From positions 620,001 through 684,000 of the forward strand of contig NZ_CP019646.1 of the NCBI RefSeq assembly GCF_001999965.1: a DNA stretch of 64,000 nucleotides, given 5' to 3'. The first letter of the stretch is position 1, and every line of letters begins with the position of its first letter. This DNA is from Limihaloglobus sulfuriphilus. GTDB lineage: Bacteria; Planctomycetota; Phycisphaerae; Sedimentisphaerales; Sedimentisphaeraceae. Under the pieces are notes generated by a model, which saw nothing but the letters and a program-made list of their open reading frames with translations, had not been told where the DNA came from and did no database searches. Shown here one piece after another: positions 1-64,000 of the stretch. The translations under genes and the position numbers were made by a program.

Positions 1-1
1 A

Positions 2-358
2 AACATACTTGTTAAAATGCAGAGAGATTTCGCAGCCAGACACGGTTCCATTGTCACCGAGGGAAGGGATCAGGGAACTGTAGTCTTCCCAGATGCCATG
101 TTTAAGTTTTTTCTTGATGCAACCCTCGAAGAGAGAAGCATTAGAAGGTATAAAGAGTTTAAAGCCAAGGGGATAGATTACGATCTTGATGAAATTAAAA
201 AATCAATTGAAAAACGGGATAACTCAGATATAAAACGCAGTTCCGGGCCTCTCAAACCCGCAGATGATGCGGTGAGGATCGATACATCTGAGATGAGTGT
301 CAAAGATGTGGTTGGATATATTCTGAACCATATAAAGAGCGGCGCAGGGAGGGTTTGA
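2..358 (+). CDS. cmk: Cytidylate kinase, C-terminal part
   Basis: C-terminal portion of (d)CMP kinase, which phosphorylates CMP/dCMP with ATP in pyrimidine nucleotide synthesis in the cytoplasm. The frame is open from base 2, so the gene begins outside the window and the N-terminal P-loop is missing. Visible residues include the family motif EGRDQGTVVFPDA and a following arginine-rich lid (RSIRRYKE), both typical of Cmk; the Q after GRD is usually I or M. The gene ends at TGA 356-358, two bases before the plsC ATG, so the two are very probably co-transcribed. The cmk-plsC order is common in bacteria. Confidence 0.9.
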   Translation, partial: NILVKMQRDFAARHGSIVTEGRDQGTVVFPDAMFKFFLDATLEERSIRRYKEFKAKGIDYDLDEIKKSIEKRDNSDIKRSSGPLKPADDAVRIDTSEMSVKDVVGYILNHIKSGAGRV

Positions 359-360
359 TA

Positions 361-1038
361 ATGGCTAAGCAGCGTGATATAAACGGAATAGGGCGTTTCT
401 GGTATTGCATAATCCGAAAGCTGATGAAGCTGCTTGCCGTAATGTATTTCAGGACAGACTTTAACGGCTCAGAAAATGTCCCCTCAGAGGGGGCGTACCT
501 GCTTTTGTGCAACCATCAAAGCTATATGGATCCTGTTTTTTGCGCCGCCGCCGTTAAAAACCGAAAGCTCTGTTTTCTGGCCAGAGAGAGCCTTTTCAGG
601 AACAGATTTTTTGGTGCTTTGATACGCTCGCTCAATGCGATTCCCGTAAGACGCGGCGAAGCTGATATCGCGGCAATGAAACGCGTAATTGCCCGCCTTA
701 AAGACGGCAAGATAGTTTGCATGTATCCCGAGGGAACAAGGACAGTTACCGGTAAAATTTCACCGATTAAACCAGGCTTTACCCTGCTGTGCCGCCGCGG
801 CGGGGCCGGCGTTGTGCCTATGGTGATTGAAGGCATGTTTGATGCCTGGCCAAAGGGGCAGAAATACCCCAAAAGAGGCAAAGTCCATGTAAAAATCGGC
901 GAGCCAATATCTTATGAAGATATAAAGTCGATGAAAGAAGACGAGTTTAATTTTAAAATCAATCTCATAATGCGAAATATGCAGAATGAGCTCAGGGAGA
1001 ACATGGGCCTGGAAAAGATTAAATACCCTGAATCTTAA
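361..1038 (+). CDS. plsC: 1-acyl-sn-glycerol-3-phosphate acyltransferase (PlsC family)
   Basis: Membrane-associated acyltransferase of 225 residues that adds the second acyl chain to lysophosphatidic acid, giving phosphatidic acid. The catalytic HX4D box is seen as NHQSYMD at residues 51-57, and the glycerophosphate-binding box as YPEGTRT at 122-128. The spacing between them is normal for PlsC. I chose ATG 361 because a GGAGG at 348-352 lies 8 bases upstream; the in-frame TTG at 355 is only 2 bases from it. It follows cmk with essentially no gap. The substrate (lyso-PA or another lyso-lipid) cannot be read from sequence. Confidence 0.9.
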   Translation: MAKQRDINGIGRFWYCIIRKLMKLLAVMYFRTDFNGSENVPSEGAYLLLCNHQSYMDPVFCAAAVKNRKLCFLARESLFRNRFFGALIRSLNAIPVRRGEADIAAMKRVIARLKDGKIVCMYPEGTRTVTGKISPIKPGFTLLCRRGGAGVVPMVIEGMFDAWPKGQKYPKRGKVHVKIGEPISYEDIKSMKEDEFNFKINLIMRNMQNELRENMGLEKIKYPES

Positions 1039-1046
1039 CTTTATGC

Positions 1047-2135
1047 TTAGATATTTTCCAGCCGCTGCTGTTTGTCATACACACGCAGAGCCTGTATGAT
1101 TTCTTCCATTTCACCCATCATTACCTTGTCCAGGCAGTACAAAGTGAGGTTGATTCTGTGGTCTGTAACCCTGTTTTGCGGGAAATTATATGTACGTATT
1201 CTTTGAGAGCGGTCGCCGGAGCCGATCATTGTTTTTCTCGCAGAGTCCCGCTCTGCCCGTTCTTTGCTCATGAAATGTTCATAGATTCTTGAACGCAGTA
1301 TCCGCCAGGCCTTGGCACGGTTTTTGTGCTGGCTTTTCTCATCTCTCATGCTGACTGTTATTCCCGTCGGAACGTGTTCAAGTTTGATTGCACTGTTAAT
1401 CTTGTTGACGCTCTGGCCTCCGGGCCCGCCTGCGCGGCTTACATGCTCGAGAACATCGTTAGGGTCAATGTTAATCTCAACCTCTTCCGGTTCCGGGAGA
1501 ACTGCGACAGTCGCGGCTGATGTGTGGATACGCCCCTGCGATTCAGTTTCAGGAACTCTCTGCACTCTGTGCCCGCCGCCTTCGTAGCCGAGCTCTGCCC
1601 ATACTCCGGAACCCTTGACACTGAATACTACTTCCTTGAGCCCGCCCATTTCCGAGCCGCTGAAAGAGAGATTTTCAACTTTCCACCGATGTTTCTCCGC
1701 GAAACGGGTGTACATGTTGTAAAGATCTCTGGCAAAAAGGGCGGCTTCGTCCCCGCCGGTACCCGGGCGGATTTCCATTATGATTGAATCAACCGCGGCG
1801 TCGTCTGCCATTACAAGTGTATCTTTTATCTCCTGGAGCAATTCTTCGCTTTTGGGCTTGAGCTCGTCAATTTCCATTTCAGCCAGCTCTACCATCTCCT
1901 TTTCAGTGTCATTGTCATTGATCATGGAGTGGGCGTCTTCAATCTGGCTGACAGTGCTTTTGTATTCTCTGTACAGGGTTATGATGTTGCGCATTTTGGC
2001 CTGTTCCCTGGCCAGGGGAATCAGTTTATTCGGGTCAGAAGCAATCTCCGGATCTGATATCTGGGCCTGGATAGATGTATATTTTTCATCAAGCTCTTCA
2101 AGTTTTCCAAGAAATCGTGTATTCTGATCCGACAT
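1047..2135 (-). CDS. prfA: Peptide chain release factor 1
   Basis: Class I release factor (362 residues) that reads UAA/UAG and triggers peptidyl-tRNA hydrolysis. The catalytic GGQ lies at residues 239-241 within [11 protein letters not shown]. The codon-recognition PxT motif is PET at 195-197 (PAT in many bacteria) in [16 protein letters not shown], which marks RF1 rather than RF2. A longer reading to 2198 exists, but ATG 2135 matches the family's usual start and has an AAAGG ribosome-binding site about 8 bases upstream. It lies downstream of rpmE on the same strand, with a terminator between them, a familiar rpmE-prfA neighbourhood. Confidence 0.96.
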
Positions 2136-2282
2136 GAATTTACCTTTCAAATAATGGCCGGCGGGGGAGGCTGTTTGAGCGGTATCTCTTTCTGGCAAAA
2201 GTTAGTATAGTTCGAATGCATCTCGTTACCTTCTCCAGAATCAGAGAGGCCCTGTTGTTGGGAGGTTATTAACTGATTCCAC

Positions 2283-2338
2283 AAAAAAAACGCTGCCGGC
2301 ATAATGCCCATTAACAGGGCAGTATCCCAACAGCGTTT
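2283..2338 (-). terminator. Intrinsic terminator of rpmE
   Basis: Read on the minus strand, AAACGCTG (2331-2338) pairs with CAGCGTTT (2288-2295). A nested pairing, TGCCC (2305-2309) with GGGCA (2317-2321), stacks inside, and a run of eight A at 2283-2290 gives the terminal U tract. It stands between rpmE and prfA and so should uncouple or attenuate transcription into prfA. Confidence 0.85.
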
Positions 2339-2356
2339 CAGATTTTTCTTAAAAAG

Positions 2357-2581
2357 CTACTTCTTGCGGAACTTATCCAGCATGTTGCCCCCAAAACGCT
2401 TGTTGAAGCGTTCAATTCTACCGGTGGCGTCAACAAACTTCTGCTTGCCGGTATAGAAGGGGTGGCACATAGAGCAGATCTCAGCGTGAATCTCGGACGC
2501 TGTGCTGCGAGTTTCAAAAGTATTACCGCAACCGCAGTGTACTGTTACTTTATCGTATTTAGGATGTATTTTAGCTTTCAT
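2357..2581 (-). CDS. rpmE: 50S ribosomal protein L31
   Basis: Ribosomal protein L31 (74 residues) of the large subunit. It is the zinc-binding (C+) form: Cys16, Cys18, Cys36 and Cys39 give the CxC...CxxC zinc ribbon (HCGCGNTF ... [11 protein letters not shown]). The C-terminal [10 protein letters not shown] is typical of bacterial L31. The length is normal. Zinc-containing L31 is often replaced by a zinc-free paralogue under zinc limitation, but no such paralogue is in the window. A strong terminator follows the gene. Confidence 0.97.
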
Positions 2582-3042
2582 GGTATTAGTCTCCGTTAAA
2601 TAATTTCAAGAGACGAGTATTTTAATATCTTGTCAGGGCTTTTCAATATATTTTTACAAAAAACTGAAATTTTCTTAAACTTTTTACTATAAAGCCTTTA
2701 ATGGCGGCCGCCGGAAAGATGCCGGTAAATTTTAGTTGCATAACCGTATAATCAGTAGAAAAACATAGTTTTTCCTGTCCGTTTACCTCTGGGCCATAGA
2801 TAATTATACGTCTTTTGAGAAAGATTGTGCAGCCAATTAACACATTACTCTCCGCAAATAGGATAAAAGCCTTGAACATTACGCCGGGATAAATTATACT
2901 GAACAACAGTAAAAGTTTATTTGTATAATAAAACAAGGCGGTTTGAGCCTTGAGATGTTCTTTTTGAAGAAAATTTAAAATAATTTAGAAAAATTCTTGA
3001 TACAGGGTTTTGTTTTTATATAATCCCAAGTCTTGAATTTAC
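2582..3042. other. AT-rich intergenic region between rpmE and tRNA-Gly
   Basis: About 460 bases between two divergent transcripts. It must hold the leftward rpmE promoter and does hold a clear rightward promoter for the tRNA near 2997-3024. A 97-codon open frame on the minus strand (2643-2936) has no recognisable motif or convincing ribosome-binding site and is not called. No other structure was seen. Confidence 0.6.
2997..3024 (+). promoter_or_regulatory. Sigma-70-type promoter of tRNA-Gly
   Basis: TTGATA at 2997-3002 and TATAAT at 3019-3024 with a 16-base spacer. The expected start point near 3031 is about a dozen bases before the mature 5' end of the tRNA at 3043, which fits a short tRNA precursor. 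Confidence 0.75.
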
Positions 3043-3114
3043 GCGGGTGTAGCTCAGTGGTAGAGCGTCACGTTGCCAACGTGAATGTCGTGGGTTCGAA
3101 TCTCATCACCCGCT
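3043..3114 (+). tRNA. tRNA-Gly (anticodon GCC)
   Basis: The 72-base cloverleaf folds fully. The acceptor stem is GCGGGTG (3043-3049) with CACCCGC (3107-3113) and discriminator T. The D arm is GCTC/GAGC, the anticodon stem TCACG/CGTGA holds loop TTGCCAA, and a T arm carries TTCGAAT. Anticodon GCC is at 3075-3077 and reads GGC/GGU glycine codons. The 3' CCA is not encoded. A promoter lies just upstream and an intrinsic terminator at 3191-3218, so the gene looks like a single-tRNA transcription unit. Confidence 0.97.
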
Positions 3115-3190
3115 CTTTAAAACATAGTCATGAAAAGATATCGGCCTGAAGGCGCGGCGCAGGTTTTCATGATGCTGATAAGATATTACG

Positions 3191-3218
3191 AGACCAGCCA
3201 GACGCCTGGTCTTTTTTT
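3191..3218 (+). terminator. Intrinsic terminator after tRNA-Gly
   Basis: AGACCAG (3191-3197) pairs with CTGGTCT (3206-3212), followed directly by a run of T. It ends the tRNA transcript before tig. Confidence 0.85.
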
Positions 3219-3269
3219 TATGGTTAACAGCCGCATCAATAAATAACAGTCAAAAAAGGAGATGATCCA

Positions 3270-4739
3270 ATGACTACTGAAAAGAAAACTGATGAGAAAC
3301 AGGAAATCCAGAACATCGTAACGGTTACTGATGCGGGAGCCTGCAAGAAAAAGATTGAAATTGAGATTCCCGAAGAAAAAATCAAAGAAACTGTCAAGAC
3401 ACAGTATTCAGATCTTCGCAAAGACGCTGTTCTCCCCGGTTTCCGCCCGGGACGTGCCCCGATGCGGCTCCTTGAGAAACGTTTCGGCAAGGACATTACT
3501 GAACAGAGTAAATTGCGTCTCATAGCCGATGCGCTTGAGCAGGTTCAGTCTGATGACAAGCTCGAAATTCTCGGCGAGCCTGAAGTTGACCATGAAGAAA
3601 TCACCCTGCCGGAAACCGGCCCGATGAAATTTTCTTTTGAAGTCAATGTCCGTCCCCAGTTCGAATTGCCGGAGCTTGAGGGAATAGAGGTAGAAAAACC
3701 CAAATTTGAGGTGGCGGACGAAGATGTAAACCAGCAGCTTGAACAGCTCTGCAAGCGTCAGGGAACTATTGTGCCGCGTGAAGACGGCGGCGTCCAGCCC
3801 GGTGACCAGGTTATTGCTGATATTACTCTTGATGTTGAAGGTGCAGAAGAAAAAGACGTCCTCCACGATAACGATATTTATATCTCTGACAGAGAAGACG
3901 CGCCCAGCACCTTTGTAGGCCGCGTACCCGTTGAGGGTTTTGTAGAGCTGATCAAAGACAAAAAGCCCGGCGACAAATTCTCTGTAGAAACTCAAGTCGC
4001 CGAAGATTTCTTTAACAAAGAATACGCCGGCAAGAAAGTCTCGATCGAGGGCAGGATTAACGAGATTAAATATCTTAAACCCGCTGAAATTGACGAGGAA
4101 TTCCTCAGCGGCATGAATCTTGGCAGTCAAGATGAGCTTAAAGACGTGATCCGTGAATACGCTGAAAGCTCAAACGAACAGCAGGCACGTCAGGTAATGA
4201 GCCAGAGCATTTACAACTATCTGCTTGATAACACAACGCTTGAGCTGCCAGAGGATCTTGTGAGTGATCAGGCCGCTGAAATTCTCCGCCGCCAGCGTAT
4301 GCGTCTCTCTATGCAGGGCGTTGAAGAGGCTGCAATCAACCAGAGAATGGATGAAATGCGTAAAAGCAGTGAGGAAGAAGCTGCACGCACCCTCAAGACA
4401 TTCTTTATCCTTGACGCAGTTGCCGAGAAACTTGATGTGTCGGTAAGCGAAGACGAGATAAACGGTTACATTTACCGTATGGCAATGCAGCAGAGCCGCA
4501 GGCCGGAAAAGGTACGTAATGAGCTTATCCGCAACGGCCAGCTGCAGCAGTTTACGATGGAAGCCCGTGAGCAGAAATGTATCGATATGCTGCTTGAAAA
4601 AGCCAGTATAAAGGAAGCTGCTCCTAAAGAGTCTGAGGATAATAAGCCCGAAACTAAGAAAAAGGCATCAACCAAGAAGAAAACTTCCAAGAAATCTTCA
4701 GACGAGAAGACCGAAAAGAAAGCTGATAAGAGCGAATAA
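3270..4739 (+). CDS. tig: Trigger factor (ribosome-associated chaperone and prolyl isomerase)
   Basis: Trigger factor docks at the ribosomal exit tunnel and shields nascent chains. The ribosome-binding signature GFRPGRAP is at residues 57-64. An FKBP-type peptidyl-prolyl isomerase domain lies at roughly 170-260, followed by the long helical substrate-binding C-domain. At 489 residues it is longer than the usual 430-450. The excess is a lysine/glutamate/serine-rich tail after about residue 450 that is likely disordered; its role is unknown. The start is set by a strong AAGGAG ribosome-binding site ahead of ATG 3270. The usual clpP/clpX neighbours are absent. Confidence 0.96.
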   Translation: MTTEKKTDEKQEIQNIVTVTDAGACKKKIEIEIPEEKIKETVKTQYSDLRKDAVLPGFRPGRAPMRLLEKRFGKDITEQSKLRLIADALEQVQSDDKLEILGEPEVDHEEITLPETGPMKFSFEVNVRPQFELPELEGIEVEKPKFEVADEDVNQQLEQLCKRQGTIVPREDGGVQPGDQVIADITLDVEGAEEKDVLHDNDIYISDREDAPSTFVGRVPVEGFVELIKDKKPGDKFSVETQVAEDFFNKEYAGKKVSIEGRINEIKYLKPAEIDEEFLSGMNLGSQDELKDVIREYAESSNEQQARQVMSQSIYNYLLDNTTLELPEDLVSDQAAEILRRQRMRLSMQGVEEAAINQRMDEMRKSSEEEAARTLKTFFILDAVAEKLDVSVSEDEINGYIYRMAMQQSRRPEKVRNELIRNGQLQQFTMEAREQKCIDMLLEKASIKEAAPKESEDNKPETKKKASTKKKTSKKSSDEKTEKKADKSE

Positions 4740-4767
4740 TCTCTGTCAGTGATTTTAAAACGTACAA

Positions 4768-4804
4768 AAAGGCATCTGGGTTTAATGCTCAGATGCCTTT
4801 CTTA
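4768..4804. terminator. Bidirectional terminator between convergent genes
   Basis: AAAGGCATCTG (4768-4778) pairs perfectly with CAGATGCCTTT (4790-4800). A-rich sequence on the left and T-rich sequence on the right let it work for both tig (rightward) and the lipoprotein gene (leftward). Confidence 0.85.
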
Positions 4805-4825
4805 TTTTCTCGCAAGACAGAGAGT

Positions 4826-5419
4826 TTATTTACTGGCTTTATCCGGTTTATCGCCGCACCTTGTCATTGCTGCGGGCTTAGTCCATGCCTCGACATTGTC
4901 GGCATTTTCTTTGACTAGCGTCTGAAGCTGAGATGTAGAGGCGGTAATCAGCGGCAGGGGGCGGTTTTTATCTTTGGGAACAAAAGGCAGTTTTTCCGGG
5001 TTTTCTTTGAGATACTCCTCAAGCCACTCCGGTTCCATCAATGATATCTTGAGTTCAGGTGATATTTCATCGACTTTCATAAAGAGGTGCATCGGGTAGA
5101 GGCAGATTTTTGAAATATCAGGGGTATTGATTTTGTTTAAATCTGCCGGAGTTATGTCAAGGAATAGTTTCCCGTCTAATTTTACAAGATGTGCCGCAAA
5201 GTCGCCTTTGAATGTCTGACCGTCTTCTTTTTCGACAATGGTCAGTAGATAAGTCTTATCACTTTTATGCTCGAAAGTCCACATGCTCTCTTCTATTGTC
5301 CAGCAGCCTAATAGGTCTTTTTCAAAAACCAGATCCTGCTCGGTGAACAATGGGTAAAGCGTGGGGAAGCATCCAGCCAGCACGATTGCCAAAGCTGCCG
5401 CAGCTGCAAAAACCTTCAT
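4826..5419 (-). CDS. Predicted lipoprotein of unknown function
   Basis: A 197-residue protein with a clear lipoprotein signal: MKVF plus a hydrophobic stretch ending in the lipobox LAGC, with Cys17 as the lipidated residue. The mature part starts FPTLYPLFTEQDLVFEKDLLGCW and then looks like a compact beta-rich domain (LLTIVEKEDGQTFKGDFAAH). I do not recognise a named family beyond a resemblance to small planctomycete lipoproteins that begin with a similar PLY..ED pattern. It should be anchored in the envelope. It follows the 102-residue membrane protein by about 20 bases, so the two probably form an operon. Function not assigned. Confidence 0.75.
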   Translation of the reverse strand: MKVFAAAAALAIVLAGCFPTLYPLFTEQDLVFEKDLLGCWTIEESMWTFEHKSDKTYLLTIVEKEDGQTFKGDFAAHLVKLDGKLFLDITPADLNKINTPDISKICLYPMHLFMKVDEISPELKISLMEPEWLEEYLKENPEKLPFVPKDKNRPLPLITASTSQLQTLVKENADNVEAWTKPAAMTRCGDKPDKASK

Positions 5420-5439
5420 ATTATACCTCGCTTAAAAAT

Positions 5440-5748
5440 TTAGAAAACTTGTTTTTCAACCCTTGTCTCGGTCATTTCCGGTTCGGCCGGGGTTCCTAAA
5501 TCCTGAATCACACGGTCTGTTCTGTACCAGACATGACCGGTTTTGGTATCAAGAATATATACCGTCTCATTATCTGTTGCGCTTAATGAGAATCTGCCCG
5601 TTTCGCAGAGGTTTTCCTGGGGGATAGAGAAACCCCTGGCCGCAGGCTGGTCTTCATCAGCGGCACCGAGGAAAAACAAAAGGTTAGTTCCGATAAGCAG
5701 CCCGATTAAGAGGCTTTTAAATTCTATCTTGCGGTTTTCTTGAGTCAT
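5440..5748 (-). CDS. Small single-pass membrane protein, unknown
   Basis: A 102-residue protein with a charged N-terminus (MTQENRKIEFK), one transmembrane segment (about residues 13-30, LLIGLLIGTNLLFFLGA) and an outer domain of about 70 residues. The outer part contains a beta motif, TVYILDTKTGHVWYR, of the kind seen where an enzyme or binding protein reports a value. No family recognised. It is upstream of and close to the lipoprotein gene on the same strand, so an envelope role is likely. Confidence 0.65.
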   Translation of the reverse strand: MTQENRKIEFKSLLIGLLIGTNLLFFLGAADEDQPAARGFSIPQENLCETGRFSLSATDNETVYILDTKTGHVWYRTDRVIQDLGTPAEPEMTETRVEKQVF

Positions 5749-5954
5749 GGCTAAATCTCCATTTTAAAAGTTCAGATGTGAATTTTGGATATCAATGTAT
5801 TTATTATAACACAGCAGGCGGTAATTTCCACAATTTTCAAGTTACAGGCCAATATTTTGCATTTATTAGTGCAGAATCGTAAAAGTTTTAAAATTGTAGT
5901 ATTACTTCTGATTGTTGTTAAAATTTGAAACCGGCTGGTTACATTTTTCTGGAA

Positions 5955-5978
5955 ATAACAGACCTGTTATATTATAAT
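5955..5978 (+). promoter_or_regulatory. Palindrome next to the pdxB -10 box
   Basis: ATAACAGACCTGTTAT (5955-5970) is a 7-bp-arm palindrome with a 2-base centre. Two bases later comes TATAAT (5973-5978), about 30 bases ahead of the pdxB ATG. A dyad in the spacer of a promoter is a typical repressor site. No clear -35 box is seen. Confidence 0.45.
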
Positions 5979-6009
5979 CACAACTTAATTTATGCAAGGT
6001 TAGAGAGCA

Positions 6010-7149
6010 ATGAAGATAATAGCAGACAGCAATATACCCTTTGTTAGCGAGTGCTTCAGCAGTATAGGCGAGGTTCAGACCGCTCCCGGGCGTCAAATGT
6101 CTCCAGAGATGCTTAAAGATGCACAGGTGCTTCTGGTACGAAGTGTTACCAAAGTTGGTCCCGGTCTGCTCGAGGCCTCGGATGTTAAATTCGCGGCAAC
6201 AGCTACTATTGGAGTTGACCACATTGATCAGCAGTGGCTTGAGCAGAAAAATATCGGCTTTGCTTCAGCTCCGGGTTCAAACGCCAACAGTGTTGCTGAG
6301 TATATCACCGCCGCAATGCTCAAAATTGCCGGTAAACAGGGAAAAAAACTATCTGATTGTTCAATCGGCATAATAGGCGTGGGCAATGTTGGCAGCAGGG
6401 TAGAGAAAAAAGCAATTTCGCTGGACATGAAAGTGGTGCTGAATGACCCGCCCCTTGCCCGTAAAACAGCAGATCCCAAATATCGTCCGTTGGAAGAAGC
6501 CCTTGGATGCGATTTTGTGACTATTCATACGCCCCTGACACGGGACGGACAAGACCCGACATATCACATGGCAGACAGGGAGTTTTTCTCGAAAATTAAG
6601 CCCGGTGCGGTATTTATGAACACTGCCCGGGGAGCGGTGATGGAAACTGCGGCAGTTGAAAACGCAGTGAAAGAGGCTAAAATCAGCGGGCTTGTGTTGG
6701 ACGTATGGGAAAATGAGCCGGATATCAGTATGGAAATGCTCAAACTCGCTGACATTGCCACGCCTCACATCGCCGGCTATTCATTTGACGGCAAGGTCGC
6801 GGGAATGATAATGATATATGATGCCTGCTGCCGGCATTTCGGAATAGAGCCTTCCAGGAAAACCGCTGATTTCCTGCCCCGGGCCTCTGTGCCGTTTATT
6901 GATGCCGCGGAGCTTACAGGAGATGAACAAAGCCGGATAGAAGCCGCTGTGAGCAGAGTTTATGATATCATGAATGACGATTCGGAATTGAGAAAAATTA
7001 CAGAACAGGATGCTGGTCAAAGGCCAGTTTATTTTGATATGCTTCGAAAAAATTATCCCGTAAGACGTGAATTCACAAATACAAAAGTCAAAGGTGCAAA
7101 TAAAGGACTTGCCCGCAAGCTCTCAGGAATTGGTTTCCAGGTAGAGTAA
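6010..7149 (+). CDS. pdxB: Erythronate-4-phosphate dehydrogenase
   Basis: A D-2-hydroxyacid dehydrogenase of 379 residues, matching PdxB in length and in its C-terminal dimerisation extension. It oxidises 4-phospho-erythronate in the DXP-dependent pyridoxal-phosphate pathway. The NAD-binding GxGxxG is at 123-128 (GVGNVG). The catalytic triad of the family falls at Arg207 (NTARGA), Glu236 (DVWENEP) and His253 (TPHIAGYS), one residue off the E. coli numbering of 208/237/254. The HIAGYSFDGK and C-terminal FDMLRKNYPVRREF segments are PdxB-like rather than SerA-like. Start ATG 6010 has a purine-rich leader. It appears monocistronic. Confidence 0.9.
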   Translation: MKIIADSNIPFVSECFSSIGEVQTAPGRQMSPEMLKDAQVLLVRSVTKVGPGLLEASDVKFAATATIGVDHIDQQWLEQKNIGFASAPGSNANSVAEYITAAMLKIAGKQGKKLSDCSIGIIGVGNVGSRVEKKAISLDMKVVLNDPPLARKTADPKYRPLEEALGCDFVTIHTPLTRDGQDPTYHMADREFFSKIKPGAVFMNTARGAVMETAAVENAVKEAKISGLVLDVWENEPDISMEMLKLADIATPHIAGYSFDGKVAGMIMIYDACCRHFGIEPSRKTADFLPRASVPFIDAAELTGDEQSRIEAAVSRVYDIMNDDSELRKITEQDAGQRPVYFDMLRKNYPVRREFTNTKVKGANKGLARKLSGIGFQVE

Positions 7150-7199
7150 AATTACCGGCGGCAATAATCTGATCTTCGCCTTTAAAAGATGGGTAACAA

Positions 7200-7898
7200 A
7201 TGACCGATTTATTGATAAATATTCAGTCTGCATTTCAAGAGAATTTAACCTTTCCAAATGACTGGTTTGTCAGCCAGATAGAGGCCATGAAAATTACAGA
7301 GGCTGTTATGCTGATATGCTTTGGTGTAGTTTACCTGGTAAACGGCTGGAAAATTTTTCGCATCCTTACCGCCGCTACAGCAGGTCTGGCAGGCATGATA
7401 CTCGGCATTAAGTTTTCAAATATGACTGGAACAGAATTCTGGCCCCCTATAGTAGGTTTCATAGCGGGAGTTTTAATTGTCGTTCCGTTTCTGCATTTTA
7501 CTGTGGCGATCCTTGGAGGCGCTGCTCTGGCTCTAATATCCGGAAGTGTGGTTCATGCCGCCCAGACGGCCTCGGAGTATTTATGGATAGTGATGGCGGC
7601 AGGTTTTGTCGCGGGCTTTATCATAAGTTTCAAACTGTTCCGCTTCACGGTAACTATGTTTACCAGCTATCTTGGAGCGGTTATGGCGGGCATGGGGCTT
7701 TTGAACCTGGCCAAAAGGTATATGGCAGGCCGCACAATGGAGCAGGAAACCCAAATGCTCAATGATTATCTTCAGATGGAATGGTTCCTGCCGGCGTTTT
7801 TTCTTGCGATTGCATTTTGCGGTTTACTGATACAGTTCTTTGTCGGGGGCAAACCCGCGGCTAAACCCAAAAAAGATAAAGACCAGAGCGATGATTAG
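7200..7898 (+). CDS. Multi-pass membrane protein, TM7S3/TM198-like (DUF4203)
   Basis: A 232-residue integral membrane protein with about seven hydrophobic segments between residues 30 and 218. The glycine-rich pattern (GVVYLVNGWKIFRILTAATAGLAG, GAALALISG) resembles the DUF4203 fold shared with TM198/TM7SF3. The N-terminus is amphipathic and the C-terminus is a short lysine-rich cytoplasmic tail. Its biological role is not known. It ends in a 4-base convergent overlap (7895-7898) with the DUF1638 gene. Confidence 0.6.
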   Translation: MTDLLINIQSAFQENLTFPNDWFVSQIEAMKITEAVMLICFGVVYLVNGWKIFRILTAATAGLAGMILGIKFSNMTGTEFWPPIVGFIAGVLIVVPFLHFTVAILGGAALALISGSVVHAAQTASEYLWIVMAAGFVAGFIISFKLFRFTVTMFTSYLGAVMAGMGLLNLAKRYMAGRTMEQETQMLNDYLQMEWFLPAFFLAIAFCGLLIQFFVGGKPAAKPKKDKDQSDD

Positions 7899-8671
7899 GC
7901 GTCCACTGCGGTTATAATCCCCGAGTTCGTCAGATCCTGGTCAATCATCTGTCCTGGTTCAGCTGCCAGGAAATCGTCTTCATTCCAATTGCCGTCAACA
8001 AGGTCCTGCAGCAGTTGAGACGAGCCCTGAAGCTGCTGGAATTCCCAGTTAAGGTATTTCGCGCAATCTTTGGTAAAATCCTTAAATTTTTCTGAGGGCA
8101 GCTCCGGCCACTCGATATAAGCGGCTATGCTGTACTCGTTCATCCAGGTTTCCTCAACTTCCATGAGAAATTTTGCGTTTTCTTCACCGTATTTTTCCAG
8201 ATACCGGTTGTAAGTAAATTCGTATCTCTCTTTGCCCGGCATCAGACAGTGTTCTATCCAGCCGCGGCTGTACCAGTATATACCCCTATGCGAGTCGAAG
8301 TGATCTCTGTATCGGTCTTTGCTGCCAAGAAGAAGTGTAACGCAATCATGGCCGCGAGGTATTACAAGCGGTATTTCAGGCTCAAGCCCGACAACTCCGT
8401 TGCTGCAAAGCCCGTAGCCAAGTACGACAGCGTCGTAAGTGTTTCCCTGCTCATCACTTGTGCGGGATATCTGTTTAGTCAGCTCATCCCGAAGAACGTT
8501 GGGGTCGTTATGCAGCCCTTGCGGCATTAAAACTACATCTACGATGTTTGGAGATCTCGATGCGCATAAGTACACTTCCCTTTGAAGCACTCTGCAGGTA
8601 ACACAGAGTATTCTCTTGCTGCTCTTCTCTATACGGTGTCCCTGAGTAAGTTTGTCGTGAAAATCTAACAT
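7895..8671 (-). CDS. DUF1638 family protein
   Basis: A 258-residue cytoplasmic protein with the DUF1638 landmarks: an early Cys-rich strand (RILCVTCRVLQREV), VLGYGLCSNGVVGL, VIPRGHDCVTLLLGS and a tyrosine/tryptophan-rich segment (GIYWYSRGWIEHC). Conserved Cys and His residues suggest a metal or cofactor site. The family is often found near corrinoid methyltransferases in anaerobes, but no such gene is here, so function stays open. It is the last gene of the leftward tpiA-rmuC run, 25 bases after rmuC. Confidence 0.75.
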   Translation of the reverse strand: MLDFHDKLTQGHRIEKSSKRILCVTCRVLQREVYLCASRSPNIVDVVLMPQGLHNDPNVLRDELTKQISRTSDEQGNTYDAVVLGYGLCSNGVVGLEPEIPLVIPRGHDCVTLLLGSKDRYRDHFDSHRGIYWYSRGWIEHCLMPGKERYEFTYNRYLEKYGEENAKFLMEVEETWMNEYSIAAYIEWPELPSEKFKDFTKDCAKYLNWEFQQLQGSSQLLQDLVDGNWNEDDFLAAEPGQMIDQDLTNSGIITAVDA

Positions 8672-8696
8672 AATTATACAATACGTTTAACTTGGT

Positions 8697-10067
8697 TTAC
8701 GGTTGCGGCAATTCCTTTGTGTCGTTTTCGAGAGCATCTTCAATGAGATCTGCCGAAACGGCTTTTGAGGTTTTAGCCCCGAGTTCTTTCAATTTTACAG
8801 TCCGTGCAACGATGTTGCCCCTGCCGGTTTTGAGCTTGTTAATGGCGGCGTTATAACTTTTCTCCGCGGTGCTGAGGTTGCTTCCGAGCTTTTCCATGTC
8901 ATTGTAGAAAGCGACAAATTTATCGTGAAGTTTACCCGCTTCATCGGCGATTTCTATGGCGTTGCGATTCTGCTTATCCTGCCGCCAGAGGTTCTTAATA
9001 ACCCTAAGGCTTGCCATCAGATTTGTTGGTGTCGCTATGAGTATATTGCTGCTTATCGCCATATCTATTATTTCAGGGGCGTTTTGTACAGCCAATGAAC
9101 AAGCCGATTCTATTGGTATAAACATTAGAAGATCGTCAAGGTTTTTTATCCCCTGCAGGTTGCTGTAATCTTTGTCCGCGAGCTCTTTTATGTGTCTTTT
9201 TACCGAGTTTATATGCTCTTTGAGAGCTTTTTCCTGCTGGGCGTCCGATTCGGCGGAGCAATATTGTTCATAAGCCTTAAGGCTGACCTTTGAATCGATA
9301 ATTACATCTCTGTTCTGCGGCAGATGTACAATAAAGTCGGGCTGATAACGTTTGCCGTCCTGGTTTGTAGTTGAGAATTGCCGCTCATATTCCCTGGGAC
9401 TTTCCAGGCCGGCTGCTTCAAATATCCTCTCAAGAATCATCTCGCCCCAGTTGCCCTGTACTTTAGCCTTGCCTTTAAGGGCTGTGGTGAGGTTTTCCGC
9501 ATCCTCTGTGAGCTGTTTGTTTAATTTCTGGAGGTTCTGCAGCTCGTTTATCAGTTTGCCCCTGTCTTTGAGGTTTGTGTCGTGGGTTTCGTTTATCCTC
9601 TTTTCAAATTCCTTAATCTTTTCGCTAAGGGGCTTTAATATCGCATCAATGCCGGTTTTGTTCTGTTCGGTGAATTTTTTGGAATTATCCTCCATGATAC
9701 TGCCGGCAAGGATTTTAAATTCGGCGGTAAATTCTTTCTTTATATCTTCAAGGTTCTTTTGTTTTTCAGACGCTGCTTTGCGTTCCTGCTCAAGAGTGGT
9801 TTTAAGCCCTGTTATCTGTGAAAGAAGCTCGGCCTTTTCATCGCTTAATAACTGTATATGCTGCTCAAGCTCATCAATACGTATTTGTTTTTCTTCCGCG
9901 GCGGAGTTCTTCTCTTCCAAACGGGCGTTTTCCTGAGAAAGCCTCAAGATTTCCTGTTGAGCAGCGGCTGTGTCAGCTCTGGATCTGGCGATTTCACTTA
10001 ACTTCCATATAAGCCAGCCAAAGCCTGCAATCAGTATTATTATGACAATTATTTCTATAGGAGCCAT
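8697..10067 (-). CDS. rmuC: DNA recombination protein RmuC
   Basis: A 456-residue RmuC protein, a nuclease-like factor that limits recombination at inverted repeats. Residues 4-22 form an N-terminal membrane anchor (IEIIVIIILIAGFGWLIW). A long coiled coil follows to about residue 190, and then the RmuC domain with GNWGEMILERIFEAAGL, YQPDFIVHLP and VIIDSKVSLKAYEQY. The D...DSK residues match a PD-(D/E)XK-like core. The start is ATG 10067. It is downstream of trmB on the same strand with a stem-loop between them. Confidence 0.93.
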   Translation of the reverse strand: MAPIEIIVIIILIAGFGWLIWKLSEIARSRADTAAAQQEILRLSQENARLEEKNSAAEEKQIRIDELEQHIQLLSDEKAELLSQITGLKTTLEQERKAASEKQKNLEDIKKEFTAEFKILAGSIMEDNSKKFTEQNKTGIDAILKPLSEKIKEFEKRINETHDTNLKDRGKLINELQNLQKLNKQLTEDAENLTTALKGKAKVQGNWGEMILERIFEAAGLESPREYERQFSTTNQDGKRYQPDFIVHLPQNRDVIIDSKVSLKAYEQYCSAESDAQQEKALKEHINSVKRHIKELADKDYSNLQGIKNLDDLLMFIPIESACSLAVQNAPEIIDMAISSNILIATPTNLMASLRVIKNLWRQDKQNRNAIEIADEAGKLHDKFVAFYNDMEKLGSNLSTAEKSYNAAINKLKTGRGNIVARTVKLKELGAKTSKAVSADLIEDALENDTKELPQP

Positions 10068-10141
10068 TCCATTAAAACCTTGAATAAATCATATTGAAAA
10101 GATGATTATATAAGAATCAGAAAATATCGCCAACACTTTTA

Positions 10142-10167
10142 CGTGCATACTTGAGCCGGTATGCACG
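10142..10167 (-). other. Stem-loop between trmB and rmuC
   Basis: CGTGCATAC (10142-10150) and GTATGCACG (10159-10167) form a perfect 9-bp stem with an 8-base loop. There is no U run on the minus side, so it is not a classic terminator. It may be an attenuator or processing site. Confidence 0.45.
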
Positions 10168-10208
10168 GCGCGGTTTTGGCTTGCGGCTAAGTGTTGTTTT
10201 ACAATCGA

Positions 10209-10844
10209 TTAACCGATTTTTTGTATCGCTGCAGCGTTTATTGAGCGGCCTTCTTTGATGTATTTGCGTTCAAAATTTGTGCCGGCATATTCCCCCTCTT
10301 TTGCGCCGGTAGGGCGGATGTATTCAATTATTTCGATCTTTCCCTGTGCTTTGAGCGTAGTGCAGACCTCTTGTATCTGCTCAAAATAGCCGTCGTGGTC
10401 GGTTGCTATATTGATAATACCCCCGGGCACAAGTGTTCGAAGCATCTGGAGGGCATTGGACACGGAAAAAAAACGGCGTTTGTGGTGGCGTTTTTTGGGC
10501 CATGGGTCAGGAAAGTATATATGGTACATATCAATACACTCGTCCGCTATTTTCTCGCTGATAAATACTGCCGCGTCTGTCCGCATCATCTTGACGTTTT
10601 TCAGTCCCCAGCGGCCCATCCTGTCAACAGCGTGCCTGTAAAATTTGCTTGCCCATTCTATGCCGATAAAGTTTATATCGGGAAACGCCTTTGCCTGGCT
10701 GACGAGGAAAGTCCCTTTACCGGAGCCGATCTCCATCTGAATTGGAGCCTTACGCTCGAACAACAGCCTCAAGTCGCTGCCCGGCTTGATTTTACCGTCA
10801 AAAAGCATATGCTGGGGATATTCTTTTAGTTTACTGGCGGGCAT
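10209..10844 (-). CDS. trmB: tRNA (guanine-N7-)-methyltransferase
   Basis: SAM-dependent enzyme of 211 residues that forms m7G46 in tRNA. The SAM-binding loop EIGSGKGTF is at about 38-46, and the family signature FPDPWPKKRHHKRR at 111-124. GTNFERKYIKEGRSI near the C-terminus is also typical of TrmB. Length is normal. It follows coaB by 11 bases and is part of the same leftward operon. Confidence 0.95.
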   Translation of the reverse strand: MPASKLKEYPQHMLFDGKIKPGSDLRLLFERKAPIQMEIGSGKGTFLVSQAKAFPDINFIGIEWASKFYRHAVDRMGRWGLKNVKMMRTDAAVFISEKIADECIDMYHIYFPDPWPKKRHHKRRFFSVSNALQMLRTLVPGGIINIATDHDGYFEQIQEVCTTLKAQGKIEIIEYIRPTGAKEGEYAGTNFERKYIKEGRSINAAAIQKIG

Positions 10845-10855
10845 ATCAAAATAAC

Positions 10856-11485
10856 TTACAGGTTGTCTTCGATGTAAAGCTCAACTATCTCAATTAGTGC
10901 CTGAGCTATCTGGAGCTTGTCGGTTTGCTGGAACGATATCCATTCATCGCCGCCGGTGTTGACATGGAGCGTAGAAATCTTTTCCGCGATTGATTCGGTT
11001 GAATTCACAGCGATAATATCTACAGCTTTGCGTGATTTCTTTTCCAGGGCTCTTACAAACATGTCCGTATCTTCAAGTGCAAAGCCGACAAGGGTTTGCG
11101 ATGTTTTATTCTGGCCCGCCCAGCCAAGGATATCCACTGTGGGTTTAAGATGGATGTTCATATCGTCTTCGGATTTTTTCAGTTTCAACGGCGATGGCTC
11201 TGCCGGTGTGTAGTCGGCGACCGCCGCGGCCATAATAAGGCAGTCACATTCGCTGAAGTTTTCTTTGACAGCCTCAAACATATCCTGAGCGGAGATAACC
11301 TTGGTCAATCTGCAGCCGGCCGGCGGGGTAAGTGAAACATTTGCGGATACAAGATTTACGTTATGGCCTCGTTGAATAGCCGCCCGGGCGATAGAATAGC
11401 CCATATTGCCCGAGCTTGCGTTTGAGATATAACGCACGGGGTCAATATGTTCGCGTGTTCCGCCTGCTGTTACTAAAATATTCAT
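10856..11485 (-). CDS. coaB: Phosphopantothenate-cysteine ligase (stand-alone CoaB)
   Basis: Joins cysteine to 4'-phosphopantothenate in coenzyme A synthesis. The 209 residues cover only the CoaB half of the usual bifunctional CoaBC protein. The N-terminal GGTREHIDPVRYISNASSG and MAAAVADYTP are diagnostic of the nucleotide and substrate sites. The start ATG at 11483-11485 overlaps the coaC stop in an ATGA arrangement, so the two halves are translationally coupled. The split is less common than the fusion. Confidence 0.93.
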   Translation of the reverse strand: MNILVTAGGTREHIDPVRYISNASSGNMGYSIARAAIQRGHNVNLVSANVSLTPPAGCRLTKVISAQDMFEAVKENFSECDCLIMAAAVADYTPAEPSPLKLKKSEDDMNIHLKPTVDILGWAGQNKTSQTLVGFALEDTDMFVRALEKKSRKAVDIIAVNSTESIAEKISTLHVNTGGDEWISFQQTDKLQIAQALIEIVELYIEDNL

Positions 11486-12051
11486 GCTTGTAAAATGCTG
11501 CGTATCTCTGTTAAAATCTCTTCGGGCTGTGCCATTCTTCCGGCAGCTTTCGTGCCGCAGGCAAGGTATCCCTCGCAGGGGCCCGCAGTCTTTACGCCGA
11601 GGGTTGTCTTGATATAATCAAGGTTTTTCTGCACAATAGGGTTTTCCCACATCATGTTATTCATTGCCGGCGCCAGGAGAATAGGTTTCTGCCAGCCGGC
11701 GATCAGCGTAGTGCTGAGAATGTCATCTCCGATTCCGCCGGCCATCTTGGCTATGATATTGGCTGTGGCAGGGGCGACAACTATTGCGTCCGATTGCCGG
11801 ACAGTCTGGATGTGGCTGATGGCGTAATTTTCCGGAGAGTTCCAAAGCGTTGTCAGAACAGGGTTTGAGGTCAACGCCTCGAATGTCTTGCTGCCGATTA
11901 GTTCCAGTCCGCATTTGGTTATCATAACCGTTACATCTGCGCCGGCCTGGACGAGTTTGCTGGCAAGGTCAGCCGACTTATAAGCCGCGATACCGCCTGT
12001 CACTCCAAGGAGTATTTTTTTACCTTTTAAGATGTCTTTGTCTGGTTTCAT
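11482..12051 (-). CDS. coaC: Phosphopantothenoylcysteine decarboxylase (stand-alone CoaC)
   Basis: A flavoprotein of 189 residues that decarboxylates 4'-phosphopantothenoyl-cysteine. The family landmarks are all visible: GVTGGIAAYK near the N-terminus, active-site His80 (SHIQ), the PxMNxxMW motif as PAMNNMMW at 128-135, and the substrate-clamp Cys165 in GYLACG. It ends in a 4-base overlap with coaB. The gmk-rpoZ-coaC/coaB order is the common bacterial one, only with the coaBC gene divided. Confidence 0.93.
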   Translation of the reverse strand: MKPDKDILKGKKILLGVTGGIAAYKSADLASKLVQAGADVTVMITKCGLELIGSKTFEALTSNPVLTTLWNSPENYAISHIQTVRQSDAIVVAPATANIIAKMAGGIGDDILSTTLIAGWQKPILLAPAMNNMMWENPIVQKNLDYIKTTLGVKTAGPCEGYLACGTKAAGRMAQPEEILTEIRSILQA

Positions 12052-12066
12052 TTCTCTGGTGTTTTA

Positions 12067-12303
12067 TCAAAACGCCGCGAAAGGATCAATGGTCGTTTCT
12101 TTTGGTGCTGCCTGCTCGAGAGTGATTTTATCCTCAAGTATCTCCTGCACAACGATTTCCATCAAAGTCTTTCCCTTTGTATCATCGATAAGAGGGCGGG
12201 AGCCTTCGAGGATTTCTTTCATACGTTTCTGGATAAGGGCGGAGAGTTTGAATTTGCCGCCGACCTTATCGACTATGTCCTGATGTTTTAATGCTTCTAT
12301 CAT
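12067..12303 (-). CDS. rpoZ: DNA-directed RNA polymerase omega subunit
   Basis: Small 78-residue protein matching RpoZ by position and pattern: an N-terminal helix ending VGGKFKLSALIQKRMKEILEG, then a proline, then a helix KTLMEIVVQEILEDKI. Omega helps assemble beta' and stabilises RNA polymerase. The sequence is divergent, but its place between gmk and coaC is the conserved one. The start overlaps the gmk stop by 4 bases. No separate promoter was seen, so it depends on the operon. Confidence 0.82.
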   Translation of the reverse strand: MIEALKHQDIVDKVGGKFKLSALIQKRMKEILEGSRPLIDDTKGKTLMEIVVQEILEDKITLEQAAPKETTIDPFAAF

Positions 12304-12869
12304 TTGGAATTTCTCCTGTTATCAATAATGGTTTTAACCTCATTAACTGCTTTTTCAAGCGAATCGTTTACAACAAAATAATCATACGCTTCTTGAGCCG
12401 TATCTATCTCAGTTTGTGCCTTTTTAAGCCGTTTTAAAATCGTCTCATCACTATCGCGGCCGCGGTTGCGGATACGGCTTTCAAGTTCCTGCATATCGGG
12501 CGGCAGAATGAAAATCATCACCGCCTGGGGCATATTTTTCTTTACCTGCGTTCCGCCCTGAACGTCGATCTCTAATAATACTGTTTTTCCATCGTTAAGT
12601 GACTGTTCAACTTTCTCTCTGGGAGTGCCGTAATAATTGTCAAAAACTCCGGCATATTCAAGAAATCCGTTTTGCTCTATCTGCTTTTCAAATTCATCTT
12701 TAGAGATAAACAAATAGCTTTTGCCTGTGGTCTCGTTTTTACCAGGCTTGCGGGTTGTCGCCGAAACGCTCAAATACACATTCGGGTCTTTGAGCAGTTC
12801 CTGGCATATCGTGCCCTTGCCTACACCGGAAGGGCCGCTTATCACGACAAGAAGCCCTTTATTCGACAT
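12300..12869 (-). CDS. gmk: Guanylate kinase
   Basis: Converts GMP to GDP with ATP. The P-loop GPSGVGKG is at residues 12-19. The GMP-binding and lid segments SVSATTRKPGKNE, YYGTPREKVEQ and LLEIDVQGG are all present. Length 189 is slightly shorter than average but complete. Its ATG at 12867-12869 overlaps the end of yicC by 11 bases, and its stop overlaps rpoZ, so the three are tightly coupled. Confidence 0.95.
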   Translation of the reverse strand: MSNKGLLVVISGPSGVGKGTICQELLKDPNVYLSVSATTRKPGKNETTGKSYLFISKDEFEKQIEQNGFLEYAGVFDNYYGTPREKVEQSLNDGKTVLLEIDVQGGTQVKKNMPQAVMIFILPPDMQELESRIRNRGRDSDETILKRLKKAQTEIDTAQEAYDYFVVNDSLEKAVNEVKTIIDNRRNSK

Positions 12870-13746
12870 TTTGCACTTGTTCCTTAATCTTTTCTACAAT
12901 ACATTTAAGTTCAACCGAACATTTTGAAATCTCAGGGTCGTTCGATTTGCTGCCGATGGTATTCGATTCACGGAACAGCTCCTGGCATATAAAATCCAGC
13001 TTACGCCCGCCCGGTTCGTCCTCGCTGCACGTTTCTTTGATCTGCTCAATGTGCGATTCCAGCCGCGATATTTCCTCAGAAATATCTGCTCGGTCAGCGA
13101 ATACAGCGATCTCGCGGACAAGTGTCTGCTGGTCAAGCTCAAGTTTTGCGCCTTTTATCATCTCGTTGACACGCTTCTCGAGACGCGTATGATATTCGTC
13201 AATAACCTTTGGAGCGCGTTCATAAAGCCTTTTGGTAATGTCGGATATCTCCCCGCAGCGGCTGATAATGTCCGCTTTTACTGTCTTGCCCTCAGCTATT
13301 CGCATAGCAGTGAGATTCTCGAGTGCTGAAACTGTAATTTCGCTGATTTTCTGCAAGAGGATTTTGGCCTTGTCTTCTGTAAGCTCTTCGCTGTCAGTGA
13401 CTCCCGGAGCATCAAGCAGTTTTGCCAGCTCTATCCGGTATTTAATTCCTTCTACCCGGCTTGCCGCGTCTCTTAGCTTTGTCAGATATCCCTCAACCGC
13501 CGCGGCGTTTACATAGGCCGAGGCCTGTTCCGAAGCGAGCTTGTACCGAAGAGAGCAGCTTACCGTTCCGCGGGTGATATATTTTTTGATGAGGTTCTCA
13601 ATTTCTATGTCAAGAAAACCCAGGTCTTCAGGTGTGCGCACGCAGGGCTTAAGGTAACGTCCGTTTACGGATTTAATTTCTACGGTGTAGTTTACACCTT
13701 CAAACTCGCAGGACGCAGTGCCGTAACCTGTCATGCTCTTTAACAT
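12859..13746 (-). CDS. yicC: YicC-family endoribonuclease
   Basis: A 295-residue protein with the YicC-like N-terminus (MLKSMTGYGTASCEFEG, VEIKSVNGRYLKP) and the C-terminal DUF1732 block (ISEEISRLESHIEQI ... GRKLDFICQELFRESNTIGSKS). YicC proteins act as endoribonucleases on RNA, including small RNAs. Gene order yicC-gmk-rpoZ is widely conserved. It lies 58 bases from the secG stop on the same strand. Confidence 0.93.
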   Translation of the reverse strand: MLKSMTGYGTASCEFEGVNYTVEIKSVNGRYLKPCVRTPEDLGFLDIEIENLIKKYITRGTVSCSLRYKLASEQASAYVNAAAVEGYLTKLRDAASRVEGIKYRIELAKLLDAPGVTDSEELTEDKAKILLQKISEITVSALENLTAMRIAEGKTVKADIISRCGEISDITKRLYERAPKVIDEYHTRLEKRVNEMIKGAKLELDQQTLVREIAVFADRADISEEISRLESHIEQIKETCSEDEPGGRKLDFICQELFRESNTIGSKSNDPEISKCSVELKCIVEKIKEQVQNVE

Positions 13747-13804
13747 AGGAATGCCTCAAAGAAACTATTTACTCTTATGTATGCCGCGACGAAATAAGCT
13801 GTAT

Positions 13805-14281
13805 TTACTCAGTCTGGGCTTCCGCGGCTTTTTCAGCGGATTCAGCAGCTTCTTGCGCTTCATCAACGCCGGCATCTGCCTGTCCTGATGCAGCTTCAGC
13901 GGCATTTTGAGCGGTTTCTGACGCTTCGGCTGCCTCTTCGCCGGTTTCTCCGGCAGTCTCGGCGGCTTCTTCACCAAGGCCGGCGGCTCCGGTTGCGTCT
14001 TCAACTACTACGGACTTAAGTTCTTCAATGCCTTTAGGCTTGTAGAATTTGGCTAATCCGATTCCAAGCAGGAGAAACATTGCCACAAAGATTACGGTTA
14101 TCCAGGTAAGGAAATCACCGGTTTTTGTACCCAGAACTCCGGCTCCTATGCCTCCGAAAGCTCCGCTCAGGCCGCCTCCGCGTCCCTTTTGAATCAGGAT
14201 AATCAAAGCCAGGACTACAGAAATCACAAGCCATAAGATGCCGACTAACGTCCAGAAAATTGAAAGATTTGCTAATAACAT
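13805..14281 (-). CDS. secG: Protein-export membrane protein SecG with acidic tail
   Basis: SecG is a small partner of SecYE that aids the preprotein translocase. Two transmembrane helices are visible at about residues 8-29 and 54-76, with the characteristic loop QKGRGGGLSGAFGG between them. The core ends near residue 80; the remaining 78 residues form an Ala/Glu-rich, low-complexity tail that ordinary SecG lacks. Tails of this type occur in other planctomycete SecG proteins as far as I recall. The tail is probably disordered and cytoplasmic or periplasmic depending on topology. The tpiA-secG order is common. Confidence 0.9.
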   Translation of the reverse strand: MLLANLSIFWTLVGILWLVISVVLALIILIQKGRGGGLSGAFGGIGAGVLGTKTGDFLTWITVIFVAMFLLLGIGLAKFYKPKGIEELKSVVVEDATGAAGLGEEAAETAGETGEEAAEASETAQNAAEAASGQADAGVDEAQEAAESAEKAAEAQTE

Positions 14282-14335
14282 AATTTATTTCCTAATTAGT
14301 TAATTTTAATACGCTGTTTGTATCGCCGGTTAAGC

Positions 14336-15106
14336 TCAGCTGTATAACTTTGAAGTTATCTTTATCATTTCAGAGAAGCTCTCAACCTTGAGGCCGGCTC
14401 CGCCGACAAGAAGCCCGTCAACGTCAGGGCAGCTCATAAGCTCTTCTGTGTTTGCGGGTTTAGCTGAACCGCCATACTGGATTATTATGGCTTCCGCGGT
14501 TGCCTGGTCGTACATTTCCGCCAGAAGTGACCTTATCATAGCGTGTACTTCCTGAGCCTGCTCGCTCGTGGCGGTTTTGCCGGTTCCGATTGCCCATACA
14601 GGTTCGTATGCAAGTGTGATTTCAACCGCTTCAGCGGCGGAGAAACCTGCAAGTCCCTTTTTAACCTGATTAGCGACAACAGCATTTGTTTTGCCGGCTT
14701 CGCGTTCTTCTAAAAGCTCTCCAATACAGAGGATAGGTAAGAGTTTCGCATCCAGGGCCGCCCGGGTTTTCTTATTGATAAGCTCATCTGTCTCGCCTAT
14801 CACGTGGCGGCGTTCAGAGTGGCCGGTGATTACATATTCTACGCATACATCCTTTAGCATTTCACAGCTGATCTCACCGGTAAATGCGCCGTTGCCTTCG
14901 AAATACACATCCTGTGCTCCAAGATGCAGGTTGCCCCCGTGTGAGAGGTTTTCTGCAACTTTCTGCAGATATACAAAAGGCGGGCATACCGCGGTCTTGA
15001 CATTCTCAATGCCTGCGATTTCTTTTGCTACTCCGCCGGCAAGCTCTACGGCTGATGCCATGTCGGTATTCATTTTCCAGTTTGCTGCGATAAAAGGTTT
15101 TCTCAT
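14336..15106 (-). CDS. tpiA: Triosephosphate isomerase
   Basis: Interconverts dihydroxyacetone phosphate and glyceraldehyde 3-phosphate. The catalytic residues are in place: Asn9 and Lys11 (NWKMN), His96 (TGHSERR) and Glu168 (AYEPVWAIGTG), with the phosphate-gripping GGSAKP and GLLVGGA. The 256-residue start at ATG 15106 is preferred to a TTG at 15118 because a GGAG lies 6 bases before it. It is the first gene of a long leftward operon through secG, yicC, gmk, rpoZ, coaC, coaB and trmB, possibly on to rmuC. Confidence 0.96.
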   Translation of the reverse strand: MRKPFIAANWKMNTDMASAVELAGGVAKEIAGIENVKTAVCPPFVYLQKVAENLSHGGNLHLGAQDVYFEGNGAFTGEISCEMLKDVCVEYVITGHSERRHVIGETDELINKKTRAALDAKLLPILCIGELLEEREAGKTNAVVANQVKKGLAGFSAAEAVEITLAYEPVWAIGTGKTATSEQAQEVHAMIRSLLAEMYDQATAEAIIIQYGGSAKPANTEELMSCPDVDGLLVGGAGLKVESFSEMIKITSKLYS

Positions 15107-15413
15107 TAGAAACTCCAACTTATTTAAGTTCTTATTCCAAAATATTTTACTAATTTATTGTTATTGCGTTTTTATGCTGATAAGCGTGATCCCGTTAGAA
15201 ATCTGCGCACAAAAGCTCTAAAGAATTTGTCAATTATATAAAACCGCTCCAACAGGTCAACCCAATTGTAAAAACTTGTCCCCAATGCCTGCAATTATTT
15301 CAAATCGCCTTGCTGCCGGATAAGTTCTTAGCTGAATTGTTTAATGTTTCTGGTTTGTAAGTCTCTGTTTAGTAGGGTTCTACATGTTTTGAATAATTTA
15401 TTTTGTTTTTTTC

Positions 15414-15443
15414 TTGACATTTATCTTTTTACATGGGTAAAAT
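15414..15443 (+). promoter_or_regulatory. Sigma-70-type promoter of the PEP-CTERM gene
   Basis: TTGACA at 15414-15419 and TAAAAT at 15438-15443 with an 18-base spacer, in AT-rich DNA. Its use implies a long 5' leader before ATG 15766. Confidence 0.65.
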
Positions 15444-15628
15444 TATAATCAGAAATTGTTTGTGAATTTTAATAAATGTGAAGAAGAACACGGATTCATT
15501 TCCATAGAAGTTGTCATTTCAGTTTATTCATCGTAATCATCTTGTTTTGCAAACTGTGTAATCCGTTACTCAAATACCAGCGATTCAGCATCTGGGCTTA
15601 TTTTGCTTTAATTTAAGGAGAGAGGACA

Positions 15629-15655
15629 ATGTACGTATTTAAACTGCCTCTATAA
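15629..15655 (+). CDS. Possible 8-codon leader peptide
   Basis: A very strong ribosome-binding site, AAGGAGAGAGG (15615-15625), stands ahead of ATG 15629. The frame encodes MYVFKLPL and stops at TAA 15653-15655. The quality of the ribosome-binding site is the only evidence that it is translated. It sits in the long leader of the PEP-CTERM gene, where a short upstream frame could control translation or RNA stability. It could also be chance. Confidence 0.35.
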   Translation: MYVFKLPL

Positions 15656-15765
15656 AGCTCTCCAACCGTAAAAACCGGCGGATTGGGAGCTGTGATTTTA
15701 AATCAAAACGAAAATTAAACTAAAATCTATTTTCAAAGATTTTCTTTATTTTGAGAGGAGAAAAA

Positions 15766-16479
15766 ATGAAGACTAAAATAAAACACATGGTGATACTTTT
15801 AATAGGTTTGTCTGCGTTATGCAGTACGACATTCGCAAGCCCGATAATTTCTATTCAGACATACGAGGACTGGTCAAATGAAATTGGCGCAACGGGACAT
15901 ATTACGCCCATACCAAGCTGGAGCTCCGGCGGCTTCGAAAGTGTTTATCCCGGAGAGTCGTCAGCATTTAGAATACCCACTTTAACTGCCTTGAGCAATG
16001 AGGAGGGTGAAGCTGCGTTAGAATTAGACTTTGGTACAGGCCCAGAAGACGAGCTTGTCATAGGAGGTATTCAGTATGAGTTTGGCGCTGACCCCGATTA
16101 CACTGGCGGCAAGGCAACATTCTCGGTAAGAAAACGCGGGACAAATGAGAAACCAGGCCGGTATTCACTTCATCTAAGAGATTCCAGTGGAAGAACATGT
16201 AACTGGGTATTCGATATTCCTCAGCAGCAGGGGGCTTCAGACCCGTGGGAGAATGTTACAATAGATTTTGCTACCACTCCAGTTGAGCCGCTTGGCAGTG
16301 TTACAGGTGGATTTGATATTTCCAAAGTCATTCTGGTATCTTGGGATTATCGAGGAACCAGGGGTACTTCAGGTGCATTTAAAGGAAAACTCGACCACAT
16401 TAAAGTTGTTCCAGAACCCTGTTCAGCTCTTTTGCTCGGTGCCGGCATACTTGGATTGATCCAAAAAACAAAACGCTAA
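15766..16479 (+). CDS. PEP-CTERM sorted extracellular protein
   Basis: A 237-residue secreted protein. The N-terminus is a Sec signal (MKTKIKHMVILLIGLSALCS, cleavage likely near residue 25). The C-terminal 23 residues form a PEP-CTERM anchor: VPEP, a hydrophobic helix (ALLLGAGILGLI) and the basic tail QKTKR. Such proteins are cut and sorted by exosortase, usually in organisms that make exopolysaccharide. The central part is beta-rich (ELVIGGIQYEFG, WENVTIDFATTP) and resembles a carbohydrate-binding jelly roll, but no family is certain. ATG 15766 is chosen for its GAGAGGAG ribosome-binding site; a TTG 15 bases upstream is an unlikely alternative. Confidence 0.85.
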   Translation: MKTKIKHMVILLIGLSALCSTTFASPIISIQTYEDWSNEIGATGHITPIPSWSSGGFESVYPGESSAFRIPTLTALSNEEGEAALELDFGTGPEDELVIGGIQYEFGADPDYTGGKATFSVRKRGTNEKPGRYSLHLRDSSGRTCNWVFDIPQQQGASDPWENVTIDFATTPVEPLGSVTGGFDISKVILVSWDYRGTRGTSGAFKGKLDHIKVVPEPCSALLLGAGILGLIQKTKR

Positions 16480-16539
16480 GATGAAAATTTGTTGTACCGG
16501 TAATTGATTTTTGAACTAAAAAGTTTTGTGAAATATCAC

Positions 16540-16574
16540 ACCGCCGGATTATGCCGTTAATCCGGCGGTATTTT
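16540..16574 (+). terminator. Intrinsic terminator after the PEP-CTERM gene
   Basis: ACCGCCGGATTA (16540-16551) pairs perfectly over 12 bp with TAATCCGGCGGT (16558-16569), followed by ATTTT. Confidence 0.88.
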
Positions 16575-16608
16575 CGTTTGCAGTGAGGTATTTTCGTTTG
16601 CAGTGAGG
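16569..16608. repeat. 20-bp tandem duplication
   Basis: The unit TATTTTCGTTTGCAGTGAGG occurs twice head to tail (16569-16588 and 16589-16608), overlapping the T tract of the terminator. It looks like a recent slippage duplication. Confidence 0.9.
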
Positions 16609-16625
16609 TGTTTTTGTTATTTGGT

Positions 16626-16654
16626 TTGACAAGCCGGCTTCAATTCTTTAAATA
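16626..16654 (+). promoter_or_regulatory. Promoter of the alpha-mannosidase-like gene
   Basis: TTGACA at 16626-16631, a 17-base spacer and TAAATA at 16649-16654, about 50 bases ahead of ATG 16706. Confidence 0.55.
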
Positions 16655-16705
16655 GTGCCATATATGAATGTTTGATAAAGTTGAATTTTTACAAAGTGAG
16701 GATAT

Positions 16706-19585
16706 ATGGCTTCTAAAAAAACCGTACATGTGATTTCGGGTACACACTGGGACAGAGAATGGCGTTTTACCGCTGATCAATCGCTGCTGCGTCTGGCAGA
16801 GTTGGTTGATGAGCTTCTTGATATACTCGAGGCAAACCCTGATTATAAATGTTTTCTGCTTGACGGCGGAACTGTTGTTATAGAGGACTACCTCAACGTA
16901 AGGCCGGAAAATGAGCAGCGTCTGCGAGATTTCATGTCGGCAGGACGGATCGAGACCGTAATGTGGTACACGCTGCCGGAGATGTCAACAGTCGCGCCGG
17001 AAGCCCTTGTCCGCAACCTGCTGATAGGCAAACGGATAGCGGCTAAATTCGGCGGCTGCATAAACGCCGGATACACAGCGACTTCCTACGGACAGATCTC
17101 CCAGCTTGCACAGATATACGCCGGCTTTGGAACACGTTCGGCCCTGTCATACCGCGGCACGAACAAACAGCAGGTCCCGCCGATATGCAAGCTCGAAAGT
17201 CCCGACGGTACACAGATTTATCATATCCGCTGCTTTGACGAGGTCACACGGACTAACTGGTTCTTTTTCCCGCATTATATGCTGGTTCTGGGCAAGGCCC
17301 CGCGTGATCTGAGCACAAAATGGAATCCGGCAGAGTGGCCGGTTCACATGGCCGATGACGCTCTTTATCAGTCCGCTTTTCAGATGAAAAATGAGAGCAT
17401 GGAATTCAACAGAGACCCCGAGACAATCCGCAAGGCCGCACGCATGCTTGGCGCTCAGGCAGAGCCGCAGATGATAAACAACCAGTTGCTCGCTCTGGAT
17501 ATGGAAGATAACGCTGTGCCCTACCAGCGTTTACCGGAAATGATTCAGGCTATAAACAAAGCACAGGATGAATACCTTATCAAACAGTCATCGCTTGATG
17601 AATATGTTGAGGCCTGTGTCGAGGGCCTTGATCCCGATACAGTACCTGTTCATATAGGGGAAATGCGTTATACCCTTATTGAAGCAGGGTTTAACGGTCT
17701 GCTTGGAGCGACGCATTCTTCACGTATCAACCTGAAACTGCTCAATGACCTGGCCCAGAGGGAGCTGATAAACACGGCCGAGCCCCTCTCTGCAATGAGC
17801 TCAATGCTTGGCGGCAGTTATGAGTCCAGCCTCCTGCACCGTGCGTGGCTGTATCTGCTCAAGAATCACGCCCACGACAGCATCTGCGGCGCCGCGATTG
17901 ACGAAGCCCACAAGGACAATCCGTTCCGTTTCCGTGCGGCGACCTCCATCGCCCGCGAATGCAGCCGCAAGGCCTGTGAACAAATATGGGCCAAAATGGA
18001 TACGCAATCCGGTTTTCAGGAAAAAGATGTTACGCTGACATTCTTCAATACACTTCCGATTTCCAGGAAGCGAGTTGAGCATGTTGTGGTAGATGTGCCG
18101 CGGCCGGACTTTGGAGCGTTCAAGATAGAGCCCTGCACCGGAGTAGGCCCGATTGTTGAGGGTTTCAATCCCGATGATATGCTGACATTCCAGTATTTCG
18201 ATATCGTTGACCAGGACGGCAATAAAATAAAATATGAGATACTCGATCGGGAAAATATTGACCTTGAAGTTGAACGCAAGCTCGACACCAATGCCGCTGT
18301 TTATGACATTCAGCGAAACCGTCTGCTCATCGAGGTAGAACTGCCGGCTATGGGGTACAAGACCTATGCGGTAAGGCCGCGTAAACGTGAATACAACCCT
18401 GAACCGAAACCTGCCGGCGAGAGAGGGCTTATCGCCTCTCAAAAGGGTGTCCTGGAGAATGAGCACTTACGCGTTCAGATAAACTCTGACGGCACTTTTA
18501 ATATTCTAAACAAAAAAACCGCGGAATACTCCGAAAGACTGCACTATTTCTGTGATGATGCAAGCACCGGCAACGCCCATAAGCACAAGGGCACACTCAG
18601 GGACTTTACCGTTACCAGTCTGGGCTGTAATTCTATAATCACACTTATCGAAAACAATACACTGCGTGCAACCTGGAAGGTTGAGCTGGCGATGATGATA
18701 CCTGACCGTGCCGACCACGCCGCACGAGACCGCTCCCACTCCAGAGTTGAGCTGCCAGTGGAAATGTACCTGACTCTGCGTAAAGACAGTAATGCACTCG
18801 AGATAAAAACCGTTATCGAGAATACCGCCAAAGACCACCGCCTGCGGATAATGATGCCGACCGGCGTAAAGACGGATTACGCCTATGCCGACGGCCCCTT
18901 TGACGTTCTCAAGCGTTCACTGCTCTGGGACGATACCAAAGATAATATGGAAGAATACCATCCATACAAACCCATGCAGCGGTTTGTTACCTTAAGCGAT
19001 GATTCCAGAGGTTTCTCGTTTATCAGCAAGGGCCTTGGTGAATATGAAGTTATAGACGACTCGGACAGGACGCTTGCAATTACGCTCATGCGGACATCAC
19101 GGGCGTATATGCGTGCCAACCGCGGCGTTATGACTCCGGCGGAATACGAGCAGAATCTCGGCCAGCATCTGATCGGCATCGGTAAACTGGAATTTGAGTA
19201 CGCAATATACCCGCATGAAGGCGACTGGCGGCAGGCCGGTGTGCACCTTGTCTCAGATGATTTCCGCGGGCCGGTTCGTGTCCTCCAGGGCGTTCCAAAG
19301 GCCGGCGAACTTTCCGCTGAGCAGTCTCTGATCCAGATAAGTCCGGCAGAATCAATGCAGGTCTCCGCGTTTTTCTGGAGCCGGGAGTCCAAAGGCTACA
19401 TCCTGCGGCTGTGGAATGCGGCAGAGACATCTGTGGAAGCAAAAATCAAGTTAGCGGCTGACTTTTCAAATGCAGCGATTGTAAGTCTCGATGAAGAACG
19501 CATTGAGCAGAATCTAGATATCTCGGGCGGCTCAGTTGCTTTTAACGTGCCAAAATCGAGAATTGTTACGCTGCTGCTAAAATGA
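16706..19585 (+). CDS. Glycoside hydrolase family 38 (alpha-mannosidase-like) protein
   Basis: A 959-residue GH38-like protein. The N-terminal catalytic fold opens with HWDREW (His14 and Asp16 are metal ligands in the family), and NHAHDSICG places the third ligand His at 390. The middle and C-terminal beta domains follow the MngB/alpha-mannosidase plan. The odd point is the strand that normally reads PDSFGQ with the nucleophile Asp: here it is ATSYGQ at 125-130, with Thr126 in the Asp position. In GH38 that Asp is both nucleophile and zinc ligand, so the usual retaining mechanism may be lost or rearranged. No signal peptide, so cytoplasmic. Start ATG 16706 has a GAGG upstream. It stands alone behind its own promoter. 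Confidence 0.85.
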   Translation: MASKKTVHVISGTHWDREWRFTADQSLLRLAELVDELLDILEANPDYKCFLLDGGTVVIEDYLNVRPENEQRLRDFMSAGRIETVMWYTLPEMSTVAPEALVRNLLIGKRIAAKFGGCINAGYTATSYGQISQLAQIYAGFGTRSALSYRGTNKQQVPPICKLESPDGTQIYHIRCFDEVTRTNWFFFPHYMLVLGKAPRDLSTKWNPAEWPVHMADDALYQSAFQMKNESMEFNRDPETIRKAARMLGAQAEPQMINNQLLALDMEDNAVPYQRLPEMIQAINKAQDEYLIKQSSLDEYVEACVEGLDPDTVPVHIGEMRYTLIEAGFNGLLGATHSSRINLKLLNDLAQRELINTAEPLSAMSSMLGGSYESSLLHRAWLYLLKNHAHDSICGAAIDEAHKDNPFRFRAATSIARECSRKACEQIWAKMDTQSGFQEKDVTLTFFNTLPISRKRVEHVVVDVPRPDFGAFKIEPCTGVGPIVEGFNPDDMLTFQYFDIVDQDGNKIKYEILDRENIDLEVERKLDTNAAVYDIQRNRLLIEVELPAMGYKTYAVRPRKREYNPEPKPAGERGLIASQKGVLENEHLRVQINSDGTFNILNKKTAEYSERLHYFCDDASTGNAHKHKGTLRDFTVTSLGCNSIITLIENNTLRATWKVELAMMIPDRADHAARDRSHSRVELPVEMYLTLRKDSNALEIKTVIENTAKDHRLRIMMPTGVKTDYAYADGPFDVLKRSLLWDDTKDNMEEYHPYKPMQRFVTLSDDSRGFSFISKGLGEYEVIDDSDRTLAITLMRTSRAYMRANRGVMTPAEYEQNLGQHLIGIGKLEFEYAIYPHEGDWRQAGVHLVSDDFRGPVRVLQGVPKAGELSAEQSLIQISPAESMQVSAFFWSRESKGYILRLWNAAETSVEAKIKLAADFSNAAIVSLDEERIEQNLDISGGSVAFNVPKSRIVTLLLK

Positions 19586-19755
19586 TTAAGTAATACGCGG
19601 ACAGCAGGATAGTTTTATTTGATTTGCGGCGGTGAATGTAAATTCTGCGAGCATAAAAATAAAAATTAAAAAGAATACCAAAGTTTTCCGCCATAGATTA
19701 AAATGAATTAGTCATAGTAGTTATGACTTTTAATATTTGTTTTGACGGAGTTTTT

Positions 19756-20115
19756 ATGGAACTGCTGGCGGATTGGATACAGAAGCTGAACAGCATAATA
19801 GTTATATTATGCCAGTTTTTGGCTATGGTCGTGCTTTTTATAGGTATTATGAAGGCTCTCAAGATTTATCTCAAAGATGTGCTCAGTCCGGGTCGCTCTT
19901 CCGGCTCTGTAAAGGCCAGCCGTATGGAGCTTGGCCATTCTTTCTCGCTGGCGCTGGGTTTTTTGATTGGTGCCAGTATTCTTAAAACAACGCTGGCGCC
20001 AAACTGGACGGATATCGGCCAGTTAGCCGCTATAATAACCATAAGAACGGTTCTTAACTACTTTCTGCTTCAGGATATTGCACAGCAAACAGAATCCCAG
20101 CAGTCTCGCTCCTAA
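19756..20115 (+). CDS. DUF1622 family membrane protein
   Basis: A 119-residue protein with three hydrophobic segments (about 12-32, 57-75 and 80-100) and the DUF1622 pattern ELGHSFSLALGFLIGASILKTTLAPNW followed by AAIITIRTVLNYFL. Family members are small inner-membrane proteins of unknown function. The ATG at 19756 has GGAG 6 bases before it, so it is preferred to an ATG at 19723. Confidence 0.8.
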   Translation: MELLADWIQKLNSIIVILCQFLAMVVLFIGIMKALKIYLKDVLSPGRSSGSVKASRMELGHSFSLALGFLIGASILKTTLAPNWTDIGQLAAIITIRTVLNYFLLQDIAQQTESQQSRS

Positions 20116-20210
20116 ACTGTTAAGTAAATGCCCGCACACTAAATACTGTTATTTTGGCCTTAAATTTGTTCAATGAGAATGCCGCGATTTTGCCTCCTGC
20201 CTTTCCCGTT

Positions 20211-20239
20211 TTGACAAATAGGGCCGGCCGTTGTAAAAT
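20211..20239 (+). promoter_or_regulatory. Sigma-70-type promoter of the flavin reductase gene
   Basis: TTGACA (20211-20216), exactly 17 bases, then TAAAAT (20234-20239). A near-consensus site about 60 bases before ATG 20297. Confidence 0.75.
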
Positions 20240-20296
20240 AGTCAGTGTTATATTTACAGTAACTTTAGAGGTTAAGGCAATATCAGAGGTGCGAAA

Positions 20297-20845
20297 ATGT
20301 TTAAAAATGTTGAAGGTCCCGAAGCTATAAGATTTCTTTCAACCAAGCCAACCATGATAATCACAACGCTGCATGAAAACGCAAAAGTCAATGCAGGGGT
20401 ATTCGGGGCATACACCAATCTTTCCCGCCAACATGTGGGCATAGCCGTTTACACAGAATCAGATACAAACCGTAACATACTCAGAGACAAGGAGTTTACA
20501 ATTAACATACCTTCTGCTGATCTGGTAAAGAAGATAAAAATACTTGCTGAAAACCTGCCGCCGGGCATAAGTGAGGTCGAAAAGGCCGGCTTAACATTGA
20601 AAGATCCGCTGACAAATAAAGTTCCTTCAATAGCAGAATGTGCCGCGGCAGTCGAATGCAGGCTCGACAAGGTTGTGCCGGTTAGTTCGCATGATTTTTT
20701 CATCGGCGAAGTAACAGGAGGGTGGATTAAACAGGACTTCGTAACTGATAAGGGCCGCTTAGATGTGTTTAAGAGCAGGGTTTTTAAGGATTTCTGTTAT
20801 CCCGAACCATATTATGTTCTGGCTGGTGAAATAATAGAAGGCTGA
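20297..20845 (+). CDS. Flavin reductase-like FMN-binding protein
   Basis: A 182-residue protein with the split-barrel FMN-binding fold of flavin reductases (DIM6/NTAB type). Its pattern is TMIITTLHENAKVNAGVFGAYTNLS, then a strand region that binds FMN, then NRNILRDKEFTINIPSADLVKK and VSSHDFFIGEVTGGW. In anaerobes these often act as flavoredoxin-like electron carriers or reductases. No partner monooxygenase is nearby. A near-consensus promoter lies upstream. Confidence 0.82.
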   Translation: MFKNVEGPEAIRFLSTKPTMIITTLHENAKVNAGVFGAYTNLSRQHVGIAVYTESDTNRNILRDKEFTINIPSADLVKKIKILAENLPPGISEVEKAGLTLKDPLTNKVPSIAECAAAVECRLDKVVPVSSHDFFIGEVTGGWIKQDFVTDKGRLDVFKSRVFKDFCYPEPYYVLAGEIIEG

Positions 20846-20920
20846 GTCCCCGGCACGGCTCTGAGTTGTTGCGGAGCGGTAAATGCCGTTAAATAAAACA
20901 GTTAAACGGTGCATAGGGTT

Positions 20921-21502
20921 ATGAGCGATAAGTATAGATTGTTCACGGCGGTTGAGATTGACAGCTCGTGCAGGAAACGGCTCGAATCGGCAGTCCGTCA
21001 ATTAAAACAAACCGGTCTGTTTGGAAGTCATTCCGTAAAATGGGTTGAGCCGGAGAATATGCACATAACGCTGAATTTCCTTGGAGATACCGATGAGTCA
21101 GAGATTCTTCAGATATGCAGGTGCATGGACCAGGCCGCTCAAACTACTCCTGTTTTTGATTTAGGCCTTGCCGGTCTGGGGCAGTTTGGCAGGGGCCGCG
21201 TAGTTTTTGCTGACGTTGTTACCGGCGGGGAGGAATTTGGTGAATTAAGCCGAAAATTGACCAAAAAGTTTACTGCAATGGGGTTTTCTCCGCCGCAAAA
21301 ACAGTATAAAGGGCACTTAACTATCTGCCGCGCGAAAAAAAATCCTCTAAAAAAACCGGCTTTAAATATACTTGAAGGGTTTCGAAATAAGAATTTTGGT
21401 TTATTTTCGGTTTTTTTGCTAAATCTTTACTCAAGCCGCTTGACATCTGCCGCTCCGGTATATACACTTATGCACAGCAGTCGGCTTTCCGGAGCGAAAT
21501 AG
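20921..21502 (+). CDS. thpR: RNA 2',3'-cyclic phosphodiesterase
   Basis: A 2H phosphoesterase of 193 residues (LigT/ThpR type) that opens 2',3'-cyclic phosphates on RNA. The two HxT/S-type motifs are HITLNFLGD and GHLTICRAKK. The N-terminal YRLFTAVEID strand is the family opening. Start: ATG 20921 (MSDKYR); a GTG four codons earlier is possible but has no better ribosome-binding site. It precedes recA, a neighbourhood seen in some other bacteria. The role in vivo is not established for most bacteria. Confidence 0.88.
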   Translation: MSDKYRLFTAVEIDSSCRKRLESAVRQLKQTGLFGSHSVKWVEPENMHITLNFLGDTDESEILQICRCMDQAAQTTPVFDLGLAGLGQFGRGRVVFADVVTGGEEFGELSRKLTKKFTAMGFSPPQKQYKGHLTICRAKKNPLKKPALNILEGFRNKNFGLFSVFLLNLYSSRLTSAAPVYTLMHSSRLSGAK

Positions 21503-21682
21503 AGCTTACTGGAAATCTCATTACGAATTTCCCGGCGGTCTCTTCCTTGCAGACAGACGTGTCGGCTGGCAGTAGGCTTTTTTTTGCCAGGGCTGTTTTA
21601 CCCAAGCACCTTACCCAAGCGCAGTCCTGGCGAGAAAGCCTTTAATTAAAACAAATTATTATTTAAATAAGAGGGTTTAATT

Positions 21683-22741
21683 ATGGCAAAGAAAACAGCC
21701 AGGAAGAAAACCAAAGACACAGACGCAGCCCAGGATGCATCCGCAGCACAGAATCCCGCACTTGAGCGTGCGCTTGCTCAGATAGAGAAGCAGTACGGTG
21801 CCGGTTCTATTATGACACTTGACGGCAAAAGCAAGATGGTTATAGAGGGTATTTCAACAGGCACATTGTCTCTTGATCTGGCTTTAGGCGGCAGTGGAAT
21901 GCCCAAAGGCCGTATTGTGGAGATCTTTGGGCCGGAGTCTTCCGGTAAAACCACATTGGCCCTGCATACTGTGGCAAGCTCTCAGGCCGGAGGCGGTGTG
22001 GCTGCCTTTATTGACGCCGAGCATGCGCTTGATACAACCTGGGCAAAAAAACTTGGCGTTGATGTCAGCGGCCTTCTTATAAGCCAGCCGGACACCGGCG
22101 AGCAGGCTCTCGACATCGCCGAGATGCTTGTAAAATCCAACGCTGTGGATGTTATCGTGATCGATTCGGTTGCCGCGTTGATTCCCCAGGCGGAGATGAA
22201 CGGGGAAATCGGCGACTCACATGTAGGCTTGCAGGCACGTTTGATGAGCCAGGCCATGAGGAAGCTCACCGGTGCAATAAGCAAAAGTAAAACCTGTTTG
22301 ATATTCATCAACCAGATTCGAATGAAAATCGGCGTGATGTTTGGTAATCCTGAAACGACGCCCGGAGGAAACGCGCTTAAGTTTTACAGTTCGGTGCGTG
22401 TTGATGTCCGCAGGGTAACAACTCTTAAGGATTCTTCCGGCAATGCCGTTGGTAACCATGTCCGGGCGCGTGTTGTCAAGAATAAGTGTGCTGCGCCGTT
22501 CCAGACAGCTGAATTTGATATCATGTTTGATGAGGGAATCAGCAGGATTGGAGACCTGGTAGATCTGGCGACTAATCTGGATATAATATCAAAAAGCGGG
22601 GCATGGTACAACTACGGCGAGATCAAACTCGGACAAGGCAGGGATAAAGCCGTAGCCCTTCTAAAAGACAATCCGGAGCTTGAAGCCGAAGTAAAACACA
22701 AAGTACTTGAATCCAAAGGGCTGATCAAGAAAGAAGAATAG
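21683..22741 (+). CDS. recA: Recombinase A
   Basis: RecA (352 residues) forms filaments on single-stranded DNA for homologous recombination and SOS signalling. Walker A GPESSGKT is at 83-90. The diagnostic [37 protein letters not shown] and the Walker B strand [12 protein letters not shown] are all visible. The first 20 residues are an unusual Lys/Ala/Asp-rich leader. The C-terminus is short and acidic as usual. No LexA-type box could be identified upstream. Confidence 0.98.
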
Positions 22742-22825
22742 GCTGTTTTAACTGCGGGTTCAATATTTAGTCTTAGCTGATTACAGAAACCTGTAATAAT
22801 GCAGTAATTTCGGTTTTAACATTTA

Positions 22826-22879
22826 ACTAACGATTTACTAATAAAAAACTAACACTAAATTCCGAAATCCTGTTATAAT
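22826..22879 (+). promoter_or_regulatory. PhoB-type direct repeats and -10 box of phoB
   Basis: ACTAA occurs at 22826, 22837 and 22848, an exact 11-base period. The last unit ends about 15 bases before TATAAT (22874-22879). PhoB/OmpR-family activators bind such 11-base tandem half-sites in place of a -35 box. The -10 ends only 9 bases before the phoB ATG (22889), so the transcript probably has almost no leader. Confidence 0.6.
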
Positions 22880-22888
22880 GCTGACATT

Positions 22889-23596
22889 ATGACAAAAATA
22901 AGGATACTTACAGTTGAGGACGAGCCGGATGTTTTGGAGCTGCTTAGCTACAACCTTGAGCAGGCTGATTACGAAGTAATACCGGCCGTAAATGGTCTCG
23001 AGGCCATTGAAAAGGCAGTTTCTGAGCTTCCGGATCTCATACTGCTGGATTTAATGCTGCCGGTGCTTGACGGTTTTGAGGTGTGCAAGGTTGTAAGGGC
23101 GCGGCCTGAGACAAAGGATACCCGTATTATCATGCTTACAGCCAGAAGCCAGGAAGAGGACATTGTCAAAGGGCTTGAATTAGGCGCTGATGATTATATC
23201 ACAAAGCCATTCAGCCCCAAAGTTCTGCTGGCCCGTATAAGTTCCGTTTTAAGAAGAAGCTCACGAGATAAACCGCAGGTACAGACTCAAAATGAAAACC
23301 TGCTTACAAGCGGGCGGATAGCTATAGACACCCTTCGGCACAAGGTTACCTCCTGCGGTGAAACAGTCGAGCTGACTTCTTCCGAATTCAAACTCCTCAA
23401 ATTCCTTATGACCCATCCGGGCTGGGTATTTACCAGATACCAGATTGTGGACGCGGTACATGGAGAGGATTACCCCGTAACCGACAGGTCTGTAGATGTT
23501 ATGATAGTCGGTTTGCGAAAAAAACTCGGCGATGAGGGCGAAGCGATTGAGACCGTTCGCGGCGTAGGCTACAGGTTTCGGGAGTCGTTGTCATGA
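22889..23596 (+). CDS. phoB: Two-component response regulator, PhoB/OmpR family
   Basis: A 235-residue regulator. The receiver domain (1-120) has the acidic pocket Glu10/Asp11, phospho-acceptor Asp54 (ILLDLMLP) and Lys106 (ITKPFSP). The winged-helix DNA-binding domain (about 135-233) carries ELTSSEFKLLKFLMTHPGWVFTRYQ and the closing TVRGVGYRF. It is PhoB-like by partner and sequence; the true stimulus, phosphate or another, is inferred. It overlaps phoR by 4 bases. No Shine-Dalgarno is seen, which matches the leaderless promoter layout. Repeats upstream suggest autoregulation. Confidence 0.9.
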   Translation: MTKIRILTVEDEPDVLELLSYNLEQADYEVIPAVNGLEAIEKAVSELPDLILLDLMLPVLDGFEVCKVVRARPETKDTRIIMLTARSQEEDIVKGLELGADDYITKPFSPKVLLARISSVLRRSSRDKPQVQTQNENLLTSGRIAIDTLRHKVTSCGETVELTSSEFKLLKFLMTHPGWVFTRYQIVDAVHGEDYPVTDRSVDVMIVGLRKKLGDEGEAIETVRGVGYRFRESLS

Positions 23597-25368
23597 GACG
23601 GCTCTTCTGGAACCTGAGCATACCGTTTACGGTTTTAATTCTCAGTGCGATAATACTTTCATCGTTAATCTCGGCATCTGCTTACAGACGTTTTTATTTT
23701 GATGATTTAAAAACCAACTTAGAGACGCGGCTGCGGCTGATTGAGCCGCGTATATCCGCTCAGGCTTTGAATGACTTTAAGACTCTGGGCACCTTAAGCA
23801 AAGAGATATCAGACAATACGTCAATGCGTATTACAATTATCGGCCCGCATGGAAAAGTCATAGCCGATTCCGACAGTAACCCTGCCGGCATGGACAACCA
23901 TTTGAACCGCGGAGAGGTTTTGTCTGCCCTCAAGAGCGGAACCGGCTTTGAGACACGTTACAGCGAGACACTTAGAGAAAAGATGCTTTACGCTGCGATT
24001 GCTGTTTATGCGGAAGGTGATTCTCAGCTTAGTTATATTCTAAGGGCATCAAAGGGTGTTAATGCTATTAACGCGGCGTATAGTGACACTTTCAAGAGTA
24101 TCCTAAAAATTATTTTTGCAATAACTATAATTTCTGCCGCTGTATGTTTTTATATTTCCAGACGAATTGCAAGACCGCTGGAAACGCTAAAGACCGGAGC
24201 TCAGCATTATGCTGATGGAAATTTTGATTTTAAACTGTGTTCTTCCAGCACCGAAGAAATAGCATCTCTTGCCGTGAGCATGAACAATATGGCGGCGGAA
24301 ATCAAAAAACGCATTGCACAGATTACCGACCAGAAAGACCAGCAGGCAGCAATACTTAGCGATATGTCCGAAGGCGTATTGGCAATCGATGCCGATTACA
24401 AAATACTCCTGGCAAACTCCTCCGCGTGCAGGCTTTTAGGCCTCAAAGGTGACGTAAGAGGGCGGCTCCTCCACGATACTGTACGGCTGCCGGCGATGCT
24501 TGAGTATGTTGACAGTGTCTTTGAGCAGGGGGCCCAGAGCTCGCGTCAGATCAGAATCGGTACATCTGAGAGCCTTAGGTTCATCAATCTCAGCGCTTCT
24601 GCGATCGACACAGCCGACAGGATTCACAAAGTGGTCATAGTGCTTAATGATATTACAGAAATGCAGAAACTTCAGGAAATGCGCAAAGACTTTGTCGCCA
24701 ACGTTTCGCATGAACTCAAAACCCCGATAACCTCCATAAAAGGCTTCGTCGAGACTCTCCTTGACGGGGCGATAGACGATGCTCAAAAATCCAGGCATTT
24801 TCTTGGAATCATTCGCAGCCAGACTGACCGGCTTGACGCTATAATAAACGATCTTCTGACATTATCGAGACTTGAAAGGGCCTTTGAAGAGAGGCTTATA
24901 CACCTTTGCGAGGAAGATGTAAGCTCTGTGATAAAATCCTCCGTAGAAATCTGCCAATATAAGGCCCAGGCAAAGGACATAGCAATATCAATCGACTGCC
25001 CGGAATTTCTTAACGCCCGCCTGAATCGCACTTTGTTTGAACAGGCTCTTGCCAACCTGATCGATAACGCGGTAAAATACAGCCCGAACGGCAGCAGTGT
25101 TACAGTCTCGGCGGAGAAAGACAACGGTAAAATAAATATTGCCGTAAAAGACAACGGCCCCGGCATTGCTCCTGAACACTTGGCAAGACTTTTCGAGCGG
25201 TTCTACCGCGTAGATAAGGCACGCTCCAGAGACCGCGGCGGCACGGGACTGGGACTCTCAATAGTAAAACATATCGCCGCGGCACACAGCGGCAGTGTTT
25301 CCGTTGACTCACAACCAGGCAGCGGCAGCACCTTTATTATCTCCATTCCAGACAAACCGCTGCTTTAA
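23593..25368 (+). CDS. phoR: Sensor histidine kinase, PhoR-like
   Basis: A 591-residue membrane sensor. The order is TM1 (about 10-30), an outer sensing domain to about 170, TM2 (172-190), HAMP (190-245), a PAS domain (about 250-355), HisKA with phosphorylated His373 (VSHELKTPIT), and HATPase with N box (LANLIDNAVKYS), G1 (DNGPGIAP) and G2 (GGTGLGLSIV). It phosphorylates the PhoB-type partner encoded just upstream. The ATG (23593) sits in the stop of phoB, so synthesis is coupled. No Pst transporter or PhoU lies in the window. Confidence 0.9.
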   Translation: MRRLFWNLSIPFTVLILSAIILSSLISASAYRRFYFDDLKTNLETRLRLIEPRISAQALNDFKTLGTLSKEISDNTSMRITIIGPHGKVIADSDSNPAGMDNHLNRGEVLSALKSGTGFETRYSETLREKMLYAAIAVYAEGDSQLSYILRASKGVNAINAAYSDTFKSILKIIFAITIISAAVCFYISRRIARPLETLKTGAQHYADGNFDFKLCSSSTEEIASLAVSMNNMAAEIKKRIAQITDQKDQQAAILSDMSEGVLAIDADYKILLANSSACRLLGLKGDVRGRLLHDTVRLPAMLEYVDSVFEQGAQSSRQIRIGTSESLRFINLSASAIDTADRIHKVVIVLNDITEMQKLQEMRKDFVANVSHELKTPITSIKGFVETLLDGAIDDAQKSRHFLGIIRSQTDRLDAIINDLLTLSRLERAFEERLIHLCEEDVSSVIKSSVEICQYKAQAKDIAISIDCPEFLNARLNRTLFEQALANLIDNAVKYSPNGSSVTVSAEKDNGKINIAVKDNGPGIAPEHLARLFERFYRVDKARSRDRGGTGLGLSIVKHIAAAHSGSVSVDSQPGSGSTFIISIPDKPLL

Positions 25369-26050
25369 TCCACCACAGAGGGCATAATTGATGATTTTTT
25401 ACCATGAAGAAATTGAAGGTAATGAAGAAGATTCACAAGTTGAACAAAAATCCTGTTATTCCTGTAATCCTGTCAGAATTTCTTATGCCTGATGCCTTTT
25501 GCTAATGCCTGATTCCGGTTTTCTGTGGCTCAAATACTTTTAATCCACCACAGAGGACACGGAGGGCACGGAGAGCATAAATGATTATTATTTACCATGA
25601 AGGCATTGAAGGCAATGAAGAAGATTCACAAGTTGAACAAAAATCCTGTTATTCCTGTAATCCTGTCAGAATTTCTTATGCCTATTGCCTAATGCCTGAT
25701 TAAGGTTTTCTGTGGCTCAAATGCTTTAATCCACCACGGAGGGCACGGAGAATATAATTGATTATTATTTACCATGAAGGTAATGAAGAATTTATTTACT
25801 TTATTAGACAAGATTTACAAGATTATTACAATCAAATAAAATCCTGTTATTCCTGTAATCCTGTCAGAATTTCTTATGCCTTATGCCTTATGCCTAATGC
25901 CTGATTAAGGTTTTCTGTGGCTCAAATGCTTTTAATCCACCACAGAGTACACGGAGGGCACGGAGAGCATAATTGATTATTATTTACCATGCAGGCAATG
26001 AAGAATTTATTTACTTTATTAGACATGATTTACAAGATTAACAGGATAAT
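25366..26050. repeat. Four-copy imperfect direct repeat of about 175-205 bp
   Basis: Units start with TAATCCACCACAGAG-like sequence at 25366, 25541, 25727 and 25933. Each continues with a GGAGGGCACGGAG-type block, TTTACCATGAAGG, a CCTGTTATTCCTGTAATCC core and alternating ATGCCT motifs, and the first three end in TTTTCTGTGGCTCAAAT before the next begins. The last unit is cut off after about 115 bases. There are no regular spacers and no open frame of note. The array fills the gap between phoR and the GLUG gene. Confidence 0.9.
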
Positions 26051-26190
26051 TGAGAATGAGGAATTAGGAATTAAGAATTTGGCGGAATCGGCTTTGCCGA
26101 TAATGCGTGGGGCGAGCCTCCAGCTTGTCAATAAAACAGCATGAGTCCGCCTCGGCGGACGATTTAACAATTCTGTGTGCGACATTTTTC

Positions 26191-26332
26191 TTTGGAGTGC
26201 GGTGGCAAGCGGCAGCGCGACACCGCTTTAAAGACGCTGCTCTAACGAAAACACCGCTGAAACTATAACATAACGCTCAAATAATAAAAAGCGGCGCCGC
26301 CTCGCTGCGCTCGTTGTCGCACGCACTCCAAA
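26191..26332. repeat. Dispersed inverted-repeat element, copy 1
   Basis: About 142 bases with perfect 11-base inverted ends, TTTGGAGTGCG (26191-26201) and CGCACTCCAAA (26322-26332). Further in, the arms are partly complementary and rich in GCG, so the RNA or single strand would fold into a long hairpin. The central part (AACGAAAACACCGCTGAA and CATAACGCTCAAATAA) is shared with a second copy at 40354-40492. No transposase is inside. It resembles a MITE- or REP-like element. Confidence 0.85.
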
Positions 26333-26385
26333 GCACCCCACATAAAAATGTCACACACACAATTCGTAATTCTCAATTATTCCCC

Positions 26386-26413
26386 TTGACAATACCCCTA
26401 AATCCGCTATTGT
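26386..26413 (+). promoter_or_regulatory. Probable promoter of the GLUG/dockerin gene
   Basis: TTGACA at 26386-26391 and TATTGT at 26408-26413 with a 16-base spacer, 55 bases before ATG 26469. The -10 is imperfect. Confidence 0.45.
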
Positions 26414-26468
26414 ATATCTGTAAATACAAACAAATGAATAAGGTATAGAAATTTTAAGGTGGGCTATT

Positions 26469-29270
26469 ATGTCAAATCGAACAGCGTTCTCAACTCTTTG
26501 CATAGCTTTAGCGCTTATCTTTGCATTCTCATCGAACCTGCTTGCATTCGCAGGCGGCGACGGCACACCCGAAAATCCCTGGCAGGTCTCTACCGTACAG
26601 GACATTTTAGATGTAAACAATGACCTGAATGCATGTTATACCCTGACCAACAATATAGATTTTAATGACGCGGTTTATGAGGATTATGTGATTGGTGCTT
26701 TCTACGGCTCTTTCGACGGCAACGGGTTTACCGTAATGAACCTGGCACTGCAATCTTCCGCTTATAATTCAGGATTTTTCAGGTATATTTATCCAGAGGG
26801 AACCGTTAAAAATTTATTTATTTGTAACTTTCATGTAACAGGCCACATTTATGCAGGAGTTTTGACTGCATGGAACGGTGGTTTAATAGAGAACTGTCAT
26901 TCAGTTAGTGCTGACATAAAAGGCTTATACAGCGCAGCAGCTTTGGCTGGCCGCAACGGAGGGATTCTCAGAGATAGTTCTGCGGATGGTGATCTTTACG
27001 CAGCAGGAGGTTTACGTGAATTCGGCAGCTCAACCGGTGCTGCGGATTCTGGAATGCTTGTTGGAGTTAACAACGGAACAATAGAAAACTGTAATTCGTC
27101 GGGCTTGATACACCCTTACCCGGATGACCCTTCTCCTACCCACATACCTTTAGGATTCGGCGGTTTAGTTGGATTTAATGATGGCGGTATCATACAAAAC
27201 TGCTACTCAACAGCGTCATTGACAGATGTTTCTGGCGGCGGCCTTGTAGGGTGTAACAGCGACAATCATTTGGGGATTAGAGGACATGGAATCATCTTAG
27301 ACTCATACGCATCCGGGAATTTAGATAGAAGCGGAGGCGGGATCGCCGGTAACAACTCTGGCTACATTTCCGGATGCTATTCTGTCTGCACCATAACCGG
27401 CAGCGGAGGGGGTGTGGTTTCTTATAATAATGGATATGTTACGCAATGTTATTCCGGGGTAAACACCTTGGAAAGCGGCGGCGGCTTTGTCAGTTTAAAC
27501 GGTACAGACGGGGTGATAACAGACTGTTATTCGTTAACAAATGTTACCGGTGCGGGCGGCGGTTTTGCCCGTGAAAACGGGGGGTTAATCCTGGGCTGTC
27601 TTGCAAGGGGAGATGTTACAAGCTCTGAAGATTATGTTGGGGGTTTTGTGGGGCGAAATAGATATGGAGAGACAATTTATGGAGGGACAATTATCGACTG
27701 TTTCGCAACAGGAAATGTTACCGGCAATGAATACGTAGGCGGTTTCGCCGGCGAAAACTACTCGGGCAGAATTGAAAACTGCTTTTCTGCAGGCATGGTA
27801 ACCGGCAGCGGCAGGGTTGGCGGACTGATCGGATATATAACCGGCGGAATACAAAGAAACTGTTTCTGGGATAAAGATACCGCTCAACAGCCGGTCGGAT
27901 ATAACCACGACATGGTTGGATCGACGCTCATAGATAACGTAGCCGGCAAAACAACAGAACAGATGAAAAATGAAGAAATATTTCTTGAAGCCGGCTGGGA
28001 CCTAAACGGCGAAGATGCCAACGGAATTCAGGACACGTGGTATTGCAGTGAGGGCCAATACCCCTTGCTGACCCGTCTCAGACCGGACCATGCCCCGTTA
28101 GAGCTCCAAGGCTGCGGCACAGGAGAATCTCCATACATGATCAGCAGCGGGCGTGAGCTGCTATCCATTAGTCGGGATATATTCGCCCATTACGAGCTGA
28201 CCGGCAACATTTATCTGGCTAATACAGAATTTGTTTATTCACCCTTCCCGTATTTTTACGGCTCCCTGAACGGACAGGGGCATTTCATAGAAAACCTGCA
28301 TATCAGCGCGGAAGATTTTGCCTATATCGGTCTTTTCGGCAGGATTATGCCCTTGGTTTCTATAAGGAACTTGGGATTAAAGAACGCGACTGTTTCCGGT
28401 TTGGACGTTGTGGGCATACTGGCAGGAGACATCATTTTAGATAGAGACACAACCGGTGTGGGTAATGACAAACCTGTACTTATTAATAACTGCTTTTCAA
28501 CAGGGTCTGTAACCGGAAGCCAATCTGTCGGCGGCCTGATTGGCCTGGTGAATAACAGTGCCTGTAATATAATAAACTGCTATTCAACAGCTTCAGTAGT
28601 CGGTGATTCATCTGCCGGCGGCCTTATAGCGGGTAATGCGGGAATTGTATCAAACTGCTATGCTTCCGGTAATGTAAACGCAACTGACTATGCGGGCGGA
28701 TTTGTCTCCCAAAATTTCTACGGCAGTATTGAGAACTGCTATGCAGCAGGGGATGTACACTCACTACAATATTCTGGCGGGTTTGTCTCAGTAAACGATT
28801 CAGACGCTATTGTGTCAAATTCTTACGCGACAGGTATCGTAACTGCAGAGTCTTACGCCGGCGGTTTCGCCGGAAGAGACCGCAGTAGTGAACTGATAAT
28901 GAACTGCTTTTGGGATATAGATGCATCCGGCATGGAAGCAAGTGAAGCTGGGACCGGAAAAACCACCGCCCAGATGCAGGATATAAACACCTTTTTAAAT
29001 GCCGGCTGGGATTATGTTAATGAATCCGAAAACGGCAATATGGAGATATGGTATCAGACACTTGGCGGTTACCCTGTGTTGTACTGGCAGGCCGCGGCGG
29101 GAGATATCAACTGCGACGGTGTTGTTGATCTGGCAGATTTCACCCGGATGGTCGATTACTGGCTGCTGGCGAATGATGATATGGCAGAGGGTTACCGGCT
29201 GCTGGGCGATATAAACCATGACGGCAGTGTTGACCTGGCGGACTTCGCGGCGGCTCTCTGGCAGCTTTAA
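26469..29270 (+). CDS. Secreted GLUG-repeat protein with C-terminal dockerin
   Basis: A 933-residue exported protein. The signal peptide runs to about residue 27 (ends NLLAFA), followed by the block opener GGDGTPENPWQVSTVQD. Two long sections carry repeating GLUG-type units of the form GGFAGEN..G.IENCFS.G.VTG, each a beta-strand coil with a Cys. A dockerin type I domain (878-933) has two calcium-loop repeats, GDINCDGVVDLADF and GDINHDGSVDLADF. GLUG repeats are known from adhesins and surface proteins; dockerins bind cohesins. I infer an extracellular surface or matrix protein. Ribosome-binding site AAGGTGGG lies upstream. A paralogue is at 60178. Confidence 0.88.
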   Translation: MSNRTAFSTLCIALALIFAFSSNLLAFAGGDGTPENPWQVSTVQDILDVNNDLNACYTLTNNIDFNDAVYEDYVIGAFYGSFDGNGFTVMNLALQSSAYNSGFFRYIYPEGTVKNLFICNFHVTGHIYAGVLTAWNGGLIENCHSVSADIKGLYSAAALAGRNGGILRDSSADGDLYAAGGLREFGSSTGAADSGMLVGVNNGTIENCNSSGLIHPYPDDPSPTHIPLGFGGLVGFNDGGIIQNCYSTASLTDVSGGGLVGCNSDNHLGIRGHGIILDSYASGNLDRSGGGIAGNNSGYISGCYSVCTITGSGGGVVSYNNGYVTQCYSGVNTLESGGGFVSLNGTDGVITDCYSLTNVTGAGGGFARENGGLILGCLARGDVTSSEDYVGGFVGRNRYGETIYGGTIIDCFATGNVTGNEYVGGFAGENYSGRIENCFSAGMVTGSGRVGGLIGYITGGIQRNCFWDKDTAQQPVGYNHDMVGSTLIDNVAGKTTEQMKNEEIFLEAGWDLNGEDANGIQDTWYCSEGQYPLLTRLRPDHAPLELQGCGTGESPYMISSGRELLSISRDIFAHYELTGNIYLANTEFVYSPFPYFYGSLNGQGHFIENLHISAEDFAYIGLFGRIMPLVSIRNLGLKNATVSGLDVVGILAGDIILDRDTTGVGNDKPVLINNCFSTGSVTGSQSVGGLIGLVNNSACNIINCYSTASVVGDSSAGGLIAGNAGIVSNCYASGNVNATDYAGGFVSQNFYGSIENCYAAGDVHSLQYSGGFVSVNDSDAIVSNSYATGIVTAESYAGGFAGRDRSSELIMNCFWDIDASGMEASEAGTGKTTAQMQDINTFLNAGWDYVNESENGNMEIWYQTLGGYPVLYWQAAAGDINCDGVVDLADFTRMVDYWLLANDDMAEGYRLLGDINHDGSVDLADFAAALWQL

Positions 29271-29340
29271 CAACCGGATTTCAAATCCACTCATGCCTGT
29301 AAAGTCTTTGTCTAAACAAGTTACCCCCCGGTAGAGACAC

Positions 29341-29397
29341 ATTGCATGCGTCTCTCAATAATGTGTGCGTGTCTCAATATTGCATGCGTCTCTCAAC
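29341..29397. repeat. Three 19-bp tandem repeats
   Basis: Units start at 29341, 29360 and 29379, period exactly 19. Units 1 and 3 differ only in the last base (ATTGCATGCGTCTCTCAAT and ...AAC), and unit 2 is a variant. Each contains the self-complementary TGCATGC or a variant. The rest of the 29271-29602 gap holds only a doubtful transposase scrap. Confidence 0.8.
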
Positions 29398-29589
29398 AAT
29401 TTGGAGAAAATATGGAACGAGCCTATATTTAATCATCAGGGCCATCACTGGACAGAGCGTCATATAACCTGGCTGCGTGGTATAAAGTTCGAAGAGCCGG
29501 CCGGGTTCATATGGTTTACAGCAACCCGGTATGACGTAAGAAAACAGGCTCAGCCGCAGAAAATGATAAAAGACCGTTTACACAGTTAA
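29365..29589 (+). pseudogene. Possible transposase remnant (IS110-like), doubtful
   Basis: An open frame of 74 codons that begins at a GTG inside the 19-bp repeats, so its N-terminus is not natural. The segment GHHWTERHITWLRGIKFEEPAG recalls the conserved W..H..WLR.l.F..PA motif near the middle of IS110-family transposases. No catalytic parts, no terminal structures and no ribosome-binding site are seen. It is most likely a fragment or a chance frame. Confidence 0.28.
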
Positions 29590-29602
29590 ATGAACAGAGC
29601 CT

Positions 29603-30151
29603 TTAATTCCAGCCTTGCGGGTAGGAGACATTTACCTTGGGAATCCCGTACTCTTTACAAAGCGTTTCCACAAGGTCTTCTGCGCGTTTGATTTGTGTGT
29701 CAGATGGAAGAGCCCTGATAGGGTGGCCGATTACACATATTCTTATAGTTTTACGAGAGCCGTACCAGTTATCCCCCTGGAGGCATCTGTACTGGTTTCT
29801 CCATCGGTCACTGGTTTGTATCGCACCGTTTTTCTCGCCGTTGCAGATAACAAAGTGAAGGTTCGCGTCTTTTTCTGTCGAAGAATTGTTGAACATTGCC
29901 ACAGTGCCCATATCTCCGGCAGATGTTCTTGAGTAGAATATTTCGACATATTCCCAGTCCGTTTTTGTTACAGAGGGATTTCTGGAAAGGGCATTCCTTA
30001 CACTTGCAAGCTGTGTGTAACTTGTCAAGCTGTATTCGTGCATTCCCTGATGAGGTCTGGGGGTGTCAAAAATCAAGAGAACGGCACTGCCTACAGTCAT
30101 AGCTGCTATAAAAGAAATAAATACTATTTGCCTTCTGTTCAATTGACCCAA
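29603..30151 (-). CDS. Membrane-anchored amidase-like protein, probably inactive
   Basis: A 182-residue protein with an N-terminal transmembrane anchor (about 8-27) and an outer domain shaped like the peptidoglycan-recognition/Amidase_2 fold: DWEYVEIFYSRTSAGDMG, LHFVICNGEKNGAIQTSDRW, IRICVIG, TQIKRAEDLVETLCKEYGIP. Active members have HH in the first strand (here FY) and a later His plus Cys/Asp zinc ligands; the protein stops where those should be. I infer a peptidoglycan-binding pseudoenzyme. It is a single gene on the minus strand. Confidence 0.6.
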   Translation of the reverse strand: MGQLNRRQIVFISFIAAMTVGSAVLLIFDTPRPHQGMHEYSLTSYTQLASVRNALSRNPSVTKTDWEYVEIFYSRTSAGDMGTVAMFNNSSTEKDANLHFVICNGEKNGAIQTSDRWRNQYRCLQGDNWYGSRKTIRICVIGHPIRALPSDTQIKRAEDLVETLCKEYGIPKVNVSYPQGWN

Positions 30152-30446
30152 GCTTTCAATCTGTTCCAGACAGTTAAATAAAGAGGTTTTACCTTACCTA
30201 AATCTTTATACCATCTATGACTATGGTCTTACAAGAGAAAAATAAAAAATTTTTTAAAAAAGTAGGAAAAAAGTCGAGAAAAAGCCAAAAAAATTAAAAA
30301 AGACATGAAATTTTGTACAAAACTGTCAAAATACTAATAAATAGATATTTTCGTGTACTCTGTTGTTTAATATGTGTTTTACAACGGGCATTCGAATTTA
30401 CGGAATTATCGGCCTGTAGTCGATAGATATTTACAGTTGGATTAAC

Positions 30447-30950
30447 ATGAGTTACAAAAATCATATTAAGGCGGTCTTTCCAGGTTCATTTGATCCTATA
30501 ACAAACGGCCATATTGACGTCGCCATGCGCGGATTAAAAATGTTTGACGAGCTGGTAATCTCGGTCGGCGATAACCAGGCAAAGTCAGAGCTTTTTTCCG
30601 CGGAGGAGCGGGTCGAAATGATACGGGAGATATTTGCCGGTCAGAGCCGCGTTTCTGTAGAGAGTTATTCGGGCTTGACAGTGGAATACGCCCGGCAGGC
30701 CGGGGCCACGGTAATGCTTAGAGGGCTGCGTAACCTGACCGATGTACAGTATGAATTTCAGCTTGCTATGACCAACCGTGCGGTAGCCGGCATCGAGACG
30801 GTATTTGTAATGACGAGTGAGCGTTACGGTTTTGTCAGCTCGACTATGATACGTGAAGTTGCTACGCTTGGCGGGGATGTTTCCGAGCTGATTCCAGAGC
30901 TTGTTTACTCCAGGCTCAAAGATAAAATCAATCCCGCAAGGAGGCAGTGA
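30447..30950 (+). CDS. coaD: Phosphopantetheine adenylyltransferase
   Basis: Adenylates 4'-phosphopantetheine in the fourth step of coenzyme A synthesis. The nucleotidyltransferase TxGH motif is TNGH at residues 19-22 in FPGSFDPITNGH, and the second motif is VSSTMIREVA. Length 167 is normal. The CoA genes coaB/coaC are elsewhere in the window, about 19 kb to the left. It overlaps or nearly abuts the pterin-synthase-like gene. Confidence 0.95.
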   Translation: MSYKNHIKAVFPGSFDPITNGHIDVAMRGLKMFDELVISVGDNQAKSELFSAEERVEMIREIFAGQSRVSVESYSGLTVEYARQAGATVMLRGLRNLTDVQYEFQLAMTNRAVAGIETVFVMTSERYGFVSSTMIREVATLGGDVSELIPELVYSRLKDKINPARRQ

Positions 30951-30952
30951 CA

Positions 30953-31321
30953 GTGTATGAGGTTTTGATAGAATACGTTTTTCAGGCATCGCACGCGGTA
31001 TGTATGCCGGCGGGGGGGCTGATGGAGGATATGCACAGCCACGAATGGAGGCTCAAGGCGGCGTTTGGGGCAGATAAACTTGACGAAAATGGTTTTGCGA
31101 TTGAATTTTCTCAGGCTCAATCACTAATCAGGGATACTTTGAGTCCGTTAGAGGGTAAGGTTTTAAATAATATCCCTGTATTTGAGGGTGAAATTCCGAC
31201 AACCGAGATTCTATCCCGTTATATTTACAGAAATTTAAAAAAAAGGTTGCAATCAGACCTGAAAATAAACTATATTGAACTTACAGAGGCTCCCGGCTGT
31301 ACAGTAATATATAAAGAATAG
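30953..31321 (+). CDS. 6-pyruvoyl-tetrahydropterin synthase-like protein (QueD/PTPS family)
   Basis: A 122-residue member of the PTPS/QueD family. Zinc ligands are His14, His28 and His30 (FQASH ... MHSH). The usual Cys four residues before the zinc HxH is Met24; next to it is Glu25, giving an ExxHxH pattern. That resembles the PTPS-III subgroup, which can form 6-hydroxymethyl-dihydropterin for folate rather than the QueD product. GTG 30953 is chosen because AAGGAGG (30938-30944) is 8 bases upstream; the GTG at 30947 is too close. It is co-transcribed with coaD. Confidence 0.75.
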   Translation: MYEVLIEYVFQASHAVCMPAGGLMEDMHSHEWRLKAAFGADKLDENGFAIEFSQAQSLIRDTLSPLEGKVLNNIPVFEGEIPTTEILSRYIYRNLKKRLQSDLKINYIELTEAPGCTVIYKE

Positions 31322-31416
31322 AGCCGAAGCCGATATTTATGTTTTATATCGAAATGTTGTTTGTAATCCCTTGAGGATTACGGCTTTAATATTAATACTC
31401 AAGTGTGAGTTTGAAA

Positions 31417-31941
31417 ATGAAATGTCAAAGCTGCCATAACAACCCTGCTGTGGTACATCTGGTAAAGATGGTTAACGGTTTAAAATCCGAGATGCATCTT
31501 TGTATAAAATGTGCCGCGAAATTTACTTCTCAGCTTGAGGAGTCGCTTGAACTTGATAAGGTTCTTGGCGAGCTTCTTGCACAGCTTGAGGAGAGCGAAC
31601 CGTCACAGGAGTTATCCGAGGTCAAAGAGATAAGTGCAGACGAGATTGGCCTGCATTGCCCTGATTGCGGTATTGATGAGAGCAGTGTGAAAAATGACCT
31701 CCTTTTAGGCTGTGCCAGTGATTATTTTGTTTTCAGTCAGTTTATAGGCAAAAGCCTTGCACGCTTTCAGGATGGCAACACTTTTCATAAAGGTAAGATA
31801 CCGCACAATCTTGATTCCAAGGTTGACCGCAAGCCTCTTATTATTTTCCTCAAACAGCAGCTTGTCAACGCTGTAGAGCTTGAAGAGTATGAGCTGGCCG
31901 CAGACTTAAGGGACAGGATTGATTCACTGACATGCAGCTAA
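31417..31941 (+). CDS. mcsA: McsA-like zinc-finger activator of the arginine kinase
   Basis: A 174-residue protein. Two Cys pairs at the N-terminus (Cys3/Cys6 and Cys29/Cys32) form a zinc finger, a second Cys pair occurs near residue 88, and the C-terminus has a UvrB/C-like motif (LKQQLVNAVELEEYELAADLRDRID). This is the McsA plan; McsA binds McsB and stimulates it. ATG 31417 gives the natural MKCQSC start; upstream GTG/TTG codons have no better signal. It overlaps mcsB by 10 bases. Confidence 0.88.
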   Translation: MKCQSCHNNPAVVHLVKMVNGLKSEMHLCIKCAAKFTSQLEESLELDKVLGELLAQLEESEPSQELSEVKEISADEIGLHCPDCGIDESSVKNDLLLGCASDYFVFSQFIGKSLARFQDGNTFHKGKIPHNLDSKVDRKPLIIFLKQQLVNAVELEEYELAADLRDRIDSLTCS

Positions 31942-32984
31942 ACGAATTGAGTACAGGACCTTGCGGGTGGTTTGATCAGACGGATCAGAATTCGGGGATT
32001 GTGATATCCTCGCGTGTGCGCCTTGCCAGGAATATTAAAGGTTATAATTTCTCTTCCACTTTAAGCAGTGAAAGTTCGCTTGAGCTGTTGAATCAGCTTT
32101 ATTGTGTGATAGACGAGAAAACCAATCATAATCTGTCATTCTTCCGCATAGACAATATGACTGAGCTTGAGGTTAATTTCCTTGTGGAGAGGAATCTCAT
32201 AACCAGCGTAATGGCCTTTTCTTCGATGCCCAGAGGTGTTTTTCTCTCTGATAATGAGCTCACCAGCATTATGGTCAATGAAGAGGATCATCTACGTTTG
32301 CAGGCTTTCTCGCCCGGGTTTAATCTTAATGCCTGCTGGAAGCGGATTGACAGGCTTGATGATCTTATTGAGTCATCGGTAAAATACGCCTTTGACAGCA
32401 GGCTTGGCTATCTGACTGCGTGTCCTACAAATGTGGGAACCGGTTTGCGTATCTCGGTTATGCTGCATCTTGCCGGCCTGAAAATGACCGGAGAGCTGGA
32501 GAAGGTAAAAAAATCCGCCTCGGCCATGAAACTTGCTTTGCGGGGTCTCTGGGGTGAGGGCAGCGGAGCAATGGGAGATATGTACCAGGTTTCAAATGAG
32601 CTGACTCTGGGGATATCGGAGCAGGATTGTTTAAATGATTTCACAGAAAATATAATCCCTCAGATTGTTAAGTATGAAATGATAGCCCGCGAAGAGCTTC
32701 TCCGCCGTCCTGCGATACTGGATGACAAAATATTCAGGGCACTGGCTATACTCAAAAACGCCAGGATGATAAGCTCTGCTGAAGCGATGAGCCATCTTTG
32801 CCGGCTCAGGCTTGGGATTCTGCTTGGAAGGGTTACAGAGGTATCGCTGGAAAGAGTAAACGGTCTTTTCTTCTTTATTCTGCCTTCGCACCTGCAAATG
32901 AGTCTGGGCAAACAGCTTACCCGCGAAGAGAGGGATTATCTAAGGGCAAATCTCATTCGGGATATTCTTCGCGGCGGCGAGTGA
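31932..32984 (+). CDS. mcsB: Protein arginine kinase McsB
   Basis: A phosphagen-kinase-fold enzyme of 350 residues that phosphorylates arginine on proteins, marking them for degradation in Firmicutes. SSRVRLARN (about 26-34) and the ACPTNVGTGLRISV segment with the catalytic Cys are present, as are the N-terminal GWF and the EGSGAMGDMYQVSNE block. Start ATG 31932 lies within mcsA, so synthesis is coupled. No clpC or ctsR is in the window, so substrates and degradation partners are not known here. Confidence 0.92.
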   Translation: MQLNELSTGPCGWFDQTDQNSGIVISSRVRLARNIKGYNFSSTLSSESSLELLNQLYCVIDEKTNHNLSFFRIDNMTELEVNFLVERNLITSVMAFSSMPRGVFLSDNELTSIMVNEEDHLRLQAFSPGFNLNACWKRIDRLDDLIESSVKYAFDSRLGYLTACPTNVGTGLRISVMLHLAGLKMTGELEKVKKSASAMKLALRGLWGEGSGAMGDMYQVSNELTLGISEQDCLNDFTENIIPQIVKYEMIAREELLRRPAILDDKIFRALAILKNARMISSAEAMSHLCRLRLGILLGRVTEVSLERVNGLFFFILPSHLQMSLGKQLTREERDYLRANLIRDILRGGE

Positions 32985-33120
32985 GGCCGGGAGAATCGCC
33001 TTTAAGTGAGTCTTATATTAACCCGCATAAAAAATTTTCAATGCCGCCGGAATTATTAATTATTACATTCTCAGGGATTTTGATTGTAATATCTTTGGAT
33101 ATGATTAAAATAGCCTCTTA

Positions 33121-33204
33121 ACGCTGGGGGTGGCCTTAGAGCCTGAGAAATACCCTTGGAACCTGATCAGAGCCGGTTTCGGTATAAACTGCGTAGGGAA
33201 GCGA
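33121..33204 (+). promoter_or_regulatory. TPP riboswitch (THI element) upstream of thiC
   Basis: The conserved thiamin pyrophosphate aptamer is clear: GGGGGTGGCC, CTGAGAAATACCC, TTGGAACCTGATC and GCGTAGGGAAGC in the right order, closed by CGCT (33122-33125) with AGCG (33200-33203). It lies between mcsB and thiC, which is the expected target. A weak promoter (TTGATT near 33080, TAAAAT near 33106) may start the leader. Confidence 0.95.
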
Positions 33205-33218
33205 GTTTAAACGAAATT

Positions 33219-33252
33219 AAAACGCTTCCGTTCATTATCGGGAGCGTTTTTT
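33219..33252 (+). terminator. Riboswitch expression-platform terminator
   Basis: AAAACGCTTCCG (33219-33230) pairs with CGGGAGCGTTTT (33239-33250), with a T run to 33252. The left arm CGCTTCC can instead pair with GGAAGCG (33197-33203) in the aptamer's 3' end, giving an antiterminator. This predicts ligand-dependent termination before thiC. Confidence 0.85.
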
Positions 33253-33287
33253 ATTTTGATAGCTTACAATAACGGAGCTGAATTATC

Positions 33288-34604
33288 ATGGCAACACAAC
33301 TTGAAGCCGCCCGCAGGGGCGATACTAACGAAGTAATGCAATTCGTTGCAGACACAGAGAATATATCTATTGAAACCGTTCAAAAGGAGCTTGCCGCCGG
33401 CCGGCTGGTGATTCCCGCTAACAAGATGCACCTTGCGTGGAATCTTAAGCCAAAAGCCATTGGAAGGGCGGCCGCCATCAAGGTCAATGCTAATATCGGT
33501 ATGAGCAGTGTCAGCTCGTCTCTTGACGATGAAGTCAAGAAGATGAAAACAGCTATTAGTTACGGCGCAGATGCTGTTATGGATTTGAGCACCGGAGGCG
33601 ACCTCGATGAAACCCGCAAACGGCTGATAAGTGAATGTGAAGTTCCTTTTGGCACAGTGCCCATATACGAGGCGATACAGGGACGCGATGTTGACGATAT
33701 AACACCTGCTGTAATAATGGAGATAATCGAACGCCAGGCCAAGCAGGGTGTTGACTTCTTCACGATACATGCCGGTCTGCTTCGTGAGCATCTGCCGCTG
33801 CTTGAGTCCAGGGTTTGCGGCATTGTCAGCCGCGGCGGAGCTCTGATGTCTAAATGGATGCTTTCGCATAACCGTCAGAATATTATGTATGAGTTATTCG
33901 ACGATATCTGCGCGGTGATGCGTGATTATGATGTCTGTTTTTCACTTGGTGATGGGCTCAGACCCGGTTGCGGCGCTGACGCAACAGACGAGGCTCAAAT
34001 CGCAGAACTCCGTACGCTTGGAGAACTTACACAGCGTTCGTGGGAAAACGGCTGCCAGGTTATGGTCGAGGGGCCCGGTCATGTGCCGTTCAACCAGATA
34101 GAAGAAAATATGCGGATTCAGGACGAGATATGCCAGGGCGCGCCGTTTTATGTTTTAGGCCCGCTGGTTACGGATATTGCCCCGGGTTATGACCATATAA
34201 CTTCAGCGATAGGCGGTACAGCCGCCGGTTATTACGGCGCTTCATTCCTGTGCTATGTCACGCCGAGGGAACATCTTGGCCTGCCGGGCGATGATGATGT
34301 CCGGCAGGGTGTTATGGCTGCCAGAATCGCTGCACACGCCGCGGATGTCGCCAGAGGTTTCCCCGGAGCCGCTGACAGGGATCTGGCCATCAGCAAGGCA
34401 AGGGCCAATCTTGAATGGGACAAACAGATAGATTCATCCCTTGATCCGGTAACAGCCAGAAGAATGCACGAAGAGGCAGGCAAAGAAAGCCGAATGTCTG
34501 CCGAAGATGTTGATTACTGTACTATGTGCGGCCGCGACTGGTGCAGCGTGAGGATTAACCGTGAAATACGGGACACATTTTTCTCACGTGAAAAATCACA
34601 ATAA
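33288..34604 (+). CDS. thiC: Phosphomethylpyrimidine synthase
   Basis: Radical-SAM type enzyme of 438 residues that rearranges aminoimidazole ribotide to HMP phosphate for thiamine. The unusual C-terminal CX2CX4C cluster site is Cys411, Cys414 and Cys419 (YCTMCGRDWCSVR). GADAVMDLSTGGDL, TIHAGL, ALMSKWM and EGPGHVP blocks are the family core. It is the short form typical of bacteria that lack the eukaryote-like N-terminal extension. Controlled by the TPP riboswitch just upstream. Confidence 0.97.
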   Translation: MATQLEAARRGDTNEVMQFVADTENISIETVQKELAAGRLVIPANKMHLAWNLKPKAIGRAAAIKVNANIGMSSVSSSLDDEVKKMKTAISYGADAVMDLSTGGDLDETRKRLISECEVPFGTVPIYEAIQGRDVDDITPAVIMEIIERQAKQGVDFFTIHAGLLREHLPLLESRVCGIVSRGGALMSKWMLSHNRQNIMYELFDDICAVMRDYDVCFSLGDGLRPGCGADATDEAQIAELRTLGELTQRSWENGCQVMVEGPGHVPFNQIEENMRIQDEICQGAPFYVLGPLVTDIAPGYDHITSAIGGTAAGYYGASFLCYVTPREHLGLPGDDDVRQGVMAARIAAHAADVARGFPGAADRDLAISKARANLEWDKQIDSSLDPVTARRMHEEAGKESRMSAEDVDYCTMCGRDWCSVRINREIRDTFFSREKSQ

Positions 34605-34607
34605 CCG

Positions 34608-35576
34608 CTAAGCTGTAAAGATCGGCTCACTTTCTGCCGCCAGGTCTGAAAGAATCTTCGTTTCCTGGGCAGATAGTTTGCCGGCTCTGGGCAGATTTGA
34701 CACACACAGCCTGAACAGTGCTTCTTCTCCGGGCGGGATAGCTATATTTGCGCCCTGTTCCAGAGTCCAGCTAAGGGCAAGTCTGGCTTTTTCGGGGTCA
34801 TCAAGCGGCATATACCAGCATTTTGGATATTTCTTTTTATCCTCATCGTTTTGCCATTTCTGCCAGGCCATTGTTTTGAGTGCTATGATACCCATGCCGC
34901 GTTTTTTTGCCTCAGCAAGAGCTGCTTCCTCGTGGCGGCTGTTAAAATGCGTGCAGAAATTCACGGGGTACATGATCGTGTCGAAGTCGTACAGATCCAT
35001 TGCGGCCAACGCGGCCTCGGGCGTATGCGCGGAAAAACCTACATATCGTATGATTCCGTTCTTTTTGGCCTCGAGTATTGTTTCCATTGCGCCGCCCTTA
35101 GCAAAAGAGGCTTTTACGTCTTTCTCTACATCAGTAATTCCGTGAAGCTGATAAACATCGAAATGGTCAGTCTGGAGTTTCTCCAGTGATTCATCAAGCA
35201 GTTTTTTTGTACCTTTGGCGTCTCTAAGATGTGATTTGCAAGCAAGATACACATCTTTTCTGTACGGTGCCAGCGCAGGGCCCAGCTTTTCTTCGGCATT
35301 GCCGTAAGAGGGGGCAACATCAAAGTAATTGATGCCCTTTTCTATTGCGAATTTTACTGCATTCGCGGCTGTCTCAGGTTCGGCATTCATAACAACAATG
35401 CCGCCGAAGCCTATCCTGGAAACGTTAAGGTCTGTTTTGCCGAGTTTTACCATACTGGTTATCTCCTTTGCCGGTATATTTGCTTTTCTTGATGACATGG
35501 CCGAAATTTCGGAGCCTTTAAACATTACACCAGCTGTAACCGCTCCAGCGGTTTTAATAAAGTTTCTTCTTTTCAT
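34608..35576 (-). CDS. Tat-exported aldo/keto reductase
   Basis: A 322-residue aldo/keto reductase preceded by a twin-arginine signal: MKRRNFIKTAGAVTAG. The reductase domain (about 45-315) has the catalytic Asp/Tyr strand NYFDVAPSYGNAEEKLG and Lys (CKSH), then the His strand YQLHGIT. It probably acts in the periplasm or on the outer face, on an unknown carbonyl or sugar substrate. ATG 35576 is preferred to the longer start 35588 because GAGG lies 8 bases upstream. It stops 4 bases beyond the convergent thiC stop and is followed at 35728 by a catabolic operon on the same strand. Confidence 0.85.
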   Translation of the reverse strand: MKRRNFIKTAGAVTAGVMFKGSEISAMSSRKANIPAKEITSMVKLGKTDLNVSRIGFGGIVVMNAEPETAANAVKFAIEKGINYFDVAPSYGNAEEKLGPALAPYRKDVYLACKSHLRDAKGTKKLLDESLEKLQTDHFDVYQLHGITDVEKDVKASFAKGGAMETILEAKKNGIIRYVGFSAHTPEAALAAMDLYDFDTIMYPVNFCTHFNSRHEEAALAEAKKRGMGIIALKTMAWQKWQNDEDKKKYPKCWYMPLDDPEKARLALSWTLEQGANIAIPPGEEALFRLCVSNLPRAGKLSAQETKILSDLAAESEPIFTA

Positions 35577-35727
35577 GATATGCCTCACGTTTTATTAGTT
35601 TAATTTAGTATAAACATACTATACAATTCATATAGCCTAAATCAAGCATAAAACATTTTCATTGCCCGCGTGGAAGTGCAAAATCATTTTACTACGCAGA
35701 ATGAAGGTTTTTTTGTGAAAAATTATT

Positions 35728-36960
35728 TTACCATAGAACCATTTTAGCGTATTTATCCAGGTCATCTACCGGCTCGTCTTTCCAGAGCCACGCGAGGAGC
35801 TTGCTGATTTTATCAAGATTCAGCTCATCAGGAGAAAATCTCAATTCATCCGGCAGTTTGTTCTCATCCGGCGTGTTTAGCAGGTACTTCAGGCCCGCTT
35901 TTGCGCCGCGTGAGAGGTTGGCTGCCTTGATGCCGTACTGGTCGGCAAGGCGTATAGTGCCAAATATCCGGTCGCTGTAGCCGAGTTTGCGTACAGGGTC
36001 TCTGCCGGCGCGGGCGGCGGAATCACGCAGGAACGGATTTGTCATTCTTGCCAGCAGGTCATCAGCATAATCGGTATAGCCTGCCGGTGTAAACAGCGTG
36101 TCGCCAAGCGATTTGTATTTCTGGACCAATGCCCCGCCGGATTCATCTATAAATGCCTTTCTGGCTATTTCCATCAGGTCCGGCCGGCTTCGCAGCTGAT
36201 CCATCGTTTCAAGGCCCGCCTCCATTGCCAGATACCCCAGCATCGCATGTATGGCGTTGTGTCCGTAGAGCTTTGCCTCTTCAAACGGCAGCAGATCGTC
36301 TTTTTCCATGAAAACATCGATACCCGGAGTGAAACCATCGATACTCGCCTTTGTTACGAGTATCCGGTTGAACTCTTCGACAAGAAACGCCCGCATGAAA
36401 CCCTCTGCGATGGTTGCAAGGCCTTCGGACTTTATCAGCGCCGGGTCATTTGTTACCTGGCTCATCTTGCCGATAACGGTGTTTAGGAATTTAACACGTG
36501 AGGTGTCAATGTCGGTATAGGCTCCGACTTTTTCGGTGAGTATCTCCGCGGCGTGGTTGTTGTTCTCCGCCGTGTAGATGATTGTTGCCTCTGCGGAGGA
36601 GTTTTTCAGCCCCGCGGCAATCAGCCGTGCTACGGAATTTTCGCCCATATCGTAGAAATTGACGCTCGGCAGTGAGGTCGCGATCTCGGTGGATACGCTC
36701 AAAGCCTCAACCAGCTTTTGCCTGTCCGCATCATCGCCGGGATTGTAGATTTCTATACCTTCGATTGTCATGGTATAGACCCTGTCGCTGCCTGCAACGT
36801 TTACTTTGTAGGTGCCGCCGGAAGCCCTCACCGCGTCAACGAGTGTCTGGTCTATCTCTGCTATGACTATCCTGTCAAAACGTCCGGTCTTGAATGCTTC
36901 TGCCGCGAAGAGCCCGCTCTGTATCGGCCCGAAGCCGAATCCTGTAAAGATGTGTTTCAT
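35728..36960 (-). CDS. Mannitol-1-phosphate dehydrogenase-like polyol (phosphate) dehydrogenase
   Basis: A 410-residue member of the long-chain mannitol/altronate dehydrogenase family. Rossmann GxGxG is seen near the N-terminus (FTGFGFGPIQSG), and the catalytic KxxxxNxxH signature is Lys230, Asn235 and His238 (EEAKLYGHNAIHAML). It should oxidise or reduce a sugar alcohol or its phosphate with NAD(H). The substrate is not readable. It is the last gene of a four-gene leftward operon and lies about 10 bases after the DUF4432 stop. No signal peptide. Confidence 0.75.
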   Translation of the reverse strand: MKHIFTGFGFGPIQSGLFAAEAFKTGRFDRIVIAEIDQTLVDAVRASGGTYKVNVAGSDRVYTMTIEGIEIYNPGDDADRQKLVEALSVSTEIATSLPSVNFYDMGENSVARLIAAGLKNSSAEATIIYTAENNNHAAEILTEKVGAYTDIDTSRVKFLNTVIGKMSQVTNDPALIKSEGLATIAEGFMRAFLVEEFNRILVTKASIDGFTPGIDVFMEKDDLLPFEEAKLYGHNAIHAMLGYLAMEAGLETMDQLRSRPDLMEIARKAFIDESGGALVQKYKSLGDTLFTPAGYTDYADDLLARMTNPFLRDSAARAGRDPVRKLGYSDRIFGTIRLADQYGIKAANLSRGAKAGLKYLLNTPDENKLPDELRFSPDELNLDKISKLLAWLWKDEPVDDLDKYAKMVLW

Positions 36961-36970
36961 AAATTTCCGT

Positions 36971-37987
36971 TTATTTTTCTGTTATGTCTATAACTAATTT
37001 GTAATTCCTTGTTTCGCCGGGTTCGAGCATTATCAGTTTGCCCTCTTCTCTGGCCTTTACCTGTCCTGTGGGGAAGTTTGTCGCCGGTTCCAGGCCGGTA
37101 ACGTATTCGCCGCGTCCCCAGTGCTGCCAGTTCGCCAGGCAGGGCAGCTGTTTCGCATCGTATGTAATCATCGCTCCAAGAGAGAGCTTGTCGTTGAACA
37201 GACCTGTCCTGCAGAGCCCGTCATCATCCGGCGTTGAATCGATAAATCCGCACGCCTCGCCGCTGCCGCTGTGAGCGTCGATCGGGGCCGAGCACGTCCG
37301 GTAGTCGTTGTTTTCGTTGAATACGGCATCGTCGAAATCCATGCCGCGGGATCTGCACTTGCCCTTGTAGAGTATTTGTGTTCCCTGGTCAACCAGCGGC
37401 CAGCCGAAATTGCAGTGATACAGCAGCATGTGCGGCGAGGAGCTGTTGCCGCGGTTGATGACCCTGTCGGTTATAACTATCTGCGGCTTAAGCAGTTTGC
37501 ATGATATCGTCCGCTGCATCTCGAGATTTGGTCCGAAAACCCGTGCTTCGCGGACTATCCCGCTGATACTCATCTGCGGCTCAGCGTCGGTTAGCTCGGG
37601 CTGAATGATGCTTGTTACCTCGGCGGCACTGTTGCTGTATTTCCCGTGCAGGCCGCGTTGTCCGCTCTCATCTTCGTCCGGTGCGCCGGCATGGCTTAGC
37701 CCGCAGGTTGTAACCAGTCCTCCGGGGAAAGTCGAGAGCCAGTTTAGCCCGCGGTCACTGTCGGGCCGCGGCGCCGCAGTGCCGACAAAGCTGAGCCATG
37801 AGAGGCTGTATTTGCCGTAGAAAGCCTCAACAATATCCAGCCCGCGGTCAATGCTGACCTTAAACCGAAGCCCCGAGCCGGTATTTACCCATGCAACGCG
37901 GCTGCCGCGTCCCGGGCCGTTGTCAACGACATATGTCTCAATGCCGCCGAGCTGGTTGTGATTTATTATCCTGTCCTTATAGTCCAT
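36971..37987 (-). CDS. DUF4432 family (aldose 1-epimerase-like) protein
   Basis: A 338-residue protein in the galactose-mutarotase-like superfamily, DUF4432: VDNGPGRGSRVAWVNTGSGLRFKVSIDRGLDI, then FPGGLVTTCGLSHAGAP and LLYHCNFGWPL. These enzymes bind sugars and are found in sugar catabolic operons. ATG 37987 (MDYKDR) has AAAGGAT about 8 bases upstream, so the longer start at 38011 is rejected. It sits between the PfkB kinase and the dehydrogenase. Confidence 0.75.
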   Translation of the reverse strand: MDYKDRIINHNQLGGIETYVVDNGPGRGSRVAWVNTGSGLRFKVSIDRGLDIVEAFYGKYSLSWLSFVGTAAPRPDSDRGLNWLSTFPGGLVTTCGLSHAGAPDEDESGQRGLHGKYSNSAAEVTSIIQPELTDAEPQMSISGIVREARVFGPNLEMQRTISCKLLKPQIVITDRVINRGNSSSPHMLLYHCNFGWPLVDQGTQILYKGKCRSRGMDFDDAVFNENNDYRTCSAPIDAHSGSGEACGFIDSTPDDDGLCRTGLFNDKLSLGAMITYDAKQLPCLANWQHWGRGEYVTGLEPATNFPTGQVKAREEGKLIMLEPGETRNYKLVIDITEK

Positions 37988-38051
37988 GGTTTTTATCCTT
38001 TCATTAAGCATTCGAAGAAAAACCGTTCAGCGTGGTCTAAGCCGCGGCGGG

Positions 38052-39248
38052 TTATGACGTTTTTCTGCTGTCCCGCGGGCCGTGCCACATGTTTGTTTTT
38101 TCATCGAACTGCCAACCGTTTTCATTTATGCAAACCTTATTGAATTCAAGCTCCGTGTCTCTTGCCATCTTGATTGTCGTTTGCCAATCTTTTATTCCGC
38201 TTAGCGTGTCCATCGACCTTATGTTCTGGTATGCCAGTATGTTAGCTGTCCGCAGCGTGTCAACCGGTTCGAGTCCGTAGAGTATCGCTGTTAGAAAGCC
38301 GCCTATCGTTGAATCGCCGGCGCCGGTTGCCGAGGCGAATTCTTCTTTTGGGCAGAAGTACGACGGGCACCATATCTGCCGCGACTGCCACGCCGCGGAG
38401 TCTATGCCCTTAATCTTGATTTTGTCTGCCGTCTGGAGGTAATAGCCGTCAATACCTTTTTTGACCGCGGCGATACTTACGCCCATATCAATCAGAGTTC
38501 CGGTGAGATACTCGCAGTCCGCGGCGCTGTATGCCAGAACCGGATCGGAGTCGCCCGCATCTTTTTTTCGCTGGTAAAACAGCTCCTTGTCCAGCATGAA
38601 CGCCGTTTCCTCCACGCTTGGCAGGAATATATCGACATACGGCAGGGTGTTTTTGAGCATCTCACGCCAGTCGATACGCCCTGAATCACTGTCCGGGTCG
38701 GGCAGAGTCATATCAAGGCTTGTAATCACGCCGCAGTCTTTGGCTTTCTTGAACATTTTCGCCGTCTGGCTGCCGCCGTCTTGGTACATGCGTTTCATCA
38801 GCGGCGGATAACCAAAATGGAAAAGCCAGCAGTCTTTGAGTGCGTCATAGTCGATATCATCGAGCGTAAACGTGTCGTTAGTAGCCGGATTATGCAGAAA
38901 CATCCTGTCCAGGCCGGGAGGTGCGATCACTATCGAGTATGAGCTGCTCTGTCCGGGCACAATGCTGAACGATTTTGAACGGTCTCTGCCGACTATATCC
39001 TGGATCATTGAGCCGAAGGCATCATCTCCGATTTTGCCGTTGAGTTTTACGTCAAGCCCGAGCTTTGCCATCGTAAGGCCGGTGTTTGAGACTGCTCCGC
39101 CGGTGCCTATGACCGCCTCGCCGACATTTATCAGCTTGCCCGGGGCGAATATATCATTGAAACCGCCGCTGAGCGAGTCCGGAAACTTCGGGGTTATGTC
39201 CAGGCATATATGCCCGGCGACCATTACACTTTTGTTCTTTTCAGTCAT
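38052..39248 (-). CDS. PfkB-family carbohydrate kinase
   Basis: A 398-residue ribokinase-type kinase. The N-terminal glycine motif GTGGAVSNTG is at 48-57, and the C-terminal ATGAGD, with the catalytic base Asp312, is at 307-312. It is longer than usual (about 300-330) through insertions in the lid and central region. It should phosphorylate a sugar or polyol; it is the only kinase in this operon. Overlap and spacing are tight: the upstream gene ends at 39258. Confidence 0.85.
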   Translation of the reverse strand: MTEKNKSVMVAGHICLDITPKFPDSLSGGFNDIFAPGKLINVGEAVIGTGGAVSNTGLTMAKLGLDVKLNGKIGDDAFGSMIQDIVGRDRSKSFSIVPGQSSSYSIVIAPPGLDRMFLHNPATNDTFTLDDIDYDALKDCWLFHFGYPPLMKRMYQDGGSQTAKMFKKAKDCGVITSLDMTLPDPDSDSGRIDWREMLKNTLPYVDIFLPSVEETAFMLDKELFYQRKKDAGDSDPVLAYSAADCEYLTGTLIDMGVSIAAVKKGIDGYYLQTADKIKIKGIDSAAWQSRQIWCPSYFCPKEEFASATGAGDSTIGGFLTAILYGLEPVDTLRTANILAYQNIRSMDTLSGIKDWQTTIKMARDTELEFNKVCINENGWQFDEKTNMWHGPRDSRKTS

Positions 39249-39257
39249 ACTAACGGG

Positions 39258-40208
39258 TTATCCTTTGAACAGTCCCTGAAGTATCGGCTCTCTTACAATC
39301 ATGCTGCCGCGTCTGAACCAGTCGGTTGTCATGTCGGCGCTGCCCTTGGGCGGAACGAGTGAGCCGGCGTATTTGGGGTCAACCGGCGGCTTGGCGATCA
39401 CCAGATCAAGCGGCACCGCAGAGTTCTCGTTCACTACAGCCAGATGCTCATTGTCCGGGTGAGAGTTGCACCAGCCGTGAGCGCAGGGGCCGAAATCCGT
39501 TGTTGCTACATAGAGTTTTTCACCCTTTTGCAGGGCAACCGGAACGAGGCCGTCAAATTCATCTTTTATCAGCTCGGGCATCTGGAGCTCTCTGGCGAGT
39601 TTTTCGCCGCGTTGGCGGGCCGCTTTGAGGTACGGCCGCGATGCGTTCACCGGATGCTCAAACGCTTTGGGAGATATAAACGTACACAGCCGGCTCTTGT
39701 TGTGGTCGCTGAGCATCGTGAAATCTTCAAACTTGCCCGGAATCATGTCAATGTATCCCTTTTCCTGCCAGAGGCTTGTGAAAGTTCTGGAGGGGTCTTC
39801 TATCATGACGTATGTCCAGTCGCCTTTCCATGTTTCGTTTGGCGGCTCAAAACCGCTCAAAACCGCGTGCGCGTCGATGGTGCCCGCCGGCACGTTGTCG
39901 CCGCCGCTGTACACCTGCGGATCAAATACGAAAACGTTGTTATGCCCGTGCATCGGCAGCAGCGGGGTTACCAGGCCCTTGTTGCAGACCGCATCGTTTA
40001 TGCCGACATAAATCGCCAGGGCGGTTTCGGCAACCTCCGGGATAAGATGCGCCAGCTCAAGCGAATTGATATCTTCATCAGGTGCCAGATAATGGCCGCA
40101 GTCTTTCATTAAGCCGTAAGAATTGACAAGAAAATCCCGGTACTCTTCTTCAGTGCATGAGGAACGCTCGATAACTTTCATTGAACGTTTTATGATTGTT
40201 TCTTCCAT
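39258..40208 (-). CDS. Unknown protein, first gene of the catabolic operon
   Basis: A 316-residue soluble protein I do not recognise. It has a cluster of His/Cys residues (PLLPMHGHNNVFVFDP, FGPCAHGWCNSHPDNEH) that could bind a metal, and acidic patches suited to sugar or nucleotide binding. No signal peptide or membrane segment. ATG 40208 is chosen over a distal one because AAGGAAAA lies about 8 bases upstream. It precedes a kinase, an epimerase-like protein and a dehydrogenase, so an enzyme of the same pathway is likely. Confidence 0.7.
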   Translation of the reverse strand: MEETIIKRSMKVIERSSCTEEEYRDFLVNSYGLMKDCGHYLAPDEDINSLELAHLIPEVAETALAIYVGINDAVCNKGLVTPLLPMHGHNNVFVFDPQVYSGGDNVPAGTIDAHAVLSGFEPPNETWKGDWTYVMIEDPSRTFTSLWQEKGYIDMIPGKFEDFTMLSDHNKSRLCTFISPKAFEHPVNASRPYLKAARQRGEKLARELQMPELIKDEFDGLVPVALQKGEKLYVATTDFGPCAHGWCNSHPDNEHLAVVNENSAVPLDLVIAKPPVDPKYAGSLVPPKGSADMTTDWFRRGSMIVREPILQGLFKG

Positions 40209-40224
40209 AGTGTTTTCCTTTACA

Positions 40225-40278
40225 AAACAATTTGTTTCCAATCTTCATACATAGTAGGCGGCAACAGCCAATTGTCAA
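40225..40278 (-). promoter_or_regulatory. Promoter and operator-like palindrome of the catabolic operon
   Basis: On the minus strand TTGACA (40278-40273), a 16-base spacer and TACTAT (40256-40251). Just downstream is the dyad AAACAA-T-TTGTTT (40225-40237), between the expected start point and the ribosome-binding site, a typical repressor position. Confidence 0.55.
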
Positions 40279-40353
40279 CTGTTTTTGACTGATTCAAGAT
40301 GAATTGGAATCAAAAGAAACATAAACGAAACAAAAAGAACACAGGCTTGCATT

Positions 40354-40492
40354 TTTCTTTGTGCGGCGGTAGCGCGGCACCTCTTTAAAGCCGCTGTTCT
40401 AACGAAAACACCGCTGAACCTATCACATAACGCTCAAATAACAAAAAAAAGCGGCGCCGCCTCGCTGCGCTCGTTGTCGCGTGCACTCCAAA
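40354..40492. repeat. Dispersed inverted-repeat element, copy 2
   Basis: Copy of the element at 26191-26332. The middle and right parts match closely (AACGAAAACACCGCTGAA, CATAACGCTCAAATAA, and the GCGGCGCCGCCTCGCTGCGC arm ending in GCACTCCAAA). The left arm has lost several bases. It lies in the 436-base gap between the catabolic operon and the 64-residue gene, next to the GHKL/STAS/PIN cassette. Confidence 0.85.
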
Positions 40493-40644
40493 GCACTGTA
40501 ATTATTGCCTTTAGCGTTTTTGTCGCAGACAAAATGTATGGTCTGTCGCAGATTATCCTTGAAAAAAAGATAAACCTCTGCTATTGTTTCGTTTACATTT
40601 AAGTAGTATTTCAAACAGGATTAACAGGTACATAAGGGCGGATA

Positions 40645-40839
40645 ATGGCTAAAATTGAACTGACAGAAGCGGAAAAGAGAGAGGTGCTCGAGTGTCTGGA
40701 AAAGGGAAAGCCCCTCGATGATAGATTCCGGTTTCTGCTCTTTGGCGATAAACGTGAGGTTGAGCTTGTCTGGAACGGCAAGACCAGCCAGGTATGCAAT
40801 GTCGTTCTGCCGTTTCAGGTTATCGAGGTGGGTGTATGA
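40645..40839 (+). CDS. Small conserved protein, R-M-associated type
   Basis: A 64-residue protein: MAKIELTEAEKREVLECLEKG, then FRFLLFGDKREVELVWNGKTS and CNVVLPFQVIE. I recall near-identical small proteins preceding adenine-specific DNA methyltransferases in type III-like restriction loci, but no methyltransferase follows here. Instead its stop overlaps the GHKL ATPase start (ATGA). Function unknown; the overlap implies coupled translation. It is the first gene of the cassette. Family link is from memory and should be checked. Confidence 0.55.
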   Translation: MAKIELTEAEKREVLECLEKGKPLDDRFRFLLFGDKREVELVWNGKTSQVCNVVLPFQVIEVGV

Positions 40840-41714
40840 GGATAGAGCTGCCTGATATACGCCACAATCAATTTGGGTTTGAGGCTTTAGTGTTCCTGAA
40901 AAGCCAAACAGAGGAATTATGGCTGGAAACTATAGATATAGACATGAAATTGACAACCTGGTTTGATGCGGATATGTGCGCGGCGTTTGGGGCCATTCTC
41001 TACCGCCTTGGAGAAAGACTCAATACTGTTAAACTGAATAATATCAGTGAAAATGTTGAGATAATCCTTTCTAAGAATGGTTTTTTGAGTCATTACGGGC
41101 GTAACAGATTTGCTGATACATGGGGAACCACTATTACTTATCAGCGATTCGACGTTAAAGATGACCGTTATTTTGCCGGTTACATCGAAAAAGAGCTGAT
41201 ACATCGCAGTGAAATCCCAAAAATGTCGGCAGGCCTGCTGAAAAAATTTCGTGAGAGCATCTTCGAGATATTCAGTAACGCCGTGCTTCACTCCCAAACT
41301 AAATATGGCGTTTTCAGCTGCGGGCAATTTTATCCAAGAGGCAGCCGTTTGAACTTTTCAGTAGCAGATTTGGGTATTGGTATCAGGGGTAATGTAAAAG
41401 AGATCAAAGGCTTTGACTTCCCGGCCGAGGATGCCATCGACTGGGCGACCCGGGAGCATAATACGACAAAAAGAGGTAACATACCCGGCGGCCTGGGTTT
41501 AAAACTGCTCTGCGAATTTGTTGACCACAATGGCGGAAATATTCAAATTTTATCCGATGCAGGCTACTGGAGAAGAGAGAACAGAAACGTTACCAAAAAA
41601 AGAATAAATGATGTTTTTCCCGGAACGGTTGTTAATATAGAGATCAACACAGCCGATACACATTCCTATCAGCTTGCTTGTGAAAATAGAATAACAGAAA
41701 ACGATATATTTTAA
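40836..41714 (+). CDS. GHKL-type ATPase with N-terminal STAS-like region
   Basis: A 292-residue cytoplasmic protein. Residues 1-100 look like a STAS-related alpha/beta domain (a long strand-helix pattern ending in a segment NGFLSHYGRN). Residues 135-270 form a histidine-kinase-like ATP-binding domain: N box Glu144/Asn148 (ESIFEIFSNAVLHS), G1 with Asp178 (VADLGIGIRG) and G2 GGLGLKLL (218-225). There is no phosphorylatable His-kinase region, so it resembles RsbW/SpoIIAB-type anti-sigma kinases or a switch ATPase. It overlaps the gene before by 4 bases and ends 10 bases before the DUF4325 gene. Confidence 0.75.
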   Translation: MRIELPDIRHNQFGFEALVFLKSQTEELWLETIDIDMKLTTWFDADMCAAFGAILYRLGERLNTVKLNNISENVEIILSKNGFLSHYGRNRFADTWGTTITYQRFDVKDDRYFAGYIEKELIHRSEIPKMSAGLLKKFRESIFEIFSNAVLHSQTKYGVFSCGQFYPRGSRLNFSVADLGIGIRGNVKEIKGFDFPAEDAIDWATREHNTTKRGNIPGGLGLKLLCEFVDHNGGNIQILSDAGYWRRENRNVTKKRINDVFPGTVVNIEINTADTHSYQLACENRITENDIF

Positions 41715-41724
41715 GGTGATACAA

Positions 41725-42078
41725 ATGGAAAAACAAATTGAATTATCAATATTTGAAATAGTCGGCAGCCCCTTATGCGTTGCATCTGGAGATGGTGAAA
41801 AAGTTTACGAAAGGCTCGATCAGGCTTTTTCTAATGGTGTTGAAGTTAAACTTTCGTTTGGCAATATCGATACCCTGACATCCGCCTTCTTAAATGCGGC
41901 AATTGGCCAGTTGTACGGCAGTTACTCTGAAGAACAGATAAGAAATCTGCTAAAGGTACAGGATATGCAGCCGGACGATATGGCTCTGTTGAAAAGAGTG
42001 GTTGAAACTGCCAAGCTGTATTTTAAAGACCCTGACGGCTTTGATAAGGCAAACCGTGAAGCGATGGAGGAAGATTAG
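41725..42078 (+). CDS. STAS-like DUF4325 protein
   Basis: A 117-residue protein matching the DUF4325/STAS-like family: ELSIFEIVGSPLCVASGDGEKVYERLDQAFSNG, then a strand with VKLSFGNIDTLTSAFLNAAIGQLYG. In this family the loop TLTSAFLN stands where phosphorylation sites occur in SpoIIAA-type antagonists. ATG 41725 with AAGGTG 6 bases upstream is preferred to the GTG at 41716. It stands between the ATPase and the PIN protein, one base from the latter, so the three are surely one operon. Confidence 0.78.
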   Translation: MEKQIELSIFEIVGSPLCVASGDGEKVYERLDQAFSNGVEVKLSFGNIDTLTSAFLNAAIGQLYGSYSEEQIRNLLKVQDMQPDDMALLKRVVETAKLYFKDPDGFDKANREAMEED

Positions 42079-42079
42079 A

Positions 42080-42625
42080 ATGTCCAGTAATGTAATAGAA
42101 GCTGAGAGTTATGAGTTTTCTGCACAGGATAAATTGATTGTTGACACCAATGTCTGGATTTTCAATTACGGCCCGTCATCTCCACGTAAACCTCAGGTCA
42201 GAAAATATTCTCGGATTTTGTCTAATGCATTGACGGCAAAATGCCAGATATATATTGATGTTATGATTGTATCAGAGTTTATTAATACTTATGCGAGAAT
42301 GAAGTTCAATCAAATTAAACAACAAAACCAATTTTGCAACTTCAAATCTTTTAGAAACAGTTCTGGTTTCAAAGCGGTTGCCCGGGATATTGCATCTGAT
42401 ACGAGGCGAATATTAAGTCTTTGCAACCGTATAAAAACCGGTTTTGAAACAGTAGATATAGATAAGATTTTAACCGAATTTGGGCAAGGAAATTCCGACT
42501 TTAATGATCAAATGATTACAGCTTTATGTAAAAGGGAGGGATTGACACTTGTTACAGATGACGGCGACTTTGCAGGTAAGGATATCCCGATCATAACTGC
42601 AAACAGACGACTTTTAGCCCCTTGA
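42080..42625 (+). CDS. PIN-domain ribonuclease-like protein
   Basis: A 181-residue PIN fold. Acidic residues that bind the metal in PIN nucleases are present: Asp22 (IVDTNVW), Glu66 (VSEFIN), Asp140/Asp143 (SDFNDQ) and Asp161/Asp163 (TDDGDF). PIN domains cut RNA and are classical toxins or defence effectors. It is the last gene of the cassette, with GGAGG ahead of ATG 42080. There is no obvious antitoxin next to it; the STAS-like protein could fill that role. No signal peptide. Confidence 0.8.
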   Translation: MSSNVIEAESYEFSAQDKLIVDTNVWIFNYGPSSPRKPQVRKYSRILSNALTAKCQIYIDVMIVSEFINTYARMKFNQIKQQNQFCNFKSFRNSSGFKAVARDIASDTRRILSLCNRIKTGFETVDIDKILTEFGQGNSDFNDQMITALCKREGLTLVTDDGDFAGKDIPIITANRRLLAP

Positions 42626-42736
42626 AAAAAGACGCCGTGTCAGAGCAAAACCCTGATCCTGCAGTTGGACGCAGTCACGACGCAAAAATATGATAACAGA
42701 TATTAAATTGTAGTGCAATATAAATCAGGGTTGTAA

Positions 42737-42862
42737 ATGGCAATACATAAAGATTTTCCGAGCTCACCGTATGATATACTCGATCCGAAAATAGGTTGGT
42801 TCCCGGCTCATGAGGCTTTGCGGGAGTCATCGTATCAAAAACTTCTTTCGATTTTCTCTTGA
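42737..42862 (+). pseudogene. Truncated N-terminus of a type III restriction (Res) helicase
   Basis: A 41-codon frame with AGGG 6 bases upstream: MAIHKDFPSSPYDILDP, then IGWFPAHEALRESSYQKLL, then SIFS and stop. From memory this is the conserved start of large helicase subunits of type III-like restriction enzymes, which normally run on for hundreds of residues. Here it stops after about 37 matching residues. With the small protein at 40645 it suggests remains of an R-M locus on both sides of the ATPase/STAS/PIN genes. The remaining part of 42626-43004 holds no other feature. Confidence 0.5.
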
Positions 42863-43004
42863 AGTAAAAACCGATTTCGCTATACTGCATTGACTATATG
42901 CGGTGTTGGGTGCAGCTCTCCTAAGTACCTGTATAGTATGTATTTAACTGATGTGATATGAATTACTGCCTTTGGCGGCTTATAAGTGTGTATAAGGAAA
43001 ATAG

Positions 43005-44714
43005 ATGCTGACAGGTACAAAGCGAACAGGTAAGTATATACCTACACTGTTATTTATATTGATCTGCGCGTTCTTCGGCGCGTTTTTTATATATCCAATG
43101 CTGCTTGCTGTAAAGGAAGGTCTGCTTCATGATGGAGATCTGAGCCTGTATTGGGTTATCAGCATCGTAAAAAACAAGATTTTGCTCCAGAAGTTTATTA
43201 ACAGCCTGCTGTTAGCTGTAATAACAACTTTTTTGATTATATGTCTCTCCCTTCCACTGGCGATGATCAGTGCCAATTGCAGTTTCAAAGGCCGCGATAT
43301 AGCCGCGAATCTGCTTCTGCTGCCTATGATTATGCCGCCGTTTGTGGGGGCTCTTTCTGTTAAGAGATTTTTCGCCCAGCACGGCATACTCAACCAGATA
43401 TTGATAAAAGCGGGCGTGATTGAGTTTTCGCAGGCGTATGACTGGCTTGGTACCGGTTTCGCGGCGGTAGTGCTGATGCAGATGCTGCACCTGTTTCCCA
43501 TAATGTATCTGAATCTGACATCATGCCTGTCTAATATTGACCCCATGTATTACGAGGCGGCGAAAAACTTCGGGGCTTCGGGCTGGAAACAATTCTGGAA
43601 AATAACTCTACCTCTTTTGCGGCCTGGAATATTCGCCGGCAGTTCCATCGTGTTTATCTGGTCGTTTACAGATATTGGAACGCCGTTAATATTTGATTAT
43701 AATGAGCTTGCTTCGGTAAAGGTGTTTAACGAGCTGCAGCAGTCAAACATCAGCGGCAGCGCATACGGTTTTGTTATTGTTCTGCTTTTGGTCAGTGTTG
43801 CCTGTTATTCACTGACTAAAGTCGTTCTGGGAAAGCCGGTAGCATCAGACACTTCCAAAGCGACAGTCTCGGCGCAGTCCAGGCGGCTTTCAGGTATTAA
43901 AACGTTTCTTGTCTGGCTTCTGTTCGGCTCTGTTACCCTGATCGCGATCATGCCGCACCTTGGCGTAATAGTCACCGCTTTTGCCGACCGCTGGGTAAGC
44001 ACAATCGCCCCTGAATCCTGGACTTTAAACCACATGAAGTTTGTCCTTACCCAGCAGCAGACACGAACGAGCATTATCAACAGCCTCAAATACGCATCAT
44101 GCTCCACGCTGCTGGATATCGTAATAGGAACCACCGCGGCATGGCTGATTATAAGGCGCAAGCATTTTGGCTCACGTGCGCTTGATTCGATGCTGATGAT
44201 GCCTCTGGCAGTTCCGGGGCTTATACTCGCGGCAGGATTTATCGCCATGACAGTTATGGGAAGCCGGTTCGAGCGTATTGGCCCGGCTTACAACCCATTC
44301 ATAATCATAGTGATAGCCTATGCAGTACGCCGCATACCGTTTGTGGTCAGGGGTGTTTCGGCCGGACTTCAGCAGATACCGGTAACACTGGAACACGCGG
44401 CTATGAATCTGGGAGCGTCTCGATTTACCGCGTTTAAACGGATAACAATGCCGCTGATTTCGGCTAACATAATCGCTGCCGGCGTGCTTACGTTTGCTTT
44501 TGCGATGCTCGAGGTCAGCGATTCTCTGGTGCTTGCCCAGCAGGCGGCGCATTATCCGATAACAAAGCAGATGTACGTTTCCGTGGCGGCGAATCCCGAT
44601 GCGGTCAATATCGCCTCGGCACTTGGCGTGGTGGGAATGGTGCTGCTGGGCGGTTCGATGTTTGCCGCGTCGATGCTGATGGGGCGTAAACTCGGGGCAA
44701 TATTCAGGGTTTGA
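43005..44714 (+). CDS. ABC transporter permease, Fbp/ThiP type
   Basis: A 569-residue inner-membrane protein with about 12 transmembrane helices in two homologous halves, as in FbpB, AfuB and ThiP. Each half carries an EAA loop for ATPase contact: EAAKNFGASGWKQFW near 185 and EHAAMNLGASRFTAFK near 470. It should import iron(III), phosphonate, thiamine or a similar small ligand with a binding protein, but none is adjacent. RBS AAGGAAAA lies before ATG 43005. It is followed by its ATPase after a repeat-filled gap. Confidence 0.85.
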   Translation: MLTGTKRTGKYIPTLLFILICAFFGAFFIYPMLLAVKEGLLHDGDLSLYWVISIVKNKILLQKFINSLLLAVITTFLIICLSLPLAMISANCSFKGRDIAANLLLLPMIMPPFVGALSVKRFFAQHGILNQILIKAGVIEFSQAYDWLGTGFAAVVLMQMLHLFPIMYLNLTSCLSNIDPMYYEAAKNFGASGWKQFWKITLPLLRPGIFAGSSIVFIWSFTDIGTPLIFDYNELASVKVFNELQQSNISGSAYGFVIVLLLVSVACYSLTKVVLGKPVASDTSKATVSAQSRRLSGIKTFLVWLLFGSVTLIAIMPHLGVIVTAFADRWVSTIAPESWTLNHMKFVLTQQQTRTSIINSLKYASCSTLLDIVIGTTAAWLIIRRKHFGSRALDSMLMMPLAVPGLILAAGFIAMTVMGSRFERIGPAYNPFIIIVIAYAVRRIPFVVRGVSAGLQQIPVTLEHAAMNLGASRFTAFKRITMPLISANIIAAGVLTFAFAMLEVSDSLVLAQQAAHYPITKQMYVSVAANPDAVNIASALGVVGMVLLGGSMFAASMLMGRKLGAIFRV

Positions 44715-44850
44715 TTTAATTAAGAATTAAGAATTAGGAATTGAAACAGCAAGTGGACATGATTAACAAGATTTACAGGATAAAAAAACAAATTTAAAAC
44801 CTGCTAATCCTGTCAAATAAGATTAAAAATTAAGAATCAGGAACATCTGG
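44715..44850. repeat. Dispersed AT-rich repeat unit
   Basis: The gap between the permease and the ATPase carries sequence related to the repeat array near 26000: AATTAAGAATTAGGAATT, GACATGATTAACAAGATT and TCCTGTCAAATAAG. It may be a separate copy of the same repeat family. Confidence 0.6.
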
Positions 44851-44854
44851 TTAT

Positions 44855-45937
44855 ATGAGACAGATAAAAATAGATAATATTCATAAGAGTTACAAGCAGA
44901 GCGGCTCTCAGCTGAAGATTCTGGACGGGATCAATATAACAATAAGCTCGGGTGAGTTCTTTTTTCTGCTGGGCCCCAGCGGCTGCGGCAAAACGACACT
45001 GCTTAGGATAATCTGCGGGCTTCTCGAGCCGAGCTCGGGCAAGATATTTTTCGACGACAAAGACGTTACACAAGAGTCTGTCCAAAAAAGAGATACTGCG
45101 ATGGTTTTCCAGAATTACGCCCTATGGCCGCACATGACTGTGCAGAAAAACACGGAGTTCGGCCTTGAAATGAAGGGCGTTGACACCAAACAAAGGGCGC
45201 AAGAGGCCCTGAAAAACCTCAAAATGGTTCAGATGGACGAATACGCATCCAGGAAACCCAACCAGCTCTCCGGCGGCCAGCAGCAGAGGGTCGCGCTTGC
45301 CAGGGCGATAGCATCACGGCCGCAGTGCCTTCTGCTCGATGAGCCGCTGAGCAATCTTGATGCAAAACTCCGGCTCCAGATGCGAGGCGAGCTTCGCCGG
45401 CTGGTCAAATCTTCCGGCATTACAGGTATTTACGTTACTCATGACCAGAAAGAGGCCCTGTCAATGGCGGACCGTATAGCCATTATGCACCGCGGACGGG
45501 TTGAGCAGGTTGCCAGTCCGTTTGAGATGTATGAGAGGCCGCACACGTCTTTTGTTGCCGATTTTGTCGGCGAGGCCAATTTCCTTGAAGGCAAAACAAC
45601 TAAGGAGGGCGAATGTGTTGCGGTTAACACACCTGTTGGAACAATATCTGCCCAGATGAATGATTTCTTCACTGATGGGGCAGTGTCAAGGTGCTGTATC
45701 CGTCCGGAAAAGATTACCATGGCGGCCGCAAACGAATCACCTCTGGAGGGTTATGAAAACAAAATACCGGCCTCTATAATTTCCCGAACTTATCTGGGTG
45801 AGTCCATCCAGTACGAAGTCGCTCTCAAGGACAAGCAAAGCTGGAAAATATCTGTCCCCGGTTCAATGAAATTTCCCGAAGATAAAGAAACTTACCTGTA
45901 TTTCAAAACAAACGACGTTGTATTGTTAAGAGAATAA
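44855..45937 (+). CDS. ABC transporter ATP-binding protein, Fbp/Pot type
   Basis: A 360-residue ATPase. Walker A GPSGCGKT is at 40-47, the signature LSGGQ at 138-142, Walker B LLLDEP at 159-164, D-loop SNLDAKLR after it, and the switch His in VTHDQKEA. A TOBE-like C-terminal domain (about 240-355) contacts the regulator or substrate. It pairs with the permease upstream (same strand, 140 bases away, no promoter recognised). The missing binding protein leaves the substrate unknown. Confidence 0.88.
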   Translation: MRQIKIDNIHKSYKQSGSQLKILDGINITISSGEFFFLLGPSGCGKTTLLRIICGLLEPSSGKIFFDDKDVTQESVQKRDTAMVFQNYALWPHMTVQKNTEFGLEMKGVDTKQRAQEALKNLKMVQMDEYASRKPNQLSGGQQQRVALARAIASRPQCLLLDEPLSNLDAKLRLQMRGELRRLVKSSGITGIYVTHDQKEALSMADRIAIMHRGRVEQVASPFEMYERPHTSFVADFVGEANFLEGKTTKEGECVAVNTPVGTISAQMNDFFTDGAVSRCCIRPEKITMAAANESPLEGYENKIPASIISRTYLGESIQYEVALKDKQSWKISVPGSMKFPEDKETYLYFKTNDVVLLRE

Positions 45938-46024
45938 AATACTTAGAGTTTGCCGGAACTTTTTTTGAAAATTTTAGTATAAACAAATAAAACGCTAACA
46001 TTATTTAGGGACAATAAAGTCGAT

Positions 46025-47020
46025 ATGAAAACTGTTATTAGCCAAAGAACAAAACCGCCTCTTCTCTCCGCAGGGTTCACCCTCATAGAGCTTTTGGTTG
46101 TAATATCAATCATAGCTTTGCTTATGGGAATAATGATGCCGGCGCTTAGCCGTGCCAGAGCTATAGCTCAATCGGCAGTATGCAAATCCAATCTCCGCCA
46201 GTCCGGAATCGCCCTGGCAACCTATACCGCTTCAAATAAAGACTGGCTGCCCGGCCCCAACACCAGCGGCGGCAATATCGCCAGAAATGAGGCAACTCCC
46301 AAAGAGCTGGCTTCCAAAACCAGTCCGGTGCAGAACTGCGACTGGATATCGCCTCTTCTCGGCAACGAATTCGGCCTTCCAACCGACACCGAAGAGCGAA
46401 TTATAGAGCTTTGTACTAATACGTTTGTGTGTCCTTCCAACAAAGCCAAATATGATTATGAGTATCCCGGCGGGTTTATAAATAAAGTTGACGTTACTTC
46501 GCTTAAAGTTTTCAGCTACTCATCGCCCACAGCCTTTCACGCATACAGTTTTCGCAATACCGGCAAACCTGTAACCGATGCCGAGATACGCAATGCCGCG
46601 ACAGTAGCTCCCGGTTATGTGCCCAAGATGACAAAAATAGGCAGTGCTCAGCGGAAGATATTTGTGCTTGAGGGCACACGCTACTTAAGAGAAACCGGCG
46701 GCGTCTATCAGGCTTCATTGAACAATATCAGGTATCAGAACGACGGGGGCAACTATATGGTCTGGGGGCCTGCTACACAGTTCCCCGGTGATCCGTTTGT
46801 CATTGGCACGCCGGCAAATCTGGAGTTGACCGATACCGCCCGCAAATATGCTTACAGGCATAATGACGGCTTCAACACAGCGTTTTTTGACGGCCATGTA
46901 GAATCACTTAGCTGGCAGGAAAGCCTCGATATAAGGATGTACTGGCCGAGAGGCTCTCGGGTTATGCGGGCAAACTTTACCTACGACCCAAACGACAGAA
47001 ACGGCATGACAATAAAATAG
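46025..47020 (+). CDS. Prepilin-like protein with H-X9-DG domain
   Basis: A 331-residue type II/IV pseudopilin-like protein. The leader peptide ends at Gly17, followed by FTLIELLVVISIIALL, the N-methylated helix, with Glu22. The remainder is a DUF1559-like globular domain ending with HNDGFNTAFFDGH (His, nine residues, Asp-Gly), the H-X9-DG motif that is very frequent in planctomycetes. I infer a secreted or surface pseudopilin-like protein; its secretion machinery is not in the window. It precedes the two dockerin genes on the same strand. Confidence 0.88.
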   Translation: MKTVISQRTKPPLLSAGFTLIELLVVISIIALLMGIMMPALSRARAIAQSAVCKSNLRQSGIALATYTASNKDWLPGPNTSGGNIARNEATPKELASKTSPVQNCDWISPLLGNEFGLPTDTEERIIELCTNTFVCPSNKAKYDYEYPGGFINKVDVTSLKVFSYSSPTAFHAYSFRNTGKPVTDAEIRNAATVAPGYVPKMTKIGSAQRKIFVLEGTRYLRETGGVYQASLNNIRYQNDGGNYMVWGPATQFPGDPFVIGTPANLELTDTARKYAYRHNDGFNTAFFDGHVESLSWQESLDIRMYWPRGSRVMRANFTYDPNDRNGMTIK

Positions 47021-47082
47021 ATTAAGGAGTTTTCGCTATCAATCCATATAGAATTATTCGCGGCGGCTCCGAAAAAAGGGCA

Positions 47083-49260
47083 TTGTTTGTTTTTGCCCTG
47101 GCGGCTGTTTTTTGTTCAAGCGGCTTAGCTTCAATTCGTATAGCTACCTACAACATCGCCCAGGGTGATATCAGAAACGGGCTGGAAACAGTTCTGGCCG
47201 GAATAAGCCAGAGCAGCTCCGCCGGCATTTCAAAACCGTTTGACCTGCTCGTCCTGCAGGAACAGGATCCGGATACAGATACCACAATACAGATAAAAAA
47301 TATTATTCGCGGCCTTTATCCGGATCAGGATTACCGCTGCGGAAATCTCACTACCAGTGATATAGGCATCGGCGGCAGTCCCGGGGCGGTTTATAATTAT
47401 AAAACCCTGCGTCTGCTCGAAGAAAGGGCCATCAGTACGCCCGGTATCAGGACGCCGATACGCTACAAGTTCAGCCTGGCAAATTATCCTCAGTCGCCGG
47501 ATACGGAATTTTATGTTTATGTCTGCCATCTCAAGGCGTCTCAGGACAGTGCCGCTCAAAGGGCGGATGAGGCCGAGGCGATCCGGTCGGACGCGGATGC
47601 ATTGGGTGCCGGCAAAAACGTTATTATTGCAGGCGATTTAAATCTTTACAGCAGTTCAGAGTCAGCCTGGGCAGAATTAACCGCTGCCGGCAATGCGCAG
47701 ATGCATGATGCGGCAGTTGGCGGCGTGGGCTACTGGCATGATAACAGCAGTTTCAGGCATCTGCACTCTCAGGCTCCAAGCACCAATCCCGGCCCCGGTC
47801 TGGTCGGTGCGGGCATGGATGACCGGTTTGATTTTCAAATGCTTTCATCAGAGCTCATGGACGATGCCGGATTCTCACATATCAGCGGCACATACAGGGT
47901 ACTCGGCAACAACGGTTCGCACCAGCTCAACGAGTCAATATCAACAGGCAGCGGCGGTTCTGCCCAGCTGCTAAACGCGATAATGTCGGCTTCTGACCAT
48001 TGCCCGGTAATCCTCGAGTATCAGCTGCCCGCGGTTATGAATGTCCAGACGCAGTTTGAACTGCCCGCACCATTTGTGGTTTCAACGGGTTACAAATTTC
48101 CATTGTTGATATCAAACTCCGCCGACACGCAGGTCTCTGCCGGCGCGGACGAGCTGGATTATCATATAACTTTAACTCACACTCTGTTGTCCGAGCCTGA
48201 TAACCAGGGCAGCGATTATGAATCCATGACCGGAACCGATGTCGGCAGCGGGCAGATGCAAGGTAGTTTTGATTTTGATGAGGTTTCCGGCGGCTATTCA
48301 ATTGACGGCGCAGGGGTTATATCCGGCATGTCAGAGAATTTTTATTATGTTTACAAGCCGGCGGCTGAGCAGAGTGAATATGTTTACCGGCTTAACGATA
48401 TCTCGGGCGGCCTTGACAGTGGTACCGCGGGCATGATGCTGCGTGGAAGCCTCGAGACAGGCAGCGTTTACGGGTATCTCTATGCCACAAAGAGCGGCTA
48501 TTTGTCCTGGCGCAGGCGAACTTCTGCCGGCGCAATTGCCATGACCACACCTCCGCAGCAGGTGTCACTGCCGGTATGGCTGAAAGTATCAGTCAATGGC
48601 GGTACGCTGGCAGCGAGCTATTCACCCGACGGGACCGGCTGGAATGAGCTTGTATCAGAAAGTATCGGCATACAGGGAGGTTACGCCGGACTGGCGGTAT
48701 CCTCCGGCTCTGATACAGAGACGCTCAACGCGGTGTTTTCTCCCGCGGGCAGTTCCGGCGGTTCGGCAGTAATAGAAACTGACGGTCAGGCTCTTGCTGC
48801 AGGCGATGTGAACAATCACTCATTTTTCGCAGGCAACGCCGCCGCGGGCACATGGACTACAAGCGTCAGTATAACTTCTGATTCTAAAGCGGTTAAAGAC
48901 GGTTCGTTTGACGCATCGCTTTCTTATGTCGCGGTGGAACATGACGATGTTACCGGCGATGGCGTTTTTTCACTTGACGATATCAATACTCTCTTAGACA
49001 ATATGGAATCAGAGACCGCCGCGGGCGACTATGACGGCGACGGTGTTATAACTCTGGCAGACCTGGATTTACTGCTTGAGATAATGGGTATTCCTGCCGG
49101 CGATACAGACCTGAGCGGGCGAGCGGACAGCGGGGATTTTTTCGCCCTGGCTGATAACTGGCTCAGGATTTTATCCGGCTGGCAAAACGCCGAGCTAAAC
49201 GGTGACGGCGTTATCAATTACGAAGACTGCGCCCTTATGTCAAAGGGCTTTATATGGTAA
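47083..49260 (+). CDS. Secreted endonuclease/exonuclease/phosphatase protein with dockerin
   Basis: A 725-residue protein. Residues near 17-310 form an endonuclease/exonuclease/phosphatase domain: RIATYNIAQGD, LVLQEQDPDT, NVIIAGDLNLYSSS and SASDHCPVILEY supply the metal and catalytic Asn, Asp and His. A beta-sandwich region follows, then dockerin repeats (DVTGDGVFSLDDI and GDYDGDGVITLADL, with a further NGDGVINYEDC at the end). The start is uncertain: TTG 47083 lacks a charged n-region, whereas an upstream ATC (47038) has an ideal AAGGAG 8 bases before it and would add a basic signal-peptide start. It could be a nuclease or a lipid phosphatase. Confidence 0.8.
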   Translation: MFVFALAAVFCSSGLASIRIATYNIAQGDIRNGLETVLAGISQSSSAGISKPFDLLVLQEQDPDTDTTIQIKNIIRGLYPDQDYRCGNLTTSDIGIGGSPGAVYNYKTLRLLEERAISTPGIRTPIRYKFSLANYPQSPDTEFYVYVCHLKASQDSAAQRADEAEAIRSDADALGAGKNVIIAGDLNLYSSSESAWAELTAAGNAQMHDAAVGGVGYWHDNSSFRHLHSQAPSTNPGPGLVGAGMDDRFDFQMLSSELMDDAGFSHISGTYRVLGNNGSHQLNESISTGSGGSAQLLNAIMSASDHCPVILEYQLPAVMNVQTQFELPAPFVVSTGYKFPLLISNSADTQVSAGADELDYHITLTHTLLSEPDNQGSDYESMTGTDVGSGQMQGSFDFDEVSGGYSIDGAGVISGMSENFYYVYKPAAEQSEYVYRLNDISGGLDSGTAGMMLRGSLETGSVYGYLYATKSGYLSWRRRTSAGAIAMTTPPQQVSLPVWLKVSVNGGTLAASYSPDGTGWNELVSESIGIQGGYAGLAVSSGSDTETLNAVFSPAGSSGGSAVIETDGQALAAGDVNNHSFFAGNAAAGTWTTSVSITSDSKAVKDGSFDASLSYVAVEHDDVTGDGVFSLDDINTLLDNMESETAAGDYDGDGVITLADLDLLLEIMGIPAGDTDLSGRADSGDFFALADNWLRILSGWQNAELNGDGVINYEDCALMSKGFIW

Positions 49261-49302
49261 TTTTAAAGTATAAAAGATGTTTAATTCCAAGGATTTTTTA
49301 AA

Positions 49303-51453
49303 ATGAAAAGATTATGTTTTACACTTCTGGTCATTTCCCTGCTCGCGGCGGTGCCATTCGCTTCGGCAAAAACACGCTACTATGACTGGGAAACCGGAAC
49401 GGAAGCCTACATGGGCTATTATGGAAATGTGGACACGGTTAATACAGGTTTCAGCACAGAGCAGGCCCGCAGCGGTTTACAGTCATTGAAGATTGTAGAA
49501 GATCCAATTGGCGGCACCCCTCAGACTTATGTTTGCTGGGTAACCGATGTTGAGTCTGGCGATGTGATAACAGCCAAAGGCTGGATCTGGAGTAATACTC
49601 AGAATGCGGAAGATAAACCCAATGGTCGTTTCTGGATGCACTATTCTTCTGATACTGACATAAACGCATATGATGGCTCTATCAGTGGACAAGATGAAAG
49701 TCTTGTTGGTACGACCAATTGGATGGAATTTACTCAAACTATTACTGTTGATTCCGGTAAAGTTGCTGTTGTAGTTGAGGCTCGAATCTCAAGTGGAGCT
49801 GCTCCTGCTAACGTCATTTATATTGACGATTTGACAGTAACCGTTCCCGAGCACTGCACGATAGTTTTCCCTGATGGCACAGAAGGAATTGATCCCGGTC
49901 TGGCTATGGTAACTGTGCCTGATGTTGTCGGTATGACCGAAGCGGCGGCAGTCAGTGCTATTGAATCAGCCGGGCTTACCGCGTTTATATCGTACAATTT
50001 TGATGAGACCGTTCCTGCCGGCGAGGTTATTTCTCAGAATCCTGATGCACTTACAGAGATAGAAGAAGGCTCGCAGGTTACAATAGTTGTTTCTAAAGGC
50101 CCGGCTCCGGTTCAGGCGATCAGTGAATACGGCTGGGAAAACCGCGGCACCGATTTGGGTGTTTACGGCAGCGGCTATTCTGAAAATGATTTTACAACAG
50201 CGTATGAAGGCAGCCGCTCACTGAAGGTGGTCAGAGGAACGAGCAATCCGAATATCTATGTCGCATGGATAACCGGTCTCAATGACGGTGAGCAGGTTAC
50301 TGCGACAGTCATGGGTAAATATGCCGGTGCGGGCAGCGGGCTGCGGCTTTACGCCCAGCAAAACTCTGGTACCCTCAACGCCGAAGAGTATAACGGCAGT
50401 ATCGGCGGAATGCAGGATTATCTGGCAACAGGCGACTGGGGCCAGATGTCATATACCTGGACGGCGGGAGACGGCTACGGCGGAATAACAGTGCAAATCC
50501 GTGTCTATGGTGATGAAGGTGATTACGGCTGGGTTGACGCTCTTGCTATATCGGCACCAGAGACCGCAACGGTTCATTTCCCCGAAGAGGTTACTGATCC
50601 TGTATGTACCGCGCCTGCCGGGGATATAACCGGTGATTGTGTTATTGACCAGGCTGACCTTGCCGCGGTTACGGATAACTGGCTTGTTACTAACTGGGGC
50701 CCGTTTGACCTTGCCGGCTACCAGAGCTACGGCTATGACTGGCGTGATACCGGTTATACGATAATTGGTGAGTATAACGGAGCTGTGCCGGCAAATATTG
50801 AGATGCTTGATGCGAAGTCCGGCCGTGTTCTCGAGTGCAGACGCGGCGTAAACGGTTTTCCGCAGTTCTATATCTCGCGTGTTGCCGGTTATGACGGCGG
50901 CCTCCAGGGCGGCGACAAGATTCTGGCAACAGTACGTATGAAAAGCCCGATGGCAGAGGGCCTTGAGCTTGTCGGCTTCCATGTAGAGGGCGACACCCTT
51001 GGCAGTTACAGTTATGCCGGCGGAAAGACATACACTGGCCTTGTCAGTACGACTGAATGGGCCGAATATACATTCGAGTTTGTCTATGAAGACGGCACCG
51101 AAACTGATCCCAGAAATGGTTACGTCGTAGCTGTAGAAGGAACCGGCAAGGGTGTTGACGGTGATGTTATTGGCTACGTAGATGAGATTATAGTAAGCGC
51201 GCCTTACCGTGAAAACGGTGGTATGCCGGCTATTGAGTTGGAATTTGGTGCTGATTACCCCAATAATTATGACCTGAATTTCGGCTATGCAGTAGCTCAG
51301 GTTGATGTTCCTCTTCTTGAATCGTGTAACGGTAATCCCCAGGGCGATGTCAACGGCGATTGCTATGTGACACTTGCAGACTATGCGTATCTGGCTGTAG
51401 AAGGGGCCTGGATGAAGTGCTTCTGGGATCCGATTACAGAATGCCCGCAGTGA
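49303..51453 (+). CDS. Secreted PASTA-dockerin protein with beta-sandwich modules
   Basis: A 716-residue exported protein. Signal peptide MKRLCFTLLVISLLAAVPFA, cleavage near residue 22. Three similar beta-sandwich modules follow (WETGTEAYMGYYGN at about 29, YGWENRGTDLGVYGSGY at about 275, YGYDWRDTGYTIIGEYN at about 475), each resembling a carbohydrate-binding fold. Between the first two is a PASTA domain (203-267, TVPDVVGMTEAAAVSAIESAG). A dockerin-type repeat (GDITGDCVIDQADLAAV) is before the third module and another, GDVNGDCYVTLADYAYL, is near the C-terminus. PASTA is usually on peptidoglycan-sensing kinases, so its place here is unusual. Likely surface or matrix protein. Confidence 0.82.
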   Translation: MKRLCFTLLVISLLAAVPFASAKTRYYDWETGTEAYMGYYGNVDTVNTGFSTEQARSGLQSLKIVEDPIGGTPQTYVCWVTDVESGDVITAKGWIWSNTQNAEDKPNGRFWMHYSSDTDINAYDGSISGQDESLVGTTNWMEFTQTITVDSGKVAVVVEARISSGAAPANVIYIDDLTVTVPEHCTIVFPDGTEGIDPGLAMVTVPDVVGMTEAAAVSAIESAGLTAFISYNFDETVPAGEVISQNPDALTEIEEGSQVTIVVSKGPAPVQAISEYGWENRGTDLGVYGSGYSENDFTTAYEGSRSLKVVRGTSNPNIYVAWITGLNDGEQVTATVMGKYAGAGSGLRLYAQQNSGTLNAEEYNGSIGGMQDYLATGDWGQMSYTWTAGDGYGGITVQIRVYGDEGDYGWVDALAISAPETATVHFPEEVTDPVCTAPAGDITGDCVIDQADLAAVTDNWLVTNWGPFDLAGYQSYGYDWRDTGYTIIGEYNGAVPANIEMLDAKSGRVLECRRGVNGFPQFYISRVAGYDGGLQGGDKILATVRMKSPMAEGLELVGFHVEGDTLGSYSYAGGKTYTGLVSTTEWAEYTFEFVYEDGTETDPRNGYVVAVEGTGKGVDGDVIGYVDEIIVSAPYRENGGMPAIELEFGADYPNNYDLNFGYAVAQVDVPLLESCNGNPQGDVNGDCYVTLADYAYLAVEGAWMKCFWDPITECPQ

Positions 51454-51506
51454 TAGCTGCAATCTCATAAAACAGATAAGCCCTTTAACGGGCACGAGAT
51501 TATAAA

Positions 51507-51541
51507 AAAGGCCGCTCGTGAGATAATCACGGGCGGCCTTT
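51507..51541. terminator. Bidirectional terminator between convergent genes
   Basis: AAAAGGCCGCTCGTGA and TCACGGGCGGCCTTTT form a stem with one G-T pair and a loop of GATAA. A run of A before and of T after lets it serve the dockerin gene (rightward) and ptsP (leftward). Confidence 0.88.
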
Positions 51542-51582
51542 TACTGTTGGTCTGTATGAATTATGTTTCAAGCTCAACTTGG

Positions 51583-53847
51583 TCATTCGACCGAATCGGG
51601 CGTATGGTCTATTTTGAGCAGTTTTGCAATCTCTGCGATTCTGGGCGTCCGGCAGATGTCGTCTGCAAGTTTTTGTGCACGGCTGATGTCTATCTTTTCA
51701 ATAACACTCTGCGCCTCGGGTATGTATGATGGTGATATGCTCAGAGTTCTCATTCCGATACCGAGCAGAAACGGCAGGAACGCCTTATCGCCGGCCATAC
51801 TGCCGCACATGGAGACAGGTTTGCCGTGTTTGTCGGCTGTTTCGACAATCCGCTTGAGCGAGCGCATTACCGCCGGATGGTGCGGGATGTAGAAGTCCGA
51901 GACCTTTTCGTTTGTGCGGTCAACGCCGACCATGAACTGGATAAAGTCGTTTGTGCCGATGGAAATAAAGTCTGATTCTTTTACTACATCATCGATGATC
52001 TCCACGAGTGAGGGCAGCTCGAGCATGAGGCCGATTTTGGGGTTTGAAATATGTTCTTCGCCGCGTTTTTTCAGCTGCTCTTTGCATTCTTCTACGATCG
52101 CGCGTGCAGTTTCAAACTCCTCAAGCGATGATATCATAGGGAACATGATTCCGATATCGCCGTTGCTGCCGGCACGGAGTATTGCCTTTATCTGATCCTC
52201 GAAGACCTCTATATTCTGAAGTGAAAAACGGATGCTGCGAAGCCCGATCGCCGGGTTCATCTCTTTTGCGTCGTGGTAATAGCTGAGAACCTTGTCTCCG
52301 CCTACATCGAGTGTGCGGAATATAACGGGCTTATCGCCAACGCCGTCAATCAGCCTTTTGTAAGTGATGTACTGCTCCTGTTCACTTGGGAAATCGCTGC
52401 GGATAATAAACGGGAATTCGGTTCTGTAGAGGCCGATTCCTTCGCATTTTACATCGCGGGCCTGTTTTAAGTCGCTCAGCAGGTTGATGTTTGCCAGTAT
52501 TGTAATCCGCGTTCCGTCGGATGTGTATGTTTGCGGTTTTACCTCTCGGCCGGCGGCGCTGACCGCTAAGCGTTCTTTGTTTCTCCGCTCGAATTCGAGA
52601 ATAATCTCTTCTTCGGGCGAGAAGTATATATTACCAGAGTCTGCGTCAAGGAGTACCTGTGTACCCTCGTCAACCTGCATGATAGCCGGATCATTTGCGA
52701 TTACCATCGGCACCTGCAGAGATCTGGCCAGTATCGAAAGATGGCTGGTAACTCCGCCGCTGACAAGTATTATGCCGCTGACTTCTTCAGAGCTGAGCCG
52801 CAGCAGCTCGGAGGGGAAGAGATCTCTGGCGGCAACGATCTTGCCCCGCAGCTCCAGGGATTCTTCTTTTTCTCTGATTATGTTCTTTATGATTCGCACC
52901 GAGAGGTCTTCGACGTCCTGCACCTTTTCACGTACAAAGTTGTTGTCAGCCTGAGAGAAGATATCAATATACTTTTGGGCTACTTTTATCATCGCGACAG
53001 GCGGGTTGATCCCTTCAGAGATGAGTTTTTCAATCTCACCGGTAAACGCTTTGTCCTGCAGAATCATCAGATGTGATGTAAATATCATAGCAGCGGCGTC
53101 ATTGAGCCTCTCTTCAACTTTTTTCTGAAGTGTCTTGAGCTGGTTGGCTGTCGCTTTGATGGCGCGGTGGTAGTCCTTGATGGTGAACTGTTTGTCGTAA
53201 CTTAGTTTTTTGTAACGCTTGAAATCCCTGTCCTGGTCATAAATCTCAAGCTCGGAAACGGCAAAGCCCTTTGCCGCGGAGCGGCCGCGGATAACCTTTT
53301 CAACGGACTTGGTCTCGGCGGCAGTGTTGGCGTGCTGTTCGTGAATATCCATTATAAAACGGACATTCTCTATCATGTTCGCCAGCTGCGAGCTTACTGC
53401 CCTGCACGCAAGGATGTCATTTTCGGTGAACTTCTTTTTCTTTACCCTTTGCAGCACGATCGCTCCGATACGCTCTATGCCGCGGTGTATCGGCACAGCG
53501 AGGAAGTTGTCGTATTGCTCCTCGTTTATACTTGCAAAATGTTTATACCTGGGGTCGGAGCTGGCTTTGTGGACACTTATTGCCCGCATTTCTTTTAGTG
53601 CGGTGCCGGTTATGCCCTCGCCGAGTTTCAAAGATACCTTGTTTATGCTCTCCGGCGATAAGCCGTGTGATGCTCTCAGCGTGAGCGTTTTGTTGGACTG
53701 CTCGTAGAGGTATATAGAACAGACGCTTGTCTGCATGTGGCTGCAGATAAGATCTACGATCCTCTCGAGCAGATACTCAATGCTTATGTTTTCTCGAAAA
53801 AGGTGGTTAAGTTCACTGATATTGCAAAGCAGCTGCGTATGTTCCAT
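51583..53847 (-). CDS. ptsP: Phosphoenolpyruvate-protein phosphotransferase with GAF domain (EI-Ntr)
   Basis: A 754-residue PtsP. A GAF domain (1-165) precedes the enzyme I part: the N-terminal HPr-interacting domain, active-site His369 (SGGVTSHLSILARSL), and the PEP-binding C-domain with GEGIGLYRTEFP-like sequence and GIMFPMISS. It transfers phosphate from PEP to an NPr/HPr partner for nitrogen- or carbon-related control. No HPr or EIIA gene is nearby. It is the last gene of purB-pyrE-97aa-ptsP. Confidence 0.94.
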   Translation of the reverse strand: MEHTQLLCNISELNHLFRENISIEYLLERIVDLICSHMQTSVCSIYLYEQSNKTLTLRASHGLSPESINKVSLKLGEGITGTALKEMRAISVHKASSDPRYKHFASINEEQYDNFLAVPIHRGIERIGAIVLQRVKKKKFTENDILACRAVSSQLANMIENVRFIMDIHEQHANTAAETKSVEKVIRGRSAAKGFAVSELEIYDQDRDFKRYKKLSYDKQFTIKDYHRAIKATANQLKTLQKKVEERLNDAAAMIFTSHLMILQDKAFTGEIEKLISEGINPPVAMIKVAQKYIDIFSQADNNFVREKVQDVEDLSVRIIKNIIREKEESLELRGKIVAARDLFPSELLRLSSEEVSGIILVSGGVTSHLSILARSLQVPMVIANDPAIMQVDEGTQVLLDADSGNIYFSPEEEIILEFERRNKERLAVSAAGREVKPQTYTSDGTRITILANINLLSDLKQARDVKCEGIGLYRTEFPFIIRSDFPSEQEQYITYKRLIDGVGDKPVIFRTLDVGGDKVLSYYHDAKEMNPAIGLRSIRFSLQNIEVFEDQIKAILRAGSNGDIGIMFPMISSLEEFETARAIVEECKEQLKKRGEEHISNPKIGLMLELPSLVEIIDDVVKESDFISIGTNDFIQFMVGVDRTNEKVSDFYIPHHPAVMRSLKRIVETADKHGKPVSMCGSMAGDKAFLPFLLGIGMRTLSISPSYIPEAQSVIEKIDISRAQKLADDICRTPRIAEIAKLLKIDHTPDSVE

Positions 53848-53848
53848 T

Positions 53849-54142
53849 TTACATATTCCTTATGCTCTCGGTTTTTATTGAGAGAGCAGCTGAGATTTTA
53901 TTGCGGTAATAGAGTATAATGTCCAGGCTTATCAACAACGTGTTGAAGACATACAGGATTATGACATAATCCATGTTCGCGGTCATTTTGAACAGTATTC
54001 CGGATATGTATCCGGTTAAAACCACAAACAGAAATATTATGCTTTTGCCGTCGTTTGAGCGGGATTTCCACGTTCTGTAAACAGAAAACGGCCACGCCGC
54101 CCCAAAACACAAGAGCATTCCGATTTCAAAGATATTGTTCAT
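53849..54142 (-). CDS. Small three-helix membrane protein, semiSWEET/PQ-loop-like
   Basis: A 97-residue inner-membrane protein with about three hydrophobic helices (2-20, 35-55, 60-80). The first loop WPFSVYRTWKSRSNDGKS matches the PQ-loop/semiSWEET pattern of a helix end, a PF/PQ site and a KS..G.S turn. Such proteins form dimers that move small molecules such as sugars. The substrate is not known. It is between pyrE and ptsP; ptsP starts one base downstream, so the two are tightly coupled. Confidence 0.6.
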   Translation of the reverse strand: MNNIFEIGMLLCFGAAWPFSVYRTWKSRSNDGKSIIFLFVVLTGYISGILFKMTANMDYVIILYVFNTLLISLDIILYYRNKISAALSIKTESIRNM

Positions 54143-54160
54143 TTCGCTGCGTTCTCCGGA

Positions 54161-54685
54161 TCAGTCTTTTATACCCAGATCCAGTTTTGTTATGATACTT
54201 TCAAATTCATAGCCTGCCTCGTTTATGTTTTCCCGGGCTCCCTGCATACGGTCTATAACGGCGACGATCTTTTTGACCTTTGCTCCGGCATCGGTGATCA
54301 CTTTTGCCGCTTCGAGAACCTGGCCGCCGGTAGTTGCTATATCCTCAACCAGCAGAACTACATCGCCTTCTTTCAAAACGCCCTCTACCATTTTACCGGT
54401 ACCGTAGCCTTTTTTGCTGTTGCGGATAATCACCCAGTTTACACCGGAGGCAATAGACGCCGATGCCGCAAGAGCGATGCCGCCAAGCTCGGGGCCTGCG
54501 ATTAGTGTTACATCACCCGTTACGTGCCGGGCAAATTCCTCGCCGAGAGCCTTGAGTATATCCGGGCAGGTCTCGAAGAGATATTTATCGAGGTAGTATT
54601 TGCTTTTTTTGCCGCTGCGGAGGGTAAAGTCGCCTTCGAGGTAGGCGGTTTCTTTTATTCTTGCAATGAGTTTTTCTCTATCCAT
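54161..54685 (-). CDS. pyrE: Orotate phosphoribosyltransferase
   Basis: Adds phosphoribosyl from PRPP to orotate in UMP synthesis. The PRPP-binding signature is VVLLVEDIATTGGQVLEAA near residues 107-125, with the N-terminal FTLRSGKKSKYYLDKY orotate loop. Length 174 is on the short side but complete. It follows purB, and the two nucleotide genes are adjacent. Confidence 0.93.
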   Translation of the reverse strand: MDREKLIARIKETAYLEGDFTLRSGKKSKYYLDKYLFETCPDILKALGEEFARHVTGDVTLIAGPELGGIALAASASIASGVNWVIIRNSKKGYGTGKMVEGVLKEGDVVLLVEDIATTGGQVLEAAKVITDAGAKVKKIVAVIDRMQGARENINEAGYEFESIITKLDLGIKD

Positions 54686-54743
54686 TGTGTTTCCTTGTCT
54701 GGTGTTATATATTGTTTGTGATCGCGGAGGCTTTGGGTTTTTA

Positions 54744-56174
54744 TCAGACCGTCAGCTCTACCTTTTTGTTGAGTTTACCGCTGTATCTGCGCCTTATCGG
54801 TATTACAACTTCAGCGACAAACTCGTTAACCTGTTCCGGCGCACGCCCGATATACAAAGACGGTTTCAGCACGCCGTCAAGGTCTATATCCTTAAACGCC
54901 GGATTTGCCTTGAGCCTTTCGATGAGGTCGTTGGGCTTTCCGTGCATCTTTACCTGTTCAGCGGCTTCGTGTGAATGAATCCTGATCTCTTCGTGCAGTT
55001 TCTGGCGGTCTCCGCCGGCTTTTACGCCTGCCATGAGGATGTTTTCGGTAGCCATAAACGGCAGCTCGGAGTTGATCCTCTGCTGTATCACCTTTGGATA
55101 GACAACAAGCCCGTCAACTACGTTGATCAGTATCTCAAGGATTCCATCAACTGCCAAAAACGCCTCCGGAATAACCACGCGGCGGTTTGCCGAATCGTCG
55201 AGCGTTCTTTCGAGCCACTGTTCCGCGGCTGTCATCTGCGGGCTTGAAGAGAGACTCATCACAAGCCTGCTAAGGGCGGTTACCCTCTCGCTTCGCATTG
55301 GGTTGCGTTTGTACGCCATTGCTGATGAGCCGATCTGATTTTTGGCGAAAGGCTCTTCTATCTCTTTGAGATTTGCCAGCAGACGGATATCGTTGCACAT
55401 CTTGTGTGCGGACTGGGCGATCCCCGCCAGCGTGTTGATTGTCATTGTGTCGATTTTTCGCTGGTACGTCTGGCCGGTTACAACACAGTTCTTTTTGAAG
55501 CCGAACGCCTTTGTGACAAGCTCGTTGAGTCTGACTACCTTGCTGTGGTCGCCGCCGAAGAGCTCGAGAAACGATGCCTGTGTGCCGGTGGTTCCCTTTA
55601 CGCCGCGGAAGGGCATATTCTCGATTCGGTATTCAAGATCTTCGAGATCCATTGCGAATTCATAGCACCAGAGCGATGCGCGTTTGCCGACGGTGGTCAG
55701 CTGTGCGGGCTGGTAGTGCGTAAAGCCAAGTGTCGGCATTTTGCGATATTTCTTGGCAAATTTGCCCAGCAGGTTGATCACCGTTGCCAGCTTAAGAGCT
55801 GTTGCCCGCATGGCTTGGCGCATGATTATAAGGTCTGCGTTATCGCCAACATAACAGCTTGTAGCGCCGAGGTGTATTATCGGTGCCGCCTCTGGTGCCG
55901 CATCGGCGAATGTATGGACATGTGCCATGACATCATGGCGGAATTTATTCTCATATTCCTGAGCCTTAGCGTAATCTATGTTATCCAGATTCGCCTGCAT
56001 GGCCTTTATCTGTTTGTCAGTGATTTTAAGTCCGAGTTTTTTCTCGGCTTTTGCCAGCTCAAGCCAGAGCCGCCGCCAGGTGGAAAATTTCGTGTCAGGC
56101 CCGAACAGTGCCGACATCTGTGCCGAGGCGTTTCTTTCTACCAGCGGGCTTGTATATAACGTTTGTTTTGCCAT
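54744..56174 (-). CDS. purB: Adenylosuccinate lyase
   Basis: A 476-residue fumarase/aspartase-superfamily lyase that acts twice in purine synthesis. The family signature [14 protein letters not shown] is near residue 290. [30 protein letters not shown] and [21 protein letters not shown] are the other conserved blocks, and the order of these regions matches the long PurB forms. It leads the leftward purB-pyrE unit. Confidence 0.92.
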
Positions 56175-56217
56175 TATCTCTCCGCAATCAGGGCACAGGG
56201 CCCCGGGCTGTTGATAT

Positions 56218-57186
56218 TTATTCTTCTATGCTGTTTTCAAAGTCTTTAAGTATTGTCTCTATCTGTGAAATATCCGCCTGTGACAGTTCCATGTCCGCGG
56301 CGGGTGCGGTTTCTCCGATCTGTCCGGATTTTCTCGCACCGACTATGGCGGAAGTGACTGCCTGGTCACGGATTGCCCATGCTATTGCCAGCTGGGCGAG
56401 GCTGATTCCGTTATCCGCGGCAATGGGTTTGAGCCTGCTCAGGCACTTCTGCACATGGCTGAAGTTGGGTTCGCTGAAGAGCGGGTGTTTGCGGCGGTTA
56501 TCGTCCGGTGCCAGCTGCTCGAGTTTTTCGTACGTGAATTTGCCGGTCAGAAGGCCCCGATCCATCGGGCTGTAAGCTACAATACCAATGCTGCTGTCTC
56601 TGCAGTAGGGCAGCAGTGAGGTTTCAATGCCGCGTCTGAACATGCTGTAGGGCGGCTGGAGAGAGGTTACAGGGTGTATTTTTGAGACCATCTCGAGCTG
56701 CTCAACGCTGAAGTTGGAAGCGCCTATGTATCGGACTTTGCCTTCTTTAACAAGCTCAGCCATCGCTGCCCATCCTTCTTCGAGCTGTTCTTCGGGCTGT
56801 GGCCAGTGCATCTGGTAAAGGTCAATCACTTCGACTTTCAGCCGCCGCAGCGAGTCTTCGCATTCTTTTTTTATGCTCGCCGCGTCCAGGCAGCTTACCT
56901 TACGACGCTGCTCATCGCAGAGCAGCCCGCATTTTGTAGCTACAACCGGTTTCCAGCCGAGCTCTTTGAGTGCGCTGCCGACGACTTCTTCTGAATGTCC
57001 GCAGCCGTAAACCGCCGCGGTGTCAATCCAGTTTATGCCTTGTTCGCGGGCTTCGCGTATCGCTTCGAATGAATCGCGGTCACTTTGAGGGCCCCAACCG
57101 TATTCCCAGGGCCCGCCGATTGCCCAGGTGCCCAGTCCTACGGTTGTCAGCTCTAATTCTGAATTTCCAAGTTTTCTTTTACGCAT
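56218..57186 (-). CDS. Aldo/keto reductase
   Basis: A 322-residue cytoplasmic aldo/keto reductase. [25 protein letters not shown] opens the barrel, [20 protein letters not shown] supplies catalytic Asp and Tyr, ATKCG the Lys and [16 protein letters not shown] the His. The NADPH-binding tail has [17 protein letters not shown] 57186 with AGGAG 8 bases upstream is chosen over a distal start. It differs from the reductase at 34608 in lacking a Tat signal. Substrate unknown. Confidence 0.9.
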
Positions 57187-57403
57187 TTTTATTCTCCTGT
57201 TTTGAATAATCACAAAAGTATATTCTAACAGATTGCGCTAAAATATCAACTTTGACAAATTAAATTCAGAATTTCTGTGCGTGCATTTCTGCGTTTATTT
57301 GAGAGAATCCGTAAATTCTCTTTGCAGGCCGCGTAAAGCGGGGATTCACCGGCGTTTGCCGCCGCACTGCAGAAGGCAACTAAATGCATGCTGAATATAG
57401 GGT

Positions 57404-57880
57404 TTATGTGAATAGCTGAAGTGTCAGCTTTGCGACCCGTTCTCCGCGGCGTCTGCACTGTTTGAGGGCTCTCTCGTCGGGCCTTCCCAGAGATACCGGT
57501 CCGTAGTGGTCGCCCTGCGGGTCTCCCTGAATGATCATGCCGTGAACAAGCAGACAGTCCAGTATGCCGGAAATGGTGGTTTCGTTGCCGCCGCCGGTAT
57601 TTACCGAGCTGCTGAACGCTGCGCCCACCTTGCCGTCAAGTTTGCCGTGTTTGCTGACCGAGTCATCGATAAGTTTTTTTATCTCTGATGCCATCTGGCC
57701 GTAGTATGTGGGCGAGCCAATCACGACAGCTTCGGCCCCAAGGAGATCATCGGGGGTTGTCTCTGCGACCGCTTTGCATTCAGTGTCGAGACCGCCCTGG
57801 TTCATAGCTTCTGTGATGGCTTCTGCCATTGCCTTTGTGTTGCCGCTTCTTGAGTAGTATATTACAAGTCCTTTTGCCAT
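57404..57880 (-). CDS. Flavodoxin / NAD(P)H-quinone reductase-like protein
   Basis: A 158-residue flavodoxin-fold protein. The FMN phosphate-binding loop YYSRSGNTKAMAEA is at about residues 8-21, GSPTYYGQMASEIK forms the flavin-contact loop, and SSVNTGGGNETT is the NQO/WrbA-type third loop. It should carry electrons or reduce quinones. It lies about 220 bases upstream of the aldo/keto reductase gene. No signal peptide. Confidence 0.87.
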   Translation of the reverse strand: MAKGLVIYYSRSGNTKAMAEAITEAMNQGGLDTECKAVAETTPDDLLGAEAVVIGSPTYYGQMASEIKKLIDDSVSKHGKLDGKVGAAFSSSVNTGGGNETTISGILDCLLVHGMIIQGDPQGDHYGPVSLGRPDERALKQCRRRGERVAKLTLQLFT

Positions 57881-57906
57881 GAGTATTCTCCTTATCTGGT
57901 TAAGAT

Positions 57907-58695
57907 TTATTCTTTTTCTTTGAGTGGTATTGTTTTTGTGCTGTAGCCTGAAGGTATAACAGGTTTTATACCTGCGGGTTTGTTTTTTTCGGAGTTTATT
58001 GACGCTCCACTGAGCTCAATGACAAATTCCTCTCCGTCAGCGCGTGTGCCGGATATCTTTGCAGGATAGCAGTCTTTGAGGTTATATGTCAGTTTGAGCT
58101 GTTTGTAGTTTTCAGCGTACTGCGAGCCTTTAACAGGCTTGAACGACATCGAAGCGGTTTTGCCCTCGTCGATATTCTCAAGTGCAACATGAAAGTCGCT
58201 GGTCATTGTTTCCATGCTGTCAAGCGCTACCAGCGGTATGTACTGGCTCATAAGCTCAAAAATCCCCATGGGTTTTTCCGGTTTTGCCATCTGCCGGTTT
58301 GAGCTGGTTTTGAGGTTGTGATCAATCCTGAGCAGCCACACTCCGTCGAAATAGAACTGCTCATGATGTGCTTCGGGTTCGAGCTCGTCTTCGCGGCGGC
58401 TGTTGAATGTGACCAGCAGCCTCGATTCTTCTCTGGTGTTGGCCGCCTTGATGCTGCCCAGGTAGGTTGTGGTTGACTCAAAAAGCCCGTTATCAAAGGT
58501 TACCTGGTATTTTATCTTAGCAGAAAGATCTTTTAGTTTTACAGCGTCCTGGTTGATTTTTTTGATAACCGCGGCAGCCTCGGCGGGGATTTGCGGTTTC
58601 TCAGTTTTTTCGACAGGGGCCTGTTCATCTGCCGAAAAAGTCAGGCAAGTAACTGCAAACGATAATGTTATAAGAATCTTTTTGTAAATTTGCAT
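57907..58695 (-). CDS. LolA-like outer-membrane lipoprotein-carrier-type protein
   Basis: A 262-residue secreted protein with signal peptide (MQIYKKILITLSFAVTCLTFSA) and no lipobox. The body has the beta-sheet pattern of the LolA/LolB superfamily: AAVIKKINQDAVKLKDLSAKIKYQVTF, then a strand rich in FYFDGVWLLRIDHNLK. The identity is from overall pattern rather than a diagnostic motif. It lies 26 bases upstream of the flavodoxin gene, and the ExbB gene is divergent from it, a pattern often seen in envelope gene clusters. Confidence 0.6.
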   Translation of the reverse strand: MQIYKKILITLSFAVTCLTFSADEQAPVEKTEKPQIPAEAAAVIKKINQDAVKLKDLSAKIKYQVTFDNGLFESTTTYLGSIKAANTREESRLLVTFNSRREDELEPEAHHEQFYFDGVWLLRIDHNLKTSSNRQMAKPEKPMGIFELMSQYIPLVALDSMETMTSDFHVALENIDEGKTASMSFKPVKGSQYAENYKQLKLTYNLKDCYPAKISGTRADGEEFVIELSGASINSEKNKPAGIKPVIPSGYSTKTIPLKEKE

Positions 58696-58777
58696 TGGCT
58701 GAGCCTTTAAAATAATAATTCTATTAAGTCCTTATTCTATAATAAATATAATATAAATCAATACATTTTGTTCAGCC

Positions 58778-58806
58778 TTGACTTGAGAGGGGGCTTGGAT
58801 TATAGT
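58778..58806 (+). promoter_or_regulatory. Sigma-70-type promoter of exbB
   Basis: TTGACT (58778-58783), 17 bases, TATAGT (58801-58806), about 140 bases before the exbB ATG. Confidence 0.6.
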
Positions 58807-58945
58807 TTATTGATTATAATGTAAATAAATTCCGTCAAACATTGTCATAAACGGGCTTCGTTCAAGCACGGCGCCGCCGCGGCTTAAGGCCGGACCAGGG
58901 TTTGACTAAGGCCAACAAAGAAACAGTGGGAATATTTGAAATAAG

Positions 58946-59602
58946 ATGAGCATTGCAGCAGCATTTGAGGTGAGTTTTTTTCATCAGTTCGTAACATCCG
59001 GCGGGCCGATAGTGTGGATTATACTCCTGCCGCTCTCGGTAGCCTCGATATCGCTGGCGGTTTACTATTTTGTAACGGTAAAACGCCGCAGGCTGGTGCC
59101 CGAAGGGATCGGTAAAAAGATTTGCTCAACTTTCAGGATTAACGGCATCGGGCGAGGGCTTGACTTACTTTCGCGGGAGGATGACCTTGTCAGCAGGGCT
59201 TCAGTGAGGGTATTCTCGCAGAAACACACGCAGCTCAGTCGGGAGGCATGCCGCAATCTGTACATAGAATCACTCCAGGAAAACGCACTTGAGCTATTCC
59301 GGCGGATCGAATGGATCAACATAATCGGCAATATCGCCCCGATGGTAGGGCTATTCGGCACGGTTTTCGGCATGATAAAGGCGTTCAACAAGATTGTCGA
59401 GGCGGGCGGCCAGCCCGGGCCCGATGAACTCGCCGGCGGCATATCGGTTGCGCTGGTAACCACCTTCTGGGGCCTGCTGGTGGCGATACCCTCGATAGCC
59501 GTGTACGGCGTGTTCCGCAACCGCGTCGAATCACTCGTATCAGAGGCGGCGCTGGAGGTAGAGGAAATAATCGATAATTTTGAGATAGAAGATTTGAATT
59601 AG
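58946..59602 (+). CDS. exbB: MotA/TolQ/ExbB proton channel protein
   Basis: A 218-residue inner-membrane proton channel subunit. TM1 is at about 22-44, with two further helices after 120 and 160. The family pattern IGNIAPMVGLFGTVFGMIKAF and GISVALVTTFWGLLVAIPSIAVY is unmistakable. With ExbD it uses the proton gradient to drive an outer-membrane or envelope task. Start ATG 58946 has only a weak ribosome-binding site. exbD follows after 2 bases. ExbB and TolQ cannot be told apart here; no TonB or TolB is near. Confidence 0.9.
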   Translation: MSIAAAFEVSFFHQFVTSGGPIVWIILLPLSVASISLAVYYFVTVKRRRLVPEGIGKKICSTFRINGIGRGLDLLSREDDLVSRASVRVFSQKHTQLSREACRNLYIESLQENALELFRRIEWINIIGNIAPMVGLFGTVFGMIKAFNKIVEAGGQPGPDELAGGISVALVTTFWGLLVAIPSIAVYGVFRNRVESLVSEAALEVEEIIDNFEIEDLN

Positions 59603-59604
59603 CC

Positions 59605-60093
59605 ATGCCGCTGCCGGAGCTGAAAAACCTCTCACAGCCGTTCGCGGCGATAAACCTCACGCCGATGATCGATGTTGTGTTTCTTCTCATCATATTTTTT
59701 ATGGTGGTCTGCCAGTTTATTCAGTCGGAAAATTTTGAGATTAGTGTTCCCGAGAATATAGATAAAGCCCGCACGCCGGCAGATATCGATGACCAGGTTG
59801 TCACGGTCAGTGTTCAGGCCATGCCCGGCGGCAGGGCAGTTTACGCGGTGGGCTCTGAGGTGATCAGCCCCCAGGATGATATTTTCAGGCTGATAGAGTC
59901 GATGACAGACTCGCTCAATCAGTCATTCGACACCGAAACCCCCGGAAAGCGTATCGTAAATATGCGTATGAGCAAGGATTTAACGTTCGCCGAGTACAAA
60001 GCGGCGCTGGCGGCAGTAGCCAGCAGCAAAGCCGGCGACATTCAGCTTGCGGTGTTAAAAGATCAAAAGAAAATTCCGGAGATACCCGAATAG
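59605..60093 (+). CDS. exbD: ExbD/TolR biopolymer transport protein
   Basis: A 162-residue partner of ExbB with one N-terminal transmembrane helix and a periplasmic domain. The helix has the essential acidic residue Asp23 (NLTPMIDVVFLLIIFFMV). The periplasmic part ends with a TolR-like strand, GDIQLAVLKDQK. Two bases after exbB, so co-translated. Confidence 0.9.
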   Translation: MPLPELKNLSQPFAAINLTPMIDVVFLLIIFFMVVCQFIQSENFEISVPENIDKARTPADIDDQVVTVSVQAMPGGRAVYAVGSEVISPQDDIFRLIESMTDSLNQSFDTETPGKRIVNMRMSKDLTFAEYKAALAAVASSKAGDIQLAVLKDQKKIPEIPE

Positions 60094-60177
60094 CGCGTTT
60101 TTCGCCTTGACGAGAGGTCTGATATGGGTATTCTGTGTATATACAACTAAAATAAACACTTATTATTGGGGGTTACT

Positions 60178-63100
60178 ATGAGACATGCAGCTCTTGTCAA
60201 CTTTGCGGCTTTTTTGTCGTTATTTCTTTTCAACTCCAACCTTTTCGCCTTCGCCGGCGGCGACGGCACAACGGATAATCCTTACCAGATATCAACGCAG
60301 GCTGACCTTGAGGCAGTAAATGATGATTTGGAAGCGAGTTATCTCCTCGTTAATGATATTGATTTGTCGGGTACTATTTATAATCACTCAGTTATTGGAC
60401 GTTTAAATTATATCTTCAAGGGCAATTTTGACGGCAATGGCCATGTGATAAGTAATCTTTTAATAAATACTTCCGAGTCTTCTACTGGGGCCACAGGTTT
60501 CTTTAGAGGAATTAAGGGTTATGATACAGAGGTTAAGAATCTCGGTTTAAATAATATAACTATTTTAAGTAACAGCTATTCCTATGCCGGTGGTTTTGCA
60601 GGGTTTGTCACGTTTAGTACCGTATCAAACTGCTATGTAACAGGATCATTCAAAGATGCAAGGCTTTTAGGCGGTTTTTGTGGTCAAGCCAATTCTTCTC
60701 TTATTTCAAATTGTTATGTAAACGGGTTTGTTGAAGGTAATCCGTCTTCAGGTGACGTTTTAGGATTTGGTGGTTTTTGCGGCTGGAATGACTCTAGTAT
60801 TATAGAAAATTGTTATTTTTCCGGTTCGGTAAAAAATCTTATCAATATATACGATTTTGGTGGTTTTTGTGGTAAGAACAAATCTGGGTCATTTAAAAAT
60901 TGTTACTTTGATAATTTATCTGGTCCGCAAAATGGCTATGCAACTTCCCTTGGTATTCTGCAGATGCAAGAGTCTGAGAGTTTTGAAGGATTTGATTTTG
61001 CTGGAGTACCGGAAGATGGAAACGCAGACTATTGGGAGATTGAAGAGGGGTACCTGCCCAAACTCAGCTGGCAAAAAGATGCCGGACCGTTACCAGGTGA
61101 TTTACCGCTGACTACACTCTCTGGTACTGGCGGCACAGATGATCCATTTCTTATAAATAATTATGAAGATTTTGATGAATTCTGTAATAATGGTAATCTT
61201 GAATATGGTTGTTATTCTCTGACTGTAGATATTGATCTTGCAGGTAAGTCATTCAGTCGATCGCCAATTGACAGGGTGTTCTGGGGGACATTTGATGGCA
61301 ATGGCAATATAATTAGCAATATGAGTATTGATGCAGGCGGTGAAGATGTTAATTATCTGGCCCTGTTCAGATATATTGCATTTGGTCGTATACACGAGCT
61401 TGGGATAGAAAATGTCAATATTAGCGGGGGTGAGAGATCATCTTATAATAGTGCGATAAGTGGTTATAATTATTGCGGAAGTATCTCAAGTTGTTACTCT
61501 TCGGGCGAGATCGTTTTGGGTGGAAATGCCAGTTATATTGGTGGGATAAGTGGATATAATCGTGGGGGGCTTATATCTGATTGCTATTTCAATGGTATTA
61601 TCGTTGGCGGTGAATTCGCTAAACGACTTGGTGGAATTTGCGGTTATAATGATTCGGTTATTCAGAACTGCTATTTTTTAGGATCACTCACAGCCGGCTA
61701 TGGTTCAGTTGATACTGGGGCTATATGCGGCTATAACTGGAGTGATAATGTAAAAGATTGTTATTATCATGTTTTTGCCGGATTTGGGTATGATTGTGGT
61801 ACACCGCTAATTGGATTGCAGATGCAGGATCGTAGCAGTTATGATGGGTTTGATTTTGCTGCTGTTGTGTATGATGGTCATGAAGAGATATGGGATACCG
61901 TTGAAGGCCATTGCCCAAAACTTGTCTGGCAGAGTGGTAATGGGCCGGTAGCTCCATCAGATCCACAGACTTCGCTCACGGGAAGCGGGGCGAAAGATGA
62001 TCCGTTTATTATTGCCGATTACGTTGATCTTATGGAGTTTGCAGAGAATGAACAGCTTATTGGCGGATATTATCTCCTTGTCAGCGATATTGATCTTGGA
62101 GGGATAGTATTTGATGATTCAGTCATTGACAGGTATTTTGCCGGTCAGTTCGATGGTGCATTTCATGATATTAAGAACATGAATGTCAAGACGGCAGATG
62201 ATACCGTTGCCGCAGGTTTTTTTGCCGGGAACAATGGTCGTATCCAAAGGCTTGGTGTTGTTGATTATATGATAGATGCTTCAGGGATCAGAAGTTCTAA
62301 AGACTCCGTTGGTGGACTTGCAGCCTGCAACAGTGGAGTTGTGCGTGAATGTTTTACAGATGGCAGCATCATCAATACTTTTGGAAGTACAGGGGGGCTG
62401 TGTGGTTCTAATTTTGGTGAGATCGGATATTCGTATTCTGAAAGTATTATAGAGGGTAAGGCAGATATAGGGTGTTTTGTTGGAGTTGACGGAGGTTTTA
62501 TACATGATTGCTACTCTGGCGGTTCTATAACTTTAGATAGTTTGTATCCGAACTCTTATAATGTAGGCGGTTTTTGTGGAAATAAAAGGGGTGGTAATTT
62601 TATAAGAGATTGTTATTCAACCGCTGCCGTAATTAATTTTGATAAACCATCTTATGTTGGGTTTATTGGTGATGATGATTGGGTCTTTGATTCTTTCTGG
62701 GACGTTGAGACTTCCGGTGTTGGTGAGGCAGGGGATATATATGGTGGTTTAATCGGTCTTTCAACTGAGCAGATGCAGACACAGAGCAGCTTTGAACCTG
62801 CATTTGAATTCGCAGATTTTAATACCGGTAAGATTGGCTGGTACATGCCCGAGGATAGTTATCCGCTTCTGTACTGGCAGAATTCTGAAGCCTCATTGAT
62901 GCCGGATGTATCTGGGATTAATATTGACGATGCTCAAGTTGTTTTGCAAGGAACTGGTTTTATAATTGGGGAAGTGAAATACGTGGACAGCATGACAGTT
63001 CCAGTTGATGCAGTTGCAGGTATATCTGTCATAATGGGCGGGTACGTAGACAGGGCAGTGCCAATAGACCTTTTTGTTTCAACAGGTATTACAGGAAAAG

Positions 63101-64000
63101 GTACAGAGACAGAGCCGTTTGCTGTTGCCTGCAGGGCTGATCTGGATATGGTCAATAGAGATTTAACAGCAAATTATATTCAGACTGCTGATATTATTAT
63201 AGAGAATGGTTTCATATATAGGCATACAGTAATTGCTATATGTGAAGATGAGGAAGATGTTGGGTTTTCAGGAAAATATGACGGCAGAGACTGTGTAATT
63301 TATAACCTCATTATCAACGGTGATAAATTTGCCGGTTTATTTGGTAAGGTTGATGTTGGTGGGTATGTTTGCAATCTCAATCTTACAAATGCATCGATTG
63401 ATAATTTGAATGTCAGTTCCAGTCGTGATGTCTGTGGCAGTATTGTGGGATTGAATTATGGGAGTATTGTCGATTGTTCTTTTGATGGTTTAATGCCCGG
63501 TTCTTTTAATTGCGGAGGTATATGCGGTACCAATTATGGACTTATTTTGTCCTGTCACGCACGTGGAATTATTTCGTCACGTTATTCAACCGGTGGTGTG
63601 TGTGCTCAAAATGCAGGAACCATACTTACGAGTTCTGCAGAATGTGAGGTTCATGGTGAGGAAGAAGTTGGCGGCTTCTGTGGATATAATGCTGGTGATA
63701 TTGATAGTTGTTGTTCAAATAGTAAGGTAAAGGCACAACGGGGAAGCGGTGGCGGTTTTTGTGGAAGGAATCAAGGTAATATCACCAACAGTTATTCTCT
63801 GGGGGCCGTTGAAGGAGAAAGTACTATTGGAGGTTTCTGCGGGGAAAATGATGGATATATTAGCCAGAGTTATTCCGCAACTTCAGCACCAGGTGAAGAT
63901 GATAGTGACATGGGTGGTTTTACAGGCTCTGGTCATGAAGTTATGTCATGTTTTTGGGATATCGAAGTTTCAGGGATTGAGACCAGTGATAGTGGTGATG
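60178..64000 (+). CDS. Very large secreted GLUG-repeat protein with PASTA domain, 3' truncated
   Basis: The frame is open from ATG 60178 to the window end, at least 1274 codons. A signal peptide ends near residue 24 (FNSNLFAFA) before GGDGTTDNPYQISTQADL. Four modules of about 290-370 residues each open with a GTG/GKGT..DPF.I segment (near 60247, 61111, 61975 and 63086), followed by GLUG-like coils with GGF.G.N..G.I..CY. A PASTA domain (62899-63087) separates the third and fourth. Codons look more AT-rich than in the neighbouring exbBD. The N-terminal block matches the GLUG protein at 26469. RBS GGGGG lies upstream. Likely a surface adhesin or matrix protein. Confidence 0.85.
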   Translation, partial: MRHAALVNFAAFLSLFLFNSNLFAFAGGDGTTDNPYQISTQADLEAVNDDLEASYLLVNDIDLSGTIYNHSVIGRLNYIFKGNFDGNGHVISNLLINTSESSTGATGFFRGIKGYDTEVKNLGLNNITILSNSYSYAGGFAGFVTFSTVSNCYVTGSFKDARLLGGFCGQANSSLISNCYVNGFVEGNPSSGDVLGFGGFCGWNDSSIIENCYFSGSVKNLINIYDFGGFCGKNKSGSFKNCYFDNLSGPQNGYATSLGILQMQESESFEGFDFAGVPEDGNADYWEIEEGYLPKLSWQKDAGPLPGDLPLTTLSGTGGTDDPFLINNYEDFDEFCNNGNLEYGCYSLTVDIDLAGKSFSRSPIDRVFWGTFDGNGNIISNMSIDAGGEDVNYLALFRYIAFGRIHELGIENVNISGGERSSYNSAISGYNYCGSISSCYSSGEIVLGGNASYIGGISGYNRGGLISDCYFNGIIVGGEFAKRLGGICGYNDSVIQNCYFLGSLTAGYGSVDTGAICGYNWSDNVKDCYYHVFAGFGYDCGTPLIGLQMQDRSSYDGFDFAAVVYDGHEEIWDTVEGHCPKLVWQSGNGPVAPSDPQTSLTGSGAKDDPFIIADYVDLMEFAENEQLIGGYYLLVSDIDLGGIVFDDSVIDRYFAGQFDGAFHDIKNMNVKTADDTVAAGFFAGNNGRIQRLGVVDYMIDASGIRSSKDSVGGLAACNSGVVRECFTDGSIINTFGSTGGLCGSNFGEIGYSYSESIIEGKADIGCFVGVDGGFIHDCYSGGSITLDSLYPNSYNVGGFCGNKRGGNFIRDCYSTAAVINFDKPSYVGFIGDDDWVFDSFWDVETSGVGEAGDIYGGLIGLSTEQMQTQSSFEPAFEFADFNTGKIGWYMPEDSYPLLYWQNSEASLMPDVSGINIDDAQVVLQGTGFIIGEVKYVDSMTVPVDAVAGISVIMGGYVDRAVPIDLFVSTGITGKGTETEPFAVACRADLDMVNRDLTANYIQTADIIIENGFIYRHTVIAICEDEEDVGFSGKYDGRDCVIYNLIINGDKFAGLFGKVDVGGYVCNLNLTNASIDNLNVSSSRDVCGSIVGLNYGSIVDCSFDGLMPGSFNCGGICGTNYGLILSCHARGIISSRYSTGGVCAQNAGTILTSSAECEVHGEEEVGGFCGYNAGDIDSCCSNSKVKAQRGSGGGFCGRNQGNITNSYSLGAVEGESTIGGFCGENDGYISQSYSATSAPGEDDSDMGGFTGSGHEVMSCFWDIEVSGIETSDSGD

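Follow-up and report, generated by a model that had tools for sequence, protein, structure and literature searches.

Our results suggest that the first gene of a four-gene leftward operon in Limihaloglobus sulfuriphilus probably encodes a cupin aldose-ketose isomerase that feeds a sugar kinase, whichever sugar it acts on. This reading draws on predicted structures and on conserved residues. The 316-residue protein, called here the orphan, looks like a very divergent, as yet unnamed branch of a known enzyme type and not like new chemistry. The proposal offers a function open to testing for a protein family without a Pfam or NCBIfam name, and for a Planctomycetota sugar operon whose host genomes often hold alpha-mannosidases. 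Positions are those of the window, the whole stretch of 64,000 nucleotides analyzed.

All four genes lie on the minus strand. The orphan (39258..40208), a putative cupin isomerase according to the AF2 models and invariant residues, is followed by a PfkB-family sugar kinase of 398 aa (38052..39248), predicted to act on a ketose, possibly fructose. The third gene codes for a DUF4432 (aldose 1-epimerase-like) protein of 338 aa (36971..37987), and the fourth for a mannitol-1-phosphate 5-dehydrogenase-like (M1PDH-like) protein of 410 aa (35728..36960). The gaps between the open reading frames are 9, 40 and 10 bases, the second being 64 with the shorter DUF4432 start. The orphan ATG at 40208, which gives 316 aa, is preceded by an AAAGGA-type ribosome site. 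For the DUF4432 gene, an AGGA ribosome site precedes the ATG at 37987 (338 aa), and the listed start at 38011 (346 aa) lacks one. A sequence-only reading of this DNA had described the same leftward unit, and the open reading frames and the Pfam matches of genes 2–4 confirm it.

That reading also gave the operon its own promoter and a dyad operator. A sigma-70-like site, TTGACA-16-TACTAT (40251..40278, minus strand; 10 of 12 consensus matches), lies 42 nt before the orphan ATG; the region has three promoter-like sites against 1.0 ± 1.0 in shuffled sequence, which leaves an own promoter plausible but unproven. The operator is unsupported rather than disproved: there are six short imperfect inverted repeats (arms of 9–13 nt, 82–90% complementary, 7–48 nt spacing), none of which stands out. 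No Rfam family matched at the gathering score between 34500 and 41000.

The PfkB kinase matched PF00294 (E 1.4e-21; 77.5 bits, cut-off 25.8), its translation has the GAGD motif, and its best PDB sequence matches were fructokinase-like 1 and KDG kinase. The DUF4432 protein matched PF14486 (E 1.1e-92; 310.6 bits, cut-off 32.5); its single PDB match was 3ty1 (5.5e-23), annotated as "hypothetical aldose 1-epimerase", and the alignment takes in the YHxNFG and EPxT stretches. The fourth protein matched Mannitol_dh_C (PF08125, E 3.3e-15; 56.5 bits, cut-off 30.7) and, in the PDB, mannitol-1-phosphate 5-dehydrogenase 3h2z (7.5e-18), to which it aligns over residues 29–359 with KxxxxNxxH retained (KLYGHNAIH). 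However, it falls far below the NCBIfam equivalog cut-offs (best PRK02318 models, 105.7 bits against 356), and is perhaps a sister group of mannitol-1-phosphate 5-dehydrogenase. These family matches bear out the proposed sugar or polyol operon, in which a kinase is joined by proteins resembling a mutarotase and a polyol(-phosphate) dehydrogenase.

The leading protein could not be placed by sequence, as had been said before. It matched no Pfam family at E ≤ 1 and no NCBIfam family, and 20 members of its family, searched against Pfam at E ≤ 5, gave three unrelated weak families in one or two members each (best E 0.0073). PF07385 (Lyx_isomer) was unmatched by the orphan (E ≤ 1), absent among the Pfam matches of the 20 members (E ≤ 5) and not found in the L. 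sulfuriphilus genome. Against PDB sequences the best matches had E values of 0.21 and 1, both unrelated, and hhalign gave 0.2% probability with three E. coli-type lyxose isomerase sequences. The C-terminal motif segment alone returned nothing by hhalign against lyxose isomerases or by profile against PDB sequences. A plasmid search with the orphan yielded no function, and a literature search on the family, with thin coverage of subscription journals, returned nothing.

The family is tight: the 20 other distinct members aligned are 60–78% identical to the window protein. They come mostly from Planctomycetota, with members in Lentisphaerae and Armatimonadetes. The family occurred in 3 of 288 genomes of the Lentisphaerae member's phylum (two of the three already known) and in 1 of 251 of the Armatimonadetes member's phylum, the starting genome itself. 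It appears to be rare outside its order. One of the family searches is sensitive to close relatives only and could let distant kin elsewhere escape. Two candidates for wider kin from the phylum scan (G433 and G266; approximately 70–105 residues at 31–34% identity) had no such protein among the open frames listed there and were taken as chance.

Structure prediction suggested a place for the orphan. The AF2 model of the window protein (model 1) had a pLDDT of 83.8 and a pTM of 0.85, and that of member L017 (model 2) a pLDDT of 85.6; almost the same alignment underlies both, and they do not count as independent. With VIA-align 2, the 12 best PDB entries for model 1 were all cupin D-lyxose or L-ribose isomerases (Z up to 15.7; next 9.3), and the identical 12 led for model 2 (Z 12.7–16.1; next 9.8). 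Model 1 superposed on 7nzq with Z 15.7 at 2.7 Å (167 of 178 residues) and on 3ww2 with Z 15.6 at 3.0 Å (182 of 241). In Foldseek, ten rows for model 1 reached E ≤ 0.001 (7.0e-6 to 4.2e-4), and every one was an isomerase of L-ribose or D-lyxose. Model 2 gave no match at that threshold and no lyxose or ribose isomerase among its best 50 rows, the top row being mannose-6-phosphate isomerase 1qwr (E 0.011). The cupin isomerase fold is thus first for both models in VIA-align, but for model 1 only in plain Foldseek. The orphan is predicted to be a cupin barrel with N-terminal helices of the D-lyxose/L-ribose isomerase subtype.

The closest known enzymes are the D-lyxose isomerases of the Thermofilum type (7nzo, 7nzp, 7nzq; PMC8378251) and of the B. 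subtilis type (2y0o). Almost all of the Thermofilum chain can be laid over the orphan model, with 21% identity over aligned residues (7nzq), and the orphan keeps the lyxose isomerase order K, HxH, KxE, H, E-x-S-x4-D. These enzymes, however, have 171–183 modelled residues against 316, and 8 residues from HxH to KxE against 69. The L-ribose isomerases (4q0u, 3ww2, 5avp) were at the top of Foldseek for model 1 and reached Z 14.4–15.6 in VIA-align, and 3ww1 carries K-x12-HxH-xx-KxE; they have approximately 240–250 residues and an unsplit metal motif, whereas that of the orphan is split. E. coli-type D-lyxose isomerases (PF07385; 3kmh, 3mpb) have the same fold (Z 12.5–13.0) and KMED in two of three sequences where the orphan has KFED, but the orphan does not match their Pfam family.

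In the Thermofilum enzyme the sugar and Mn contacts described are K62, H75, H77, K86, E88, H143, E156 and D163 (PMC8378251). Seven of the eight have an invariant counterpart in the orphan family with the order kept, in a mapping made from order, spacing and predicted strands: K77, H87, H89, K159, E161, H244 and E261 are present in 21 of 21 members. At position 268 the family has D in 15 members, N in five and E in one; changing the equivalent Asp is reported to abolish activity (PMC8378251). We propose H87, H89, E161 and H244 as metal ligands, and K77, K159, E261 and D268 (D/N/E) as substrate and acid-base residues. Further features of the orphan are KFED, an H-x3-N stretch at the last His, and E-x-S-x4-[DNE], which reads E-x-S-x4-D in lyxose isomerases. 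The motif pattern appeared in none of 20,000 shuffles; it was picked after viewing the sequences, which makes this a check and not a proof. The "His/Cys-rich motifs" noted earlier were a fair description, with four His (54, 87, 89, 244) invariant in the 21 members, and a metal site in the leading protein is likely from the invariant His/Glu set.

Cupin motif 1, GX5HXHX3,4EX6G (PMC8378251), is not found in the orphan: HxH stands at 87–89 and the next KxE only at 159–161. The 69 residues in between split the metal motif, which may be why sequence searches fail; if the motif is indeed split in this way, pattern-based cupin searches would overlook more enzymes of this type. We regard it as unlikely that this insertion reshapes the pocket of a separate cupin ketol-isomerase family, with preference for some sugar outside those favoured by characterised cupin isomerases (e.g., a modified mannose or a 6-deoxy sugar) and a matching PfkB/DUF4432/M1PDH-like pathway.

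The lack of a Pfam or NCBIfam family and the invariant His/Glu set would fit the earlier proposal that a metal enzyme of unknown type contributes a new step to polyol use. This was too bold and is now highly improbable: the predicted fold and the invariant residues indicate a step already known, in which a cupin metalloenzyme of the D-lyxose/L-ribose isomerase type interconverts aldose and ketose. Another cupin metalloenzyme (a sugar epimerase, lyase or oxygenase) is improbable too. The orphan has no detectable sequence similarity to the isomerases, and DMSP lyase DddK and nucleoside dehydratase Pac13 also match it (Z 8.2–8.9), but below the D-lyxose/L-ribose isomerases (Z 12.5–16.1) and over 104–116 aligned residues against 159–189; moreover, K159, E261 and E-x-S-x4-[DNE] are isomerase features. 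We give very little credence to an inositol-type pathway built on a cupin isomerase, a kinase and an aldolase that resemble IolB, IolC and IolJ, respectively. IolC is the best NCBIfam model for the kinase (50.9 bits, cut-off 300), the Zn-dehydrogenase of loci L004 and L013 comes closest to IolM (61.5 and 74.6 bits against a cut-off of 450), and L014 has a class II aldolase; all Iol scores are nevertheless far under their cut-offs, and the cupin isomerase KduI reached only Z 8.2–8.3. IolB was absent from the structural matches listed, which carries no weight either way.

The aldose-ketose isomerase activity is likely on the predicted structure. A divalent metal held by H87, H89, H244 and E161 would bind the sugar, and E161, K159 and E261 would shift a proton between C2 and C1 via a cis-enediol, as in D-lyxose/L-ribose isomerase. 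In the pathway, the DUF4432 protein would act on the free aldose and interconvert its anomers, the orphan would turn the aldose into a ketose, the PfkB kinase would phosphorylate the ketose, and the M1PDH-like enzyme would exchange ketose-phosphate and polyol-phosphate. Metal binding by the orphan is inferred, as are the parts played by the other enzymes and the direction in which their steps run. The orphan's proposed activity hints at a substrate for its DUF4432 partner.

Of 17 places tested, nine had a PfkB gene within 1.5 kb of the orphan (0.22 expected; none of 200,000 draws) and three a GH38 alpha-mannosidase within 5 kb (0.29 expected; 519 of 200,000 draws); the draws scatter genes at random, and sugar-gene clustering, short contigs and non-independent places lead to overstated significance. 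This test leaves out four of the 21 members (L001, L002, L004, L009); PfkB is next door in L004 and L009, and none is shown in L001 and L002. The nearest PfkB is 6.5 kb away in the L024 genome, an FGGY kinase adjoins the orphan in L015 and is 2.9 kb off in L014, and the 5.9 kb contig of L008 had no PfkB, DUF4432, M1PDH-like or GH38 gene. The full four-gene order was found at 3 of 21 distinct places (the window, L003 and L012), several contigs being too short to judge. Because this order is repeated and the orphan family is conserved, the unit is not due to chance. The proposed conservation of the neighbourhood holds to this extent; neighbours otherwise vary.

Because of the alpha-mannosidase neighbours and the M1PDH-like partner, the likeliest set would be D-mannose to D-fructose to fructose-6-phosphate, exchanged with mannitol-1-phosphate; on this basis D-mannose is a tentative choice of substrate. 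Within the isomerase reading, the same chemistry on another sugar (D-lyxose, L-ribose or a rarer deoxy- or methyl-aldose) is a serious possibility, short of probable; PfkB or FGGY would make the ketose phosphate, and an aldolase would split it in some genomes. In L014 the class II aldolase occurs along with an FGGY kinase that comes closest to XylB (305 bits against a cut-off of 380), a RhaT-like transporter is directly upstream in L005, kinase subfamilies differ among loci, and GH38 is missing within 5 kb at 14 of the 17 places. The GH38 neighbours, the GH92 in L001 and the M1PDH-like partner, however, suit D-mannose/fructose better. A type I phosphomannose isomerase gene is present elsewhere in the L. 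sulfuriphilus genome, so mannose is perhaps handled without the orphan enzyme.

The sequence-only reading of a leftward four-gene unit was borne out: four close-set genes occupy positions 35728-40208 on the minus strand of the window. The first of them (40208-39258, minus strand), here called the orphan, encodes 316 aa and had no match in Pfam or NCBIfam. Pfam confirmed the other three, all on the minus strand: a PfkB kinase of 398 aa, a DUF4432 protein with a listed length of 346 aa (338 aa from an ATG at 37987, which has a better ribosome site than the listed start), and a mannitol-1-phosphate dehydrogenase-like protein (M1PDH-like, 410 aa). Upstream of the orphan ATG, at a distance of 42 nt, is a good sigma-70-like site; the proposed dyad operator was not supported. 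Just downstream, after a gap of ~140 bases, is an aldo/keto reductase gene (34608-35588, minus strand) with a Tat-type signal slightly below the Pfam cut-off. In this gap no terminator was found and a promoter-like site was no better than chance; the gene may or may not be co-transcribed with the operon.

A single scan of 84,980 species genomes (genome_contigs), which detects close relatives only, revealed 17 loci encoding orphan relatives, among them 14 in planctomycetes, one in Armatimonadetes and one in Lentisphaerae. The family was present in 9 of 59 near genomes, including the host, whose 3.87 Mb single contig encodes one copy. In a sample of 392 genomes from the phylum, only the host matched clearly; weak matches in two others were treated as chance. 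We aligned 21 distinct members (the host copy, L024, L027, L038 and the scan relatives), the others being 60-78% identical to the window protein. Within the range searched, the family is thus tight and patchily distributed, and no intermediate relatives turned up. A second family member, a fragment at a contig end (L037, 5-205 of contig C47 in genome G442), shares its contig with a GH38 gene (2505-3053).

The orphan is probably a cupin aldose-ketose isomerase, and its predicted mode of action is likely similar to that of cupin D-lyxose/L-ribose isomerases. Two structures were predicted: model 1, from 20 sequences (pLDDT 83.8, pTM 0.85), and model 2, built from 21 sequences for L017, the member that diverges most (pLDDT 85.6); they are not independent because they share most of the alignment. 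With VIA-align 2, the same 12 L-ribose/D-lyxose isomerase entries came top for model 1 (Z 12.5-15.7; next 9.3) and model 2 (Z 12.7-16.1; next 9.8). All ten Foldseek matches of model 1 at E ≤ 0.001 were such isomerases, whereas model 2 had none at that threshold and no lyxose/ribose isomerase among the 50 matches listed.

A metal site is also predicted. According to PMC8378251, the Thermofilum D-lyxose isomerase binds Mn through H75, H77, E88, and H143, its sugar is also touched by K62, K86, E156, and D163, and changing the equivalents of K86, E156, or D163 abolishes activity. By order, spacing and predicted strands, we infer that H87, H89, E161, and H244 of the orphan correspond to the ligands and K77, K159, E261, and D268 to the sugar contacts. 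Seven of these eight residues are invariant in all 21 members; position 268 is Asp in 15, Asn in five and Glu in one. The orphan has KFED where two of three E. coli-type D-lyxose isomerase sequences have KMED, and H-x3-N as in cupin motif 2 (as quoted in PMC8378251). Most of 12 orphan members have L-x2-GE ahead of the last His, as in lyxose isomerases, and the family has E-x-S-x4-[DNE] against E-x-S-x4-D in those enzymes. The spacing is the striking difference amid these agreeing local signatures: 69 residues separate HxH from KxE in the orphan, compared with 8 in the Thermofilum enzyme (PMC8378251) and 2 in E. coli-type sequences. By sequence the orphan falls outside PF07385, and it has a split cupin motif 1, which would make it a divergent form of the known cupin isomerase type and not a new kind of enzyme. 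A new enzymatic step had been thought plausible; the lack of a Pfam or NCBIfam family favors this, but the predicted fold and the conserved residues, which point to a known reaction class, argue against it.

Of 17 places tested in 14 genomes, 9 had a PfkB gene no more than 1.5 kb from the isomerase gene (random scattering of genes would predict 0.22), and two of the four members outside this test have one next door; for L024 the closest was 6.5 kb away. The complete set in the same order occurred in 3 of 21 (window, L003, L012), with several contigs too short for this to be judged. M1PDH-like genes were near the isomerase gene in the window, L003, L012, L013, L017, and L027/L048, and DUF4432 genes in the window, L003, L004, L009, and L012. 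A Zn-dehydrogenase gene adjoins it in L013 and is next but one in L004. An FGGY kinase gene adjoins it in L015; in L014 a class II aldolase starts 1.9 kb and an FGGY kinase 2.9 kb downstream. The L008 contig had none of the four families searched (PfkB, DUF4432, M1PDH-like, GH38). A GH38 alpha-mannosidase gene lay within 5 kb in 3 of the 17 places (0.29 expected), and the L001 locus has a GH92 gene.

In the proposed pathway, the DUF4432 protein would anomerise the free aldose, the orphan would isomerise it to a ketose, the PfkB kinase would phosphorylate the ketose, and the M1PDH-like dehydrogenase would connect ketose phosphate with polyol phosphate. Among the aldoses considered, D-mannose alone yields the substrate of mannitol-1-phosphate dehydrogenase by isomerisation and 6-phosphorylation, and it is the product released by alpha-mannosidases such as GH38 and GH92. 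D-mannose is the leading, if tentative, candidate substrate of the orphan. A type I phosphomannose isomerase gene elsewhere in the host genome may provide an alternative route for mannose, or may instead serve biosynthesis. The host genome has 10 GH38 matches; one, of 959 aa, is in the window (16706-19585, plus strand), ~20 kb from the operon.

Other genes recur or stand out in the isomerase loci. Seven Cluster-3 genes occur in five loci (L003, at 1311-3452 and 5025-6113, L004, L005, L006, and L011), and the single one scanned matches URO-D. L004 has two related large proteins in tandem (4389-9771; 972 and ~815 aa), the first with no Pfam match. A 217-aa protein with no Pfam match is encoded directly downstream of the isomerase gene in L015 (2007-2660), and a fusion of glycosyltransferase 2 with a HAD phosphatase-like domain (L046, 9489-10865) adjoins that of genome G030. 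In the window, a divergent trio (40794-42625, plus strand) encodes a HATPase_c-like protein (below the Pfam cut-off), a DUF4325 STAS-like protein and a PIN-domain protein. A 331-aa protein with no Pfam match at 1e-5 (46025-47020, plus strand) lies beside an ABC ATPase (44855-45937) and an ORF judged by eye to be permease-like (43005-44714), and the 933-aa product of 26469-29270 (plus strand) carries GLUG motifs together with a dockerin domain.
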